From assembly GCF_023074835.1 (NCBI RefSeq), contig NZ_JALLGW010000004.1, positions 1-64,000 of the forward strand: DNA of 64,000 bases. The letters run 5' to 3'. Each line of letters opens with the position of its first letter. Within the stretch, counting starts at the first letter, position 1. Below the pieces are notes generated by a model that saw only the letters and a list, made by a program, of their open reading frames with translations, was not told the DNA's origin and did not search any database. Origin of the DNA: Halomarina salina. GTDB lineage: Archaea > Halobacteriota > Halobacteria > Halobacteriales > Haloarculaceae. The translations under genes and the position numbers were made by a program. This document shows positions 1 to 64,000 of the stretch, one piece after another.

Positions 1-3000
1 CGGCCGTGGGATTTCTAGTAGTGTCGCATCACCGCTCTTACCCCGTTTGACGTTCCGTACGACGTAGAGGTAATACCGATCGCTTAGGGAGCCGCGTGCG
101 GCCTTCCACTCGTTCCAGGAGAGAGATGGTTTCTGTGTTTGCAGACCGGACGTTTTGAGTTCGATACATCGATCGACAGTGTGAGTACCCGACTCAGGGG
201 TTGCGATTGTGAGAACGTCAAAACCAGGCCAATCAGAATCAAATGGGGACGTTGAGCCCTTTAGAACAGCCCCCTCATCGAACCGGTCGATAGCTTCCGT
301 GACTAGCTGGCTTTCTTTGGCTTCGGAGAACTTCTCCGGAGTGCTCACGTCCCACACTTTCTGTTCGACATTACTTTCACCCGAGTCCTCAAGACGAGCA
401 CGCTCGGCCTCCATTGTCACTGCCATCCCGAACGCGTCGATTCGATCTCGGTACTCCTGTGAAGCAGGGGTGGGAGCGGATCCGCCACTATTCGCGGTTT
501 TCTTTCTCCCTGAACCGTTGGTGGTGGCTCCCTTACCTGAACCGTCTGTAGGTGAGAACACTCTTCGGTTCCCGATCTGCAGGAGCGACTCGACACTTGG
601 AACTCGGTCCGATCGAGCTGCAGTCCCTTCGTTTCTCGATGTGTCCGACTGTTTGCCTGGGTTCCGACCGTCGCCGGTTGGACTATCGGAATTTTCCTCA
701 TCAGGCTCGGGGTCCTTCGGGTCTGGTTGAGCTGGTGGCTCGCCCCCGAAAAGGCGTTGTCGAGCGGCATCGAGCTGTTCAGTACGTGTTTCACCGCCGA
801 CGTGTCGAAGCCGGTCGAGAAGTATCGATTCCGGTGATGGATGACCGAATGCGAACTCAATCAGGTTGTAGCACGCCTCATAGTACTGCGGGACATCGAG
901 ATACTCGGTGTATGCCTGAGCCACCGCATCAACGAACGCTGTCTCCTCTACGCTACCATCGATGAGTACCTGAGTCTTTCTCGAATTTACCCGCTCAATA
1001 AAGTAAGCCCGTGGGCCCGACTCTTCGCTGAGGTTGGCCTCGGTGGCGTCCGTGCTGATCTTGAGGTCAAGTCCTTCGACGATTTCAAGCTGTGAGTAAA
1101 ATCGCTGGGTGTTACTGATATCTTGATCGACAGCATCAGCCGATGGTCGATCTGCACGCAATCGCAACGAAAGCGCGGCGAGGACCGTCTCAAACCACTT
1201 CTCGCCGAGCTCAGTGCCATCGACGGTCACGGGAATACCGAGATCGTCGCCGTGGATCGGCGTTTTCGTCACGACCGACCGAATATCAGTCGCATTGAGG
1301 TACGCGCCGAACCGTGCTGCCTCCGGTTTGAAGAGGACGATCACCGGAAGTCCGAGTCGCGAGTACCGGTTGTGGGCGCTGTGCGAGCGGACGAAGTAAG
1401 CATCGCCAGCTCGTTTGAACTCGTATTCGTCTTCGACTCGACACAGGACCTCGACGTCTGCGAGGCCCGTTTGATCCGGATGCCACTGCTCGCTCGCGAT
1501 CGTTTCACCCTCTAGTCCGGGGAGCAGTTCGGCAACCCGCGTGTAGAGGAGCTCGACCTCTCCAGTGAATCTCACTGGGTTGACCTCGTCCGATTGCAAC
1601 AACCTGGAGATCCGCGACAGGACTCGTCGGGCATCGTCGGTGGAAAACGCCGCTTGTGTCAGCGTAGTGTTGGCATCGAGTGCGGAGATCAACGGCGACA
1701 GCTCCGGCGATCCACCATCTGGTCGTCCCTGCTGCCGATCGTCATCGAGGAAGGGGAGCAACGGATACTGGCTTCCAAGGTTCAAACTAAACCGATCGCG
1801 GTCAGCCTTCGGAAGCACCCACGTGTCTGGTGGGGCTTGGGTCCCGAGTGTAGTTGGAACCCATGCATACTGCTGCAACTGCCAGAGCCACAGGTTCGTT
1901 CCGACTCGTTCCAACTCTCCGCTCGTAAAGAAGTACGACCGATTCGAGCCGCGCCACCGGTTGTTAGTGAATTCGGCGACAGTCGCGTGTTGGTGGTCAC
2001 TGAGCCCGTTATTCCACCATTCGGAGAGATGGCCGAGAAAATGCCGACCAATGTCCGCGTCAGACTGCGCTGCGGTAATAATGTCCTCGCCGTACTCTAA
2101 CGGATTCACTTGAAACAGGTATCGATGTTCCTCGGTGTCGATCAGGGGTTCAACGTGCTGGATCAAGTGGTCTCGGTAGGCTTCCCAGTCGCTATCACTG
2201 AGTCCTCTGTATCGGGCATCGACTGGGGTCTTCGTGCTGTCTGATTCAGTCAGGGCCGAACGCGATGACACCCCGGATCGAGGTGGCTGGCTGATCCCCT
2301 CGGTTTTTCGATACTGGTGTCGGGTGGCCGGATCGGGAGCGAATAGTGGGAGTGGACGGACGTGTTCGCTTGCGCCGAGCCACCGGAAGAAGGCGACCCA
2401 GTCGTTCAATGCATGCTCATCGTCGGCACCGAGGTCGAACCAAGATGGGGGAGCGAGGACCCAAGGGTCGAACCCGTCCGTCGGTTCCTGTGTCCCAACC
2501 TGGGCCAACAAAGGCTCTACCCGAGCCCCGTTGGATCGTCCAAGTTTCTTCTGCCACGTATCGCCTATGTACACTCGATGTGCGGGTTGCCATTCGATCT
2601 CGGCGGGACCACTGAGCGGGAGAGCAGGAACCGGGAGCTTCGGGAGATCGGAGAACGAGCGACGAGAAGAGACGTAGAGGAGCGAGGAATCAGGATCGCG
2701 ATCGTTCTCCGGTGAGGTCACAGCGGCCATTCGACGAATTGTCTCTAACGTTGATCGGGATTGTAGCACCGTTGGATCTGCATTCTGCGTGTTCGGGCCG
2801 GGGATCGCTGGTCGAATCGCGGCGTCGTAGACACGTTCGAACGAAAACCCGGAGACGCTCCAGATGTTTTCGAGCTCGGATCGGAAGTCCGCCGGCAAGA
2901 CAGCGTTCCGAAGCTGCGGAGCGATGTCAGGGTCGGAGCCATGATACAGCTCTCGGGGGAGGAAAGAGAGGTTGCTCAAGCTCTTTTCGTCGATCTCGTC

Positions 3001-4863
3001 TTCTGGCGGTATGAAAAACGGGTGCTGGCCACTTCGCTCGCGGAGTGCGATCTTCAGACCGTCTGCTCGATCATGGACGTTCGTCGGAAAGACTGCCGCA
3101 TTCTGACTGGCAGAATCGAACTTCGTGCGGCTGTCATCGGATTCCAATGTCTTTCGGACCTCGACGAGAAGAACGAGAACAGGGTCGACGTACAACCACT
3201 CTACCTGATCGCTCTGGTCGTCCGAGCGCTCGGTTGTGTGCGTCCGCTTCTGTAAAGCCGGTTCTGTAGGCGCTGCGCTGATTGCTGTGGGTACCTCTTC
3301 GGGGGAGATCCCTTCTGCACCAAGTGCAGACAGTGTCGTCACGGGCTGGTGGTTGAGCAACGAGGGGGCCGGTATGTAGCCCGTCTTCTCACTAGTGTTG
3401 GTTTGTGGTGCTCCGATGACGGTTGCGAAGTCTTGACCGAGGTGTGGTGTTTCAGCGGCAGTGTACGGGAGCAAGAGTTCGTCGATCGAATAGCGCTCGT
3501 CACAATCATTGCCCGGAATGAACGATACCGGTGCAAGCGACGATTTGATCGCCTCGAACACGCTGTGATCGACTGAGCCTGCGACAAGAGACCAGTCCCT
3601 CCGACCGTCGAGCGACGGATCGAGCGTACTCAAGAACTCAGCGATTTTCGTTGCTGACTCGTTGACAAAATCAACCACGCTCGTCGCGATGAGTTCACCG
3701 AGTTCGGCGAACAGAAGGGCATTGAACTGACCCTCGTATTCGAGTTCCTCGTCGTAATCGAGCGTGAGGTTTCGACGAGAGGTATCAGACTGAAACGTCC
3801 CGGTGATCAGCGCGGGAATGGGACTTCGCTCTTGTGTGGGGAGGAAGACGTGGACGTACGGAGGCTGGTTGGTCGTGGCTCCATAGACAGGCGCTAACGA
3901 CCAGTCAGAGGGTGTGGCTGATGGATCATCACACGTAGACTCTGCACTGAACGCGACACCGACTGATAGACTCCCCATCGCGTCGATTTCGGTCGTCGTC
4001 AGATTCGCCTGCTGAGTCAACAAACCAGCGTCTATCGCCGTCTTTTCGAACAAGAGGAAGGACCGATTGGTCTTTGTGAGCTGTTCACGCTCGCTTGTGT
4101 TGGACCTCAGCCGAACCAGCGTCGGTTCGCCGGGGCCAGTAATCGATGTTCGTGAGATCGTCCAAGTTCGGTCCCACGTCGGACAGTCCATCTCGATAGT
4201 CGTCAGCTCCGGGAGGAGGGCGACAGTGTTTGCATCGAGTGATTTCAGCTTACGTTCTATCATCCCCCGGCGCTTCTCTGGCTCTCGAAGCGGCAATTCA
4301 AACACCGTCGTGAAGTCACCCTCCAGCAGCTCCCGAGCTCGTCGTGTCGTCGCCGTTTCCGCTGGCAGCCCCAATAGAGGTACCTCCCCAGGGCTCAGCG
4401 AGTCACCCAGCTGGTCTCGAATGCGACTATCTTCGTTCAGTAGCGCTGCTGTTTCCTCACGGTCGAACTTTGCCGTAACGGCATCGGAGTACACTGCTGG
4501 TCGGTCCGTGACGCCGAGCACGGAGGTGAAGCCTCGGCCTTTGTGCCCGATCGTCGTCTGTCCGGCTTTCGTGGTTCGCGTCGTGAGCGTTAGCGCGTAG
4601 AGGTCCTCGAAAGTGAACGGCTCCCCGTTGTTCGCGACGAGGAGCGTATCCTCGGTCAGCTCGACCCGAACACGTGGATCGATCGTTTGTTCCATCTCGT
4701 CGACTGCATTCTGCAGCAGTTCGAAGATGAACCGACCGTCGTAGTCCGCCCTATCCTGCCGTTCAGTCCCCGCGTCCGACCCGATCCGGTCGGGATTGCT
4801 CCGATACGTCTTGAGGTGTTTCCGTTGAATCGCCTCGATCGAGTCAGGGACCTCACGAGTCAT
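1..4863 (-). CDS. Giant GHKL-ATPase protein with C-terminal DUF3883 (3' end outside window)
   Basis: One uninterrupted minus-strand frame runs from the ATG at 4863 to the left edge; I checked about three quarters of its codons (1-3660) and the first several hundred from the start without meeting a stop. At least 1,621 residues are present. The N-terminus has GHKL/Hsp90-type ATPase features: an N box ELLQNAVDE at residues 48-56, an ANNGEPF segment near 80, and a glycine box IGHKGRGF near 110. This layout recalls sacsin-like ATPases. The C-terminus (about 1541-1621) matches DUF3883: GFDVL, then IELK at 1567-1570 (a PD-(D/E)xK-like E-x-K), then WNEWKAA and RYYLYVV. The roughly 1,000 residues between were not recognised. 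The gene is divergent from mcrB with about 150 bases between the starts. GHKL/DUF3883 proteins are frequent in defence islands, so an anti-phage role is inferred. Only the extreme C-terminus should be missing. Confidence 0.9.
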   Translation of the reverse strand, partial: MTREVPDSIEAIQRKHLKTYRSNPDRIGSDAGTERQDRADYDGRFIFELLQNAVDEMEQTIDPRVRVELTEDTLLVANNGEPFTFEDLYALTLTTRTTKAGQTTIGHKGRGFTSVLGVTDRPAVYSDAVTAKFDREETAALLNEDSRIRDQLGDSLSPGEVPLLGLPAETATTRRARELLEGDFTTVFELPLREPEKRRGMIERKLKSLDANTVALLPELTTIEMDCPTWDRTWTISRTSITGPGEPTLVRLRSNTSEREQLTKTNRSFLLFEKTAIDAGLLTQQANLTTTEIDAMGSLSVGVAFSAESTCDDPSATPSDWSLAPVYGATTNQPPYVHVFLPTQERSPIPALITGTFQSDTSRRNLTLDYDEELEYEGQFNALLFAELGELIATSVVDFVNESATKIAEFLSTLDPSLDGRRDWSLVAGSVDHSVFEAIKSSLAPVSFIPGNDCDERYSIDELLLPYTAAETPHLGQDFATVIGAPQTNTSEKTGYIPAPSLLNHQPVTTLSALGAEGISPEEVPTAISAAPTEPALQKRTHTTERSDDQSDQVEWLYVDPVLVLLVEVRKTLESDDSRTKFDSASQNAAVFPTNVHDRADGLKIALRERSGQHPFFIPPEDEIDEKSLSNLSFLPRELYHGSDPDIAPQLRNAVLPADFRSELENIWSVSGFSFERVYDAAIRPAIPGPNTQNADPTVLQSRSTLETIRRMAAVTSPENDRDPDSSLLYVSSRRSFSDLPKLPVPALPLSGPAEIEWQPAHRVYIGDTWQKKLGRSNGARVEPLLAQVGTQEPTDGFDPWVLAPPSWFDLGADDEHALNDWVAFFRWLGASEHVRPLPLFAPDPATRHQYRKTEGISQPPRSGVSSRSALTESDSTKTPVDARYRGLSDSDWEAYRDHLIQHVEPLIDTEEHRYLFQVNPLEYGEDIITAAQSDADIGRHFLGHLSEWWNNGLSDHQHATVAEFTNNRWRGSNRSYFFTSGELERVGTNLWLWQLQQYAWVPTTLGTQAPPDTWVLPKADRDRFSLNLGSQYPLLPFLDDDRQQGRPDGGSPELSPLISALDANTTLTQAAFSTDDARRVLSRISRLLQSDEVNPVRFTGEVELLYTRVAELLPGLEGETIASEQWHPDQTGLADVEVLCRVEDEYEFKRAGDAYFVRSHSAHNRYSRLGLPVIVLFKPEAARFGAYLNATDIRSVVTKTPIHGDDLGIPVTVDGTELGEKWFETVLAALSLRLRADRPSADAVDQDISNTQRFYSQLEIVEGLDLKISTDATEANLSEESGPRAYFIERVNSRKTQVLIDGSVEETAFVDAVAQAYTEYLDVPQYYEACYNLIEFAFGHPSPESILLDRLRHVGGETRTEQLDAARQRLFGGEPPAQPDPKDPEPDEENSDSPTGDGRNPGKQSDTSRNEGTAARSDRVPSVESLLQIGNRRVFSPTDGSGKGATTNGSGRKKTANSGGSAPTPASQEYRDRIDAFGMAVTMEAERARLEDSGESNVEQKVWDVSTPEKFSEAKESQLVTEAIDRFDEGAVLKGSTSPFDSDWPGFDVLTIATPESGTHTVDRCIELKTSGLQTQKPSLSWNEWKAARGSLSDRYYLYVVRNVKRGKSGDATLLEIPRP

Positions 4864-5013
4864 ATCTCACACTGACAGGTCCGGTTGATAAACATGAGGC
4901 TATGGCATTCAGGGATCTCTGAGGAGGCCCGTTTGGGGATTCGACTCGAAACTCGCCTACTCGAGGGAAGAACACAGTTAATTGACTCGGCTTATCAGAC
5001 AGTCACATATCAC

Positions 5014-7929
5014 ATGTCTCAGACACGCCTCTTCCTCGCTCCTTGTGCCAGTCCAGAACAGCAACGGCGGTTCACACAAACGATGCTGAATAGGGTACCT
5101 GTGGAGGCTACCGATGCGCAGCTGTCGCAAACGCCGAGTGATACGATCGGCGTCTGGGGAGTCACAGGGGGCGCGAGCGATATCTGGAACGGTGTCAATC
5201 CTGGAGACTACGTCCTGTTCTATTTCGGAGAGCAGGAGTATCGCTACGTAGCTGAGGTGGTTGGAACCCACCGAGATTCGGACCTTCCCGACGAGTTGTG
5301 GGACGACGCGACGCTCTCTGTCACAGGCGAAGCGGTCGAGAAGCCGTTCGAGTGTCTCATTTACCTGACTGAGTTGCGAGAAGTCTCGATCGAGAGTTCC
5401 GAGGTGCACGATTTCGCTGGCCACGACCGGAAGTACCCACAGAACTTCGTTCCGCTCAACGACACTGGGGCTAAGGCTATTGAGGAGCAGTATGGTTCGA
5501 TCGAGGCGTATCTCGAGTCACGACGAGTGAACCCGACTGTCTGGATCGAGAAAACCGAACAGAAGAATCGTCCGTACAAACAGGCCGGAGGGGAGTTTGA
5601 ACTCGGGACGGCGCTTGTCTCGCCCAGCCAAGACAAAGCTGGGCGAAGGCGGTATGATACGATGCAAGAGGCTTCGGCCGGTGACATCGTGCTTCATCTT
5701 CTAAAAGAACAACGTCACATCGTCGGCATATCGACCGTCAGCTCTGGCGTCATCAGGAACTTCGAGAGCCCAACGGCAAAGCAGTGGAACGAGGCCCAGC
5801 GTGAGGCGGGTGGGTTCCTCAGGAAACTCGAGAACTACGAGGAACTCGACGATCAGGTCGGTATCTACGACAATGTGCTCGACAATCCGACGCACGAACC
5901 ACACCTCCAGCAGATCTACGATACGAACTCGGGACTCTTCTACGACAAGAACTTCGAGATCGCCCAAGGCGGATATCTTACGAAGGCACCTGATGAACTC
6001 GTCTCGATTTTCTGCGTCGAAAGTGATGATCTCCCCACAAAGCTGCGAGATCGTGGATACAACCGCAATACGCCCGTCCCGGTGACTGAATACGAGCGGG
6101 TTAGTGAAGCCGAGGAAGATATTGCGAACCGGCTCGCGACGCTCCCTGCTCAGGACAACTGGCTCGCTCCGGCGATCGCAGACGCAATCGTCGCGGATTG
6201 GACTGAGATGCTGAGCGGAGTGGAGCCCGGCGTCGAACTCACGCTGGCAGAAGAGGTCAAGAGCAACCAGCTCCTCGAGGTGTATCGAGAGTACGAATCA
6301 CGGTTGCAGAAACAGGCCCGTGCAATCGGGTCTGGCGGCTTGAACAAGCTTGACCCCGCACAGACGTTGTTCATCGTGTTCGTGCGCCAGCTACAGGAGC
6401 GAACGGGCGTCACGACGAACCTCAATCAGGTGAAGTTCGGCGTCCTCGCCGGTGGGAAATACACCGTCCGCCCGGCACCATCGACTTCGGGAGAGGACCC
6501 ACCGGAAAGCGATCCACTCGCCGATGAACCAGCTCCGGAGGATGCTGAAGAGATTCGTCGCCAAGTGGAGCAGACTGGCCAGGTCGTGTTCTACGGCCCA
6601 CCGGGGACCGGCAAGACGTACACTGCTCGGCGCTTTGCACGATGGTGGCTCAACGACGTGTCCGAGGACCCTCGCGAGGATCAACTTCGAACGGTCACCT
6701 TCCATCCGTCGTTCTCGTACGAGGATTTTATCGAGGGGCTCTCTGCGTCGGAAACCGACGCCGGAACGGTGAGATACGACATCGAACCGGGGGTGTTCAA
6801 ACAGCTGGCCGAGGACGCTCGTAACGCGTACCAAGAACACGACGACGGGGAGGCTCCGCCGTACGTGCTCATCATCGACGAGATCAATCGCGGAGACCTC
6901 GCGCAGATATTCGGCGAAACGATCACTGGTCTCGAGATGGACAAACGCCTTGATGGTACCAGTGAGACACCGATCTCGCTGGCGCACTCGAGCACGCAGT
7001 TCACTATCCCACCGAACCTCTACGTTATCGGGACGATGAACACGGCCGACCGTTCGGTCGCGTTGCTCGACGCTGCATTGCGGCGACGGTTCCGCTTTAT
7101 CGCGTTCCCGCCGGACTACGACGTGTTGCTGGACACCTACGAGTTTGACTCCTGGGAGGCGCTCAGACGGACGGCTACCAGCAGTGGTGACGAAACGGCG
7201 AGACTCCGTTCGCTCTCGATCCTCGCGATCAAGCATCTCAATGAACAGATCCTCGACAGCCCTGATCTTGGGCGTGGAAAACAGATCGGACATTCCTATC
7301 TTCTGGGTCTGAAAAACACCATCGACGTCGTTGATGCGTGGCGCTATGAGATCCTTCCGCTATTGGAAGAGTATCTCTTCGGTCAGTTTGGCAGGATTCG
7401 AGAAGAGTTGTTCAACGGTGGCGGTGATCGATTGTTCGATTGGGAGGGCGAGCAGATCAGGTCATTCGATGCCGTGGCACTACGAATGGCTTTGGCAGCC
7501 GTTCTTGACCTCGACCTCACGGTAACTGCTACCGATGGTGACGGAGTGGCATCGGCGAGAAACGATTCGAACGCCGGGACACTCGACATTCTCTACGACA
7601 ACGGACTTATTAGCGAAGGAACGGAGCTCGTGTTTCGTGACGGGTACATTTCGTCGACACCGCAGGTGGCCTACGACTCGGAGGAGTCGTTCTGGCGCTG
7701 TCGACTCACCGGCAGCCGGTCCCGATCGGAATCTGTACGATGGTGTCACGACGAGTCACACGAGCCAACCTCCTTGTCATCGCTTGCAAAGCATATCCAC
7801 GAGGAAGCGACCGGGGAGCGCCGTGAGAACCTCAATGGAATCGACGTGTGGGGCCACCCAGAGTTCGACAACACAGCGATCTACCGGCTCGCAAAAGACA
7901 TTGAGGATGAGAGTCAGACTGAGAGCTGA
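5014..7929 (+). CDS. mcrB: McrB-type AAA+ ATPase with PUA/EVE-like N-terminal region
   Basis: This is the motor subunit of a McrBC-type restriction system, which uses nucleotide hydrolysis to move on modified or foreign DNA and activate McrC. The ATG at 5014 (protein starts MSQTRLFLAPC, 971 residues) is preferred over an in-frame start at 4885, because homologous-looking sequence begins there. Residues 1-160 and about 180-260 look like two modified-base-reading modules of the PUA/EVE type, for example GDYVLFYF and GDIVLHLL. The McrB AAA+ core has Walker A GPPGTGKT near 528, Walker B LIIDEINRGD near 620, and the sensor segment GTMNTADRS with LRRRFRF near 673-695. The stop overlaps the mcrC start by one base, so the two genes are surely co-transcribed. 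Confidence 0.9.
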   Translation: MSQTRLFLAPCASPEQQRRFTQTMLNRVPVEATDAQLSQTPSDTIGVWGVTGGASDIWNGVNPGDYVLFYFGEQEYRYVAEVVGTHRDSDLPDELWDDATLSVTGEAVEKPFECLIYLTELREVSIESSEVHDFAGHDRKYPQNFVPLNDTGAKAIEEQYGSIEAYLESRRVNPTVWIEKTEQKNRPYKQAGGEFELGTALVSPSQDKAGRRRYDTMQEASAGDIVLHLLKEQRHIVGISTVSSGVIRNFESPTAKQWNEAQREAGGFLRKLENYEELDDQVGIYDNVLDNPTHEPHLQQIYDTNSGLFYDKNFEIAQGGYLTKAPDELVSIFCVESDDLPTKLRDRGYNRNTPVPVTEYERVSEAEEDIANRLATLPAQDNWLAPAIADAIVADWTEMLSGVEPGVELTLAEEVKSNQLLEVYREYESRLQKQARAIGSGGLNKLDPAQTLFIVFVRQLQERTGVTTNLNQVKFGVLAGGKYTVRPAPSTSGEDPPESDPLADEPAPEDAEEIRRQVEQTGQVVFYGPPGTGKTYTARRFARWWLNDVSEDPREDQLRTVTFHPSFSYEDFIEGLSASETDAGTVRYDIEPGVFKQLAEDARNAYQEHDDGEAPPYVLIIDEINRGDLAQIFGETITGLEMDKRLDGTSETPISLAHSSTQFTIPPNLYVIGTMNTADRSVALLDAALRRRFRFIAFPPDYDVLLDTYEFDSWEALRRTATSSGDETARLRSLSILAIKHLNEQILDSPDLGRGKQIGHSYLLGLKNTIDVVDAWRYEILPLLEEYLFGQFGRIREELFNGGGDRLFDWEGEQIRSFDAVALRMALAAVLDLDLTVTATDGDGVASARNDSNAGTLDILYDNGLISEGTELVFRDGYISSTPQVAYDSEESFWRCRLTGSRSRSESVRWCHDESHEPTSLSSLAKHIHEEATGERRENLNGIDVWGHPEFDNTAIYRLAKDIEDESQTES

Positions 7930-9200
7930 TGGCTGAGACCGAACTGGGGCAGATTGACGGTCTCAGCAGTATTGACATCCACTTGCGGGAGTACGAGTCG
8001 AGCGCTCCTCTCGATCTAAGCGAGGACGCAGAGCGTATGCTTCGAACGGAAATCAACGGTGGGCGAGAACGGACAGGGAGCCGGATTGAGGTGGCGTACG
8101 ATCGGGATGGCCTGGCCACCCTAACGGCGACGCAGTACGTAGGCGTCGTATCGCTACCTGATGGGCCGACGATTCAGATCCGCCCGAAAGCCGCAGGGAC
8201 GAACCTGCTGTCTCTCCTCCGATTTGCTCGAGACGTAGATCCGACCACCTTCGATCGAGAGACCCGGATGGAAGCTGGGGATACGTTCGTCGAACCGCTT
8301 GCGATCCTCTTCGAACGCGAGTTGCGGACAGTGATCCAGCAGGGGCTGCACCGAGAGTATCACCGGATTGACGGGCAAGAAGATCGTCTCCGTGGACAGC
8401 TCCAGGTCCAGCGCCAGCTTCAACGTCAAGGACCCACCCCAACTCGGTTCGAATGTCGATATAGCGACCTCACGTACGACACCGTTGCGAACCAGGGAAT
8501 CCTCTACGCGACGACCTTGCTGCAACGACTCGTCACTGACCAGGAACTGCAACAACGTCTCCATCAACACCAAGCGATTCTCCGACAACGGGTCTCGCTT
8601 CGCCGAGTCGATCCGAACGAACTGGACCGGCTCTCGGTGTCACATCTGAATCGGTACTATGAGGATCTCCTTCGACTCACCGAACTGATTGTGCGAGGCG
8701 TGTTCATTGACGACCTAGCGACGGGGACTCGAGGGACGTTCGCGCTGCTCGTGAACATGAACACAATCTTCGAAGCCGTCGTCGAACGTGCGCTGCGGGA
8801 CGCGCTTGCGGAGCGGGCGGGGTGGACGGTTAAAGGCCAGTACACGACACAGCAGCTCGTTACCGGTGGGAACCACACCGTAACAATCCGACCAGATATC
8901 GTAGTGCTTGACCCCAGCGACGAAGTGCGGTTCGTCGGTGATGCAAAGTGGAAACTCGGGGCACCATCGAACAGCGATTTCTACCAAATGAGCGCCTACC
9001 AACTCGCCCACGACTGTCCGGGGGCGCTCATCTACCCAGAGCAGGATGGGGTAGTGGAATCGAACTGCCTCATCAATGGATCCCACCGTCTTGAGTTGAT
9101 CGAGCTTCCCACACGGAGTCTGGCTCAGGGGTTCAAGGAATACACTGAGCGGCTACAGCGTTCTCTTGAGGAGCGTGTGACCGGCCTCATCGGCGAATAG
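7929..9200 (+). CDS. mcrC: McrC-like nuclease subunit
   Basis: This is the endonuclease partner of the upstream McrB. The 423-residue protein has the usual McrC layout. An N-terminal region (1-110) carries the family hallmark VGVVSLPDGPTIQIRPKA, through which McrC contacts the McrB ring. A helical middle follows. The C-terminal PD-(D/E)xK nuclease domain shows RPDIVVLD near 322 and GDAKWK near 338, giving the acidic and D-x-K catalytic residues. The start ATG at 7929 overlaps the mcrB stop (TGATGG). About 95 bases separate it from the next gene, which has the same orientation, so it may be read through into the helicase/nuclease genes. Which modified base or sequence it attacks cannot be told. 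Confidence 0.9.
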   Translation: MAETELGQIDGLSSIDIHLREYESSAPLDLSEDAERMLRTEINGGRERTGSRIEVAYDRDGLATLTATQYVGVVSLPDGPTIQIRPKAAGTNLLSLLRFARDVDPTTFDRETRMEAGDTFVEPLAILFERELRTVIQQGLHREYHRIDGQEDRLRGQLQVQRQLQRQGPTPTRFECRYSDLTYDTVANQGILYATTLLQRLVTDQELQQRLHQHQAILRQRVSLRRVDPNELDRLSVSHLNRYYEDLLRLTELIVRGVFIDDLATGTRGTFALLVNMNTIFEAVVERALRDALAERAGWTVKGQYTTQQLVTGGNHTVTIRPDIVVLDPSDEVRFVGDAKWKLGAPSNSDFYQMSAYQLAHDCPGALIYPEQDGVVESNCLINGSHRLELIELPTRSLAQGFKEYTERLQRSLEERVTGLIGE

Positions 9201-9295
9201 CAGCTGTTGGGGGTCCAAACCAAGCCATCGCTGCGCAGAACGAACCTTTCGCGTTCCCCGTACATTCATATCCCCTGGTTGTTCAGTTGATTTGT

Positions 9296-11443
9296 ATGAC
9301 AGTCGGCCAGCGTGATCGGCCGGACCTCGAAGGGGACCTCCGGGTATTGGATTTCCTTGGTGAGCCCCTTGTGACTCGTGTCGCCCCGCTATACCGGGAG
9401 CTGGTCCACGAGTACGGTCAGCACAACGTGCTCGTTCTCAAGCGCTTTCCGACCGGAATCGACGAAATCACCGACGCGCTTGGTGACGCTATCGAGGGCG
9501 TCGAAACGCCCCGTGTTCGCGGGCTTTCGGCCCATGCCCGGGAGACGATCGAAGAACTGCCCTCACCCCCACGACTGCTCTCGGCCAGTCAACAGGGGTT
9601 GCTCCTTACTCAGTTTCTCAGCACGTTCGAGTGGGACCACCCGTACCTTCAACAGGCAGCCGAGCAGGATTCGTTCACCTCGGACGTTGGCCGCTTCGTC
9701 GCAGAGGCGACGTGGCAAGGGAGTAGTATCGACACCGATGAAGCAGCACTCGCGGAACTCGCTAGCTTCAACAGCGCGTTCCACGACTGGCTCGCCGACA
9801 ACGATCTGCTCGATCCGTCAGCGGTGCTGTCGTGGGCGGCGGACGCGATGGCCGACCCAGCGACGAGAGACCGAATTCAGCGCTCGTTCGACGCCGTGCT
9901 CGTCCTCGAGTTCGAGGAGTTCACGCCGATCGACCGCGAGTACCTCGCACGACTGACGGCGGGAGTAGACCTCGTCTGCCTCTCCGAGGAAGACAGCGCG
10001 ATCCAGCGCACCTGGAACGAGCCACGGCGGATCGAAGCGTACAGGGAGGGACTCCGGACGGACCCCGTGGGTCCTGATGGGGAGTCGTGGGGTGAAGCCG
10101 ACCCCACAAGCGACGAGGTGACACGGCCGGCAGCCGTCGCCGGGCTGCTCGCAACGGGCGAGCGTCCGACAGTAACCGAGCAAGGAACACTCACCGTCAT
10201 TCACGAACCAACGTTCGACGAGCACATCCGAACGGTCGCCGAGGAGATCGAACGGCTTCATCGCGTCGAAAACATACCCTACGATGAGTGCGCGGTGATC
10301 CTCCGGGATTCAAACGCGCCGATTCCGGAGACACTTCGGCTTCTCCGTGGGGCTGGTATCCCGACGACCTCCGCGACTGTCGGCGGACTGGAACACGACC
10401 CGGCGGCACGTGAACTGTACGCCCTCGTCTGCTGGTGTTGCGATACCGCACAAGAAGCGGGGTGGGACCGCGACCGGGCGTGGAACGTCTTGGGGGCACG
10501 GACGACTGTCTCCGAGGAGTCGCTCGAAGAGGTCGCTCGCATCGGAGCAGACGATGGATTGGAAGCCGCACTCCAGCGATGGCTGCTCGAGTCCGATCTC
10601 AAACACCGGCTCGCCGACCGTGACTCGACGGTCGATGCAAAAACCGAGTTCCGGCACGTCAGCGACGTGCTTCAGCTCGCACGGTTCATCGATGAGAGCC
10701 CACTCATCGACGCCTCATGGACGCTATTCGCGGAGGCACTTGAACGGGAGTTCACCCACGCCACCTCTGATAAGATCGCCACCGAACTCACGCTTCCCGA
10801 TGGTGGCGTGGTCGTCGACGCGGTCCGTGTTCTCAAGAACGTCTCAAAGGAGGCCGTCTTCCTCGTTGATCTCGTCGACCGGGAGTACCCGGCCCCACCG
10901 CAGTTCAACGCGCTGTTTCCGACGCCACACCTCGAACAGCTGCCTGGCTATCCAGCGTTCACAGCACCGACACGCGAAGACGTCGAGCAGACGTTTTCGA
11001 CGGTCCGCGATGACGATGACCGACGGCCGCTGAACGCGTACTACGCGGAGCTGAGCCGCCGGATGCTCGCCGTAGGTGCTCGGGTGGCGACCGACCGGCT
11101 CTACTTCGGAACGTATGACGAACAAGCCGGAGGGACCGGGAGTCGACACCAGCCCTCGCGTTTTCTCACACCAGTCGAGGAGTCACTCGGAGAGATCGAC
11201 CGGCGCGACGATGACGCCATCCACACCCATGGCGAGACGGTCTCGTTCACCCTCTCGCAGGTCGACGATGCGATGGAGGCGATTCGACTCGCGGGCGTCG
11301 CTGACGAGCCAGTCGATCTTGATGCGGTTGAACACGACTTCGGCGTGATCCAGGCGCTGCTCGACCGTGATCCACCGGACGACCTCAGACAAGCAATCGA
11401 AACGCGAACCGACTTCGCAGCGGGGGTGGTCCGGCGTGAGTGA
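9296..11443 (+). CDS. RecC/AddB-like degenerate helicase protein
   Basis: The protein (715 residues from ATG 9296; an in-frame TTG lies at 9287) resembles the inactive helicase subunits RecC and AddB. No Walker A GxGKT motif is present near the N-terminus. A UvrD-like Walker B position reads VLEFEEFTPIDREYL near 205. The later UvrD-type region (about 300-380) has EEIERLHRV and CAVILRDS, and a motif-like segment VFLVDLVDREYPAPP occurs near 525. Its neighbours complete the set: a small Cas4-like nuclease overlapping by 8 bases and a full UvrD helicase-nuclease behind that. An AddAB/RecBCD-like DNA-processing complex is inferred, with this protein as scaffold or DNA reader. The family was judged from motifs only, so the exact name is uncertain. 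Confidence 0.65.
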   Translation: MTVGQRDRPDLEGDLRVLDFLGEPLVTRVAPLYRELVHEYGQHNVLVLKRFPTGIDEITDALGDAIEGVETPRVRGLSAHARETIEELPSPPRLLSASQQGLLLTQFLSTFEWDHPYLQQAAEQDSFTSDVGRFVAEATWQGSSIDTDEAALAELASFNSAFHDWLADNDLLDPSAVLSWAADAMADPATRDRIQRSFDAVLVLEFEEFTPIDREYLARLTAGVDLVCLSEEDSAIQRTWNEPRRIEAYREGLRTDPVGPDGESWGEADPTSDEVTRPAAVAGLLATGERPTVTEQGTLTVIHEPTFDEHIRTVAEEIERLHRVENIPYDECAVILRDSNAPIPETLRLLRGAGIPTTSATVGGLEHDPAARELYALVCWCCDTAQEAGWDRDRAWNVLGARTTVSEESLEEVARIGADDGLEAALQRWLLESDLKHRLADRDSTVDAKTEFRHVSDVLQLARFIDESPLIDASWTLFAEALEREFTHATSDKIATELTLPDGGVVVDAVRVLKNVSKEAVFLVDLVDREYPAPPQFNALFPTPHLEQLPGYPAFTAPTREDVEQTFSTVRDDDDRRPLNAYYAELSRRMLAVGARVATDRLYFGTYDEQAGGTGSRHQPSRFLTPVEESLGEIDRRDDDAIHTHGETVSFTLSQVDDAMEAIRLAGVADEPVDLDAVEHDFGVIQALLDRDPPDDLRQAIETRTDFAAGVVRRE

Positions 11444-12359
11444 GACCGATGACGACGTGATGTGGATTTCACCGTCACGGTTGGGTGTCTATGCGGCGTG
11501 TCCTCGCCGCTATGAGTACGAGAAAGCGTGGGACGTCGCTTCTCCCGAGCAGACGCGGCGATACATGGACCGCGGACTCGCGTTACACGGTGCGATCGAG
11601 GACACCTGCGAGACCGTTCAGTCCGATTCGGGACTCAGTGACGCCGAGATTCAGCGAGTCGCTGCCGAGGCGATCGGTGACCGATGGGAGCGCCATGCGG
11701 ATCGCAGCGAGTACCGGTCGGCAGCACACTTCCGCTACGATCGACGACTCTGTGAAGCGGCCATCGAGGATTACTTCGCCGGTGATGGGCTGGTCCATGC
11801 TCGGAACTCGGTGGCGACTGAAGCCTGGCTCGAATGCCAGCACGAGGGCGTCGCCCTTCACGGCCGAGTGGACAACGTCGTCGAAACCGATGACGGCCTG
11901 CGGATCATCGACTACAAGAGTTCGTTAAACGGCATCATCTCCGGCTACTCCAAAGACGACGTCGAAGCCCACCGTGATGGAGAGAAACATGCCCCACGCC
12001 GTGTCAAGAGCATGTTCCAAGCAGCCGCCTATATCGAGGGGCTCAAAGAGCATGCGGCGTACGAGCCGGGAATGGACATCGAGTTCACCTACTATGGCCT
12101 GTTACAGAAGAAAGAGACGAGCGGCTCACTGGACGGCCTACAGGTGACTGTCAACGGCTACGGCCGTGACGTCGGCTGGATCTACGAGTACAACTACGAC
12201 GCGGTCTGGGAGCTCATCACGGACTACTACGAGGCAATTCGCGCGGAGACGTTTGACCCACAACCGATGGAACTGCTCAAAGAGAACGCGTGCGACGACT
12301 GTACGTATCGATCGATGTGTGGGGACTACCTCGCCAGTGAGGTGAGCGTCGGTGAGTGA
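11436..12359 (+). CDS. Cas4/RecB-like PD-(D/E)xK nuclease with Fe-S cysteines
   Basis: This is a predicted DNA exonuclease of the RecB/Cas4 superfamily (307 residues from GTG 11436, which overlaps the previous stop by 8 bases; an in-frame ATG lies at 11460). It begins with SPSRLGVYAACPRRYEYEKAW, where the first cysteine of an iron-sulfur cluster is expected. It then has HGRVDNVV and IIDYKSS near residues 145-165, providing the catalytic D and D-x-K. The C-terminus has CDDCTYRSMC near 290, giving the remaining cluster cysteines. The order Cys, catalytic residues, three Cys is that of Cas4 and of AddB nuclease domains. No cas1 or cas2 is nearby, so it is read as part of the adjacent recombination-like complex rather than of CRISPR adaptation. 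Confidence 0.8.
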   Translation: MSETDDDVMWISPSRLGVYAACPRRYEYEKAWDVASPEQTRRYMDRGLALHGAIEDTCETVQSDSGLSDAEIQRVAAEAIGDRWERHADRSEYRSAAHFRYDRRLCEAAIEDYFAGDGLVHARNSVATEAWLECQHEGVALHGRVDNVVETDDGLRIIDYKSSLNGIISGYSKDDVEAHRDGEKHAPRRVKSMFQAAAYIEGLKEHAAYEPGMDIEFTYYGLLQKKETSGSLDGLQVTVNGYGRDVGWIYEYNYDAVWELITDYYEAIRAETFDPQPMELLKENACDDCTYRSMCGDYLASEVSVGE

Positions 12360-15300
12360 CTCCACACGGCCGGCTGACCACGCCGCCACTGCAGGCGAGG
12401 ACGATCACGACCCGCGTCCGGCCCAGCAGGACATCATCGACTCCGACGAGTACCCGATGCGGGTACTCGCCGGCGCAGGGACGGGCAAGACGTTCACGAT
12501 GGTGCGGAAGATCGAGCGGCTCATCGACGATGGTGTGTCACCGGATCGGGTGCTGGCGCTGACGTTCACGAACAACGCGGCGGACTCGATGCGTGAGAAG
12601 CTGGTCGAAAAACTCGGCCCGCGTGGTCACGACATCGAGGCCTACACGTATCACGCGATCTGCCACGAACTCCTCCAAGAGTTCGCGTATCACGCCGATC
12701 TCGACCCGCGGTACGATATCGCGACCGAAGCCGACCAGTTCGCGCTGGTCTACGACGTCCTCGATGAGATGCCGTATCGGTTCACCTCGCCGGAGGTGTA
12801 CGACCCTGACGGGTTCGGGAAAGGCGCTGCCCAGCGGCTACTGGGATTCATCCCGGCGATGAAACGCTCGGGAATCACGCCCGACCACCTGGCGACGTAC
12901 CTGGGCGACCCTGCAGCGCTTCTCGAGTACGATGACCTCGTCGAGCGGATCGAGGCGGCCGCCGACGAACACGTCCGCGTGGGGTGGCACAAACCCAGCC
13001 CGGACCGACTCAATGAGATGTGTGCCGGGCTGGCAGCACTCCGACAGACGATCGCAGCCGAGCGTGAGACGCTCGGAACCGATGGGGTGGGCGCGGACCT
13101 ACGATCGTTCCTGCGGGAGCTGGAAACGGCGTGTGACCGGCTGGCGTCGTTCCTCACCGAGCGGACGGACGAGATCGTCGACGGCGACCTTACGGCGGCG
13201 TTTAAACTCCCGGCGTACCTGTTCGGTGCGTACTCGAGCCCGCCATCCGGCATCCCATCGGTCGGCTTCACGCTCACAGGGAAACTCCAGGGGTTCATCG
13301 ACCACTGCCAGATCGCTTCGGATCTGACGGCTGGCTACGCCGCCTACGAACGGCGACTCGACGAGGAGATGCTCCTCGATTTCAACGATCTCGTTATCCG
13401 CGCGAACGCGTTGCTGGAGGATGACGCCGTTCGAGAGTGGGCCACCTCCCAGTGGGACTACGTCTACTGTGATGAGTACCAGGACACCGACGCCGTCCAG
13501 TTCGAACTCGTCCAGCAGCTCGTCACCGATGACCGACTGTTCGTCGTCGGGGATGACGACCAGGCGATCTACGAATGGCGCGGTGCCAATATCGAGAACA
13601 TCGGGCCACGGCTGACCGAGGCGTTCGACGGGCTCGCTGACGAAACCCTCGAAGAGAACTTCCGGTCGCATCAACCCATCCTGGATCTGGCGAACAACGC
13701 GCTCGAACAGCTCGATTCGCGCGGAAGCACCAAACAGCTCCAGGCCGTCGCGGAGAAGCAGGATGCGACCGACGGCGTCGTAACGATCACAGCCGGTGAA
13801 GAACCAGACGACGAGTCCCAGCAGATCACGAACGCGATTACGCGATTACTCAACGGCGAGACCGAACACGCTGATGAGCCGTATGAGGCGGGTGACATCG
13901 CGATCCTGGCTCGCAAGAACAGACACGCGAAACCGATCGTCAAAGCGCTGAATCGTGCGGGCATTCCGTACGAACTCGCTGGTGATCTGGCCGACGAATC
14001 GGTCGGAGTAGCGACTGTCCTTGCCTATCTGAAAGCGCTCGCCGATCCTGACGATGAAGTGAGTCTCAACCGCGTGCTCACGATGCGCTATCGACTGTGT
14101 CAGGCAGATCTGGCGCTGCTGAACGCCACCGACGAGCCACTGTACGAGCGATTGCAATCGCTGCCCCGTGAGCAGTTCGAAGAACCGGAGCGGGTCGCAC
14201 GGGCTCGCGATGACTTCGCACAACTATCCGATATTCGTGAGACCCATTCGCTGACGCGCCTCTACCGCGAGCTGAAGGACGTCACGTCGATCGAATGGTT
14301 CCTCTCGGAGCAGGAGCGCCGTGACCTCGCGCAACTCGATGAACTCCTCTCGTCGTTCGATGACGGCGCGATCCAGCCGGAGCTCTCGAAAGAGTTCGTC
14401 GAGTTCCTCGGCCTCCACGGAACGATCACCGCGACGGGTGGGGCTGCTATCGAGGACCAGCCCGACACCGCGGCGTCGGCGGTGAACATCATGACGGTCC
14501 ACAAAAGCAAGGGCCTCGAGTTCCCCGTGGTCGTTCTGCCGCGACTGACCGCCGACCAGTGGGAACCCAGTGAACGGACATACGATACGCTCGAGCACGT
14601 CCTATCCGGTGGTTCTGTTCTAGACCACGACTTTGCAACGCGCGACGAGCACGAGTCTAGACGTGTATTCCACGTCGCGGTGACGCGTGCAGAGGAACTC
14701 TCAGTCCTCGTCGGCAAGGGCGAAGACGACGATGGCGAGGAGGATGACGACCTGCCGTTGTCGGTCGTCGACGGGGCGCTGTCCGATTCGCTTCCGTGGA
14801 CCGTCGGGGGCGCGTCGTTCCCGATTTGGGAGCTGGTCCAGTCGAGCGTACCACCATCCGCGACTGACGGAACGGACAGCCTCGCCAGTCCTGTTTCACT
14901 CGGGGACGACACCGCGGCGATTTACGATGGGACACCACTCGGTCGCTCCACCGCACGGACCCGCGTGCTGCAATTGGCACGGGAGATGCTCGACGGCAAT
15001 CTCGAAGCGATCGATCCAACGACCGCGGGCATCCCTGCTGCAGCACTTGATCCACCGACTGGACCACAGCTCCGCCGCCAACACAGCTACACGTCGCTCG
15101 ATACGCTCTCGACGTGTTCCCGACAGCACTACCTCAACTACGTCCTCCGGGCGTTCGACGATCCGCCATCGGTTGGGGCGCCGGCGATGGACGGTGGCAC
15201 GCTCTCGGGGAGTGAGGCCTCGATCCGTGAAATCGGTGTCCTGTTCCACGAAACGGCTGAACGGGCGGCAAATCGTGGCGTGACAACACCGGATGGGTGG

Positions 15301-15822
15301 TACGAGATTGCCGATCAACTCGCTGCCGCTCGAGGCTTGGAGCCCGCCCTCGACGAGGCACAGGCGTGTATCGACCGGTATTTCGAATGCGAAGCGAGCG
15401 ACTGGGAGGTGCTCGCCGCCGAACGCGAGTTTACTCTGGAGATTGAGGGTTTCACTGTCACGGGTGTGATCGACGCTGTGTGCCGACGACCGGACGGCGA
15501 GTTCGTGATTCTGGACTACAAAGCGACGACGAAGAAGCGCTCGCTCGACGAGGACATCCAGCTTCCGTTGTACGTCCTCGCGTGTGAGGAACTGTTCGAG
15601 CAACCGATCCGAACCGCTGGATACGCCTATGTCGGTGATGTCGGCCCCGCTGTCGAGACGCGGACGTTCAGTGAAGAGGAGCTTCAGACGGCTCGTGAAC
15701 GAATCATAGACCGGCTACGAGCTGCAGAGCAGAGCCGCTACAATCAGTACACCGCTGGCGAACACTGCCAGTGGTGTCCACATCGGTCCCTAGGGTGTAG
15801 CGACGAAGCCGATATAGAGTGA
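12352..15822 (+). CDS. UvrD-family helicase fused to Fe-S RecB-type nuclease
   Basis: A 1,156-residue AddA/RecB-like protein. The superfamily 1A helicase motifs are complete: AGAGTGKT near 40, LTFTNNAA near 65, CDEYQDTD near 375, VGDDDQAIYEWRG near 400, NFRSHQPIL near 435, VHKSKGLEFPVVVLP near 715 and HVAVTRAEE near 770. A RecB-type nuclease follows at about 905-1150. It has STCSRQHYLNY (first Fe-S cysteine), GVLFHETAERA, GVIDAVCRR and ILDYKATTKK (catalytic D and D-x-K), then HCQWCPHRSLGC (remaining cysteines). The GTG start at 12352 overlaps the previous gene by 8 bases. With its two upstream neighbours it should form an ATP-driven unwinding and degrading machine acting on DNA ends, perhaps on products of McrBC cutting; that link is inference. 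Confidence 0.88.
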   Translation: MSDSTRPADHAATAGEDDHDPRPAQQDIIDSDEYPMRVLAGAGTGKTFTMVRKIERLIDDGVSPDRVLALTFTNNAADSMREKLVEKLGPRGHDIEAYTYHAICHELLQEFAYHADLDPRYDIATEADQFALVYDVLDEMPYRFTSPEVYDPDGFGKGAAQRLLGFIPAMKRSGITPDHLATYLGDPAALLEYDDLVERIEAAADEHVRVGWHKPSPDRLNEMCAGLAALRQTIAAERETLGTDGVGADLRSFLRELETACDRLASFLTERTDEIVDGDLTAAFKLPAYLFGAYSSPPSGIPSVGFTLTGKLQGFIDHCQIASDLTAGYAAYERRLDEEMLLDFNDLVIRANALLEDDAVREWATSQWDYVYCDEYQDTDAVQFELVQQLVTDDRLFVVGDDDQAIYEWRGANIENIGPRLTEAFDGLADETLEENFRSHQPILDLANNALEQLDSRGSTKQLQAVAEKQDATDGVVTITAGEEPDDESQQITNAITRLLNGETEHADEPYEAGDIAILARKNRHAKPIVKALNRAGIPYELAGDLADESVGVATVLAYLKALADPDDEVSLNRVLTMRYRLCQADLALLNATDEPLYERLQSLPREQFEEPERVARARDDFAQLSDIRETHSLTRLYRELKDVTSIEWFLSEQERRDLAQLDELLSSFDDGAIQPELSKEFVEFLGLHGTITATGGAAIEDQPDTAASAVNIMTVHKSKGLEFPVVVLPRLTADQWEPSERTYDTLEHVLSGGSVLDHDFATRDEHESRRVFHVAVTRAEELSVLVGKGEDDDGEEDDDLPLSVVDGALSDSLPWTVGGASFPIWELVQSSVPPSATDGTDSLASPVSLGDDTAAIYDGTPLGRSTARTRVLQLAREMLDGNLEAIDPTTAGIPAAALDPPTGPQLRRQHSYTSLDTLSTCSRQHYLNYVLRAFDDPPSVGAPAMDGGTLSGSEASIREIGVLFHETAERAANRGVTTPDGWYEIADQLAAARGLEPALDEAQACIDRYFECEASDWEVLAAEREFTLEIEGFTVTGVIDAVCRRPDGEFVILDYKATTKKRSLDEDIQLPLYVLACEELFEQPIRTAGYAYVGDVGPAVETRTFSEEELQTARERIIDRLRAAEQSRYNQYTAGEHCQWCPHRSLGCSDEADIE

Positions 15823-15893
15823 CCGACCACCGGAACGTGTGACTCCACAGCGCTGTGCATGGTGGGCCATTGCTTCATAAAATAGACTTTAGA

Positions 15894-18806
15894 TTATATT
15901 GGGAGGGTGAGGCAGATGTTCTCGACTTCGGGTGCTAGCGAAATCACCTGCGCCTTCCGCTGCAGTTCACGGCGGCGTTTCTCGATCCGCTCCTCCAACT
16001 TCGACAGTCGATCACGCTGTCTCCGGATCGCGATGTCCATGTCCGACCCCGCTTCGGCTTTCCGCTCGTAGTCCGCGATGAACGTCTCGATCCGTTCGCG
16101 CTCCGCTTCCGCATAGGCCTCGAGATCGTCGAGTTCCTGCTGCGTCTCCTCTTTCCGACGTTCGTGAAGTTTGTCGCGTCGTGATTCGACACGCTGGCTC
16201 ACGTATCGGTCGGCGGACGACCGCATCTCGCTCTGGTGTTCGAGGAGCGTTCGTACACGGTCCCCATCCGGGGAGCCTTTGATCGTGCCTCCCTCGATGA
16301 CTCGTTGGCCCAAGCGCTGCTGGGGATCGCGGTGCGCCGCATCGACGAAGATGGGGAGTATCTCCTCTCGAATCACCTCACCCGTCCCGTCCTCGAACCT
16401 GACGCGGTAGTTGTAGGTGATGCCTGGCTCGTCGACGAACGGGAGCAGCTTGAGCCCCACGGCACCCTGCTCGTTGTCGAGCACCCGCTGCATCAGTTCC
16501 TGGACGAGGTCTGCATCGGGAGAGATGTACTCGATTCCGTCGTGGTCCATCGCGAACTCACGGTTGAAGGTGAACGGTCCGTACGGCTCACCGTCACGCG
16601 AGCGTCGAAGGGAGTCGGGCAGTTCTGCACGGAAGAGGTTGCTTCCGGCCTTTTCGACGTCTCCGCCGAGCGCGGAGATTCCCAGCTCGAAGAACTGTCG
16701 GATGTCGGCTTCGCTCCCATAGACGTCCTCGGACTGGTCCATTACCTCCTGGATCTTCCGGCGGCTCTCCTCGTCGAACGTGCTGGTGTCGATGAGGCTT
16801 CGCTCGTACCACTCCGCGAGCGTCCGCTGTCGCTCGTCGATGAGCTCCTCGAGCTCCTCCTTGGTCGCACTCGCGGGCTCGTCATTCCGGATTGACTCCA
16901 TGATGAGCGAGTCGACGTTGATGTCGTCGAGCATCCCCAGCACGTCGGCAGTATTTCCCAGCTGGCCGCGGATGTTCTCGACCTTCTCCTGAAGCATCTC
17001 GAACACCTCGCTTTCGCGGGTGTCCTCGAACGAGAAGTTCCACACTTTGACCTCCTTCTCCTGGCCATAGCGGTGGAGACGCCCGATGCGCTGTTCGAGG
17101 CGGTTCGGGTTCCACGGCAGCTCGTAGTTGACCATGATGTGGCAGCTGTGCTGGAGGTCGATCCCCTCGCTGGCTGCGTCGGTCGCGAAGAGCAAGCGGG
17201 ACTGTCCGTGGTTGAACTCGTCCTCGATGCGAGCGCGGTCTTCCTTGTCGACGCCGCCGTGGATGACGAGGATCTCGTCGGCCCACGGCTCGTCCTTCAC
17301 AAGTTCGAGGATGTAGTCGAGCGTATCGCGGTACTCCGTGAACAGCAGCACCTTCTCGTTAGGCTGTTCCTCGAGCAGCTGTTGGATGTACCGTCGCACC
17401 TTCTGGGCCTTCGAGTCGACAGGGATCCCCTCTGCGAGCGAGACGAGGTCTCTGAGCGTCTCGATCTCCTCTTCGAGTTGGGCGTCGCTCTCGGTGATCG
17501 TGAGTCCTGCGAGCTCCTCTTCGGCCTTCTGCTGGTCCTGCTCGTCGAGGTCCTCCCCCTCGAGGTAGGCGGAGGCCTCCTCGGAGAGGGATGTCGCCGT
17601 TGACTGCTGGTCGACGAGGTTCGCCAGCCGACGACTGAGCGTCGCCTTGATAGCGCCGATACTACTGACGAGGCGCTTCTGCATCAGTGCCATCGCAAAG
17701 CCCACAGCAGGCTCGTTGAGCTGCTCAGAGCGATTGTAGACGTGCTTGACGTAGTCCGTGACCGCACGGTAGAACTGGCGTTCCTCGTAAGTCATCTCGA
17801 CCGGGATGGTCCCGACCTCGCGATTCGGGAAGATGCGCTCGCCGTCGTCGTCGTAGATGGTCTGCTTCCCGCGACGCATCATCACGCGGTCGACCGCCTC
17901 CTTCGAGAGGTCTTGGTCCTCGGCGACGAGGAAGGGGTCGATGTACTCGATGAGCGAGCGGAACGCCTCGCCCTTCCCGTCGTGTGGCGTCGCACTCAGC
18001 AGGAGTAGCGAGTCGGAGTTGTCGGCAACGCGCTCGACCATCTTCGAGGTCTTGCTTGGAGATTCCCCGCGCTTGGCCGCCTTGTGTGCCTCGTCGACGA
18101 CCACGAAGTCCCAGAAGGCGTCATCAAGTTCCTCGCGGAACTTCTCCTGGCGGAGGAACGCCATACTCGTGACCAGTTGTTGGTAGTCCTGATCCCAGAT
18201 GTTCGCCTCCTCCCCGAGACGGCGGCGTTCGCCGTCGACCCACTGCCGATCCGCTGGTGTGAGGCTGATGTCGAAGAAGCGGTCCATGTCGCGGATCCAC
18301 TTCTTCTGGAGGTGCGCGGGGACGACGAACAGGACACGATCGGCGCGGTTGCGTGCGGTGAGTTCCTTGAGGATGAGCCCTGCCTCGATGGTTTTCCCGA
18401 GGCCAACGTCGTCAGCGATGAGCGCTCGCTGTCGGAGCTTCTGCATCACCCAGTTCACGCAGGCAAGCTGGTACGGTTCGAGACGGACCAGCGAGTTCGA
18501 GATGCTCAGCAGTTGTCCCTGTTCGTGGGCGATCTGGAGCTGGAGTGCCTGTGAACGGAGGTCGAACCACTCTGCAGAGACTGATTCGTGGTCAGGATGC
18601 AGGTGAGTGGCTGCCGCCGGTTCGAGCGCACCGAGTTGGTCCTGCTTCCGTTCGATTTCCACGTCGTCGATACAGACGGTTTTGACCCCGATCTCCTCGA
18701 CGTAGGCTCGAAGATAATCGAGGTCGCCGACGGCGTACGTCTTGATCACCTCAGCGGCCGTACCGTTAAGAAAGATCGAATCACCGGAATCGAGGTCAAT
18801 AGACAT
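15894..18806 (-). CDS. brxHII: BREX SNF2/DEAD-like helicase BrxHII
   Basis: A 970-residue superfamily 2 helicase of the SNF2-like type used as BrxHII in BREX (similar to DISARM DrmD). Motifs in order: DDVGLGKTIEAGLIL near 130, VVDEAHKAAKRG near 240, LLSATPHDGKGEA near 270, and the second RecA lobe with FATDAASEGIDLQ near 545 and NRLEQRIGRLHRYGQEK near 575. The last 150 residues are a charged coiled-coil-like region rich in E, R and K. It is the last BREX gene on this strand but is separated from pglZ by a divergent tbp gene, so it must have its own promoter in the interval 18807-18908. It converges with the UvrD gene with a 71-base gap. Confidence 0.88.
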   Translation of the reverse strand: MSIDLDSGDSIFLNGTAAEVIKTYAVGDLDYLRAYVEEIGVKTVCIDDVEIERKQDQLGALEPAAATHLHPDHESVSAEWFDLRSQALQLQIAHEQGQLLSISNSLVRLEPYQLACVNWVMQKLRQRALIADDVGLGKTIEAGLILKELTARNRADRVLFVVPAHLQKKWIRDMDRFFDISLTPADRQWVDGERRRLGEEANIWDQDYQQLVTSMAFLRQEKFREELDDAFWDFVVVDEAHKAAKRGESPSKTSKMVERVADNSDSLLLLSATPHDGKGEAFRSLIEYIDPFLVAEDQDLSKEAVDRVMMRRGKQTIYDDDGERIFPNREVGTIPVEMTYEERQFYRAVTDYVKHVYNRSEQLNEPAVGFAMALMQKRLVSSIGAIKATLSRRLANLVDQQSTATSLSEEASAYLEGEDLDEQDQQKAEEELAGLTITESDAQLEEEIETLRDLVSLAEGIPVDSKAQKVRRYIQQLLEEQPNEKVLLFTEYRDTLDYILELVKDEPWADEILVIHGGVDKEDRARIEDEFNHGQSRLLFATDAASEGIDLQHSCHIMVNYELPWNPNRLEQRIGRLHRYGQEKEVKVWNFSFEDTRESEVFEMLQEKVENIRGQLGNTADVLGMLDDINVDSLIMESIRNDEPASATKEELEELIDERQRTLAEWYERSLIDTSTFDEESRRKIQEVMDQSEDVYGSEADIRQFFELGISALGGDVEKAGSNLFRAELPDSLRRSRDGEPYGPFTFNREFAMDHDGIEYISPDADLVQELMQRVLDNEQGAVGLKLLPFVDEPGITYNYRVRFEDGTGEVIREEILPIFVDAAHRDPQQRLGQRVIEGGTIKGSPDGDRVRTLLEHQSEMRSSADRYVSQRVESRRDKLHERRKEETQQELDDLEAYAEAERERIETFIADYERKAEAGSDMDIAIRRQRDRLSKLEERIEKRRRELQRKAQVISLAPEVENICLTLPI

Positions 18807-18908
18807 TAATGCTTAGTCTTGGTAGACATAGTTACAAATGCTTCGCGGTCACCGAGTGCTGATCCAGTCTCCTATACTGGAAGTGACTCTATTCCCAACC
18901 CTATTCTG
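18807..18908. promoter_or_regulatory. Divergent promoter region between brxHII and tbp
   Basis: This 102-base interval separates the brxHII start (read leftwards) from the ATG of the TBP gene (read rightwards). It is AT-richer than the surrounding BREX genes. A TATA-like CCTATACTGG lies about 30 bases before the tbp ATG. On the other strand GTAACTATG lies about 20-30 bases before the brxHII ATG. Both spacings suit leaderless or near-leaderless haloarchaeal transcripts. The assignments are by eye. Confidence 0.45.
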
Positions 18909-19475
18909 ATGGTTTCTTTTGATCTTAACGAGGATGAGTTGTCGTCCGCGGGTATTGCAGTTAAGAATATAGTCGCCAAACTCGATCTTGATATTGAGTT
19001 TGACTTATCTTATTTATCATCGGAGATACCGCGCTCCAGTTATGAACCCGAACAGTACCCAAGCCTAGTTTTCAGACCATCCGGACTTTCAACAGTATTA
19101 GTCACTCGATCAGGGAAACTCTTGTTTACTGGCGCAGACTCAATTGAAAATTTGCGAGATACCTACCGACGCATTTCTGACGAGTTAGAAGGTATTGGAG
19201 TGGATGATGTCGGGAGAGCAGAAGAGATCGAAATCGTGAATGTTGTCTCGACATTCGAACTGCCTTCGAATGTAGACTTAAATTATTTATCTGTTACTCT
19301 TGGTCTTGAAAATATAGAGTACGAGCCAGAGCAATTCCCCGGTCTCGTGTATAGGATTGAAAACGGGCTTGTAGTATTGATTTTTTCTTCAGGTAAGGTC
19401 GTGGTCACCGGTGCAGAATCGTCATCAGAAATATTAGATGCGGTAAATACGATCCGTGAATTAATATCAGACTGA
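18909..19475 (+). CDS. tbp: TATA-box-binding protein paralogue inside the BREX locus
   Basis: An archaeal general transcription factor fold: two direct TBP repeats (about residues 16-97 and 107-188), 188 residues in all, the usual length for the family. Repeat 2 is canonical, with LGLENIEYEPEQFPGLVYR and LIFSSGKVVVTGA. Repeat 1 has diverged, with YEPEQYPSLVFR and VLVTRSGKLLFTGA. At the positions of the DNA-intercalating phenylalanine pairs, repeat 2 keeps Phe143 and Phe159, but repeat 1 has Tyr50 and Thr66. The ATG at 18909 is preferred to an in-frame TTG at 18819, because the extra 30 residues fit no TBP. The gene is AT-richer than its neighbours, lies divergent from brxHII and ends 4 bases from the pglZ stop. 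Haloarchaea carry several TBPs; a role in driving BREX or plasmid promoters is inferred. Confidence 0.93.
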   Translation: MVSFDLNEDELSSAGIAVKNIVAKLDLDIEFDLSYLSSEIPRSSYEPEQYPSLVFRPSGLSTVLVTRSGKLLFTGADSIENLRDTYRRISDELEGIGVDDVGRAEEIEIVNVVSTFELPSNVDLNYLSVTLGLENIEYEPEQFPGLVYRIENGLVVLIFSSGKVVVTGAESSSEILDAVNTIRELISD

Positions 19476-19479
19476 GAAT

Positions 19480-21630
19480 CTATTCTGGGGTGATCGTCAC
19501 GAAGTTCAACACAAACTCTTGGGGGAGGACGCCGCCGTGATAGAACCGCGCGTCTGGGAGCCCCTGGTTGCGAAAGCGCTGGATCGGATCGGCGAGGATC
19601 CTGACCTTCGCATCGTCGCCGAGGTAGCCCAGGTGTGCATCCTCGTCGAGCAATACGCCTGGAACGTCGTCATCGAAATCTGTTCCAGCAACCCATCGTC
19701 GGGTCACCTGTTCGGCGTTATCTGGCGGATTGAGATCGTCGATATCGACGTGCTTCGGCAGCGAGACGAAGCCGTGGTCTGAGAGGATGTACGCTCGGTC
19801 CCACTCACCCTTGTCCAGCTTCTCACAGATAATGCGTGAGATCACTTCGATGCGGTCGCTGAACAGCTCCTCGAAGTTCGTCAGCTCCTTCTCGCCCGTC
19901 TCGTCGATGTCGTTCCAGTAGTAGGCGACACGGGTGTTGCTCCAGCCCACCTCGTCCTCGGCGTCCTGCATGATGTAGCTCCAGCCATCGTTCTCGAGGA
20001 GGGTCTGGCGACGGTGGTTCGTGATTTTGCGGTTGTTGCGCTCAGGGACGAGTTCTCCGTCTTGGAGTTCGATGTTGAAGCTGAACTTGCTGCCGGGCGT
20101 GAGCGCGGCCTTTCCGAACTCAGTATCGGATGGAAGCGTGCCAACCCACGTGCTCTCGTCGACTTCGAGCTGGGGAAGTTCGCGACGGATCGAATCGGCG
20201 AGCTCGTGGGCGAGGTCGAACCGCAGCGCGTCGACGATGAACAGCGCGACGCTCTGGCCGCTCTGGAGGTGTTCCTGCTCCTCGGCGAAGAACTGGTGAG
20301 CGTGCTTCTCACCGACGAAGGGTGAGCCAGCTTCGATCTGGTCGACGACGAGGTCGCCGAGGTCGCTGAGGTACTCGAGGTATCGCGATTCGGTCAACGA
20401 GCAACGAAGGCCATCAAGCGTCGGCGTCGCCGGGTGTTCCTGTGGGAGCCCGGTCTCCGGTTTGCCAGAGACGATGAGGTTGAACACGGCGTTGTCGATT
20501 TGCCAGGTTCCCCCGTCGACGTCGCCGTAGAGGTCGACGACGTTACTGGTGTCGCCGCGCTCTTCCCACGTCGCGAGTTCGTCCGCGAGCGTGGCCACAT
20601 CAATGGCCTGCGTCCAGACGTTCGTCCACGGAACGTCGCCGTAGGTCGAGTTGAGTCGATCGTGGCGCTGCTTCGCCCGGGTTACACACGTCTCGTAGTC
20701 TCCACTGTTGAACGACTGGATCCACTCGTCCCAGAGCCGGTGTTCGAGCGAGGCGTCGACTGGACAGTCGACGAGCTTCCACGGCTCATCGTAGGTGCGG
20801 AGGATGTCGTGCCAGAACCGCTGGTCAGGATCAAGGTAGACGTTCGCAAGTTCACGCTTCTGTGCAGTCTTGCTCAGCACCGAGCGAAGCTCGGGTCTGG
20901 ACACACCGAATCCCGTGCTGGGTTCGGGCTGGTACTTATGTGGGAGGAGCGACTTGTCGAGGCCTTCGTCGACGAGCCACTCAGCGACCGCCCAGCGGCG
21001 TGTTCGTTCGACGATGGTGCCAGCGTCGGACTGGCCTTCAACGGCCTTGACACCGTTGTCAACCAGCAAGTCACGTATCTTCAGCAACTCGTCGCCATTG
21101 GGGAGGTTCCGCGTGCCGTGTTCGAGAACGAACTGCACAGGGTCGTCGTGGCCGTCCAGCACGATCTTTGTCTGGAGGCCCTGGAGGGATGGGAGGCCCC
21201 CCTCGCCATTGAGTTCTTCGTAGAGCGTTTGAGCGACCTTCTCGCGGTCCTCGGCGTTCTCGTAGGCGGTGCGAATCGTCGCCGCTTGGAGTTGATCGTT
21301 CTCGAAGCAGCGTGCCGCGAGCTTACCGATGTGCTGTTCGACGACACCGCCAGTATGCTCGACGTCCTTGAACCAGTCAACGTCGTCGCTGCTGGGCTGG
21401 GGAACGTACCAGACGGTCCGGTCGCGTGGGGCGTCTGCACGGAGTTCTAACGGTGTCTGCTCGGCAGCACGGAACTCACACCGGAGTTGGGTGCTCGCGT
21501 GTTCGACGATGTCTTGCAGATAGCCTCCATCGTCCCACCAGAGGACAACGGGATCGTCGGTGGACGCCCCGTCGATGCTGCTCTCGATGGCGTCATGAGC
21601 GCACTGTGGGAGGGTCTTGGTTGCCGGCAT
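19480..21630 (-). CDS. pglZ: BREX PglZ, alkaline-phosphatase-superfamily protein
   Basis: A 716-residue protein with the PglZ domain, the one core component present in all BREX types together with a BrxC/PglY ATPase. The metal-binding phosphatase-like core starts with ALFIVDALRFDLAHELAD near residue 460 and continues through TEFGKAALTPG near 510. The late motif LSDHGFVSLPKH lies near 617. The N-terminal 440 residues are helical and family-specific. It starts 2 bases after the pglX stop, so the two are co-transcribed. Biochemically, PglZ proteins are thought to work with PglX in depositing the BREX methyl mark; the enzymatic reaction itself is not settled. Confidence 0.93.
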   Translation of the reverse strand: MPATKTLPQCAHDAIESSIDGASTDDPVVLWWDDGGYLQDIVEHASTQLRCEFRAAEQTPLELRADAPRDRTVWYVPQPSSDDVDWFKDVEHTGGVVEQHIGKLAARCFENDQLQAATIRTAYENAEDREKVAQTLYEELNGEGGLPSLQGLQTKIVLDGHDDPVQFVLEHGTRNLPNGDELLKIRDLLVDNGVKAVEGQSDAGTIVERTRRWAVAEWLVDEGLDKSLLPHKYQPEPSTGFGVSRPELRSVLSKTAQKRELANVYLDPDQRFWHDILRTYDEPWKLVDCPVDASLEHRLWDEWIQSFNSGDYETCVTRAKQRHDRLNSTYGDVPWTNVWTQAIDVATLADELATWEERGDTSNVVDLYGDVDGGTWQIDNAVFNLIVSGKPETGLPQEHPATPTLDGLRCSLTESRYLEYLSDLGDLVVDQIEAGSPFVGEKHAHQFFAEEQEHLQSGQSVALFIVDALRFDLAHELADSIRRELPQLEVDESTWVGTLPSDTEFGKAALTPGSKFSFNIELQDGELVPERNNRKITNHRRQTLLENDGWSYIMQDAEDEVGWSNTRVAYYWNDIDETGEKELTNFEELFSDRIEVISRIICEKLDKGEWDRAYILSDHGFVSLPKHVDIDDLNPPDNAEQVTRRWVAGTDFDDDVPGVLLDEDAHLGYLGDDAKVRILADPIQRFRNQGLPDARFYHGGVLPQEFVLNFVTITPE

Positions 21631-21632
21631 GG

Positions 21633-24600
21633 CTACAGAACTTTGTCGTCGACAGTCATCGGAACGATCTCAGCGTCGGCCAGCGGCTTGATGTTGATTT
21701 CGACCCCGTGATTTTGATTCGGCTGGTAGCCAGCAGTCGTGATCTCTGAGAGGGCACGTTCAGACCAATCTGATTGAATTCGCTTATCGGCAAACTGACA
21801 TCGGTCGTCAATCTCTTCGGCCAGCGCCTTGAATTCTGCCAGCGGCGGGAGGTCGTCGACACTTTCGTCACCGTCAGTCATCGCCTCCAGATATGTACTG
21901 TCAACAATTGATGAGTTGTTGAGGCCCATCGCGAGTGTGGCGAGCAGGCGTTCGCTCTCAGTGAGATTTTCGAACGGTCGGCCGTCGTCGTCAAGTAGCT
22001 CGGCACCCTCGCGCTCGAAGTAGTAAGTCATGAAGAGAATACCCGTGCTGGAGTAGTGGTCCGAACCCTTGAGCCGCCAGTTGAAGTAATCGAACAGATC
22101 AGCCAGATGTGCTTCGACTGGCTCGTCAACTGGTTTAGCGTATTCCTCGCACGCCCGTTCGAGTTCTTCAAGTGCGTCTAACCACTCGTCTCGCCACTCG
22201 TTGACAGCCTCCCAGAACTTGTCGGAGAAGGTATCTTTGAACCACTTCTCACCCTCGCGCTCGCGAAGTTCAGCCAGCGTGTCCACGCGCTTTCGCGTCT
22301 CTTCACGAAAGGCGGCGACCTTTGGGGCAAGATCATCAACTCGCTGGCGATCATCATCGTCGAAATCTCGTTCGTCAGTGCTGCCTAGCTCCTGAATCAC
22401 GTCCTCGAGGATATTGATCTGATTGAGACCACTCGCACATCGTTCGTACTGCTCTGCGGCCTCGGCTTGTTCACTCGTCGAAAGCGAGTCATCGCGTCGG
22501 CGACGGTTCGCCGCGCTGCGGCGCTCACGCAACTCGGCCTTCCGCGGTTCGAGATACTGATTGGCTAGTCGGTCGAGTAAGCCGGAATCGAGGCAGTGGT
22601 AGTCAACAAAGCACGCGAAGCCCTCACCTTTCGAATCCGTAATGAGGCGCTCAGTGGTGAGTTTCCAGAGAATCGGCGTGTTCTTCATCCGACTAACGTG
22701 GTAATCAAACAGGTCCTCAGAGATGAATGACCTGAGGTTAGGATAAGCTTCCTCAGTAGCTGATTCGTCTCCGAGGACCTCGTCAACTTCGACGAGGCGA
22801 TCCTCGGCATGCTCATGGTAGATCTCCTCAAAACGTTGAACTATTCTGCCGAGCATATCAGGTTGTTTATCATTACCATGGAGAGGAACAATCCCATCCG
22901 GTTCAGCTCGGGCAGCCTCCATCGCGAAGTGATGGACAAGGTCCTTAATTTGTTCGTCAAAGTTGTCTGGTACTGAGTCAATTGATTCCGACTCTGGTAT
23001 GGTTCGACGTGTAGGGTCGTTCCCGGTTCGAAGATGTATGTCGGTATGGACCTCCTCGCGAGTACTTTCAGATATATCTAACTCATCGTATAGAATTTTA
23101 TCAATATTTTCAGATAGCTCTTCAATTTTAGAATGACGGTTAACACGGTCTTTTTCGATACGAATAGACTGTTCAGACAGCGAAGATTTTCTGGGGGAGG
23201 TAACTCCGAGCATTTGATCAAGATCAGGTATATTTTCAGTATACATGTGATTGTAAAAGAATTCATTATTCTGAACACCGGTAAGGAGAGCTGGAGCAAC
23301 GTAATACGGACTTGTGGGATCGTACAATCTATCTATCAACTTCAGCATATACTGTTCTTCAGATGCTTCCTTTAATTCGTTAATTTCAGAAAACGACTCG
23401 TACCAGGGAATGCTGCCGACATACCCTGCTGTCCAATGACGACCTGTTGTAATGGATAGAAACAGCGAATGATAAAGTGATGAATTTAGGACAGCCATCA
23501 TCTGCCATAGTGATTTCTTATTATCTGGAACGTATAGATATCCGGTTGCACTGAACAGGCGCCCAGGGGGGAAATACCCGAATCGTCTCCCAGTTTGCTT
23601 TATATATGTCCAAGTTAATCCTTCGTCACCATACATTTGTTCATTTGGCGTCCGGACCGTATTGCTAAACCGTTTTATATTTGTACCGTTCTCACCCCAC
23701 TCGACCACTTGGTTCACGTGTGGAACAATCCATACATCGGATCCTCCCGTAGCAATCAATTTAAACAATGAAAAATCAGTAGTTTCCCATACGTAGCGAT
23801 AGAACCTTCCATCGTTTGCAGTTGCGATACCTTGACGCGCTAAACCTGCAGACTCACCACTAACTTCTGCCTGTTCTGCATCTAGCTTTAGTTCCGTTTC
23901 ATGTAGATCTCTCACTTCGTCTGGGGTTGAATAACAGATAGAATTTCCAGGGACTTTTGAAAATTCATTCAAGTCAATCTCGAAATATCGTCTAATATCA
24001 CCCTCGATCCCGGAGATCACGTTGGTAAATCTTCTTTCTTTTTGTGCAGGTTCTAGATCATAAAGACGAATGAAGCTGCCGGTAGTCTTTGTTCCACCAC
24101 TGGATCGGATTACAGTACCCGCGGTCCGGACGGTTGCGTTGTCCAGAATGCTGCTCCCGAACTCGGCTAAGAAGTCAAAGCTACTTAGTTTGCCCAAAAA
24201 GTCCGTCCTAAACTCGCGGAATCTCCTTTTAAACATGAATGTCTGGGGCACTAGCATACCTATCCTCCCATTCCTACTTGTCAAATTGTCTGCAATTTCA
24301 AAGAAGTTAATATAGAATTCTGTCGGGTAATTATAATGGGATTCAATATACTTCTTGATTGAGGACGGCATTCGGTTCCGGGATCCATACGGTGGGTTCA
24401 TCAGAGTCACGTCGTAGTCCTGCGCCAGAATGTCCAGCAATCGAACAAAGCTCCGCAGGTCCTGCGCGAGGAACGAATCTGAGTCCCGATGTTCATCAAC
24501 GGCTTCCCGTAGACTGTGTAAGACCTGTCCGAGCGTATGGCTCTCCGTTGGGTCGTCGGTGAGAGTAATCTGCACACCTCCAACATCGCTGTCATCCTCG

Positions 24601-25949
24601 AACAGGTCACCAAGCGTACCACGAACATCTAGCAGGCTGCCGAGTCCGTGGACCTCCTCAAACGCCTCAAGGATGCGTCGAAGTGCGTCCTCGACTTTCT
24701 GGTCGTCGCTTGCTACTTCATCGAATACAGTTTCGACGCCGTCGATGTCGGCGACTGATGAGTCTGCACAGACGATACCGACCTCCGGCATATTGAACCC
24801 GTGTGCCCCTTCGGCCTCGGTTCGGGTTCGTCCCTTCAGGTACAGATTGAACGCTGCTAGCTGACACGCACGCATGTCGAGGTCGACACCGTAGAGATTG
24901 TGTTTCAGAATCTCTCGCGGTACCTCCTCGTGGGGCAGGTCGGTCTCAGCGCGCCAAATTCTCTCTAGTACGTCGAAGGCGTACAGCAGAAAGTGTCCAC
25001 TCCCACAAGCAGGGTCGATGACGCGAAGCTCCTTCGGGTGTTCGAAGTCAGTCGGTTCTCCTTCCTCCTCGGACGGGACGAGATAGGTACAGAAGTCAGC
25101 AATATTGGGCGATTCGTTGGGTGAAAGTGGCCGGTTCTTTCGCTCGTCAGGACTGAACCCTTCCTGGGCTTCGACCACGTCCCGTAACTCGCCAGTATGT
25201 TCGAGGTAGAGCTTCCCGAGCGAGTTGTCGGTGAGCATTCGGACGACCCAGTGTGGCGTGTAAAACTGGTTAGCTGGCGGGACGTCCTCAGGGTCTAGAC
25301 CAACCCGGTCACCTTTCCGGCGGAGATCATCAAGGAGCTTCGTGTTGTAGTACTCGTAGACCCAGCCGAGCACGTCGTCTGCTCGCCAGACCTCATCGAG
25401 AACTTCATTGAGCATCCCACACAGCTCCTCAAAGGTGTTGTCGTCCGGATCGATAAGGCTGTAGGCGGAAGAACGGTCGAAGAGGATCTCAATCTCATCG
25501 GCCAGCTCGTCACACGCGTTGTGGTAAGCTTCGAGGATGGCCTCGTCCTCCAGCAGAAACTCTTCGTGGACAAGTGTCTCTGCCGCAGGTGTCAAACCGT
25601 TCTCTTTGAACACGGTGACTTCCTCATCGATGAAGTCACGGACTTCCATACAGCGCAGCGCAGCAAGACGATTGACGATGGTGTACCCGACACCAGTGAT
25701 GTACCGCTCAAACGCCTCGTCCCACGTATGGCCGTCGACGGCCTCAAGTTCGATAGCTTCGACGAGCTGTTGCGTGTCCTCATCTAGTCCGTCCACATTC
25801 TCCGGCTCGTCATCGAGACCTTTCTGCGTCAGTTGGAACCGGACGTTGTCTTCGACGCGCTCGCGGAGATCTTCGACGACATCTTCGAGATGTTCACGTT
25901 CAGCCTTATCCAGTTGCGCCTTCCGTTGAGAGAGTGAATCGCCTTCCAT
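21633..25949 (-). CDS. pglX: BREX adenine-specific DNA methyltransferase PglX
   Basis: The protein has 1,438 residues, long for an N6-adenine methyltransferase but typical of PglX. The SAM-binding motif IDPACGSGHFLLYAF lies near 310 and the catalytic TLMNPPYGS near 515, both in a class I gamma-type order. Residues 1-290 are a helical N-terminal region and 1,050-1,438 a charged C-terminal region. The piece after the NPPY motif (about 536-983) should hold target recognition; its DNA is conspicuously AT-rich compared with both ends of the gene. PglX modifies host DNA at a non-palindromic site so that BREX can tell phage from self. About 75 bases separate it from brxC upstream, and only 2 bases from pglZ. 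Confidence 0.93.
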   Translation of the reverse strand: MEGDSLSQRKAQLDKAEREHLEDVVEDLRERVEDNVRFQLTQKGLDDEPENVDGLDEDTQQLVEAIELEAVDGHTWDEAFERYITGVGYTIVNRLAALRCMEVRDFIDEEVTVFKENGLTPAAETLVHEEFLLEDEAILEAYHNACDELADEIEILFDRSSAYSLIDPDDNTFEELCGMLNEVLDEVWRADDVLGWVYEYYNTKLLDDLRRKGDRVGLDPEDVPPANQFYTPHWVVRMLTDNSLGKLYLEHTGELRDVVEAQEGFSPDERKNRPLSPNESPNIADFCTYLVPSEEEGEPTDFEHPKELRVIDPACGSGHFLLYAFDVLERIWRAETDLPHEEVPREILKHNLYGVDLDMRACQLAAFNLYLKGRTRTEAEGAHGFNMPEVGIVCADSSVADIDGVETVFDEVASDDQKVEDALRRILEAFEEVHGLGSLLDVRGTLGDLFEDDSDVGGVQITLTDDPTESHTLGQVLHSLREAVDEHRDSDSFLAQDLRSFVRLLDILAQDYDVTLMNPPYGSRNRMPSSIKKYIESHYNYPTEFYINFFEIADNLTSRNGRIGMLVPQTFMFKRRFREFRTDFLGKLSSFDFLAEFGSSILDNATVRTAGTVIRSSGGTKTTGSFIRLYDLEPAQKERRFTNVISGIEGDIRRYFEIDLNEFSKVPGNSICYSTPDEVRDLHETELKLDAEQAEVSGESAGLARQGIATANDGRFYRYVWETTDFSLFKLIATGGSDVWIVPHVNQVVEWGENGTNIKRFSNTVRTPNEQMYGDEGLTWTYIKQTGRRFGYFPPGRLFSATGYLYVPDNKKSLWQMMAVLNSSLYHSLFLSITTGRHWTAGYVGSIPWYESFSEINELKEASEEQYMLKLIDRLYDPTSPYYVAPALLTGVQNNEFFYNHMYTENIPDLDQMLGVTSPRKSSLSEQSIRIEKDRVNRHSKIEELSENIDKILYDELDISESTREEVHTDIHLRTGNDPTRRTIPESESIDSVPDNFDEQIKDLVHHFAMEAARAEPDGIVPLHGNDKQPDMLGRIVQRFEEIYHEHAEDRLVEVDEVLGDESATEEAYPNLRSFISEDLFDYHVSRMKNTPILWKLTTERLITDSKGEGFACFVDYHCLDSGLLDRLANQYLEPRKAELRERRSAANRRRRDDSLSTSEQAEAAEQYERCASGLNQINILEDVIQELGSTDERDFDDDDRQRVDDLAPKVAAFREETRKRVDTLAELREREGEKWFKDTFSDKFWEAVNEWRDEWLDALEELERACEEYAKPVDEPVEAHLADLFDYFNWRLKGSDHYSSTGILFMTYYFEREGAELLDDDGRPFENLTESERLLATLAMGLNNSSIVDSTYLEAMTDGDESVDDLPPLAEFKALAEEIDDRCQFADKRIQSDWSERALSEITTAGYQPNQNHGVEINIKPLADAEIVPMTVDDKVL
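23000..24340 (-). other. AT-rich mosaic segment within pglX
   Basis: Inside the otherwise GC-rich pglX frame this stretch shows many A/T-ending codons and long A/T runs, for example around 23086-23110, 23340-23400 and 24290-24350. Both flanks return to the GC-rich codon choice of the rest of the BREX operon. The reading frame is intact throughout. The segment encodes about residues 536-983, after the catalytic NPPY motif, where the target recognition domain is expected. Exchange of this domain with a donor of lower GC is the simplest explanation. The borders are approximate. Confidence 0.6.
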
Positions 25950-26024
25950 AGAACGTAACCCAGTATGCTAACATTGACAGACAGGAGCGTCTTTAATGTT
26001 GCCGACGGGGGCTCCCCGAAATAG

Positions 26025-29000
26025 CTACTCTTCGATTAACACGATACCACCATCGTCGACGTCGTCCAGCGTTTGTTTGGCCTCTCGGATTCGAGTCAAC
26101 AGTTTCTCCGACTCGTCGAGGAGCTCCGTCGCTCGTTCGTCAGTCGGACGATCGTCTGCATCGACTAATCCCGTCACATCGTCGGTGATCGCAGCGTTCG
26201 GAAGCTCCTGCCGGAGCTCTTCGGCGACGAGCTGTAGCTCCGCCCACGCGTCATCGTCAGCCCCCGGAAGCTTGGGATTCTTTGCTTCCTCAATGAGCTG
26301 CCGAACTCGCTGGAGCGACGGCGGCCGCGACGCGTTCAGTACGGTCACAACCGACTCAGTGGTTGGCGAATCCGGATGATCTGTCCGGAGATCATCGTGG
26401 GCAGATTGTAATTCCGACCACGGGCTCGATTCACCTTCGAGAAGCTCGCGAACCTTCTCGTAATCCTCGGCCTGCTGGCGCACGGACGAGTCAACCAACT
26501 CCCCTTCGGTGATCTGATTGCCGCTCCACGCGACCTCGAACATAGACTCGAGTTCGTCGAGCGAGACGTCGTCGAACGTCGCTGTAGCGTCGTCGAGGAG
26601 ACCCCCAACGTCCGACTCGTTATCGCGAAGCCAGTCGGTGAGCACCGTACAGATCTCGGCTGGGTCTGACGAGTCGGCAGACTCGTCCGTCACTCGCCGG
26701 TACTGCGTCGAGAGTTCGTCGACGCGATGGCCTGTTGCATCCGCGAGCCGCGAAGTCACGGTTGTCTTCGTCGGGACAGACCCGCTCTCCGCGGTCGTCT
26801 GCATTCGACCAGTAATCGTTGCACTGGGGTAGAGGTCCTCCAGCAGTTCGAGCGTCTCGGTGAACTGCGCCCAGAGCGTGTTCTCGCTGTCCGCTGCAGC
26901 GAAGAGGTCACGTGCGTCGGCGAAGGTTTCGGCCTCGGACTGGATGCCGTCGTCGACCAACTCTGACGTAGTGATATCGCCACCACTGTAGGCCGGTTCC
27001 AGAACAGCCTCCAGCCCGTCCAAGGCCACATCGAACTCTCTGGAGACGCCCTTGAACGTCCGCTTGACGAGGACGCTGTTGGTTTCGACCCAGGAGGCAA
27101 GTTCGGCTACCCACGCGTCAGGGTCACTGCCTTCGGGATCGTGGCCGAGGACCGTCGACACGACCTTGCGAATCTCCTTTGGATTGACCGTATCGACGCC
27201 GAACCGAACCTGCAACGACGTGAGCCCGCCCTTCGTTCGGACCTGTCGACCAATCGCCGTCGGATCCGTCACGTAGTCCGTATCCTGCTTGAGTGCAACC
27301 TTCTCGTTCGATGTCGCGAGCGTGATGAGCAGCGCCGCAATCGACTCCTGTGGCGTCCCTCGGTAGTCGCCGTTCGCCGTCCGCGTTTGCTGGAGCAGCG
27401 TCTCGACGTCCACTGCAGTCTGTGATTCGTACTCGTCGATGAACTCCCGACACCAGCCAGTGTCCGCGAGTGCTGTACTCGACGTATCGACGCCAAGCAT
27501 CACGGCGTCGCTATCAGCGAGCGGCCAGTCGCCACTTCCACGGAAGAATTTCGCCAGCTCCTTCGCGTCGTCCACCTCGATGAGCGGCCGAGAGAGGACC
27601 TTTCGCGTCGAGCCAAACACTGCCTGTACCTGGTCTTCGACGACGTCGTCGAGGACGTTTGGTCGCTCACCCCGGTAGTCGTGGACTGTGTGGACAGACG
27701 CGTTTTTGAGGAGATCGCTCACGGACGACTCCAGCCGTCGTTTATCCGTCCGGTGCTCTCGTTCGAGCTCCTCGTGACTCTCGGTCTCTTCTTCCAGCAC
27801 CTGCCCCATCCCGATGACGTTGCGGATTCTGTCGAGTGTCGTCTCGGGAACGTCGATCGCGATGAGGATGTGTTCACCACCGTCACGCCCGTCGTTCACG
27901 TCCTGCCACGTCTCTACCTGGTCAGCAACTGTATCGGGATCGTCGGCGAGGACGCGAATTCGGACGGCGTCGTACTCCGTGGTTGGCGCTCTGCCCACTG
28001 GGTCAAGGATGGAGTACTCGTAACGGAGGGGAACGAGCCGCTCGTCGCCGACGTCGGCCTCGTGGAGGCTGTTGTCGCTTCGGAAGAAGTAGTCGTTCTC
28101 CCGGAGTCGCGTCTCAAGCCAGGCAGAGAGCTGGTGTGGCGAAATCTGCTCGGCTTTCGTCTGTGCCCGACTGAGGATACTCTCCTGTTCCTCCGAGACG
28201 AGCGTGTACACCTCGTCGCCCTTGTCGTTGGTCTCCGTGAGCACCTTCCGCTTATCGACGAGCGTGTTGAGTGCCGATTGGGTTTCTTCGACGCGTTGAT
28301 CCACCGAGGCGTTCACGTCGTCGAGCATCAGCCGCCCGAGGTTCTCTGGCGTCGCCGGGACTGCTGGTGTCTGGTTCAGCAGGTACAACGCCTTCGAGAC
28401 ACGGACTTCCCACGCATCCTCGTTCCCCTCGAACGTCGGGATCAGCGTGTTCTCGAGCATCTCCTGGACCCACAGCGGCACATAGGTCGTCTCCTCGACG
28501 AGCAGGTCGAACAGTTCGTCCCACGTAACGAGGGCTCCCTCTTCCGCATCAGCCCAGCCGAACTTCGTGAACAGCGACCGAACCAGAACGAGCAACGCAC
28601 GACCCTGGATGTAGTCACGCTCGGTCGCTCGGCCTTGCGTGATCAGTTCCTGCATCACCTTCCGCAACAGCGTCAAGTCGTACTCGCGGAACGGATACGA
28701 CTCGATCGCGTCAGGGTCAGCACTCCCGACTGGTGAATACGCCTCCAGCGAGAGGTCCGGCATCGACGAGATGAGCGAGGAGACTCGAGAGCTGCCTTCA
28801 CTGTCCTTCTGCAGCCAGCGTTTCCGGATGATGATTTCCGTGTCCGCACCTTCGAGCGGTACTTGCTGATGGGTCCAGTGATCCTCGGAGGGTTTTCCGA
28901 TGAGGCTCTCGCGTGTATCCGGAAGCGAGTACTGACCAGTGGTCACGACGACCGGGTTCGGGCCGTACTGGAGCGCTTCCATCGTCTCCTCGAACTCGCG

Positions 29001-29837
29001 ATAGCGATGCCGACTGTCGCCGACGAACAGCGCGACCTCGTCGAGGCCAAGGAGGAGTTCCGTGTGCGGTCCCGCTTCGTTCAGTGCTGCAGTCACGGTT
29101 TCGACGCGTTCGACCAACTCAGTGGGATCGAACGACTCGGGGTCGACCTCCGCTTCGGCCTGCTCGATGGACGCTTTCACGCCCTCCCGACTGTCGAGTT
29201 CGGTCCCTGTCGTCTCCGACAGGGCAGGGAGGGCCTCGTAGAGCCATCGCCGCAGCGAGGCACGCTCTTCGAGCACGTCCTCGAACGTCTGGCCGTCGTG
29301 CTCGGTGGACTGGAGCGCATCCCAGACGCCGTCGTACTCCATATCAACGGTCCAGGCCCACTCGAGCAGCCAGTTGGGATCAGTCGGATACCCCAGCTCA
29401 CGACCGATCGCCTCGAAGATGAGAAACGGAAGCGGCGGTTCCTTCGAGGCGTCCCGGTCGAGGAGATTCAGGAACACCGGTTTGAGCCGCTCGACGTGTG
29501 AGTCGTCGATCGACTGCGCGAGGTTGTCGAACCCAGGCCACTGCTCAGCGAGCTCGGTCCCCAGATGGGCGAACTCGGACTCAGTGTCGGCGACGAGACC
29601 GATGAGCTTCAGCAGGTGTGTCTTCCCCGACCCGAACGTCGCGTGGAGATAGAGGAATCGAGCGGCCTCTCCTGGATGCGTCTCGATGACGTCTCCGAGT
29701 TCAGTTAGGACGCGCTTTGCACTCTCCGTCTCGTGGAACTCGACGACGTCAGTCTCAGCCCGTTCACGGGCGTTGACTTTCTGGACTTCTTCGAGCTGTC
29801 GCGTCGGGTCGCTGCGGAATAGATTGCTGATACTCAT
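26025..29837 (-). CDS. brxC: Second BREX BrxC/PglY-type ATPase
   Basis: A 1,270-residue P-loop ATPase of the BrxC/PglY family. Walker A is HATFGSGKTHLLKLIG near residue 70, and Walker B LLLGLDEVALFVGD lies near 265. A long helical, acidic C-terminal half follows, with repeated segments such as GGDITTSELVDD and SGNQITEGELVDS in the last third. Two different BrxC-type proteins in one locus are a mark of BREX type 5. The start overlaps the brxB stop by 4 bases (ATGA), so translation is coupled. A 75-base gap with a possible promoter of its own precedes pglX. BrxC ATPases are large nucleotide-dependent scaffolds of the modification and exclusion complex. Confidence 0.88.
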   Translation of the reverse strand: MSISNLFRSDPTRQLEEVQKVNARERAETDVVEFHETESAKRVLTELGDVIETHPGEAARFLYLHATFGSGKTHLLKLIGLVADTESEFAHLGTELAEQWPGFDNLAQSIDDSHVERLKPVFLNLLDRDASKEPPLPFLIFEAIGRELGYPTDPNWLLEWAWTVDMEYDGVWDALQSTEHDGQTFEDVLEERASLRRWLYEALPALSETTGTELDSREGVKASIEQAEAEVDPESFDPTELVERVETVTAALNEAGPHTELLLGLDEVALFVGDSRHRYREFEETMEALQYGPNPVVVTTGQYSLPDTRESLIGKPSEDHWTHQQVPLEGADTEIIIRKRWLQKDSEGSSRVSSLISSMPDLSLEAYSPVGSADPDAIESYPFREYDLTLLRKVMQELITQGRATERDYIQGRALLVLVRSLFTKFGWADAEEGALVTWDELFDLLVEETTYVPLWVQEMLENTLIPTFEGNEDAWEVRVSKALYLLNQTPAVPATPENLGRLMLDDVNASVDQRVEETQSALNTLVDKRKVLTETNDKGDEVYTLVSEEQESILSRAQTKAEQISPHQLSAWLETRLRENDYFFRSDNSLHEADVGDERLVPLRYEYSILDPVGRAPTTEYDAVRIRVLADDPDTVADQVETWQDVNDGRDGGEHILIAIDVPETTLDRIRNVIGMGQVLEEETESHEELEREHRTDKRRLESSVSDLLKNASVHTVHDYRGERPNVLDDVVEDQVQAVFGSTRKVLSRPLIEVDDAKELAKFFRGSGDWPLADSDAVMLGVDTSSTALADTGWCREFIDEYESQTAVDVETLLQQTRTANGDYRGTPQESIAALLITLATSNEKVALKQDTDYVTDPTAIGRQVRTKGGLTSLQVRFGVDTVNPKEIRKVVSTVLGHDPEGSDPDAWVAELASWVETNSVLVKRTFKGVSREFDVALDGLEAVLEPAYSGGDITTSELVDDGIQSEAETFADARDLFAAADSENTLWAQFTETLELLEDLYPSATITGRMQTTAESGSVPTKTTVTSRLADATGHRVDELSTQYRRVTDESADSSDPAEICTVLTDWLRDNESDVGGLLDDATATFDDVSLDELESMFEVAWSGNQITEGELVDSSVRQQAEDYEKVRELLEGESSPWSELQSAHDDLRTDHPDSPTTESVVTVLNASRPPSLQRVRQLIEEAKNPKLPGADDDAWAELQLVAEELRQELPNAAITDDVTGLVDADDRPTDERATELLDESEKLLTRIREAKQTLDDVDDGGIVLIEE

Positions 29838-30424
29838 TGTTGGAGATGCACCTCACGGATCTGGCCGTCGATCTGATGCGCTGGGTAGTAGTGCCGCGAG
29901 TCACCGCCGAAGAAGCTCAACTTCCCCCCGACGACATCGCCTGGGAAGGGGATCCCGATCGTCGATCGGACGTTTCGGCGGTCGAGTTCGTCGAGGAGTT
30001 CCGAGGCACGCGTGAATGGGTAGAGGCTGCCGAGGTTGAGGAGCAGGACGATGTGGCTCTGGGTTTCGAGTTTGTCATCGCCGATCTCGTTTGAGATCAT
30101 CTCTTGAACCAACTCTTCAGCAAGCCGGTCCTGCATCGTTTCCTCAATACGTTCCGCGCTCGTTTCGCCGCCGAGGGCAACGGATAGGTTGTACACCTTG
30201 GTCTTGGGAAGAAGCTCGTCGAGCCAGATTGGCTGGACAGTGACTTCCTCGTTGATTACGGGAGCTTCGTTGGCTCCACTTGCCCACGCGCTCAGTCGTT
30301 TTGCAGCTCGGTGTTCGACCGCCGGGTCGACGGCGGCGATGACGAACGGATTCCGGATACCGGCCTGACCGTCGGCGAACGTACAGAGTTTCTCTTTGAA
30401 CGCACGGTACGGTGAGTCGGTCAT
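29834..30424 (-). CDS. brxB: BREX protein BrxB (DUF1788)
   Basis: A 196-residue protein with the DUF1788 signature. The C-terminal GIPFPGDVVGGKLSFFGGD followed by RHYYPAHQI is the family hallmark. A central beta-strand-rich part has VQPIWLDELLPKTKVYNLS and SHIVLLLNLGSLYPF. Its function is unknown, but it is a core small subunit of BREX types that also contain brxA. It overlaps both neighbours by 4 bases (ATGA at each junction), placing it between the two brxC genes in one tightly coupled operon. Confidence 0.9.
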   Translation of the reverse strand: MTDSPYRAFKEKLCTFADGQAGIRNPFVIAAVDPAVEHRAAKRLSAWASGANEAPVINEEVTVQPIWLDELLPKTKVYNLSVALGGETSAERIEETMQDRLAEELVQEMISNEIGDDKLETQSHIVLLLNLGSLYPFTRASELLDELDRRNVRSTIGIPFPGDVVGGKLSFFGGDSRHYYPAHQIDGQIREVHLQQ

Positions 30425-33400
30425 CGGATGACCACCCCCGAGTCGGTCACATCGATGTCCAGCTCCCGGCTCTCGACGAGACGTTCGAGGTGCCGGTCGA
30501 TGCTTTGCCGGTCGTCCGGCAGCACGCCGATCTGATCGACGTCATCGGGCGTCCGGTCGCCGACGATCGCTGAGAGTCGGTCGAGCCGGGACGCCAATTC
30601 GCCCACATCGAACTCAGTAGCCGTGGAGAGCGGATTTACCCCGGAGATATCATCTGCAGCCGAGACCAGCGCGTCCTCGTCGTCCGAAGCGAGCGATGCG
30701 ACAACCTGATCGATCGTCTCGTACCATCGCCGTATCTCTCGCAGGGGCGTGATGTACTCACGTTCCATCGCGACCTGCACGCCTGTCGGAAGCTCCGTTG
30801 CGGGGATGACCCACGGATGGCCATCGATACGCTCGACGAGGTCAGCGAGCTCTTGCTGGTCGACGTAGGCGTTCCACGAACGCTGGAACTCCGTACTCAG
30901 CCCGGTCGTGGTCTCTGCGACGAGGGCCTTCCATCCGTCTGTCGTCCACCAGCTCCCATCGAAGTTCTCGAGCGCATCGCGTTGTGCAGTGACTGCCGAC
31001 AGCGCTTCGTCGTCGACCCACTCGAATCGGTCGTCACCCACCGTGAGTTGCGCGTCGAGCCGGTAGAGAGTCCCGAGGCGACGGTTCCAGACGTCTTTCA
31101 CTTCGTCGAACCATTCCTGCACGTCGTTCGTTTGTTCGATCGCGTCTCCGAGCCCGTCTCCCTGCGATCTTACGACGGACAACCGATCAGCAGTAACGCT
31201 GATACGATCGGACAGTTCCTCGATGAGTGCGTCGAGGAGTCCAGCGACAGCTTCCGAGTGAACGTCGGTATCGACGACTAACTGGACGTCCTCCTGGAGG
31301 CCACTGAGCGACGACCGTAACTGCTGGTTCGCTTCCTGTAGGTGGATGAGTCCGTCTGCGACCGTCTCTGTCGTCTGCTTGAAGCCACCTTCTTCGAGGA
31401 GCTTCCCGATCGGCTCACGCGGGAGCAGCTTCAACCTCGTCGTCGAGAGCTGCTCTTGGTCGAGCACAGCCGAGTTCTCCAGCGTATTCCCGTCTTCGTC
31501 GACGGGAACCAATCGGCCCTCCCGACAGAATCCCCAGATGATCGCACAGAGTGCCGGACGAGCGTCGTCGTAGAACGGCTTCTCCGAGGTGATTCCGTCG
31601 AGAACTGTGTTCATATTGAGGCCGTCGTCGCGGTCTTTCAGCTGCCGACCGGCGAGGGATAACACGTTATTCTGAATCGACGTCTTCCCTTGGCTTACAG
31701 ATGGATCGGACGATGGCACCTGGATCTTGTGCGCCCACGTAGGAAGTGGGTCGCCTGTCGAGAGCTCCGCTAATTCTTGCAGGCGATCGTCGGTCACCTG
31801 CAGCATCATCGGGTGGAAGTCGTCGGGATACCCGACGTTGACGGCGGTCTGGACCGCCTTGGAGATCCCGCTGATATCCGTTCGGTCTTTCACCGTGTAC
31901 GACCCGCTCTGCATCGCACTGACGAGCTTACTCCGAACAGCACTGGCACGCTGCTCGAGGTCGCGTTCCACAGCTGGCGGTGCGTTGTGTGTCGAGATTG
32001 CGTCACGGAGTGCCCACCACTTGACGAGATGCTTCCGGAGGTCGTCCAGTCCGTCCGTGTCTATCGTCCAGTAGAGGGTCTCCTCGTCGCCGTTTTCGGC
32101 GGTGTGGTCTGGGCGAACGCCCTGCAGTTCGATGGAGACATCCAGTCCCCTGTCGGCGTCGACGGTGGTCTCGAAGTCAGTTCCATCGAGACGGAATCCA
32201 TATGCCACTGGATACTCGTCACCAGAGTCGCCGTACGGGACTGATTCTGGGAGAGAGAGGTCCTGTGTGATCCGATGCCAGAGATGCTCGTCCAGCGCTT
32301 GCAGTACCGCGTCCCAGTCGGGGTCGTCTTCGTTGGCTTCCGTGTCGTCGTAGATAATCCGCTCTTCCTGGGTCGCGAAGCGGTACCGAGCCCCCGTTTC
32401 GTCTTCGGTCGGTCGAATGAACTTCTGGAGGCGTCCGAGCGACTCCTCGACTCGGTTCTGGGTACTGATCCAGGACCGACCGTTGAGGTCCGACATCACG
32501 GAGACCGCAATGTTCCCCTCGTTGAGCGGGACGATATCGTGGACGTGTTGGAGTAGGAGAACGGCTTTCGCCACGTCGAGGTCGAACTCCTCGAGATCTC
32601 CATCATCCACTTCGTCTTTGATTCCTCGGCTCGCGTCGGAGCCCTCGATGACGCGCATATCCTGTTTGAGTATCTCTCTGAGTTCCGGCTTCACCAACTC
32701 GTAGAAGTCCACCAGCGTGATGGCCTGGTCATTCTTTCCCTCCTTGACCCACGCCTGTAGGAGGTTGTGCATGAGCGCGAGAATGGCTCGTGCCGTTCCC
32801 GAGAAGATCGACTTCGCCGGATCACTGGCCTCCTGGCGTAGGTTGAACAAGATTTCGAGGAACAGGGGTGCGTGGTACGGGAGGAACGGATAGAACTCGA
32901 CGAGCTCCTCGTCGTCAATGCTGTCGAGCGGCGGTTTCGTGTTCTGCTTGATCTCGTTGTAAACCAGCGATTCGGTGGGTTTCACCGACGCGTCCTCGAG
33001 CACCTCTCGAACTGCTGCCTCCCCGACGTCCGACTTCTCGAATAGACGGCGCTTCGCGATGTCGCCGACGTGCTTGCTGGGGAGCTGGTAGCGGTGGGGG
33101 AATCGATCCTTGACAATGCTGAAGTCCGCACCGTGTGCCGCGAACTTCGGCTGGACGTCCTCGATCTTCGCCTGCGCTGTCGCGACCAACTGGATGTCGC
33201 CATCGCCGATGTCGTCGACGTTCTCGGCGAGTGTCTGGAGTTCGGTCAGTCGCTCGAAGTCGGTGCCGATGAAGAGGCTCACCTCGTCGAGCAGCAACAC
33301 GAGCTTCACTGGTTTCCCCAGATCTGACTCCCGCTCGGCCCGTAGCTCTTCCAGCCTGCTCACGACCTCTTCCGGGTCGATGTCGGACGGCTGCAGGTCG

Positions 33401-34140
33401 GTATACCCGTCGCGGGTCTCGTTGACCTCCTCGAAGAGTTCGGGCAACACGACGTCTGCCAGTACACCATAGCTCTGGACGTCCTTCCAGAGGCTGTCCG
33501 ATTCCCAGTTGTAGTCGCTGGCGGCGGTTGTCACATCAGCAAGCGCAGCTTCAGCGCGAGTCTGCCTGTCAGACCATGCGTCCGTCGTTCGGAACCACTT
33601 CTCGAAGTAGGCGACGTTGAGCTGCGATGACAACCCTTCGGAGATGCCATCGTCAACGCCAGTTAGATCCGCATCCTGGTGGGCGTGTCTGAGAACGATC
33701 TCGCTGAAGCTCCGCTGTTTTTGCCCCTGGTACTTCAGGAGGTTCACCGAGACTGGGATGACGTAGTACTCATCGTGAACCGACTGCCAGTGGTCGGGGA
33801 GTTCCTCGAACTCCCCGTCATCGGAGGCTTGGACGAGGTCTGACCAGACCGTATCCGCTTGTCCATCGAGCCAGTCGGTATCCAGCAGTCCATCGAGGAC
33901 GGTCAGCAGGTGGCTCTTCCCACTGCCATAGTAGCCGTAGAGCCAGTAGTTCGATCCCGTCCGCATATCGTCTGCCTGGCCGAGCGTTCGATCGACGAAG
34001 TCCTTGATAAATCGGCGGGAGTCGGCAGTCATATGATACGACCGGATCGCCCGCTGGCGGTGGTCCTGCTCGTCCCGGTCGATACGGACGGACTCCTCGA
34101 AGTCATCCGGGAGGTCGTCGAACCAGTTCGTGTCGACCAT
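30421..34140 (-). CDS. brxC: BREX BrxC-type ATPase
   Basis: A 1,239-residue BrxC/PglY-family ATPase. Walker A YGYYGSGKSHLLTVLDGLL is near residue 70, and Walker B KLVLLLDEVSLFIGTDFER near 285. A sensor-like segment QLVATAQAKIEDVQPKF follows near 320. The rest is a long helical region with a coiled-coil-like C-terminus. It differs clearly in sequence from the second BrxC downstream, so the two are not a recent duplication. Its ATG shares a base with the brxA stop (TAATG), and its stop overlaps the brxB start. It is the second gene of the operon that begins with brxA. Confidence 0.9.
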   Translation of the reverse strand: MVDTNWFDDLPDDFEESVRIDRDEQDHRQRAIRSYHMTADSRRFIKDFVDRTLGQADDMRTGSNYWLYGYYGSGKSHLLTVLDGLLDTDWLDGQADTVWSDLVQASDDGEFEELPDHWQSVHDEYYVIPVSVNLLKYQGQKQRSFSEIVLRHAHQDADLTGVDDGISEGLSSQLNVAYFEKWFRTTDAWSDRQTRAEAALADVTTAASDYNWESDSLWKDVQSYGVLADVVLPELFEEVNETRDGYTDLQPSDIDPEEVVSRLEELRAERESDLGKPVKLVLLLDEVSLFIGTDFERLTELQTLAENVDDIGDGDIQLVATAQAKIEDVQPKFAAHGADFSIVKDRFPHRYQLPSKHVGDIAKRRLFEKSDVGEAAVREVLEDASVKPTESLVYNEIKQNTKPPLDSIDDEELVEFYPFLPYHAPLFLEILFNLRQEASDPAKSIFSGTARAILALMHNLLQAWVKEGKNDQAITLVDFYELVKPELREILKQDMRVIEGSDASRGIKDEVDDGDLEEFDLDVAKAVLLLQHVHDIVPLNEGNIAVSVMSDLNGRSWISTQNRVEESLGRLQKFIRPTEDETGARYRFATQEERIIYDDTEANEDDPDWDAVLQALDEHLWHRITQDLSLPESVPYGDSGDEYPVAYGFRLDGTDFETTVDADRGLDVSIELQGVRPDHTAENGDEETLYWTIDTDGLDDLRKHLVKWWALRDAISTHNAPPAVERDLEQRASAVRSKLVSAMQSGSYTVKDRTDISGISKAVQTAVNVGYPDDFHPMMLQVTDDRLQELAELSTGDPLPTWAHKIQVPSSDPSVSQGKTSIQNNVLSLAGRQLKDRDDGLNMNTVLDGITSEKPFYDDARPALCAIIWGFCREGRLVPVDEDGNTLENSAVLDQEQLSTTRLKLLPREPIGKLLEEGGFKQTTETVADGLIHLQEANQQLRSSLSGLQEDVQLVVDTDVHSEAVAGLLDALIEELSDRISVTADRLSVVRSQGDGLGDAIEQTNDVQEWFDEVKDVWNRRLGTLYRLDAQLTVGDDRFEWVDDEALSAVTAQRDALENFDGSWWTTDGWKALVAETTTGLSTEFQRSWNAYVDQQELADLVERIDGHPWVIPATELPTGVQVAMEREYITPLREIRRWYETIDQVVASLASDDEDALVSAADDISGVNPLSTATEFDVGELASRLDRLSAIVGDRTPDDVDQIGVLPDDRQSIDRHLERLVESRELDIDVTDSGVVIR

Positions 34141-35009
34141 TAGCTCTCACCTCCATCGAGTGCCCACGAGTACGGCTCATCACTTGGACGCACGTCGAGA
34201 TCACCGTGCAGCTCGAGGTACTCCCACGCGTCAGTGCTCACAACCCGGTCGAAGAGCTCCTCCCAACGGTTCTCGGGCTGGAAGAGATAGAGTAACCCGC
34301 GCGGAGCAGTGAGCCACTCGTCATCGCCGCTCTCGTATGAATAGTCCATTGCGACGAGCAACGAGATATCGCCTATCGACGGAGATTCACCCACGACCGA
34401 TTGCTGCCCGTCGAGGACACCAATTTCGCGCACCACTGATCGAAAGCCCTCGCACCATCGCTCGGTCGTCGACTCCGCGTAGTCGAAGGAGTCCCCGTCA
34501 GAGTACTCGAGCTGAGTGAGGATATCGACAAGCGTCTCGTTCGAGAAGTCGAGCGGATTCGGATTGCCCTCCGTGAGACGGGCGACGTATTCGTGAACGA
34601 CGTACCGGACGAGCGAATCGTCCGACACGAGGTATAGATAGAGGATCTGCGCTTTGTCGCGGGTCGTCTGGCACTCATCGAAGATCGCTGGCAGAGTGCT
34701 GGGATTCGGGAGCGCCGTAGGAGCGTTCTTGAATCGCGACGTCAGTACGCGGTATATCTTCTGGGAGCTCCCCCGCGTGCTTCGGTTCGACAGTCGTTCG
34801 TCGAACCAGATCTCTTTGACTTCGTTCCAGTTTCCGTGTTCGGCGTAGAGTCGGGCGAGTTCCTCGGCTCGCTCGATGAGGAGCCCACACATGGTTAGAT
34901 CCATGTTCACCTCATCTGAGGAGAGCTGCCGAGAGAGCGACGGCAGTAAAGATGCACCACCGTCCGACACGAGTGACATATCTTGGAGAACTGAACCGAC
35001 ACACTTCAT
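34140..35009 (-). CDS. brxA: BREX protein BrxA (DUF1819)
   Basis: A 289-residue helical protein with the DUF1819 pattern: SLVSDGGASLLPSLSRQL at the N-terminus, the basic segment RSTRGSSQKIYRVLTSRFK near 85-105, and AQILYLYLVSDDSLVRYVVHEY near 135-155. BrxA proteins are small winged-helix-like DNA-binding subunits and stand first in many BREX operons, as here. The ATG at 35009 is at the far end of the family alignment; the internal in-frame ATG codons near 34977 and 34906 are alternatives. The operon promoter should lie in 35010-35120. Confidence 0.87.
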   Translation of the reverse strand: MKCVGSVLQDMSLVSDGGASLLPSLSRQLSSDEVNMDLTMCGLLIERAEELARLYAEHGNWNEVKEIWFDERLSNRSTRGSSQKIYRVLTSRFKNAPTALPNPSTLPAIFDECQTTRDKAQILYLYLVSDDSLVRYVVHEYVARLTEGNPNPLDFSNETLVDILTQLEYSDGDSFDYAESTTERWCEGFRSVVREIGVLDGQQSVVGESPSIGDISLLVAMDYSYESGDDEWLTAPRGLLYLFQPENRWEELFDRVVSTDAWEYLELHGDLDVRPSDEPYSWALDGGES

Positions 35010-35121
35010 CTTTCGTTAATCTGTTCGGCCCCGATGGCTGAATCGAGCTCCGTATACTGAGGCGACCAGTTCGTAACGCCGGTATCGTGTTCCTGTCCCG
35101 TCGATTGTGAGGTCTGCGAGT

Positions 35122-35146
35122 GTTCGCTCGAACGCGTCGAACGAAC
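35122..35146. promoter_or_regulatory. Inverted repeat upstream of the BREX operon
   Basis: GTTCGCTCGA and TCGAACGAAC form 10-base arms with one mismatch around a 5-base spacer ACGCG. The repeat lies between the divergent brxA start and the small ORF/nuclease pair, about 110 bases from brxA. It could be an operator for either side. Nothing else recognisable was seen in 35010-35220. Confidence 0.35.
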
Positions 35147-35220
35147 GAGCGTATTTGTACTAATGTGCTACATTCTCCACTTCGTAAATGTGATGTGCGC
35201 TTGGTTACGACGGTCGGCCA

Positions 35221-35396
35221 TGTCGCTTCCTCCTCAGGTCCAGATGTACCGGCACGATACCATGTTGACCCGTGATGTCTCGAAGCGGATTCGCAAGTGG
35301 TACCGTGACCGTGGGTGCGATTCCGGTTCTACGACTGGCCGTGTGTCTACGGCCACTCGACGACTGAGCGATTTCGGGTCCAAACGAGTACAATGA
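35221..35396 (+). CDS. Small basic protein coupled to the nuclease gene
   Basis: A 58-residue frame from the ATG at 35221 (in-frame ATGs also at 35163 and 35194, giving up to 77 residues). It is rich in Arg and Lys, with MLTRDVSKRIRKWYRDRG followed by TGRVSTATRRLSDFG, which could be a helix-turn-helix. Its TGA overlaps the ATG of the following nuclease (ATGA at 35393), the arrangement seen at coupled genes in this window. Codon use is close to that of neighbours. No family was recognised; a DNA-binding regulator or partner of the nuclease is only a guess. Confidence 0.4.
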
Positions 35397-36040
35397 CGTT
35401 AGATGACCACTCACCCACTGCATACACTGTCGTCCGACAGCTCGAGCGGTTCGTTGACGAGATTGGGCGGCGTAACGCCACGGCTCACTTCAGTAGCTTG
35501 TTCGATGGCCGCTATCTGAAAGGGCGTGAGTTGCTCCAGCGTCCCGAACGGTTCGTCGAAGATCACCTCGTGTTCCCCGTGCTCGAATCGCTCGGCCATA
35601 GCGTTCGGCCACGACCGGTTCAGTACGCGCCGCGATGGCCGAAACGGAGCGGTGTTCCGGATTTCGCGCTCACCACGGTCCCGATCCCCGAAGCTCAAGC
35701 CAAGGATATCCGGCTGTTCGGCGAGGTGAAAACCCCGAATAAAATCACCTACGCTCGTGAAGACGCTCGCGAGTACATGAGCCGCGACATGGATCTGAAT
35801 GCGCTGATGGTGCTCACTGATGGATTCGAGTGGGAGTTCGTGCTCTCTGGCAGCTACGCCGAGTATCCAACGCTCGATCTGGAGCCAGTGTTCCATGAAC
35901 TCCGGAAACGGCTTATCGAGAACGAATCATACGACCCGCATTCAGTGCGAAAACTCGTGTCTTCCCAGCCAGTCGACCTGTTCACTGCCACGGGAATTCG
36001 AGATATCGTCGAACGTGAGTACGCTGTGGCGCTTCATTAG
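35393..36040 (+). CDS. PD-(D/E)xK restriction-like nuclease
   Basis: The protein has 215 residues from the ATG at 35393; an in-frame GTG at 35315 would add 26. Residues 80-140 contain the nuclease core: SGVPDFALTTVP (catalytic D), then LFGEVKTPNK (E-x-K), then a helix with AREDAREYMSRDMD and the strand ALMVLTDGFEWEFVL. This resembles the N-terminal nuclease domain of type I restriction HsdR subunits and similar stand-alone nucleases. It is divergent from the BREX operon and converges with the PIN gene. An accessory restriction role beside BREX is inferred from position. Directly after its stop the same frame stays open for 53 codons. Confidence 0.7.
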   Translation: MTLDDHSPTAYTVVRQLERFVDEIGRRNATAHFSSLFDGRYLKGRELLQRPERFVEDHLVFPVLESLGHSVRPRPVQYAPRWPKRSGVPDFALTTVPIPEAQAKDIRLFGEVKTPNKITYAREDAREYMSRDMDLNALMVLTDGFEWEFVLSGSYAEYPTLDLEPVFHELRKRLIENESYDPHSVRKLVSSQPVDLFTATGIRDIVEREYAVALH

Positions 36041-36202
36041 CAGGGAACCGACCGAGTTGTCGGGGTTTTACCTGTGTTCACAGCGCCGGATGAAGAATGG
36101 CACTGTGAGTGGTTGTCAGAGAGAATCGACTCGATCAAAGAGGAGATCGAAACCGAGATCGCAGGGCAGACCGATAAGCTCCCGTCGTCTCAGGCTGATT
36201 AG
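36041..36202 (+). pseudogene. Open frame continuing past the nuclease stop
   Basis: After the TAG at 36038-36040 the same frame continues without a stop to a TAG ending at 36202. It encodes VFTAPDEEWHCEWLSERIDS and then a helical, charged tail of the kind common in haloarchaeal proteins. No good start is present apart from a GTG. It may be the tail of a longer ancestral nuclease cut off by a nonsense mutation, a remnant of a deleted gene, or chance. It overlaps the end of the PIN gene by 4 bases. Confidence 0.3.
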
Positions 36203-37242
36203 CGCCGCGAGTCGTACTCCGTCGTAATCGCACGGTCACGGCGTAGCTTTTCACCGACTCGCTCACTTCGGCAGTCGACATCCAGCCGTCGCTGCTGCCA
36301 GTCCTCTCCGGACTTCCCGTTCCACACTCCGTACAGCGTCACCTTCGGAAGCCAGAGGACGCCGAACAGCACCGAGAGCGTGTAGAGCGTATCGCGGAGT
36401 TCGTCCCACGAGACGGTGACCTTCCGCGGGATGTCGACCGGAAAGTTCACGTGGTGTGCAAGAAGCCCTTCATCGCGAGCCAACTCGACGAAGCCGTAGT
36501 CGTTGCTCAGCAGGATGACCCGCTTCCGACTCTCCTGGTCATAGGCTGCGTACGCATCAACGATCGATTCGTCACCGGTTTCGCTCTCGACTCGGTCGGC
36601 GTAGCGGTGGTCTCGCAGCCGGCGGTACTCATACAGCCCGAGGAAGCCCTCTCGATTCGAGCCGGCTGGCTGGTTGTCCAACCGGGCGAACTCGGGGCCG
36701 AAGGCGTCCTCCAACTCGCGCGTCTGGTAGTGATTGTAGTGCCAGTTGAGCTCGTCATAGATGCCCGTCGCGAGAGCGAAGCCGTTGACTGCACTTCGGC
36801 CCTTGTCGTTGGTGAATCGCTCTGGGTCGAGGCGGAGCACGTCGGGCAGCCGCCACGCGAACAGGTTCGTGTCGATCCCCAGTGCCACTGGCTGGTGACC
36901 AGCGTCGAGATCGGGGTACCCCTGCCGACGGAAGAACGTCGCGACCTCCTCGGCGTTGCCGATATCGACCAACCCGCTGGCGACGAGCGCACGAACGTAC
37001 GTCTCGCTGTCCGGGAGGTCATCGTAGGCCTGTTCGCCGTACTTGGTGTGGAGTTCCTCCCGGGAGTCCTGGTAGGTGAGTGCGCCCTGCGTGAATCGAA
37101 CCGTCGTGGCCACCGGGTCGGACAGGTCTATCGTGAACAGTTCGCCGATCTCATCGCACGGGTGGGAGACGCTGACCGACGTCACGCCCTCTGTGTAGAG
37201 GGCGTTGAGCAGGTGGGTGATGTGGTGTCGGGGGAGACGCAT
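36199..37242 (-). CDS. PIN-domain-like ribonuclease
   Basis: A 347-residue protein whose middle and C-terminal parts carry PIN-like motifs. ALGIDTNLFAWRLPD near residue 122 gives the first catalytic Asp. NGFALATGIYDELNW near 150 gives the acidic residue of the second helix. RVILLSNDYGFVELARDEG near 245 gives the late Asn-Asp. The N-terminal 110 residues are unrecognised. The start ATG overlaps the stop of the upstream 157-residue gene by one to four bases, so the two are one operon. With a CARF-like partner, a signal-activated RNase is a reasonable hypothesis. A VapC-type toxin is less likely, since VapC is about 130 residues long and its antitoxin different. Confidence 0.65.
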   Translation of the reverse strand: MRLPRHHITHLLNALYTEGVTSVSVSHPCDEIGELFTIDLSDPVATTVRFTQGALTYQDSREELHTKYGEQAYDDLPDSETYVRALVASGLVDIGNAEEVATFFRRQGYPDLDAGHQPVALGIDTNLFAWRLPDVLRLDPERFTNDKGRSAVNGFALATGIYDELNWHYNHYQTRELEDAFGPEFARLDNQPAGSNREGFLGLYEYRRLRDHRYADRVESETGDESIVDAYAAYDQESRKRVILLSNDYGFVELARDEGLLAHHVNFPVDIPRKVTVSWDELRDTLYTLSVLFGVLWLPKVTLYGVWNGKSGEDWQQRRLDVDCRSERVGEKLRRDRAITTEYDSRR

Positions 37243-37715
37243 CAGAACACCTCCTGGAAATCGAAGAACTCGGCGACGGGGCGAGGAACGTCCGGATACA
37301 GCCGGCCGTAGAACTGGTTGTTCGAGACGTAGAGGTAGTAGACGTGATCCGCCTCGAACTGAATCCCCGCTTGGAAGGCGATCGCCGACATGAACTTCCG
37401 ACCAGGGGTGACGTCAACAGCGGTCGTGCCTCCCTCCTCCTGAACCCGAGCGATCGGCGCTCGGAAATGATCGACGATTCCGTGGAAATCCGTCTCTTCC
37501 TCGAGCTGCGTGACGAAGAGTTCGGGTGCGTCGCCACCGTACTCGATCACCACCCGCTCCATCATCGCTGTAATGTCGTCGAACTGCTCGCTCACGCCCG
37601 GATTCTTTGTGACGTGCAGTTCGTCGGGGATGAATCCCTCGTCACAGCCAGCAATGAGCGGGTTGATGACGGCTTCGAGGTTCGTGCTCATCGTCGTGAG
37701 CCACGCGTTGGCCAT
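37242..37715 (-). CDS. CARF-like Rossmann protein, partner of the PIN protein
   Basis: A 157-residue protein with a Rossmann-like layout: a first strand and loop TTMSTNLEAVINPL, the second strand ELHVTKNPGV, a helix to about residue 60, and then VDVTPGRKFMSAIAFQAG near 98-116. The segment D-x-T-x-G-x-K followed by a helix is the hallmark of CARF domains (compare D-I-T-G-G-T-K in Csm6/Card1-type proteins), which sense cyclic oligonucleotides. No catalytic domain is fused; the PIN gene follows directly. No CRISPR array or cas gene is visible within 64 kb. The CARF assignment rests on this pattern only. Confidence 0.5.
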   Translation of the reverse strand: MANAWLTTMSTNLEAVINPLIAGCDEGFIPDELHVTKNPGVSEQFDDITAMMERVVIEYGGDAPELFVTQLEEETDFHGIVDHFRAPIARVQEEGGTTAVDVTPGRKFMSAIAFQAGIQFEADHVYYLYVSNNQFYGRLYPDVPRPVAEFFDFQEVF

Positions 37716-38040
37716 CGGTCAGCGCTCCGCCGGTTCGTCAATTTGTCGTCGAGCCAGCAGCGTGTCCACTCCCCCTACGACGCACGTTCTCTTCGGCTCC
37801 CGACCCGGTTTGGTGCGCATATCTGAACCGGTTTCTCCCTGTACGTATAGTTGTGTGGACAGTTCTGTGGCGTTCTGTCGTGTGAGCCGGCGAACTGGTA
37901 CTCCAATAGTGACGGGAGTCCGGGACACACGATGAGCAGAGAGGGGGCCAGAGAATGCAGTGTCATCAGATTGAAGAGCGGAACTATTCGCGTTCCCCCG
38001 TCCTTCTGGGGATGCCAACCGTCGCGGCGCCTGAGCGAAC
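37716..38040. other. Intergenic stretch with no recognised gene
   Basis: These 325 bases lie upstream of the CARF-like gene and downstream of the GIY-YIG-like gene. Open frames on both strands are rich in Ser, Arg and Pro and look like chance. The promoter of the CARF-like/PIN pair should lie near 37720-37800. No repeat or terminator of note was seen. Confidence 0.5.
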
Positions 38041-38964
38041 TTACTTCCCACCCAGCACGTTTGTCGTCCCTTTCTCAAGTGCGACTTCGTACGCGGTTCG
38101 CCGTTCGATTTCGGCGATGAAGCACGATCGCGCACCGGAATCATCGAAGGAGTCGAGATCTGAACTTGAGAGTGGGACGAGTCGCTCGACCGCACTTACT
38201 CGATGGGTCACCCCTGGGAGCTTCATCGACGCGTTGTAGTTCCCCACCACGATGTCCCGTCCGTTCTGTTTGACTACGCGGGACCGAGTGAAATCCCGAG
38301 CATGTCCTCGGATGTAGCTTACTAGGTCTGAGAAACCGCCCTCTCGCTTGCCGACGTAGTACCACGTAGACGAATCGCTCATTCGGGTCAGTTCGAGTAC
38401 GTAGACATAGGCCGCCGCCGTCGGGTCGAACCCGGGAGCATTCCGAATGTTCGCTTCCCAGTCTTGGTCTGTTCCCAGTGTCTCGTCTTCCGTTGACTCA
38501 GGGACCGTCTTTTCCTCAGGGAGAATCGTCTCGACCGACCCAGGGCGATACTGCCGCACTGCGTCGGTTGAATCGATTCCATGTTCTACTTGGAGTATCG
38601 CGACGACGGCAGGCAGGAGTGGGCCAACAGACGTCGAGGGGAGCTCTGTGTAGTTACTGCGACCAGGGACCGAGAGTTCGCCTCCAGACGTGACGAAGCC
38701 AGCTTCCATCAACTCCTCTGCCAACTCCTCTCGAAGGGTCTCTGAGCCTTTCTGCCGTCTACGATCGAATTCGGAGGTCGAACCACCAGTGAGTATAGTG
38801 ATGAACGCGGCGTAGAACTCTCGATTGGGACTTTTGATGACACCGGTTGGATCTTCGCCATCAAAGTAAGAAATGAGCGCAGCATGCGCTCTGACCGCCT
38901 TCTGTCTGACTGAGTTGTCCGAGTTGATCTCTCGAGCCCGCTGATCAATCTCTCGTTGGTCCAT
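38041..38964 (-). CDS. GIY-YIG-like nuclease domain protein
   Basis: A 307-residue protein. The C-terminal third (about 185-307) resembles a GIY-YIG nuclease: AYVYVLEL, then WYYVGKREGGFSDLV, then the Arg- and His-containing YIRGHARDFTRSR, a late Glu in CFIAEIERRTAYE, and a final NVLGG like the conserved Asn near the end of this fold. The N-terminal 130 residues are helical and may bind DNA or a partner (GGSTSEFDRRRQKGSETL). It is a monocistronic gene on the minus strand within the run of candidate defence genes. A restriction or homing-type activity is inferred. Confidence 0.6.
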   Translation of the reverse strand: MDQREIDQRAREINSDNSVRQKAVRAHAALISYFDGEDPTGVIKSPNREFYAAFITILTGGSTSEFDRRRQKGSETLREELAEELMEAGFVTSGGELSVPGRSNYTELPSTSVGPLLPAVVAILQVEHGIDSTDAVRQYRPGSVETILPEEKTVPESTEDETLGTDQDWEANIRNAPGFDPTAAAYVYVLELTRMSDSSTWYYVGKREGGFSDLVSYIRGHARDFTRSRVVKQNGRDIVVGNYNASMKLPGVTHRVSAVERLVPLSSSDLDSFDDSGARSCFIAEIERRTAYEVALEKGTTNVLGGK

Positions 38965-39051
38965 TTCTCTTAGAACGATAATTCACCCGACGTATCACTC
39001 TACTGGGATTGCATTACTCTGCTACTAATAGAGGATAGCTATGAGACGGTT

Positions 39052-39363
39052 TTAAAAGTCATCGCGGTGTTTTCGCTGAAACTCCCCGACCGACTCGCAA
39101 TCGAACTCATCGCGGCGGGTGACAAACCCACCAAAGCGAATTCGTCGCCAGCATTTGATGCCGTCGATGAACACTGGGTTGTCGCCTTGCCCGTCGTGGG
39201 GACCAGCTGTTGGTTCGTTCCCGTTCTCCGTCACTGCTCGTCGGTCGCACCGCCGGCAGACGAGATTTGCGTATCCAGACGCAAACTCCGGGTCGTACTG
39301 TTCGAACTGCTCGTCACAGATTGCGCAGTGCGTCTGTGGTTCACCGGGTGGGTACGTGACCAT
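39052..39363 (-). CDS. Small zinc-ribbon-like protein
   Basis: A 103-residue protein with HCAICDEQF near 13 and LVCRRCDRR near 35, giving two C-x-x-C pairs that should bind one zinc ion. A basic stretch CWRRIRFGGFVTRRDEF follows near 72. Codon use is typical of the window. No function can be assigned; similar short zinc proteins are numerous in haloarchaea. The 230 bases on its upstream side (39364-39597) hold no convincing gene. Confidence 0.6.
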   Translation of the reverse strand: MVTYPPGEPQTHCAICDEQFEQYDPEFASGYANLVCRRCDRRAVTENGNEPTAGPHDGQGDNPVFIDGIKCWRRIRFGGFVTRRDEFDCESVGEFQRKHRDDF

Positions 39364-39597
39364 CGCTCGTATTGTGGTGGTGATGTTTCCTGATTAATTC
39401 GGTGCACAAGGTCAATACGAGTCAATTGACGGGCAGAGAGGCCTCGAGTACGTCGTCAAAATGCCTTCGCCTTATCGACTTGACCGATGGCGCCACTGTA
39501 TTCGATACAGAGAAACGCCTGCTCATGCGGCCATTCTACTAACTCTATCACCCCACAACCGCATTTGATGCTCAAGAAGGTCAGCGAGCGTACACAC

Positions 39598-41991
39598 CTA
39601 CTCGCTGTGGTCCTGAACCTGCTTATCCTTGTTCCGTGTATCAAGGTCTTGAACCAGTTTCTTCCTGATTTGGTTGCATGACTCTTCATTGAATTCGATG
39701 TATCCATTGGACGTCGATAGCTCGGATATTACCCCTTCTCGGAATGTCGCCATCACGCCGGGATACTCTCGAAGAAACGTGTAATTGGACTCGAATATAT
39801 CAAACAGGTCCAGTAGATGGTCGACGCGAAGGAAGATGACTGGAACGCTGAGATCGGAGTCGTCGCCTTTGACCAATGAGAACCAATCCTTAACTCGTTC
39901 TGCGGTCGGCCCGAACTGGCCCTCCCTGAATATGTCTGAGACAAAAATGTGTGCGTCAATTAGTTGGTCTTGCTTGAGCACTTCGCGAATGTAGTCACGG
40001 TCGCTCTCCTCGAGGATGTAATATGCGACCTTGTCCTTCTCGATGGAACGGATGTCATAGCCTCGTATGTCGGTGGTGAGTTTTGGATCGTAGCCACCGA
40101 CCCAGTAGTCATCCTCTCCATCAGGGATTATTAGACAACCATCTGTCTCTTTCTTTCCTTCTCTACCCCATCGTTCGGTGAAGTTGAAAACCGACTTCAG
40201 GAGATGGAATACGTCTTTCTCGAACTTCTTAGCAGAATAGTTCTCAAGGAACTCGTCTTCAGGCCCGTCTTCGCTGCCAAATTCTTCCAGCACTCCGGTG
40301 TCAACTTTCGATTGAAGTTGTCTCAGATTGGAAGCTGCTTGTTTCGCTCGCTTTCGGTATCGATCCTGCGCTCCCCTGTGACTATTCTCGACCGCATTGA
40401 TGAACAGGCTGCTCGGGTCCTCCGAGCGAAGCAGTTCTATCAGATGAATCGTGCCAAACGCTTCAAGTTCCTGCTCGTAGGCCGTTCCGTAGGTAATGAA
40501 TACAGTATCCAATAGATACTGGCCAATCCTCCGAGGTTTAGTACTAGAAAGAGGGTATACAAAGTACTCGTAGCGATAGTCCTGGGTTGCTTCTAGCCCT
40601 CCTTGGCCGGAATTCTGTGTCCGGCGGAACAGCGTGTGAACATAGTCGCTTGACCCAACTTCTCTCTCTTCCGTTTGTAGTCCCTGATATGTGACATTGT
40701 AATCCTTACTAACGATTGTCCCGTCCAGCCCATCAAATATCTCTGAGACCCTATCAAAAATCTCGCTGTGGCTCACGCTCAGGGTGTCCTTCTCCTCGAA
40801 AGATTCAGATCCACACTCTTCGCATCCGCTTGGCTTGTGGTCGTATTCAGTCCTACAACCCCAACAGACGAACTGGTCTCCCTCTTCGTGTGCAAAATAC
40901 GGGTCAATCAGCTCCTTGTCTTCCTCGGCGAGCTCCTCGTAATATGTATCATACGCCTCTATGCTCCCTGAGAGGATTTGATGTAGAATAAAGTCATTCT
41001 GATACTGGAGGTGATATGGATAGACTTTGTTGAACGATATGTTGAATTTCGACTCAATTACGTCCTTGATCGCCTCTGTCTCTTCGTCGTCGATATAATT
41101 GGCTTGTATCTCAAACGAGAACCCACGGTTGAGTCGCTCAATTTTGACCGTCGCGATATTATCGCTCTGTTTGTCACGAAATTTCAGGTATGCTATCTTT
41201 GATGCAATCTTTGGAGAGACAACACTGGGGTTAATACTGTCGTCAGTCAGGTCCTCTTGTACTCCCGAAGTATTTCGAATAGTGAGCTGTGAGCCATTGG
41301 GGAGCTTACTCTGTCTGAACCTAACCTCAATCAAGTCGAGTGATTCCAGTTTCTCTCCGAACACCTTGGACAAGTCATCCAGTACAGATTCCTCAGAACG
41401 CTCCTTCAGAACTTTCTGAGCGGCTCCTTCTTCAGCAAACTCTGTGTTCAGTTGATGGCGACGCCGCTTTCGACCTCGTATTTCGAGCAGCGAGGGCTCT
41501 ATCAGCCGGCCGAATAGTGGAGACCAATCGCTGTCGAGATGGCTTCGGACAGTCTGATCTTCCTCACGCGCCCGAGAAACCTGTTTTCGGGTCCAGATGA
41601 TCACGAGGTTGTGGTAGACCTCATCGACTACGAAGTTGTTTTCAGATATCCTCTCAAATTCGCTTTCTACATCCGAAGAATCACCAAACTCGAACCGATC
41701 GCCAGGACTCTTCTCCTGCCATTTGCTCTCTGCCCATACGGTCAGGAGCACAGTTTCTGGGTCCTTGTCGCTTAATTGTAATTCATTGATCAGCGACTGC
41801 TTCGATCCGTACACTGAATCGATGATATCCCCTTCCCTCCGATATATCTCGTTGAGCAGGTTGGTGTCTGTCTTCTCCCCACTACTCATGTTGTCGTACT
41901 TCCGACCAAGTAGCAACCGCCAGAATTCCTCAGAATCGGGGAGGTTTAGATTTGGATCTGCTTTGGGGTCTTCATTGGACCGTGATGACAT
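39598..41991 (-). CDS. Large protein with zinc ribbon and FokI-like nuclease domain
   Basis: A 797-residue protein of unrecognised overall family. Near residue 375 it has a zinc ribbon, CWGCRTEYDHKPSGCEECG. Near 610-660 it has TDGCLIIP, then YDPKLTTDIRGYDI, then a helix ending VAYYILEES. That is the D...D-x-K order, the Gly-Tyr pair and the following helix of FokI-type cleavage domains. The N-terminal 350 residues could be a recognition region. The DNA is somewhat AT-richer than the BREX genes. It has no close co-directional neighbour and no methyltransferase beside it. A stand-alone restriction or abortive-infection nuclease is inferred; the cleavage-domain call rests on the motif alone. Confidence 0.6.
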   Translation of the reverse strand: MSSRSNEDPKADPNLNLPDSEEFWRLLLGRKYDNMSSGEKTDTNLLNEIYRREGDIIDSVYGSKQSLINELQLSDKDPETVLLTVWAESKWQEKSPGDRFEFGDSSDVESEFERISENNFVVDEVYHNLVIIWTRKQVSRAREEDQTVRSHLDSDWSPLFGRLIEPSLLEIRGRKRRRHQLNTEFAEEGAAQKVLKERSEESVLDDLSKVFGEKLESLDLIEVRFRQSKLPNGSQLTIRNTSGVQEDLTDDSINPSVVSPKIASKIAYLKFRDKQSDNIATVKIERLNRGFSFEIQANYIDDEETEAIKDVIESKFNISFNKVYPYHLQYQNDFILHQILSGSIEAYDTYYEELAEEDKELIDPYFAHEEGDQFVCWGCRTEYDHKPSGCEECGSESFEEKDTLSVSHSEIFDRVSEIFDGLDGTIVSKDYNVTYQGLQTEEREVGSSDYVHTLFRRTQNSGQGGLEATQDYRYEYFVYPLSSTKPRRIGQYLLDTVFITYGTAYEQELEAFGTIHLIELLRSEDPSSLFINAVENSHRGAQDRYRKRAKQAASNLRQLQSKVDTGVLEEFGSEDGPEDEFLENYSAKKFEKDVFHLLKSVFNFTERWGREGKKETDGCLIIPDGEDDYWVGGYDPKLTTDIRGYDIRSIEKDKVAYYILEESDRDYIREVLKQDQLIDAHIFVSDIFREGQFGPTAERVKDWFSLVKGDDSDLSVPVIFLRVDHLLDLFDIFESNYTFLREYPGVMATFREGVISELSTSNGYIEFNEESCNQIRKKLVQDLDTRNKDKQVQDHSE

Positions 41992-42001
41992 TACTTTGTG
42001 A

Positions 42002-42314
42002 AACCGCCCTTCTCATAAAAACACTTCGCAGAGCACGACAGTTCTATATTTTGAACACAGGGGCTATTGATTGAGTCGTGGTTCGCTTGTGTGCCGTGTT
42101 TGAGTCACATCACAGTCTCTGTGACTTCTTCCGTATAGTCAGGGAACCTCTGGAGACTAAATGTCTCAAAGCTCTGTACTGGTCGTCTAATTGGTGGCTA
42201 GAGAGCTTTCAGCTGATACCTGTCACTTATAGTCGTATCTGAGTGGAGTGAAAGCCCCTTGCCAGTAGCAACCGGGATACAGTAGCTCTCTTTCACAGAA
42301 AGCAACGAACTCGG
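42002..42314. other. Intergenic stretch, short hairpin only
   Basis: These 313 bases separate the start of the FokI-like gene from the end of the regulator gene. The only structure noticed is a short inverted repeat TCACAG-TCT-CTGTGA at 42110-42124, about 120 bases upstream of the FokI-like gene. The bases 42240-42300 look like transposon end sequence, but no ends could be defined. Confidence 0.4.
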
Positions 42315-43427
42315 TTATACGAGGTCCATCGCTTGTTCGGTCAGCCGGTACCGGTACGCTGGTCGGACGAACACAATCCGTCCGTAGTCTTCTGACTCCC
42401 TGACTTCTTCAGAGGATTTGATTGCTCCAACAGCCGTATTGAGTCGGTCCACTGGGTCCCCGGATCGCAGAAAGTCCGTTACCTGCTCCGGTTCGAGACT
42501 GAACTCTGTCGCCAAAATACTCCGGATGGTTCGACCGGCCCCATCAGCGACGGCGATAGATGGTGCTGACACCTGAGTCTGCGGGCCGTCTCGCTCTGCA
42601 GCATCCTCTGAGAGTGCTGTGACCTCCAGTTCGTCGTCGATATGTGCGATCAGGGCTTCCAGATTTGCTTCCGCCTCCTCTGTCACGTGCCCATTCACGA
42701 TTTCATCAAGCCGTTCACTAATCGCAAAGACGTCCGGTCCCGGCGGTGCTGTCTGCGCAAGCACTCCTGCGTCGACCAGATGATTCAACACAGTCCGCGG
42801 TCGGTAGTCGATATCGATATCAAGCGAACCCATTAGCTCCGTTCGCTTGATTCCCTCTTCATCGGGACCGATCTCTGCGTGGTAGAACGCTTTTGCGACG
42901 ATAATTTGATCGTCGACGCTGTGTGTATTCCCTTTTCGCTCCCGGATGAACCTCTCTAGGCGATTGAAGTCAGTCCCGCCATTGTCGTCGATTGTGAGGG
43001 CGTCAGTGACTGCGGCTGGGAGTTCCGGACGCGGCGCGTCACGGTGTCGTTGTGCTTTCTCCGACAGACGCGTGTTATCGTAGAGTGCGCGTGCGACAGG
43101 GAGCCCACGGAGGTAATTGTATTCGTAGAGGATCTCCACGCCGTGTTCAGTCAGGCCGTAGAACTGCGATGGCAAGTCACGTGCGCCCTCGTTTGGCGGG
43201 TATCGATAGCAATCGATGATATCGTTGTCACTGAGGACCTCCAGTTGGTCCCCGATTGCGGCCTTGTTTTTCGGCATCATGTACGCCAACTCATCGAGGG
43301 ATGGGAGATGCTCCGGGTGGCCAAGGATGAACTGCAAGATCAAGTGCCGCGTCTCCTGAGACAGGAGGTCGTAGATCTGCCGCTGCTCTTCAAACGGGCC
43401 GTCACTTGCGGCAGGCGCGTCACTCAT
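42315..43427 (-). CDS. Winged-helix transcriptional regulator
   Basis: A 370-residue protein (ATG 43427; an upstream in-frame start at 43475 is less likely). Residues 10-100 form an ArsR-like winged helix: IYDLLSQETRHLILQFILG, then LDELAYMMPKNKAAIGDQLEVL as recognition helix, then the wing with FYGLTEHGVEILYEY. A second similar element lies near 190-240 (GIKRTELMGSLDIDIDY followed by VLNHLVDAGVLAQ). Such regulators are frequent on haloarchaeal plasmids. It is divergent from the 253-residue TIR-like gene with 120 bases between, so control of that gene is the likely role. Confidence 0.75.
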   Translation of the reverse strand: MSDAPAASDGPFEEQRQIYDLLSQETRHLILQFILGHPEHLPSLDELAYMMPKNKAAIGDQLEVLSDNDIIDCYRYPPNEGARDLPSQFYGLTEHGVEILYEYNYLRGLPVARALYDNTRLSEKAQRHRDAPRPELPAAVTDALTIDDNGGTDFNRLERFIRERKGNTHSVDDQIIVAKAFYHAEIGPDEEGIKRTELMGSLDIDIDYRPRTVLNHLVDAGVLAQTAPPGPDVFAISERLDEIVNGHVTEEAEANLEALIAHIDDELEVTALSEDAAERDGPQTQVSAPSIAVADGAGRTIRSILATEFSLEPEQVTDFLRSGDPVDRLNTAVGAIKSSEEVRESEDYGRIVFVRPAYRYRLTEQAMDLV

Positions 43428-43547
43428 AGTCTCAGTTAACCGTACCCCGGCGACCCGAATAACACTTTGGGACAACCGATGTGGTTTCTCGCGACTTTTC
43501 CATATCAGTTAGCAACCTACTTGTTCACTCGCTCAAGAGTCCGTAGT

Positions 43548-44306
43548 ATGGCTGACCCCGGCCCACCCCCGAATGCGGCAGGCATCATGGAGAGCGTGAA
43601 CGATGCGCTTCAGGGCCTCGAACTGGAACCAGACGAGACGTCGGAAATACTGGGGTTCGCCAACCGAGAGCTACCACACCTCCACACGCCCGAAGACTCG
43701 TATTTCATCCTTGGCAGCTACCGCGACCCATACCTTCGACGGCTCCGCATCGTACAGAACGAACTGGACAAGCGACTGGGCACATACCCGTTCCTGATGG
43801 CTGACCTTCCTGAGTTGGCCATCGACCGTCTCCCGGTCTTCCGCATCCGCTTCACCCTCCTCGCTGCGCACGTCGATACCATCGTCGCCGTGTACGAACA
43901 GGACGCCGGTGGCGAAGTCACTGAACTCGGGAAAATTAGCACGACCCCATACTTCGAGAAATCGTACGTGCTCCCGCGGGACTATGCGTGGATGACCGAA
44001 CGGAACCTCGACACCGAAGCAGACGTTCTCGCCGCTGCCGCGACCATCTATTTCAACGACGACCTCGACGACGCCACCATCGAGGAGGAAATCGACTCGC
44101 TCCTCACAGTAGCTAATAAGAACGGCATCAGTCTCACAGCAACAGACGTCATCGACCGATTAAAAGGCCGAGAAGATAGCGAACAAGCTCCCGTCTCATA
44201 TAGCTGGGTTCACCTCAACGAATTCCGCCTCTTCGAACTTCATCGCCGATGTTTCGCCTGGTCCAATCCAGACGATCTTCGTGATGCTGTTGACGAAGTC
44301 CCGTAG
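43548..44306 (+). CDS. TIR/deoxyribosyltransferase-like Rossmann protein
   Basis: 252 residues from the ATG at 43548. The N-terminal half reads like a TIR or nucleoside 2-deoxyribosyltransferase fold. DSYFILGSYRDPYLRRL near 50 gives strand 1 and its loop. FLMADLPE near 85 gives the second strand. VDTIVAVYEQDAGGEVTELG near 120-140 contains a Glu preceding the next helix, where such enzymes have their catalytic or ligand residues. The C-terminal part (EEEIDSLLTVANKNG onward) is helical. It pairs with the divergent winged-helix regulator. A nucleotide-consuming or signal-binding defence effector is possible; this is a fold guess only. Confidence 0.55.
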   Translation: MADPGPPPNAAGIMESVNDALQGLELEPDETSEILGFANRELPHLHTPEDSYFILGSYRDPYLRRLRIVQNELDKRLGTYPFLMADLPELAIDRLPVFRIRFTLLAAHVDTIVAVYEQDAGGEVTELGKISTTPYFEKSYVLPRDYAWMTERNLDTEADVLAAAATIYFNDDLDDATIEEEIDSLLTVANKNGISLTATDVIDRLKGREDSEQAPVSYSWVHLNEFRLFELHRRCFAWSNPDDLRDAVDEVP

Positions 44307-44329
44307 CACTGGGCAACTACTGATTGAGG

Positions 44330-44700
44330 TATCGGTGCGAGTTGTCCTGTTCTTGGTGCTCCTCCGTGGCCGGTGCTTGGTTCAGCGGTTCTTCGACCCT
44401 GTATAGCCCGGCTCGTCGGACAAAGGCCGAATTCCATGGCGAGTGGTCGTCACTCGGCAACGTTGATTCTGGTCATACAGGTAGGGATCGGCATTCCCGA
44501 ACCTGCTTGTGCGATGCATCAATTAGACAGTCCCCACAGGGAGTTCAAACGATTACAGATGGAATTCGAGTCGGCCAATTACAGTTCGGTGAAGACGTCG
44601 TTAAGGAGTCCGAGCGTCAGAATTTCTTCTCTGAAGGCGTCAACGAACGGTTCCGCCGGAGAAGCCCGACCCGCTGGTCGCGTCGAACTTCAGCCTGACT
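44330..44700 (-). pseudogene. Decayed transposase-like relic
   Basis: The 446 bases between 44307 and 44752 hold no intact gene. On the minus strand, pieces of protein-like sequence appear in different frames: KFDATSGSGFSGG overlapping VDAFREEILTLGLLNDVFTEL, and further on SDDHSPWNSAFVRRAGLYRV and ATEEHQEQDNSHRYL, separated by stops. Such tails resemble those at the ends of haloarchaeal insertion sequences. The element is broken by frameshifts and stops, and its limits cannot be fixed. Confidence 0.3.
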
Positions 44701-44752
44701 TGTCGGATCGTCACTCCTTAGCTCCGAATTATCCCATCCGGCGCATGCCGCT

Positions 44753-46075
44753 CTACTGCAACCAGTCGATCGAATCAGCAGCAATCGAATCATAGTTCAG
44801 GTGATCGATCCCGTCCGCTGAGTCATGCAAGGGGACTCCGTCAGTAAGTACGAATCCGTGTAGATCGATATCGGTCCGATCGGTGAGATATGATTCTTCA
44901 GAGTCGCCCCAGTCATCCTTCGATGGCAGGCGCGCAAACTCTAGATATGTCGCTAGCTCCTTCACTCCGTTCGAAAATGTGTCAGTCGAAGCTGTGTGTT
45001 TGATTTCACCGATAGCCACTTTCGTTGGCCGAGAGCTCTTACCTGAACGGTCCCTAAACACCAAGAGAACGTCCGGCCGCCCCTCGAACAGCGAAGCCAT
45101 GGACGCTCGATTGAGGAACCGACGATGACGATCGAGTGCACTCCGGTAGCGATTGAGATATTCGTCTTGCGGAGCAGGGGGTACTGGTTCATACAACCGG
45201 AACGGCCCCGTGTCGTCGTGGTAGACGTCGATTTCCCACTGATCGGTCCGAAGCGTTGCGAGTCTTTCACTGCCTCGTTCAATCGTGTGGAGCGTTGCCT
45301 CGATACCTCTCTGGAGAACGGACAGCAGACGAAACAGACATGCTAACTCGAACAGCCGAGACGTCTCTGGAGCAATAACCACCTCGTTGAGAACGCTCTG
45401 TGCCGCAGTCTGTTCGAATTGACGTTCGAGCAGGCTTTCGTAGAGTCGGTAGAGCTCATACGCTTCATAGTAGAGCGGCTGCCGAGCAGAACGGGCAGCA
45501 CGAAGCTGCCGATCTGTCGTCGTTGTCGTGGCGTCCGCACCGATCCGACCGAGATGAACGTTCTGTCGCACCGTCCGCTCGAAACTATCGATCCTGCTAT
45601 CGGGCCACCGATCACGGCGCCACTGCTGATCGATTCCACGGAGGTCGTTTGTCGCGATGTCGACGACCGTCGACAAGAGCTTCTTTACCAAGATGTTCTC
45701 GGGGAGGTCGTACTCCTTCTGCGGCGTTCGCGTGACGAACATCGACCGGTCTCGCGGGGTCGTTTCGTATCGGGCCCGGAACGTCTGCCCCCAGTCTACT
45801 GCGCCGCGAACTTCCCCGCGTGTGCGTTCACGCGAGACGTTGTTCGCGGTTCGGATCCGCCGAAGCCGCTCCGGAAGCGCCCGCATGTATGCCCGAACAG
45901 GATCGGACTGAACGAAATGGATCCCTAGTAGTCGGTCAAGCTCCGCGATCTGGAGGTCACTTGGGCCGAGCGCTCCGGCAAGCACATCTTGGTTGAGCGG
46001 CCGACCGCTGCCGAGATACGCGATCAGTTCTGATCGAACGGTATCGACGAGGGCGCTACGAGTCGTCGGACTCAT
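44753..46075 (-). CDS. McrC-like nuclease partner of the second McrB
   Basis: A 440-residue protein that starts 20 bases inside the end of the upstream mcrB-like gene. The C-terminal part has a PD-(D/E)xK nuclease core: LFEGRPDVLLVFRD near 335 (catalytic D) and VAIGEIKHT near 358 (E-x-K). The rest is helical and Arg-rich with coiled-coil character, unlike the canonical McrC N-terminus with its QIRPK signature. It is therefore a divergent member, of the sort often paired with EVE-type McrB proteins. It should supply the DNA cut in a modification-dependent system. Confidence 0.72.
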   Translation of the reverse strand: MSPTTRSALVDTVRSELIAYLGSGRPLNQDVLAGALGPSDLQIAELDRLLGIHFVQSDPVRAYMRALPERLRRIRTANNVSRERTRGEVRGAVDWGQTFRARYETTPRDRSMFVTRTPQKEYDLPENILVKKLLSTVVDIATNDLRGIDQQWRRDRWPDSRIDSFERTVRQNVHLGRIGADATTTTTDRQLRAARSARQPLYYEAYELYRLYESLLERQFEQTAAQSVLNEVVIAPETSRLFELACLFRLLSVLQRGIEATLHTIERGSERLATLRTDQWEIDVYHDDTGPFRLYEPVPPAPQDEYLNRYRSALDRHRRFLNRASMASLFEGRPDVLLVFRDRSGKSSRPTKVAIGEIKHTASTDTFSNGVKELATYLEFARLPSKDDWGDSEESYLTDRTDIDLHGFVLTDGVPLHDSADGIDHLNYDSIAADSIDWLQ

Positions 46076-49000
46076 CGGTGAGTGTGATACCGAACATATC
46101 CTCGGCGGTTCGATACAGGCGATCGGTCGCTAACTCCGGTGCGACCGGATCCTGCGTGGTACTCGACTCCGAGTCACCACGGCCAGGCTGAGTAACGCAC
46201 CGCCGTGGGGTGTCGAGCGACTGAATAAGAGTTCGCTGTTGTTCGGGACGCATTCCTTCAAACTGAGGGAAGACAAGTGCGATCAACGCATCCGTCAGAT
46301 TATCACCGTTAGTTGCGCTCCCATCGGAGGCGTGGACGTAGGAGACAATGTCGTGGATGATGGCGGGACCGATAGGACGACCACCCTCAATGTTCGACCA
46401 TAGAACCGCCAACCGGGGGCCAATTGCCGACAACGTTTCGTGGAGGGCTGTTCGCTCATCCCCTGTCTCACCGTCGAGCCACGCTGACGCGTAATTCGCG
46501 GGTTGCGTCCCGGGGGAGTCGTAAGTCGGATCTAACAACCACTGTCGAGCGAGTCCGTCCTCCGTCGCGATTTCGGGAATCCCCACGTGGACGAACGCAA
46601 AGCGTCGCATGAACGCGTACGACATCTCATAGAGCGAGGCTTTGTCGGCCGTGTTCATCGTTCCAATAAGCCGCCAGGCCCCAGTGATCGGATACCGATC
46701 GGGATCTGTCGCGATTCGGTCACGGCGCTGTGGGTCCGTCTTTTCGTTTACCGCTTCGATACGAACCGGGGTCGATGGATGACCGTCCCCCTCGTACGGG
46801 AGCTCGACGGAATCACCGGCCAGAACAGAGAACACCTGTCCGAACGCTTTATCGATGTCAGATCGGTTCAGTTCGTCGATCACCAGCCACTTGTTCACGA
46901 GCGTCCCGTCCCGATCTCGGAAACATCGAAGGAACTGCCCTGGCGAGAACGCAAGCTCATCGCTGTCGCGTCGTGGCATGTAGCCCCCGACCGTGTCGTA
47001 TGCCGTCCATTCCGCAGTCGCCGTGGTAAACACCCAGTCATCGACCGAATCGAGCGTTGTTGCTTGACTACAGATCGCCTCAGCAATCTTTGATTTGCCA
47101 GTGCCTGGCGGCCCCGTCAAAATAACGTGTTTTCCGGAATTGATCGCCGCCGAGAGCTGTGAGCGAAGCTGGCGTGCCTGTGTAGGTGGATAATACAGTT
47201 GGTTGGGGAGTTCAGGATCGACCCGTGGCAGCGACAGTCGTTTGGTGAGGCGCTCGGGGGCCCGCTGACGATTACCCTGCGTGAGGAGATACTCCCCGGC
47301 CTTCTCGCTCAGGTTAAACAGATACTGCTGGTTCATCCCAGCTTTGTTGACAGGATAGTACGTATCGAGTCTAACGTCGTCACGAATCAGGTATGCGAAA
47401 ACATCGGCGAATTGGAGCGGTTCACTGAACCGCTGCAGGTCGATGTCGACACGGAGCTGCTCTTCAGTATCGACTTGGTAGTAGTATGGCTCTGACGTTA
47501 CCTCAGAGTAACCGACTACCGCCCCCTCTCGGTAGTTGAACACGATATCTCCGGGGGCAAGCTTTCGGAGGTCGTGGTGTGGTTGACTGTCGTCGGGAGC
47601 TTGGAGGTATTCTTCCTCGAGTTCCTCTTTGTTGCCCTGACTGACCCAGTAGTACGGAGCCGCTTCTGATATCGGTGGCTCCTCAACGGGAGTTCGATCG
47701 AGTTCGTCGTCAGGCGACGTTTCGTGTTCTGACGAAGGAGGATCTTCTGTGTCGGTCGAGGGGTGGCGGGCCGCACTCACTGCTGCGACCTCTCGTTCGA
47801 TATCGAAGAGGTCCTCACGAAGGGATGGTGTTCGGTTCGCGAGCGCGTATCGGATCGACTCGAAGTGGTTCGTCTGAGCCAGTGTCTTCTGAGCGGAGAG
47901 ACCTTGTTCGGGGGCCCAACTCGACACCGGGCCTTCATCGCCCGATGTGATCGCAACCCACTCGACAGGTCGAAGATGTGGATGTGAAACTGATTCTGCA
48001 GGGACGTGCTCGTCGAACGCGTTTGGGTGATACCGGTACGCCTCCGATTGAATGACTCCAATACCCAGGAGCTGCTCACCGTCCTTTGCAAGCACGATTG
48101 TTCCCGGTGTGAGCGCATCCCGGAACCGCTTGAGACAGACACCGGCATCGGCACTCGACTCGGATGCGGCTCTGGCATCGATTTCATCACGGCTCAGCTT
48201 GGAGAGATCTCCGATATCCCACCCAATAGAGCAGAGGCCGTGTTCTCTCCAGAGCGGCCATAGGGTGTCGGGTCCACCATCTGTCTCAAGGCCGGCGTTC
48301 AACTGCCATACTGCTCGATCTGCGATATCGTTTGACCGAAACCACTCGTTGACGTCGGTCCGTTCGTTTGCCCAGTAGCAGTAGAAGTCCAAGTGTCGAA
48401 AGTTGTCCTCGAAGTCGAAGTCGGCCCGAATAGCGGAAAAAAGCTCGATTGCTTCAAAGTATTCGTCCGGATCCTTCGGAACGTCGAGATCGAGACATGC
48501 CTTGATACTGACTTTCGTTTGGTGATTTACGATCGGGTATCGTTCCGGATAGAGTAGGCAGAAAACCGGCGTGAGCGTCGCCAATCCGACGTCTTGGACA
48601 GGGAGATCGAGGATGGTTTTCACAGCTGTATCCAACGCTTGGTTTTCGGCTGTTTCGTCGATGAGCGTCGCAAACGAATCGATGAGCTGCACTTCGACAT
48701 CATCAGTGGGGGCTGCAACCTTCAGCGCTGTCCCGCCGATGATTCCGAGTTCCTCCTCGCTCTGAATGAGCTCAACGACCGCATCAAGACGATCGGGTGC
48801 GCCACCAGTTGCTCTCACCCGCTCGATAGTCTTCTCCTGGCCGATCACTGACGATGTCTGACAGACTGATTTCAGCGCCGTCAGCTCAGCCCCTGAAAAG
48901 ACCTCAGTCTCGACGAACGTTTTTAGCAGCTCCTCGACGACTGTGCCTGTTCGCTCGTGTCGACGCTTCTCTGCGTCCCATTCCGAGGTAGCCTTGTAGT

Positions 49001-49085
49001 AGTCAACAAAGAACTGTGTACAGTACCAACGTGTCGACGCAATATCCAGCGTAGCCTCGGAATGCTCGACTGTCACGCTCGCCAT
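46056..49085 (-). CDS. Second McrB-type AAA+ ATPase with EVE domain
   Basis: A 1,009-residue protein, only distantly similar to the McrB at 5014-7929. Residues 1-240 are a helical unknown region. A PUA/EVE-like part near 250-360 has WPLWREHGLCSIGWDIGDLS and LLGIGVIQSEAYRY. A clearer EVE domain follows at about 480-560, with YYWVSQGN, APGDIVFNYREGAVVGYSEV. The AAA+ core has GPPGTGKSKIAEAI near 652, KWLVIDELNRSDIDKAFGQ near 735, and GTMNTADKASLYEMSYAFMRRF near 805. EVE domains read modified cytosines, so the target is probably DNA carrying a base modification. It overlaps its nuclease partner by 20 bases. Confidence 0.85.
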   Translation of the reverse strand: MASVTVEHSEATLDIASTRWYCTQFFVDYYKATSEWDAEKRRHERTGTVVEELLKTFVETEVFSGAELTALKSVCQTSSVIGQEKTIERVRATGGAPDRLDAVVELIQSEEELGIIGGTALKVAAPTDDVEVQLIDSFATLIDETAENQALDTAVKTILDLPVQDVGLATLTPVFCLLYPERYPIVNHQTKVSIKACLDLDVPKDPDEYFEAIELFSAIRADFDFEDNFRHLDFYCYWANERTDVNEWFRSNDIADRAVWQLNAGLETDGGPDTLWPLWREHGLCSIGWDIGDLSKLSRDEIDARAASESSADAGVCLKRFRDALTPGTIVLAKDGEQLLGIGVIQSEAYRYHPNAFDEHVPAESVSHPHLRPVEWVAITSGDEGPVSSWAPEQGLSAQKTLAQTNHFESIRYALANRTPSLREDLFDIEREVAAVSAARHPSTDTEDPPSSEHETSPDDELDRTPVEEPPISEAAPYYWVSQGNKEELEEEYLQAPDDSQPHHDLRKLAPGDIVFNYREGAVVGYSEVTSEPYYYQVDTEEQLRVDIDLQRFSEPLQFADVFAYLIRDDVRLDTYYPVNKAGMNQQYLFNLSEKAGEYLLTQGNRQRAPERLTKRLSLPRVDPELPNQLYYPPTQARQLRSQLSAAINSGKHVILTGPPGTGKSKIAEAICSQATTLDSVDDWVFTTATAEWTAYDTVGGYMPRRDSDELAFSPGQFLRCFRDRDGTLVNKWLVIDELNRSDIDKAFGQVFSVLAGDSVELPYEGDGHPSTPVRIEAVNEKTDPQRRDRIATDPDRYPITGAWRLIGTMNTADKASLYEMSYAFMRRFAFVHVGIPEIATEDGLARQWLLDPTYDSPGTQPANYASAWLDGETGDERTALHETLSAIGPRLAVLWSNIEGGRPIGPAIIHDIVSYVHASDGSATNGDNLTDALIALVFPQFEGMRPEQQRTLIQSLDTPRRCVTQPGRGDSESSTTQDPVAPELATDRLYRTAEDMFGITLTDESDDS

Positions 49086-49406
49086 AGGCGGAGTTCGATG
49101 GAAAAAGTGTTGGAATTAATATCAACACCTCTTGTTCGACCCTTCGCTTTCAATTGGACGGAGCGGTGAATGGACAGAAAGCGAGGTCGCGGAGATAAAT
49201 CAGAGAGAACGAACTCTCGTAGCTGACCGGGTAGCGTAAGGAGGGAGCCTCTGGGATTTCCTCGCTTATCCAAACATATAGCGATATGCGATACATGGAT
49301 GTTCGGGTGTTTTCTCTACTGACAGGCGTGGGTTACGCAGACTGAAGAGGTCAGCTGAACCCACAAATTCATAAGTCAATCAACTAAACTGCCGAACATC
49401 ACGAAT
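49086..49406. promoter_or_regulatory. Divergent intergenic region before the recombinase
   Basis: These 321 bases lie between the divergent second mcrB and the recombinase leader ORF. An AT-rich TTCATAAG near 49367-49374 is placed about 35 bases before the ATG at 49407 and may be its TATA element. No repeat of the 8-bp type seen further downstream occurs here, and no gene was recognised. Confidence 0.35.
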
Positions 49407-49508
49407 ATGGACGATTCAGAACGACCCCCTGATGGCGATGTTGGGCTTTCTGTAGCTTCAGCCATGGATTGCTCTCTGCCTGTGCAGCGGCGGTCTGATA
49501 CCGCATGA
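49407..49508 (+). CDS. 33-residue leader ORF coupled to the recombinase
   Basis: A short frame (starts MDDSERPPDGDVGLSVASAM, ends at the TGA of 49506-49508) whose stop overlaps the recombinase ATG at 49505 (ATGA). The acidic start and the coupling suggest real translation, perhaps setting the level of recombinase. It could equally be chance. No family was recognised. Confidence 0.35.
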   Translation: MDDSERPPDGDVGLSVASAMDCSLPVQRRSDTA

Positions 49509-50800
49509 GCCGTTCTGATGGCGAGAGCGGGACCGACTCGACAACTACGCTCTCGTTTGACGACGTCCGCTGGACAACGTGCGACCTCGAAGACTTCGTC
49601 AACCTGTACTGGAAACGGGTTGCTCCACAGCTTGCAGCGGAGGGAACTGACCCCGAATCTGAGCGGCCTCCCTACCAGTGGTTCCGAGACCACGATGCAC
49701 GGTCATTTCTCGCTGCCCTGCGGCGACATCACGACCTATCGTTCGGAACGTTCTGGACCGAACACCTCGTCGATCAGGCTGAGACGGGCTATGAGTGGGC
49801 GACGACGGACGAGCCTACTATCGACGCACTGGAACGCTTCTTGGACCGTCGCCGGGCACGGTATGGGCTTGCGACATCGTCCGTCGACACGGTCAGGACA
49901 CGTCTGAACCTCTACGTGCGGGCATACCACGAAGCGAACGAGACGGGCGACCTGCTAACGCCCGTCCAGCGCGACGGGTCCGCACCGGCGTACGAGGCTG
50001 TCGATGCCTGCTATGCGGCGTTCGACTGGCTAAATGAGGAAGCTCCCCGAACGTATAGCGCACGGACCCTCCAACGGGTTCGGCGAGTCGTTGACGCATG
50101 GTATCAACACCTGGTCGGCCGCCGTCTCGCCGCGCTCAACCCCGCGAGCGGGCTCTATGACGAGTTCAAGTGGGAGTCCCAAGGGTCGTCAACGCCCGCG
50201 CTCTCGGCCGATCAGGTTCGCCAGCTGATGCAGGCGACGACGACTACAGCAGAACGACTCCTGGTGGTTGCACTCGCTGGCTGGGGACTCCGAGCAAACG
50301 AGGTCGCCGCGCTGCACGGTTCGCAGTTCCAGCAACCAGAGAACGATAGCGAGGTCCCCTATATTACCTTCGAGTCGCGGAAAAACGGCCCTGGAGAGGT
50401 CTCTGTCCTGTACGGACTCGACGTGTTTGACGTTCGGCTTGATGAACTCACTGCCGACGAGACTTGGACGGGGTACCTCTTCCCGTCGCCGCAGGGGCAC
50501 TCACCACACATCACGCGGGATACGGTCCGAAATCGTTTCCAGCGACTTGCTGTGCGGGCGGGGCTACCCGACCGGATTGAGGGTGAGCGCCCAAGTCCGC
50601 AACTGTGTCGTCGCTTCTGGTATGAGACGTACACCGCCGTTCTCGAAGGAGTGCTCGACGGGGTAGAGGAGATCGCGGCCGAACAGGGGAGCAGCGACCC
50701 GGAGGTCGTCATGCAGAACTATCTCTCCGATTCACGCTCCCGTCACCTTCGTCGCGAGTTCATGCGCGACCAGCTGGCTGCTGCATTTGACACGGACTAA
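49505..50800 (+). CDS. Tyrosine recombinase/integrase-like protein
   Basis: A 431-residue site-specific recombinase of the phage-integrase superfamily. Residues 10-200 are the core-binding part. The catalytic domain begins at ALSADQVRQLMQ near 222 and has Arg I in GWGLRANEVAAL near 255. Arg II lies in PSPQLCRRFWYETY near 362, where the usual His of H-x-x-R is a Gln or Leu. The nucleophile Tyr is in VVMQNYLSDSR near 405, where the usual upstream His is Ser. Such relaxed motifs are seen in haloarchaeal plasmid recombinases. It stands directly before a repeat array and parA, so multimer resolution or integration of the replicon is likely. Confidence 0.8.
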   Translation: MSRSDGESGTDSTTTLSFDDVRWTTCDLEDFVNLYWKRVAPQLAAEGTDPESERPPYQWFRDHDARSFLAALRRHHDLSFGTFWTEHLVDQAETGYEWATTDEPTIDALERFLDRRRARYGLATSSVDTVRTRLNLYVRAYHEANETGDLLTPVQRDGSAPAYEAVDACYAAFDWLNEEAPRTYSARTLQRVRRVVDAWYQHLVGRRLAALNPASGLYDEFKWESQGSSTPALSADQVRQLMQATTTTAERLLVVALAGWGLRANEVAALHGSQFQQPENDSEVPYITFESRKNGPGEVSVLYGLDVFDVRLDELTADETWTGYLFPSPQGHSPHITRDTVRNRFQRLAVRAGLPDRIEGERPSPQLCRRFWYETYTAVLEGVLDGVEEIAAEQGSSDPEVVMQNYLSDSRSRHLRREFMRDQLAAAFDTD

Positions 50801-50843
50801 TGTGCTGACTAGCTGGTCATTGCTCTGAGAGCACTTGCTCACT

Positions 50844-51066
50844 GATTCACTATCTCTTAGAATCATTGATTCGCTGACTCAACGGAGTCACTGAACTATC
50901 GAGTCACTGAATCATTGAGTCATGGATGTATAGATTCCCTGATCGTCAGTCAACTCCTGGATTCATTGAGTCTATGAGTTTATGATTTATTGAATCATGG
51001 ATTCCGAAACTCCATGATGCTGTAGATAATCATTGATTCAGTGAATCACTAACTCAATGATACTCG
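50844..51066. repeat. Array A of 8-bp tandem repeats (GANTCANT), centromere-like
   Basis: About 27 near-contiguous octamers follow a strict 8-base period with a few slips. Examples are GAATCATT at 50860, GATTCGCT at 50868, GAGTCACT at 50901, GAATCATT at 50909, GAGTCATG at 50917, GATTCATT at 50960, GAATCATG at 50992, GATTCAGT at 51035 and GAATCACT at 51043. Most units contain GANTC; a few are degenerate but keep phase. The array lies between the recombinase and parA and is the only notable content of 50801-51122. Unspaced short direct repeats beside parA are typical of plasmid partition sites; the best-known case is the heptad array bound by the ribbon-helix-helix omega protein of pSM19035. 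Confidence 0.85.
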
Positions 51067-51122
51067 GCTGCAAGCAGACTCCGGTACCATCTGTGGCCCC
51101 TAGCGTAGCATGGGGGCACATT

Positions 51123-51170
51123 GAATCATAGAATCACCGAATCATTGACTCATGGATTCAGTGAATGAAG
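51123..51170. repeat. Array B of 8-bp repeats
   Basis: Six octamers in perfect phase: GAATCATA, GAATCACC, GAATCATT, GACTCATG, GATTCAGT and the degenerate GAATGAAG. The cluster is separated from array A by 56 bases of unrelated GC-rich sequence and from array C by 89 bases. It has the same unit and orientation as array A. Confidence 0.85.
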
Positions 51171-51259
51171 TCCATTATGTCCAGATATCCTGCATGAAAC
51201 CAGTGCTCGGGAGAGCAACAAGCAGTGCTTTCAGGACGAGTTGTCTGACGCGGATTTAA

Positions 51260-51283
51260 GATTCATTGATTCAATGACTCTGG
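51260..51283. repeat. Array C of 8-bp repeats at the parA start
   Basis: Three octamers, GATTCATT, GATTCAAT and GACTCTGG, end one base before the parA ATG at 51285. A further degenerate GATTTAA precedes them. Binding of the partner protein here would cover the parA promoter or start, so the cluster is a likely autoregulatory operator. Confidence 0.75.
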
Positions 51284-51284
51284 T

Positions 51285-52196
51285 ATGAGTGAAGCTCCCC
51301 ATGGGTGGGGTGTCGTTCCGTCGACGGGCATCCCGACGATTGCGTTCGGAAATCAGAAGGGTGGAACCGGCAAGACGACAGCGACGATCAACAGCGCCGC
51401 GGCGCTCGCCGTCCGGGGCCACGATGTTTTGGCGATCGACATGGACCCCCAGGCCGACCTGACCAAAGGCCTTGGTTTGGGACCGGGCGATGATACTGAC
51501 CCCTCGAACCCGAAAAATGACCTGCCAAACAGGCTCGTCACTGACGACGCGAACTTACTCGACGTCCTCGTCGATAACCCGCGCACACATGACACCAACC
51601 TTTCCGAAATCGTCATCGAGGCCAGTGAGTACGAGCACCTGAACTATGATCTTGTTCCGAGTCACAAGGATATGGGTCTCGCGCGTGATTGGATGGACGA
51701 TGCGAGTGCTCGACTCGCCCTCCAAACTGCTCTTGATGGGCTGGTCGAAGACGGGTATGACTATGACTACATTGTCATCGACTGCCCGCCGGACCTCTCT
51801 GTACTAACGGACGCGGCGTTCATCGCCGCCCAGAACGTGTTTCTTGCCGCCCAAACACAGGCGACGTCACGAGACGCGCTCGATGATCTCTGGGACCAGC
51901 TGGAATCTATCGAAGACAACCAGCAAATCGAGATCGCGATCGTCGGACTGCTGGCAAACATGTATCGCGAGGACGGCCAGTCTCGGAAGTTCCTCGAAGC
52001 GTTCGACGAGTCGTTCGCGGCGATGGCACCCATCTTCAAACTCCCAATGCGGGTGGCGATTCAGCGTGCGTGGGATAACGGACGAGACATCTTCGAATGG
52101 GAGGACGCGAATGACCAACACGTAGAGCGTGACCTGTTCTTGGAGATTGCGGACACGATGGAGCGAGCGTTCGATAAAACGCAGGTGGAGGCCTGA
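51285..52196 (+). CDS. parA: ParA-type partition ATPase
   Basis: A 303-residue deviant-Walker ATPase that segregates plasmids. The Walker A' motif FGNQKGGTGKTTATIN is near residue 22, with VLAIDMDPQADLTKGLG near 50 (switch I region), YIVIDCPPDLSVLTDAA near 160 (Walker B) and QATSRDALDDL near 187. There is no N-terminal DNA-binding domain, as in small type Ib or pSM19035 delta-like ParA proteins, so repression should come from the partner protein. The partner gene follows after 2 bases. Array C of the octamer repeat abuts the start codon. Confidence 0.92.
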   Translation: MSEAPHGWGVVPSTGIPTIAFGNQKGGTGKTTATINSAAALAVRGHDVLAIDMDPQADLTKGLGLGPGDDTDPSNPKNDLPNRLVTDDANLLDVLVDNPRTHDTNLSEIVIEASEYEHLNYDLVPSHKDMGLARDWMDDASARLALQTALDGLVEDGYDYDYIVIDCPPDLSVLTDAAFIAAQNVFLAAQTQATSRDALDDLWDQLESIEDNQQIEIAIVGLLANMYREDGQSRKFLEAFDESFAAMAPIFKLPMRVAIQRAWDNGRDIFEWEDANDQHVERDLFLEIADTMERAFDKTQVEA

Positions 52197-52198
52197 GC

Positions 52199-52627
52199 AT
52201 GCCTCGGGGAATGGACGAGCGATTCGAGGACCCCTCAGATGGAGCGAGCAACGAGGACGCTGCCACCGAAGAAGACCCGGAGATGCCAGTGGAGTCTGAA
52301 GCTGCCTCTGACCGACATTCGAATCAACACGAAGCCAATTCCACAGCCGATGCCAATTCGTCGGCCAGCGAGGCTGATGCGACGGGTGACGAACCGCTGA
52401 ACATCCGGCAAGACTGGGATTCAGCCACCATATACGTCGAACCGGAGCAGAGTGAGGAGATCGAGATTACGTTTACCCGGCTGAAAAAGCAACTGAAACG
52501 CGAGGGTGTCACGCTAGAGAAGAACAAGCACTTCTATCGAGGTGTGTTTGAGGTGGCGTTCGGCGACTATCAAGAAGAAACAAAAGAGAGAATCCGCGAG
52601 CTCGCAGAGCAAGATGTAGATCAGTGA
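52199..52627 (+). CDS. Putative centromere-binding partner of ParA
   Basis: A 142-residue protein directly behind parA. Residues 1-65 are acidic and low in complexity (E, D, S, A), probably disordered. Residues 70-142 have a predicted strand ATIYVEPEQSEEIEITF and then charged helices: TRLKKQLKREGVTLEKNKHF, followed by REVF-like and KERIRELAEQ segments. A short strand followed by basic helices would suit a ribbon-helix-helix-type binder, but no family match was certain. The position, size and the flanking octamer arrays make it the best candidate for the array-binding protein. Its last bases overlap the start of array D. Confidence 0.65.
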   Translation: MPRGMDERFEDPSDGASNEDAATEEDPEMPVESEAASDRHSNQHEANSTADANSSASEADATGDEPLNIRQDWDSATIYVEPEQSEEIEITFTRLKKQLKREGVTLEKNKHFYRGVFEVAFGDYQEETKERIRELAEQDVDQ

Positions 52628-52657
52628 TTTATTGATTCACAGAGTCTTGGACGGTGT
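52626..52657. repeat. Array D of 8-bp repeats
   Basis: Four octamers in phase directly behind the ParA partner gene: GATTTATT, GATTCACA, GAGTCTTG and the degenerate GACGGTGT. The unit, phase and orientation are those of arrays A-C, so the par genes are bracketed by the repeat. Confidence 0.65.
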
Positions 52658-52726
52658 GGTGATACTTCGTCATTCACCTATGCCGATGCCCCCATATTCA
52701 ACGCTTCAGTGCCTGGTAGATCGTCC

Positions 52727-52997
52727 ATGTCCACATTTGAGTTGCCGTCAGCAGAGGACGAAGATCTTCTATTGAGTGAGGGAAGTCATAGCAAACGCTG
52801 TGTAGCCGCAGTTCACACCACCCGATATACCCTGTTGCCTGAACTATGGAAGCCACGTGGGAGCTGTTCACTACTACTGTGGGCCATGTGGACTGGCGCT
52901 ATTAGAGACTGCAGAGTCGAAAGATGATCCATTAATCGCAATCAACCGTGGTGTCTTCCCCCGTTGCGATCGCTCTCATATCTCAATGACCAGCTGA
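52727..52997 (+). pseudogene. Frameshifted small zinc-binding protein
   Basis: The 483 bases between the par operon and the ABC ATPase hold one plausible coding relic. From the ATG at 52727 the frame reads MSTFELPSAEDEDLL and continues to about 52820. Another frame then takes over with PCCLNYGSHVGAVHYYCGPCG and ends at a TGA at 52997. Cysteine pairs suggest a zinc ribbon. One single-base shift near 52820-52835 would join the two parts, so this is either a pseudogene or a sequence error. Confidence 0.35.
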
Positions 52998-53110
52998 ACG
53001 GAGAATGCCAATTCAACCGAGAGTCAGCGTAATAGTACGTATATTCGTATTCCCAGGCTTGTTCGTTACAGCCAGCCATACTATTGTCGGGGTCTCAAAA
53101 TACTTGACCC

Positions 53111-54229
53111 TCAGGAGATAGCGCCGCGAGTCAATAGCTCTCCAGTATCAGCGTCAAATAGATACAACCGATCAGGATTCGGGGTGACCCACACTGTGTC
53201 TCCCTCGTCAAACACGAAGCCCCCTTCACCTTCCGCCGGAATAACAGCTCGGAGTTCTCCCACATCACTGTCCACCGTAGCGAGGTCTGTATTACCTAAT
53301 GGTTCGAGAATCGAGATCGTCCCTTCAATTGCGTTCGTCTGCTGCTCACGCTCAAGCGAAACGTGTTCAGGGCGGAAACCGAGTCGGATAGCAGATCCAC
53401 TGGAGGTGTGGTGAAAGGTAGACTCGTCGAACGAAAATTCCATCCCGGCTGCAGTCACATTGGCATTATTGTCGTCATAGTTGGTCTCTCCATCAACCAA
53501 ATTTATAGTTGGATTACCTATAAAAGAGGCTACAAATTCATTTGTGGGAGAGTTATACAAATCCTTTGGTGTGCCCACCTGCTCGATGTCCCCATTGTTC
53601 ATCACGGCAATCTTGTCGCTCATGCTCATTGCCTCCTCCTGATCGTGTGTGACATAGACGAAAGGTACACGGAGGCGTTTATGGATTCGCTGAACCTCTT
53701 TCCGAATTCGGACCTTCAGTTTGGCGTCGAGGTCACTGAGGGGTTCGTCCATCAAGAATACGGTCGGGTCCATAACGATTGTTCGCGCTAGTGCTACCCG
53801 TTGACGCTGTCCCCCGCTCAGCTCACCAGGATACTTTTGAAGCAGCTCTCCAACCTCCATCACCTCCGCAGCCTCTTTCGCACGTTGGTGTTTTTCGTCG
53901 TCTCCGACGTGTCGAATTTTGAGGGGGTATGCAATGTTCTCCTCCACGGTCATATGTGGGTACAGGGCGATGTTCTGGAACATCATCCCCACTTCACGCT
54001 TCTCTGGTGGGACATCGGTTACGTTCTGTCCGTCGAACTTCACCGATCCAGACGTTGGAGTTTCGAGCCCTCCAATACACCGGAGAGTCGTCGTTTTTCC
54101 ACACCCAGATGGCCCAACAAGGGTAAAGAACTCATCGCCCCCGATTTCAAAGGAGACGTCATTGACAGCAACCTCGACCCCTTCCGGCACATCGAACTCT
54201 TTTCGTAAAGTCTCGACCTGGACTGACAT
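53111..54229 (-). CDS. Carbohydrate ABC transporter ATPase (MsmX/UgpC type)
   Basis: 372 residues from the ATG at 54229 (MSVQVETLRKEF; an in-frame ATG lies at 54253). The cassette is complete: Walker A GPSGCGKTTTLRCIG near 40, Q-loop MMFQNIALYPHM near 83, signature LSGGQRQRVALARTI near 133, Walker B VFLMDEPLSDLDAKLK, and the switch THDQEEAMSMSDKI near 190. A C-terminal TOBE region (about 240-372) is typical of sugar-importer ATPases of the CUT1 class. It is divergent from the binding-protein and permease genes and surely energises that transporter, since no other ATPase is near. Confidence 0.92.
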   Translation of the reverse strand: MSVQVETLRKEFDVPEGVEVAVNDVSFEIGGDEFFTLVGPSGCGKTTTLRCIGGLETPTSGSVKFDGQNVTDVPPEKREVGMMFQNIALYPHMTVEENIAYPLKIRHVGDDEKHQRAKEAAEVMEVGELLQKYPGELSGGQRQRVALARTIVMDPTVFLMDEPLSDLDAKLKVRIRKEVQRIHKRLRVPFVYVTHDQEEAMSMSDKIAVMNNGDIEQVGTPKDLYNSPTNEFVASFIGNPTINLVDGETNYDDNNANVTAAGMEFSFDESTFHHTSSGSAIRLGFRPEHVSLEREQQTNAIEGTISILEPLGNTDLATVDSDVGELRAVIPAEGEGGFVFDEGDTVWVTPNPDRLYLFDADTGELLTRGAIS

Positions 54230-54881
54230 ACTCCGCGTTAACTTCCCACTCACCTATAGAAGTTTCGTCCCCATCGGGCTTTCTGGGTGGACATGTCTGA
54301 GTAGAGCATCTCTAGAACTAATACTCGCCCGGCTTTTTTATACTAAACATCTTTTTGGTTAACGCCTATTTATGTACGGATCAATCTGTGGCAGTGACAG
54401 TGAATCGGCTAGCGAACTGACCACCAAGCGACCAATTGGAAGCAGGCCTCCTCATTAGTAGAGATCGGTCGGTCATTGTAGCCACTCGTTGACCGCCCAT
54501 CCAATGCGACTAGCTCAATGGCTATAACTCTCGTTAGTTCCTAATCGGTAGAATTGGCATCCTTCCCCTTGGAACTGTCAGCGTCATCAGTACTGACCAA
54601 GGTGACTGGTGAATTAAATGCATGAAACCGCATTGATGCTGCGAGATTGGGTTGACCATTCGGTTGATGGTAGAAAAATTGAGTAGCAAGCTGCGGGCCG
54701 AATCTGCAGCTCCCATCACCCCAAAGAAAACCGGCTTGAATAGGCCATTACATAACCCTAATGCTCAAAATTCTGGCTCATATTTTTGTTTTAATCACAT
54801 AAAATTCCGTATTTGGAATCAAATACTGCTTCAGAGATTTACATGATGGAAGGCTTTAATACTGGGCAAAGTCCCCATTGG
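54230..54881. promoter_or_regulatory. Long divergent control region of the ABC transporter
   Basis: About 650 bases without a convincing gene separate the ATPase from the binding-protein gene. The stretch is AT-rich, especially 54330-54380 and 54770-54845, and a TATA-like GTATTTGG lies near 54809. Short open frames here look like chance. The size leaves room for operators of a sugar-responsive regulator, but no repeat was clear enough to call. Confidence 0.4.
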
Positions 54882-54899
54882 GCCATGCCAAAGCATGGC
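54882..54899 (+). promoter_or_regulatory. Hairpin in the leader of the binding-protein gene
   Basis: GCCATGC and GCATGGC form a perfect 7-base stem around a CAAA loop, 34 bases before the ATG at 54933. It lies between two candidate starts (54843 and 54933). If the later start is right, the hairpin is in the untranslated leader and may affect translation or mRNA stability. Confidence 0.4.
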
Positions 54900-54932
54900 A
54901 ATGGAGCGGACAGAACGTTTGCCACGAAGAGA

Positions 54933-56342
54933 ATGAATCGGCGCCGGTTTCTCGCAGGTGCAGGGGCCGCCGGCATTATCGGGTTGAGTGGCTGTCTCGG
55001 TGGTGGAAACAATGGCGGCAGTTCTAACAACACGGATTCAGGTGGTGGGGGCGGTGGTGCGACCACTTCTACAGGTGAATGGGGGGACTTCAGTGGGAAA
55101 ACTGTACACGTGGTGGCTGAATCTCCAGGTCAGGGAATGACTGAAGCGTATGACAAGATTGCCAACGAGTTCCAGAAAGCGACCGGAGCCAAGGTCAACA
55201 TGGACTACACGGAGGCAGGAGCAGGAACGGGCGAACGTGTCGCCCAGCTCATTAGTGCCGGTAACCCTCCGGAAGTCATCCATTCAACGCAACTGGAAGC
55301 AGTGAAGTTTCTGAATCAGGACGTCTTGCAGCCTATCGGTGATACACTCGATGCGGTATCTGAGTCATGGGGGGAGGTGGGAGAGCCCATTCGACTTACG
55401 GCGAACGATCAAGACTACATGGTCCCGATGTACCTCGAGCGTGGAATCGATTGGCGTCGGGACGACGTTTATGAGGCCAACCCATCAACGTGGGAAGAGG
55501 AGGTAGCAGAAGCAAAGCGGGTAGATGGAACGAACGGTCTCAATGGGTACTACGTCGGCGCAGGCAACGACGTCTGTAATCAGATTCAGATACATTCTCG
55601 GCTCAGAGAGAACGGGGCTCGGATGTACCACCGGAAAGACGACGAGATTCAGATTGCTATTGACGATGGTGGAGAGAACAAGCAACTCTGGATTGAGACA
55701 TTGAACCACCTCAAGCGACTTCACAAATACTCGCCAAAAGCTGCGGACGCTTCCTGTGGGTCACTCTCGAACGCTATCCCCTCTGGCCAGAGCGCAGCCG
55801 GGTGGTATGTTGGCTTCAGGCCGAAACTTATCGCTGGTCGACAAAACAAATCGTTTGCAAAGAACGTTCGTCCGTACTTCCCGAAGCAGAGCGACGAGGC
55901 TCTAACACACGGCCAGTCGGTCGGGTGGGTGCAGGGGAAAGGTGCTGATGCGACCGACGCAGCAAGAGAGTGGATGCGTTTCGCTTACCAACCGGAATAC
56001 TGGACGGATTTCATGATGTCGGTACCAATCCACAACATCCCTGCGTTCCCGAAAGTTCGCAACGGCGATGCATACCAGCAGGCGTTGCAGCAGTTCGTTG
56101 AAGAGAGCTCTGGGCACAGTATGGATGTGATACAACAGTTCTTCGACCTTACTGTTGAACGAGGGATGAATCCAGCAATCGCAGTCGAAGGTGGTAATCC
56201 ATATGCTGGTACCCTGATGTTTGGAAGCGATATTATCACGCGCCCAGTCCAGGAAGTCCTGCTTAATGATGTCGACCCGGCAACGGCTGTAGAAAACGTT
56301 CATCAGACCGCAGTAAACGCGCTCGAACAGGCGAAGTCGTAA
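54933..56342 (+). CDS. ABC transporter solute-binding lipoprotein (Tat-type)
   Basis: 469 residues from the ATG at 54933. The N-terminus MNRRRFLAGAGAAG followed by GLSGC is a twin-arginine signal with lipobox, standard for haloarchaeal binding proteins. A Gly/Ser/Asn-rich linker follows to about residue 45, and then an extracellular family 1 (UgpB/MalE-like) fold with KTVHVVAESPGQG, ERVAQLISAGNPPEV and WMRFAYQPEYWTDFM. An earlier in-frame ATG at 54843 would put 30 residues before the twin arginine; codon use there is poor, so 54933 is preferred. The ligand is probably a sugar or sugar derivative, which the sequence does not specify. Confidence 0.88.
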   Translation: MNRRRFLAGAGAAGIIGLSGCLGGGNNGGSSNNTDSGGGGGGATTSTGEWGDFSGKTVHVVAESPGQGMTEAYDKIANEFQKATGAKVNMDYTEAGAGTGERVAQLISAGNPPEVIHSTQLEAVKFLNQDVLQPIGDTLDAVSESWGEVGEPIRLTANDQDYMVPMYLERGIDWRRDDVYEANPSTWEEEVAEAKRVDGTNGLNGYYVGAGNDVCNQIQIHSRLRENGARMYHRKDDEIQIAIDDGGENKQLWIETLNHLKRLHKYSPKAADASCGSLSNAIPSGQSAAGWYVGFRPKLIAGRQNKSFAKNVRPYFPKQSDEALTHGQSVGWVQGKGADATDAAREWMRFAYQPEYWTDFMMSVPIHNIPAFPKVRNGDAYQQALQQFVEESSGHSMDVIQQFFDLTVERGMNPAIAVEGGNPYAGTLMFGSDIITRPVQEVLLNDVDPATAVENVHQTAVNALEQAKS

Positions 56343-56379
56343 TACTCGAGTCTCCAAAATCATAACTAATGTTTAATAA

Positions 56380-57333
56380 ATGAGCAATACAGAACCCACG
56401 CAAGAGCTGGGCGGCACGTATCGACGGCGAGACGAGGTCTACGAATTCCTTTCACGTCGTCGTGTGATGATCCTGTTGACCACGGTTCCAGTACTAGCCC
56501 TCTTCACCTTCATCTCACTAATCCCCATGGCTTGGGGAATTGTGACGACGTTCTTCGAGGTACCCCTGTATACGACGTGGGACTGGACTTGGGTTGGACT
56601 CAGCAACTATTCGCTGGTTCTCTCGCGCGAAATCTTCCAACAGTCGTTCATCCGAGCCGTTTACTTCGCACTGGGATCGGTTGTGGTACAGCTGGTGTTC
56701 GGTGTCGGTCTCGCACTACTGGTCAACCGATCGTTCCGATTTGCAGGCGCAATAAGAGCGATTGTCATGTTACCATATCTAATCCCGACAGCAGTCGTCG
56801 CGTACATCGCGATGTGGCTCGGTAATTCACAGTATGGGATTCTGAACCAAATCCTAGTTGACGTTGGCCTGATTAACAGTCCCATTGCTTGGTTTGGGAA
56901 CGCTGAACTCGTGATGCCAGCATTGATTGTCGCCAACAGCTGGAAATTTTCGATATTTGTCACCCTAATGACCCTCGCGAGACTACAGGGTATTCCGGAC
57001 GAATACTACGAGGCCGCGACAATGGCGGGCGCGAACCGCTATCAGCGGTTTCGAGACGTGACACTCCCCAATCTTAAGGGAGTCATTTTCATCGTGCTTC
57101 TGCTCAGAGGTATCTGGATGTTCAATAAATTCGATATCATCTGGATCCTCACACGTGGTGGGCCCGCGGAAGCCAGCAAGACGCTGCCGATTTACGGCTA
57201 CAATTTGGCGTTCCAGTCCTCAGAGCTGTCTCAAGCGACGACAGTTTCGACAATCATGTTCGCCGTCCTACTCGTAGTCGCGATATTGTACTTCCACTTC
57301 CTGAATCCGTCTGAAGAGGTGCGTGTCGAATGA
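56380..57333 (+). CDS. ABC transporter permease, MalF/UgpA type
   Basis: A 317-residue inner-membrane permease. A cytoplasmic N-terminus of about 35 residues is followed by six hydrophobic segments, the first ILLTTVPVLALFTFISLIPM. The EAA loop that contacts the ATPase reads YYEAATMAGANRYQRFRDVTLP near 205-226. It starts 37 bases after the binding-protein gene and overlaps the next permease by 4 bases. Confidence 0.92.
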   Translation: MSNTEPTQELGGTYRRRDEVYEFLSRRRVMILLTTVPVLALFTFISLIPMAWGIVTTFFEVPLYTTWDWTWVGLSNYSLVLSREIFQQSFIRAVYFALGSVVVQLVFGVGLALLVNRSFRFAGAIRAIVMLPYLIPTAVVAYIAMWLGNSQYGILNQILVDVGLINSPIAWFGNAELVMPALIVANSWKFSIFVTLMTLARLQGIPDEYYEAATMAGANRYQRFRDVTLPNLKGVIFIVLLLRGIWMFNKFDIIWILTRGGPAEASKTLPIYGYNLAFQSSELSQATTVSTIMFAVLLVVAILYFHFLNPSEEVRVE

Positions 57334-58223
57334 GTCAGAAGACCACTACAACCACATCACAGCAGTACAGCGGGTCAGTACCACTCTGGAACCGTCTCTC
57401 ATACGACCGACGAAACCAGTTGCGACGGCTGTCACTGTACGGGTTTCTGGCAGTCGCTTTGCTCGTTATCCTTTTCCCGCTGTACTGGATGGTCGTTACC
57501 TCGATCAAGCCATCCGACTTACTATTCAACGACCATCAAAATCTCTTCCCGTTGTCGTTTACTCTCGAAGCCTACGAAGCGATTCTAAGTGATCCGCAGT
57601 TCCTCCAGTATTATCTGAACAGCATCATCTACACGGTTGGTGTCGTCGGCCTCACCACAGTGACCGCAACCCTCGGGGGTTACGGGCTTACTCGAATCGA
57701 TATCCCGTACAAACGAATGTTCGCCCGAGGCATCCTCATGGGGTACATGTTCCCGGCGATCATGCTGTCGATTCCTATGTTTGTCCTCTGGCGGTACCTC
57801 GGATGGGTCAACACGTACATTGGAGTCATCCTCGCTGAGACTGCCCTGGCACTCCCGTTTGGTCTCTGGCTGATGTGGAAGTTCTTCCAGACCGTCCCAG
57901 AGTCGCTGGAGGAATCAGCGCGAATGAACGGTGCGACCCGATTCCAGGCGTTCAAGGACATTGCACTGCCGATCGCTCAACCGGGTATCATCGCCGTTTC
58001 CATCTTCGCGTATGCTGTCGCGTGGAATGAGTACACGATGCCAACCGTCCTGTTAAGTGACCAAGCGCTCTGGCCGCTCACTGTTGGTGTGCAATCATTC
58101 GTACAGGGGTATCAGGTTCTCTGGGGGCAAGTCATGGCGGCGACGACGCTCATGGTTATCCCATCCTTCCTGTTCGTCTACTTCCTGCAATCGTACATCC
58201 TGCAGGGCTTCCGTCTTAACTGA
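57330..58223 (+). CDS. ABC transporter permease, MalG/UgpE type
   Basis: A 297-residue permease that forms the heterodimeric channel with the upstream one. Six hydrophobic segments are visible, starting with YGFLAVALLVILFPLYWMVV. The EAA motif SLEESARMNGATRFQAFKDIALP is near 190-210. The ATG overlaps the previous stop (ATGA). It is the last gene of the transporter operon on this strand. Confidence 0.92.
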   Translation: MSQKTTTTTSQQYSGSVPLWNRLSYDRRNQLRRLSLYGFLAVALLVILFPLYWMVVTSIKPSDLLFNDHQNLFPLSFTLEAYEAILSDPQFLQYYLNSIIYTVGVVGLTTVTATLGGYGLTRIDIPYKRMFARGILMGYMFPAIMLSIPMFVLWRYLGWVNTYIGVILAETALALPFGLWLMWKFFQTVPESLEESARMNGATRFQAFKDIALPIAQPGIIAVSIFAYAVAWNEYTMPTVLLSDQALWPLTVGVQSFVQGYQVLWGQVMAATTLMVIPSFLFVYFLQSYILQGFRLN

Positions 58224-58329
58224 GGCGAATTTCGTTCTCACTCTCTTATTGCGTTGGTGACCCATGAAAACGCTCTACATCTCTGGGAGCTCCAACAAGC
58301 TCGTTACTATCGATCTGATAGTGTCGTAA

Positions 58330-58361
58330 CCATATCGGATGGCACCATCTATACGATATGG
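58330..58361. terminator. Bulged hairpin downstream of the transporter operon
   Basis: CCATATCG pairs perfectly with CGATATGG (outer 8-base stem). Inside, GATGG pairs with CCATC across a 2-base loop, and TATA forms a one-sided bulge. It lies 107 bases after the permease stop. It may protect the 3' end of the transporter mRNA or be a protein site. A run of six T lies at about 58491-58496, further downstream. Confidence 0.35.
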
Positions 58362-58497
58362 TAGAATTCTGCTGCTTCGATTCAAGCATGAGTGAGATTG
58401 TCCTCGAACCCGACTAAATAAGCCACCATCCACAACGCATCACGTAAAAATGCGTAGGAGTAATAATATCGAAGTCAGTTGAGACGAGTCGGTTTTT

Positions 58498-59781
58498 TCA
58501 GCCATCGACGGGTGACATCCGTTCAGTAGGTGGTTGTGGGGACACACGAGCGATGATTAACAGACCGATTCGTCCAGCGCTACCGAAAAGTATTATGCTA
58601 AGAATCGATAGCTGAACAGCCTGAGAAAGGCCCACTACTGGTCGTGTGACTGCTATTGCCCAGCCGATGACGATGGGAGTAAGCGTGATGACGACACGAC
58701 TAGCTGCTTCGGCCACACTCACGAATCCAGCTCGCAATGCGGTCGGAGCGATTCCGGTAATGATGCTTCGGTAGAGCGAGATCTCGATTCCGAACCCGAC
58801 ACCAACGATCACGATGCCAGCGGCCGCTATCGGGATGCCCGGAGCGAGCAATACGACTCCGAATCCGACCGCCTGGGCGGTATTACTGATGAGCAATGGC
58901 ACGTAGCGAGAGCCAAATATTTCCGTTACTCGTCCAGATTGGCTGGCTGATGCTGCGAAAACCAGGCTCCCAATGGCGACGAGTACTCCCGCTTCACTAG
59001 GTGTGCCATTGATTACTCGAATCACAATCACTGAATTATAGGTGAGGAAGCTGATCCACACGATGGGACCAAGTGCTCGGGCAGTGGTGAGTGCGAGAAC
59101 ACGCCGATGGCGAACAAGGTCGAATAGGGCCTTTCGGTACGATAGGCCGTCAGAGCTCTGAATCGATTGGCCAGTAGTACCCGTCGTACTATCGGTGGCT
59201 GGTTCGTCATACCATCGGAAGAAGATAACAGCGGTCGGAATCGCCAGCGCAAACAAGAAAAATGGATATCGCCACCTGATTGCGACGAGTACCCCCGCGA
59301 GCAACGGGAACACCATCTGAGCTAGTCCACTCCCCGAGAACCGAAGTCCCTGTGCTGTTGCCTCTCTTGTTCCCGCGTAGAGGTCACCCACACTCGTAAC
59401 GAGAATTGGCGTTAGTCCTGCAAACGCAACTCCCTGAATCATTCGGAGCCCTAACACGAGAGCGAAGTTGGTCGTGAGGGCAATCGCACTACCTGCGAAG
59501 CCGAATAATGTGAGAGAAGCAGCGAGAACGAGCCGACGACCGTATCGGTCCGCAAGTACGCCAGCGAGGGGGATAACGAAAATTGCGGGAGCTGTGAAGA
59601 ATGAAACCATGAGTCCAATCGTGGCAGGCGAGGCCCCGAGCGGTTCGATTAGTGTATCGAGAACTGGTGAGAGCAGCGCTGTTCCAATAGCTGGGAAAAT
59701 ATTCGCGAGCAACAGCAACTGAAAATTCCGCTCGCTGATGACAGTGGCTTCACTCCCGAATAGCGAGTCTCTGAGACGCAC
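58498..59781 (-). CDS. Major facilitator superfamily transporter
   Basis: A 427-residue protein with about 12 hydrophobic segments. The MFS signature ADRYGRRLVLAA lies between segments 2 and 3 (near residue 82), and the drug:H+ antiporter-like GLTPILVTSVGDLYAGTREATAQG near 125-150. A polar loop near 195-215 joins the two six-helix halves. It converges with the permease operon. An efflux role is typical for this sub-type, but the substrate is unknown. Confidence 0.88.
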   Translation of the reverse strand: MRLRDSLFGSEATVISERNFQLLLLANIFPAIGTALLSPVLDTLIEPLGASPATIGLMVSFFTAPAIFVIPLAGVLADRYGRRLVLAASLTLFGFAGSAIALTTNFALVLGLRMIQGVAFAGLTPILVTSVGDLYAGTREATAQGLRFSGSGLAQMVFPLLAGVLVAIRWRYPFFLFALAIPTAVIFFRWYDEPATDSTTGTTGQSIQSSDGLSYRKALFDLVRHRRVLALTTARALGPIVWISFLTYNSVIVIRVINGTPSEAGVLVAIGSLVFAASASQSGRVTEIFGSRYVPLLISNTAQAVGFGVVLLAPGIPIAAAGIVIVGVGFGIEISLYRSIITGIAPTALRAGFVSVAEAASRVVITLTPIVIGWAIAVTRPVVGLSQAVQLSILSIILFGSAGRIGLLIIARVSPQPPTERMSPVDG

Positions 59782-60171
59782 GTCCTATCGGGACACCAGA
59801 AGGAGTGAATACGCAAAAAATGATAGGGAACCGAATAATTTCACCGCAATTCACTGATATCAAGAGCCCCCAAGCAGTATGGGAGCATCTCGCAGTACAA
59901 TCAAGCGCTGTCAATTAACGATACCCAGCCATGAGACCTCGAGCCCCGTACGTTCTGAATAGCTAGAGGGCTCATCGACCAGATGGTCAATGCGCTCCGG
60001 AGGAGAGGGCATTCAACGTCATTGACCGTCCTTCCAACACTCTATCGATACTTTCAGCCGAACTGATCAGACAAGGCTGGTCATCCTCGTGGAGCCCCAG
60101 GCCGACAATACGTGAAGGAGCAGCGCCAGTAGTATCTGGATGCTCATAGGACCATTACGCCATCAGCCGAA
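59782..60171. other. Intergenic stretch with no recognised gene
   Basis: These 390 bases lie between the divergent MFS and amidohydrolase genes. No frame with haloarchaeal codon use, no repeat and no RNA gene was seen. The MFS promoter should lie near 59800-59830, where the sequence is A-rich. Confidence 0.45.
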
Positions 60172-60181
60172 CAATTATTAG
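60172..60181 (+). promoter_or_regulatory. TATA element of the amidohydrolase operon
   Basis: CAATTATTAG lies 23-32 bases before the ATG at 60204. That is the spacing expected for a leaderless haloarchaeal transcript starting at or next to the start codon. Confidence 0.5.
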
Positions 60182-60203
60182 AAGGCACGTTAGACTTTGT
60201 CAC

Positions 60204-61331
60204 ATGTCTGGCAGAACGACTGGTCAGCATGTAGAAGAGGGTTTCAACACTGAGACAGTAATTGATACGGACTTTCACCTCGAAATCCACTCACCTGAGC
60301 CGCTCTTACCCTACATCGAAAACAAAGCAGTCGCTGAGAAGATGGAGTGGGGGATGCCGAAAGCCGATCTCGGGGGTTGGGTATCGAACTACTCTCATGA
60401 GACCGAGAGTTCGACCATTACTCACGGTCAACCGATGAATACAGAAGAGATGGTAACGGTCATGGAGAGGATGGGCCTCGATTCGATAGTCGTCATCCCG
60501 GGGCTAGTCAATCTTGCTACGGGTCGTTATCCGGAAGTGAAAACCGAGCTTGCACGTGCTTACAACGACTATCTCCTAGACAAGGTTATCGACGTTTCAG
60601 AGGGTATCCACGGAGCAATTATTGCCCCACAGTGGGATACGAACGCCGCTGTCGAAGAACTCGATCGCGTTGGCACAGAACGGGGAGTCGTCGCCGCACA
60701 AGCCTGGTATGGCCCAAATAAACTCATCGGTGGGACAGAGTTTGATCCCGTCGTTGAGCAGCTCTGCTCGCTCGACCTCCCCTGGCTGATTCACGGTGCA
60801 GGGTTCGATAAGCAATTCGACGTCCACGGCGCCTCGAAGCACTCATACGTCGAGGCGTTTGCCCTCGATTGGTCGCATAGTGCGATGTTGAATCAAGGGA
60901 ACATTATCTTCTCTGGGATGCTCGATAAGTACCCTGACCTCCAAGTTGTCATTCAGGAAGCCGGAATCAGCTGGATACCATTCATGGCATTGCGATGTGA
61001 CGAGATGTACCAGAACTATCCCGGCGATCTGCAGCTGACACCACGCCTTATGGAGATGGACCAAGAGTATCTGGACCGGATGCCAAGTGAATACGTCTTT
61101 GACAATTTCTACTACAATACCCAACCTATTGCACTTCCCGGCGGACCGAAGCATGCAAAGGCGTTTCTAGAGATGTGCCATGCCGAAGACACCATCTTGT
61201 TCGCCACAGACTTCCCGCACCACACGCTTGATACGGTGGATTGGGTCCGTGACAATCCGGCTATTGATCAGAAACTGCAGCGGCAGCTGCTGAGTGAGAC
61301 GGCCAGCGAACTCTTTGGTATTGATGTCTAA
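60204..61331 (+). CDS. Amidohydrolase-family (COG2159) hydrolase or decarboxylase
   Basis: A 375-residue metal-dependent TIM-barrel enzyme of the amidohydrolase-2 group, which includes ACMSD-type decarboxylases and hydrolases in ring-cleavage pathways. VIDTDFHLEIHS near 20 supplies the first metal ligands. PWLIHGAGFDKQF near 195 supplies the middle His, and FATDFPHHTLDTVDW near 335 the catalytic Asp and second-sphere His residues. SGMLDKYPDLQVVIQEAGISW near 235-258 is a family hallmark. The Rieske ferredoxin gene overlaps its end by 8 bases. The substrate is unknown; an aromatic or cyclic acid is plausible from the neighbours. Confidence 0.82.
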   Translation: MSGRTTGQHVEEGFNTETVIDTDFHLEIHSPEPLLPYIENKAVAEKMEWGMPKADLGGWVSNYSHETESSTITHGQPMNTEEMVTVMERMGLDSIVVIPGLVNLATGRYPEVKTELARAYNDYLLDKVIDVSEGIHGAIIAPQWDTNAAVEELDRVGTERGVVAAQAWYGPNKLIGGTEFDPVVEQLCSLDLPWLIHGAGFDKQFDVHGASKHSYVEAFALDWSHSAMLNQGNIIFSGMLDKYPDLQVVIQEAGISWIPFMALRCDEMYQNYPGDLQLTPRLMEMDQEYLDRMPSEYVFDNFYYNTQPIALPGGPKHAKAFLEMCHAEDTILFATDFPHHTLDTVDWVRDNPAIDQKLQRQLLSETASELFGIDV

Positions 61332-61680
61332 ATACCATGTCGGGTACGTCGACGATTTCCCCGAAGGGGAAGGAGTTGCGGTTGATGCAGGAGGGGTTGA
61401 CGTCGCCGTATTCAACGTTGGCGGTGAGTTGTTCGCTATTCACAATAACTGTCCACACAAGAATCTCCCACTCGCCGAAGCTGGACAACCCAGATTCATC
61501 GAGGGACCGGATCCAGCGACAGATACGCGGGGAGCGATAAACGCTGACAGCTGTACAATCAATTGCCCGTGGCATCGATTGGAATTTTCACTGACAGACG
61601 GCCACAGTCCGCTACTGGACTACAACATCCCTACATACGAGGTAGTTACTGAAGGTGAGAAGGTCATCATTCGACGATAA
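61324..61680 (+). CDS. Rieske [2Fe-2S] ferredoxin-like protein
   Basis: 118 residues from the ATG at 61324, which overlaps the amidohydrolase stop by 8 bases. The cluster ligands are complete: NNCPHKNLPL (C-x-H) near 41 and NCPWHRLEF (C-x-x-H) near 80. About 35 residues separate the two boxes, longer than the usual 15-20, so a loop is inserted between them (residues PRFIEGPDPATDTRG). It has no membrane segment, so it should be a soluble electron carrier for an oxygenase or a nitrite-reductase-small-subunit-like protein. The oxygenase itself is not in the window. Confidence 0.88.
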   Translation: MSKYHVGYVDDFPEGEGVAVDAGGVDVAVFNVGGELFAIHNNCPHKNLPLAEAGQPRFIEGPDPATDTRGAINADSCTINCPWHRLEFSLTDGHSPLLDYNIPTYEVVTEGEKVIIRR

Positions 61681-61981
61681 CTGATAGCCAAGCCAGCGAG
61701 CGCATTCTTCCCCCGTCTTTGTTCTATCAACGTCGACCATCTGTTGGGACCCCCCAACTGCCCCGCTTCACCAGGTCAAATCGGTTGATCAGCTGTAACT
61801 TCGACCATTTGGACACCCCATCTGTAGATGAGGCCCCCCACCGCTATCTCAACACGGGAGGATTGGAATAAGGGTAAAAGCCATGAGAGTGCTAAAATTG
61901 GCCATTTCACGTACGGCGCTATCGGAGTTCTGTTTCGGCTGATGCAAACGCTTAACAATCCCACCAAACAGGGTAGACAGT
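61681..61981. promoter_or_regulatory. Intergenic region with promoter of the hydratase gene
   Basis: The 301 bases hold no recognised gene. CTTAACAATC at 61951-61960 lies about 25-30 bases before the ATG at 61982 and is a probable TATA element for a leaderless transcript. Confidence 0.45.
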
Positions 61982-62857
61982 ATGACGTGGCAGACGTTAG
62001 AACGAACCAATCACGAAGAGGGCATCGTTCGAATAACACTCGACCGACCGGATACGCACAACGCAATATCGCCACAGCTTATCGATGAACTTGACGAAGC
62101 GCTAAAAGAAGCCGAGGATGAAGAAGAAACCCGAGTCATCATTATCGACGGAAACGGACCGTCATTCTCCTCGGGTCACGATCTCGGTGGGGGCGAGGAC
62201 GGTTTCCAAGATAGTCGACGAGGCTGGTCTGCCGAGAAGCGGCTCAGTTATGAACAGGAGTATTATTGGGAACGCAGCATGGACATTCGAGATCTTCGTG
62301 TCCCCACAATCACACAAATTCACGGATATTGTGGCGCAGCAGGACTGATGCTGATGTCTGTGTGTGATCTTGCAGTCGCCTCAGCTGATGCTACGTTCCA
62401 ACAGCCCGTCAATCGGATGGCCTCCGCAGCGACCGAACTCCTGCTTGAGCCGTGGGAGATGGGCTTTCGGAAGGCCAAGGAGTTCATCTGGACTGGAGAC
62501 CCGATTTCCGGGCCGGAAGCTGAACGACTTGGTCTTGTGAACAAGGCAGTACCTGAAGAGGACCTTGATGAAGAGACGATGGTGTTGGCGACAAAACTCG
62601 CCCGGCAGCCACCTTTCGCGCTCCAACTCAGCAAGAAGACCATTAATCACGCCGAAAACCAGGTCGGTCGGCGAGAGGCAATGTACTCTCATTTCCTAGC
62701 TCATCAGCTCACTCACCAGAGCGACGAGTGGACAGACTGGCATGACGAAGCGGGTGAGAAATGGGAAGAAGAAGGGCTTCGAGCATGGCTTAACCACCGA
62801 GACGATCGGTTCGACATCGAAACGATGGAAGACATCGAGGAAACGAGAGAGGACTAA
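61982..62857 (+). CDS. Enoyl-CoA hydratase/isomerase
   Basis: A 291-residue crotonase-fold enzyme that adds water to enoyl-CoA thioesters or carries out a related reaction. RITLDRPDTHNAISPQLIDEL near 15-35 is the family start. GPSFSSGHDLGGG near 60-72 forms the first oxyanion-hole segment, and IHGYCGAAGLMLMSVCDLAVAS near 105-127 the second. TATELLLEPWEMG-like sequence near 145 takes the place of the usual GLxPxxG catalytic segment, so the precise reaction is open. The longer C-terminal tail (about 250-291, acidic and tryptophan-rich) is unusual for the family. Confidence 0.88.
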   Translation: MTWQTLERTNHEEGIVRITLDRPDTHNAISPQLIDELDEALKEAEDEEETRVIIIDGNGPSFSSGHDLGGGEDGFQDSRRGWSAEKRLSYEQEYYWERSMDIRDLRVPTITQIHGYCGAAGLMLMSVCDLAVASADATFQQPVNRMASAATELLLEPWEMGFRKAKEFIWTGDPISGPEAERLGLVNKAVPEEDLDEETMVLATKLARQPPFALQLSKKTINHAENQVGRREAMYSHFLAHQLTHQSDEWTDWHDEAGEKWEEEGLRAWLNHRDDRFDIETMEDIEETRED

Positions 62858-62913
62858 TTGGCGTCCGTCTGTGTCAGTGAACCTCTGATGAAACGAATGG
62901 ACACTATTCCTCG

Positions 62914-62921
62914 TATTTATC
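62914..62921 (+). promoter_or_regulatory. TATA element before the dehydrogenase gene
   Basis: TATTTATC lies 24-31 bases before the ATG at 62945, the spacing of a leaderless haloarchaeal promoter. The gene may thus be transcribed independently of the hydratase. Confidence 0.5.
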
Positions 62922-62944
62922 TGAGATGGTAGCCACGACTGTGC

Positions 62945-63826
62945 ATGCAGATTGCAGTACTTGGAGCCGGGACAATGGGTCATGGTATCGCACAGGTGTT
63001 CGCGATGAGCGGTCACTCAGTCAGATTATACGATATCGACGAGGATATTGTAGCAGCAGGCCGCGACCGTATCGAGACAAACCTTGATCGCGGAATCGAG
63101 GTAGGAAAGGTTTCGAATGCGGCCAAAGCAGCGACCTTAGATAACCTCACGACGACAACTGATCTTACCGACGCAGTAGATGAGGCCTCATTCGTCATCG
63201 AAGCAGTTCCCGAAGAAGTCGAGCTCAAACGAGAGGTCCTCGCTCGTGCCGAACGTGATGCGCCTACCGATGCGATAATTGCCTCTAATACCTCGTCAAT
63301 ATCAATCACTCAACTCACCGAAGATCTGAAGCGACCTGACCAAGCGATTGGTCTTCACTTCTGGAACCCCGTACACCTGATTGACTTTCTCGAAATACCA
63401 CTGGCGGCCCGTACTAGCGACAAAACGCTCGCGTTCGTCCGGCGTCTCGTAGAAGACGACCTTGAATTTGATTACGAAGTTGTGAATGACTACCCTGGAT
63501 TTGCTTCATCCCGACTCGGCGTTGCTCTCGGCGTTGAGGCGATGCGAATGGTCGCACAGGGCGTCGCCTCGCCAGCAGCCATTGATAACGTCATGACGAA
63601 GGGATACAACTACTCAATTGGCCCACTCGAACAGAGCGATCTCGCCGGTCTTGATGTCAGATTGGATATTCTCGAATATCTCCGCGAGCAGCACGGAGAA
63701 CGGTTCTGTCCGCCCCAAATCCTTCGTCGGAAGGTTCAATCAGGAAAGACTGGCCAGAAGTCAGGTGAAGGGTTCTATGTCTGGGATGGTGACACTCGAC
63801 TCGAAGTCAGTGATGATCATCGGTAA
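62945..63826 (+). CDS. 3-hydroxyacyl-CoA dehydrogenase
   Basis: A 293-residue NAD-dependent dehydrogenase that oxidises 3-hydroxyacyl-CoA to 3-ketoacyl-CoA. The dinucleotide-binding motif GAGTMGHGIAQVFAMSGH is at residues 7-24, with Asp at the end of the second strand (LYDIDED). Catalytic features include SNTSSISIT near 117, IGLHFWNPVHLID near 135 (catalytic His), and NDYPGFASSRLG near 178. The C-terminal dimerisation domain ends GKTGQKSGEGFYVW. With the hydratase upstream it forms two steps of a beta-oxidation-like pathway. Confidence 0.93.
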   Translation: MQIAVLGAGTMGHGIAQVFAMSGHSVRLYDIDEDIVAAGRDRIETNLDRGIEVGKVSNAAKAATLDNLTTTTDLTDAVDEASFVIEAVPEEVELKREVLARAERDAPTDAIIASNTSSISITQLTEDLKRPDQAIGLHFWNPVHLIDFLEIPLAARTSDKTLAFVRRLVEDDLEFDYEVVNDYPGFASSRLGVALGVEAMRMVAQGVASPAAIDNVMTKGYNYSIGPLEQSDLAGLDVRLDILEYLREQHGERFCPPQILRRKVQSGKTGQKSGEGFYVWDGDTRLEVSDDHR

Positions 63827-63968
63827 CAGGTGAATCACCCGCTAGTTCGAAGATATCGGCTAGAAGAAACAATAGAATACTGGTCCCCACGATTTCCGGC
63901 TGAGTCGGAATTTTTCACCTTCGGTCGGTTCGCTATACGATGCGGGCGAATTGTAGATACATGATCTG

Positions 63969-64000
63969 ATGGCAAAAGCCTCCATTGGCGCAACTCCGTC
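63969..64000 (+). CDS. Possible start of the next gene (partial)
   Basis: An ATG at 63969 opens a frame (MAKASIGATP) that runs to the window edge. A TATA-like CTATACGA lies about 33 bases upstream, in line with the promoter spacing of the preceding genes. Too little is visible to name it. The 140 bases before it hold nothing else. Confidence 0.3.
   Translation, partial: MAKASIGATP

Follow-up and report, generated by a model that had tools for sequence, protein, structure and literature searches.

The window, by which we mean the whole 64,000-nucleotide stretch of DNA that was analysed, contains a BREX type 5 gene set that is complete and in order (brxA, brxB, two brxC, pglX, pglZ and brxHII) according to PADLOC and NCBIfam, the latter assigning pglZ and pglX specifically to BREX-5. 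A gene for a TATA-binding protein (TBP) is set into this locus. PADLOC identifies the seven genes that flank it (brxHII, pglZ, pglX, brxC, brxB, brxC and brxA), and none of its models matched the TBP itself. The evidence presented throughout is comparative.

15894..18806, minus strand: brxHII, RapA/SNF2-type helicase (PADLOC BrxHII E 0, 2018 bits; RapA E 5.1e-59)
18909..19475, plus strand: TBP gene, asymmetric, 188 aa, family A BREX TBP (Pfam, AF2/Foldseek, same-slot homologues)
19056..19106, plus strand: repeat-1 stirrup, with Tyr50 (19056-19058) and Thr66 (19104-19106) replacing the intercalating Phe pair (alignment)
19335..19385, plus strand: repeat-2 stirrup, with Phe143 (19335-19337) and Phe159 (19383-19385) kept (alignment)
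19480..21630, minus strand: pglZ, BREX-5 phosphatase (NCBIfam BREX_PglZ_5, 1209.7 bits)
21633..25949, minus strand: pglX, BREX-5 adenine methyltransferase (NCBIfam BREX_5_MTaseX, 2269.7 bits)
26025..29837, minus strand: second brxC/pglY ("brxC2"; PADLOC BrxC, 2266.7 bits)
29834..30424, minus strand: brxB (Pfam 4e-12; PADLOC 5.7e-106)
30421..34140, minus strand: first brxC/pglY ("brxC1"; PADLOC BrxC, 2201.8 bits)
34140..35009, minus strand: brxA (PADLOC BrxA, 2e-151)

The TBP gene is convergent with pglZ, from which it is separated by 4 bp, and divergent from brxHII, with a 102-bp spacer between them. On the far side of brxHII, a GajB/UvrD-like helicase gene (window 12352-15822, plus strand, 1156 aa) faces the end of the BREX locus, and several BREX-5 loci are flanked by UvrD helicase and PD-(D/E)XK nuclease genes.

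Structure of the window TBP

The product of 18909-19475 matches the Pfam TBP model with E = 7.6e-44 in two stretches, one per repeat, and its AlphaFold model (mean pLDDT 90) aligns in Foldseek with the archaeal TBPs 1mp9 and 2z8u at a TM of about 0.8, placing it in the saddle fold with two TBP repeats. The ATG at 18909 was taken as the start because the homologues begin at the same residue and the DNA just upstream diverges. The initial annotation had described a two-repeat TBP of 188 residues between pglZ and brxHII in the opposite orientation, and on this the open reading frame, Pfam, PADLOC and NCBIfam agree. The protein falls under the cut-off of every curated NCBIfam TBP subfamily, the best scores being 162.6 bits (cut-off 255) and 161.8 bits (cut-off 181). 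A second TBP of the same genome, on another contig (C1), has all four Phe, and there is no further TBP beyond that one. No TFB partner was found within the locus, the TFB matches of the genome all lying outside the window.

Alignment to the intercalating Phe positions also bore out that repeat 1 has Tyr50 and Thr66 in their place and that Phe143 and Phe159 of repeat 2 are intact. Hence, the window TBP lacks one of the two Phe pairs, one per stirrup, that mark a standard archaeal TBP and has the hallmark of the TbpC-like TBPs, namely an N-terminal Phe pair that is gone and a C-terminal pair that is present. In TBP-TFB complexes the repeat-2 stirrup is the TFB side, and here that stirrup is almost invariant, with the sequence EYEPEQFPGL intact. 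Positions N27 and V29 of repeat 1 (Asn20 and Val22 in the window TBP) are retained.

TBPs in BREX type 5 loci

Relatives of the window TBP were sought in 392 genomes of the order, which are a sample. The closest (G056, 75% identity) belongs to a different archaeal family; its BREX-5 locus is collinear, and the TBP keeps both its slot and its orientation there. A third TBP, in Halobellus captivus (L047), was reached by a scan for PglZ relatives, is 73% identical and again occupies the same slot in the same orientation. No other TBP in the 392 genomes exceeds 44% and, therefore, both close members of what we call family A sit in BREX. Tyr50 and Thr66 are invariant across all three.

The initial annotation had held that a dedicated role would show in a Tyr/Thr TBP at a conserved pglZ-brxHII slot, and that the gene would be a chance neighbour if no other BREX locus carried it and its relatives lay at random plasmid sites. 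All three known members have the Tyr/Thr pair in that slot, the second outcome is contradicted by two more BREX-5 loci, and the conserved slot, orientation and residue pair support the dedicated role. A chance neighbour is ruled out by the conservation of the slot together with the exclusivity of the clade.

Between the G056 and L047 genes dN/dS is 0.09, and the window TBP gene is evidently under purifying selection; a pseudogene was ruled out by the open reading frame and this dN/dS value inside the clade. Between the window and G056, the dN of the TBP (0.166) is close to that of pglZ (0.144) and the synonymous sites of the TBP are saturated and, thus, the two genes have long been inherited together. 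The TBP gene has a GC content of 42%, against about 60% around it, but a recent foreign insertion argued from this was dropped, as the copies in G056 and L047 have a GC content of 41-42% too and their synonymous divergence from the window copy is saturated. Viral contigs scanned with profiles of family A and of the BREX TBP families B and C described below yielded nothing, which speaks against a viral origin; three phage records contain distant asymmetric TBPs.

The spacer between the divergent genes was compared among the three loci.

18807..18908, no strand: divergent brxHII-TBP spacer, 102 bp (comparison with G056/L047)
18828..18845, minus strand: candidate BRE/TATA-like element CGAAGCATTTGTAACTAT (identical in three loci)

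The two halves of the spacer differ sharply, with identity between the window and G056/L047 of 87-88% over the brxHII-side segment of about 52 bp and of 31-33% over the TBP-side half. For comparison, the synonymous sites of the flanking genes are only about 40% identical, and the brxHII side is under constraint. In a leaderless haloarchaeal gene the BRE/TATA is expected about 25-32 bases before the ATG, and the TTTGTAAC part of CGAAGCATTTGTAACTAT covers about -32 to -25 relative to the brxHII ATG, in the register of a leaderless brxHII promoter, for which promoter activity is predicted. Allowing up to 3 mismatches, a search of the window for further copies of CGAAGCATTTGTAACTAT matched only the spacer element itself; likewise, no operator shared by the spacer with the region upstream of brxA or with any other part of the window was found. 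The initial annotation had proposed that this TBP may recognise non-standard promoters and switch the BREX (or plasmid) genes on as a unit. The divergent spacer with its conserved segment would fit control of brxHII and does not indicate the sign of the regulation.

In order to place the window locus, 74 distinct BREX-5 loci were compiled from genome contigs, whole genomes and plasmids. A TBP is present in 13 of them and falls into the following groups.

Family A, pglZ-brxHII slot: window, G056, L047
Family B, set in opposite orientation between pglX and the second brxC, divergent from pglX: L055, L058, L065, L067, plus L127, where the copy is frameshifted
Family C, directly 3' of pglZ, in a subtype whose pglX-brxHII pair is inverted: L068, L155, L156, plus L152, where the copy is truncated
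Other TBP lineages: L127 (a second TBP) and L145

The TBP is accessory, neither a core nor a fixed component of BREX-5, because 61 of the 74 loci dispense with it, including the nearest relative of the window (L037, pglZ 92%), where the slot is filled by another gene. Damaged copies are found in L055, L127 and L152. In a fourteenth TBP-bearing BREX-5 locus (L213), reached via its TBP, the protein belongs to family B/C and its gene diverges from brxA.

Families B and C fall into a single clade without any non-BREX member (100/100 in one tree; 0.992 in another), and all seven matches above 250 bits to the family B/C profile in the 392 genomes lie in BREX-5 loci, the next match scoring 205 bits. 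This clade occupies three positions, divergent from pglX, divergent from brxA and directly after pglZ and, being exclusive to BREX at several positions, its linkage to BREX has therefore outlived relocation. In slots A (3 loci) and B (L055, L058, L065 and L067) the TBP is always divergent from the next BREX gene at about 100-210 bp; in subtype C it is co-directional and last. The BC clade groups among the TbpC-like TBPs and family A branches apart from them, though its exact place is unsure, the divergent TBPs forming long branches. The stirrup losses are likely to be independent between lineages.

The same slots take other genes. The pglZ-brxHII slot elsewhere holds a small PD-(D/E)XK nuclease (PDDEXK_5; L042 11310-11774, L118 12734-13204 and L119 6789-7211), and a gene of about 180 aa lies between pglX and pglZ in L036 (2403-2942), with similar-sized open reading frames in about fifteen other BREX-5 loci; Pfam gave no match for the G056 copy of this gene.

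Half-altered TBPs beside other defence genes

The family B/C profile recovered roughly a hundred further divergent TBPs from the 392 genomes. In a table of stirrup residues with 59 rows, which counts the window TBP and three BREX TBPs as references, 54 have lost one or both N-terminal Phe and kept the C-terminal pair, and the remainder are one ordinary chromosomal control and four with the reverse pattern. Every one of the 36 ordinary TBPs in the tree set has all four Phe. A homologue of a methyltransferase, an SNF2 helicase, a restriction-modification (R-M) or DUF262 protein or a BREX protein is found no more than 2 genes away in 35 of the 39 asymmetric-TBP neighbourhoods and in 0 of the 36 ordinary ones, the neighbour genes being uncurated open reading frame calls. 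Loss of the N-terminal Phe pair thus predicts a defence neighbourhood, though the Fisher value of 3.6e-17 overstates the contrast because the reference library was partly drawn from such neighbours and the loci are related. A separate PADLOC scan agrees with it: in one half of the asymmetric set SNF2 helicase models matched at least 8 of 41 neighbours, and in the other half a methyltransferase model matched at least 13 of 42. For the 68 control neighbours, MAD2-type methyltransferase matches numbered at most 2 and the families listed included no SNF2 helicase model. Half-altered TBPs are found beyond BREX as well.

The commonest arrangement is an operon of a PglX-like methyltransferase, a BrxHII/RapA-like helicase and a TBP, with 4-bp overlaps in annotated plasmid examples; on plasmids of H. 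lacusprofundi, H. salinarum and Natronomonas it is the start of the TBP gene that overlaps the stop of the helicase gene by 4 bp. We consider this haloarchaeal operon a candidate defence system. Such three-gene operons with stop/start overlap lie at L253 4743-12546, L254 4887-12549 and L255 4738-12546. One asymmetric TBP sits 3' of a type I restriction gene, and some adjoin methyltransferases or type I R-M genes where there is no BrxHII/RapA-like helicase. Asymmetric TBPs also lie beside R-M genes in the tailed haloviruses HRTV-9 and HJTV-2 (L161 1-3537; L162 2965-6242).

Some defence loci contain two TBPs (L234 9682-10308 and 13193-13774; L238 2791-3366 and 6301-6855; L249 5562-6113 and 10116-10664; L241 7742-8332 and 8383-8964), and these four pairs are complementary, one member lacking one or both N-terminal Phe and the other one or both C-terminal Phe. 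Possibly another system is found at L186 9467-16277, where a 328-aa TBP-containing open reading frame lies beside a 1441-aa von Willebrand A-domain protein.

Possible roles and known systems

The association of the TBP with BREX is established by the loci described above, and from them we infer the mechanism: that the TBP binds DNA and TFB, which promoter it targets and that it regulates. The window TBP may be a selected, BREX-dedicated accessory transcription factor, a TFB-dependent regulator of the neighbouring brxHII, and we put the chances of this being right at about even. A dedicated regulator of the oppositely directed BREX gene is preferred because TFB recruitment appears to be kept, the grip on DNA altered and the promoter segment conserved. 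The C-terminal half, whose kinking Phe pair is intact, would bind TFB, the N-terminal half being altered, and with the host TFB and RNA polymerase the TBP would act at the divergent promoter shared with brxHII. It would set the level or timing of the BrxHII helicase, in the manner of BrxR in BREX-1 or of C proteins in R-M, and the separate TBP lineage in other BREX-5 loci plausibly does likewise for pglX or brxA.

Two counterpoints to a regulator have to be weighed. The first is that a co-directional TBP in last place, as in subtype C and the methyltransferase-helicase-TBP operons, fits a complex subunit at least equally well. The TBP would then be physically part of the defence machine, or its substrate, and a RapA/SNF2-like helicase (BrxHII or its operon relative) would act on or with it in a Mot1-like way, for example in recognising invader promoters or dislodging transcription complexes. 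We think this unlikely, but it is a serious rival, as the operon form and the RapA-like helicase lend a physical role weight: the 4-bp stop/start overlap implies coupled expression, BrxHII and the operon helicase both match the RNA-polymerase-associated RapA, a parallel likewise drawn for BrxHII in PMC12839542, and the window TBP directly adjoins brxHII. However, the TBPs in slots A and B run in the opposite direction and can have pglX or brxA as their neighbour instead, asymmetric TBPs beside methyltransferases or type I R-M genes can lack a RapA-like helicase altogether, and the Foldseek matches to Mot1-TBP entries stem from the TBP alone.

The second counterpoint is that the TBP slots of BREX-5 are general accessory-cargo sites, which carry many unrelated genes (PD-(D/E)XK nucleases, a second pglX, unknowns). 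The TBP, with its low GC content, its accessory status and damaged copies in some loci, could be one more passenger, kept for its own or a plasmid's sake, with no role in BREX. This is improbable in view of two BREX-exclusive TBP clades, one of which changed position but remained in BREX, the defence genes adjoining 35/39 asymmetric and 0/36 ordinary TBPs, the alteration of the same half in separate lineages and the conserved promoter segment. Least probable of all is a dominant-negative or decoy TBP that would bind TFB through its C-terminal half, form no normal bent TATA complex and damp transcription of the locus or from virus promoters, for although the TFB-contacting half alone is preserved, repeatedly, and haloviruses too carry asymmetric TBPs, a tbpC knock-out had no apparent phenotype in standard culture (PMC2121645) and N27 and V29 of repeat 1 are retained in the window TBP.

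Beyond BREX, it is conceivable, if rather doubtful, that half-TBPs serve generally as a component of methylation-based antiviral systems, both in haloarchaea and in some of their viruses. They would work alongside a PglX-like methyltransferase and a RapA/BrxHII-like helicase, in some operons as two complementary TBPs, and would form a direct promoter- or transcription-sensing module and not part of ordinary initiation. The comparisons suggest that archaea may have turned a general transcription factor to use in virus defence; if so, it was recruited repeatedly, each time with alteration of the same half of the molecule, and BREX-5 would gain a regulator or a subunit. The tight linkage to BREX, R-M and methyltransferase-helicase genes also gives the TbpC-like TBPs a testable role.

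Neither a 2026 survey of BREX (PMC12839542), which does not mention TBP or TATA, nor a survey of archaeal R-M (PMC10609329), which does not mention TBP, refers to such proteins, and the initial annotation's remark that it knew of no TBP described as a BREX component held in the literature searched (few subscription papers covered), in which no TBP was described as a component of BREX or R-M. No account appears to exist there of half-altered TBPs being linked to BREX-5 and methyltransferase-helicase loci. The window locus has the full gene set and order of BREX type 5, the TBP being an extra. The TbpC-like TBPs were described by Becker et al. 2014 (PMC4230888) as having lost the N-terminal Phe and as either nonfunctional or highly specialised, with their role left open and no defence context given (the word 'restriction' is absent). 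The window TBP resembles them in having lost the N-terminal Phe pair and kept the C-terminal one, and in being accessory, TbpC being dispensable in laboratory culture (tbpC knock-out, PMC2121645), but belongs to a separate lineage (Tyr/Thr, clade A). What appears to be new here is the tie of the TbpC-like class to BREX and R-M loci, the stirrup loss itself being already known (PMC4230888).

The TOTE and TALON conflict systems include TBP genes (PMC12458937) and are alike in having TBP domains inside prokaryotic defence operons. The TALON cases, however, are from Bacillati, with TPR-CSD, NERD nuclease and YprA helicase, whereas the window TBP is flanked by BREX genes only, and the TPR-OB/CSD protein with a NERD nuclease or other effector that defines a TOTE/TALON operon is absent from the window locus. 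Mot1-TBP is the eukaryotic pairing of a Swi2/Snf2 ATPase with TBP, and the likeness lies in a Snf2-type ATPase and a TBP occurring together, though BrxHII belongs to a separate, RapA-like helicase family. For the regulator that we prefer, the analogy proposed is to BrxR, one of the WYL regulators of BREX-1 (PMC9122589), as a small, locus-encoded DNA-binding regulator at a BREX promoter; BrxR is a winged-HTH WYL dimer, whereas the window protein has the TBP fold and its action would go via TFB and RNA polymerase.
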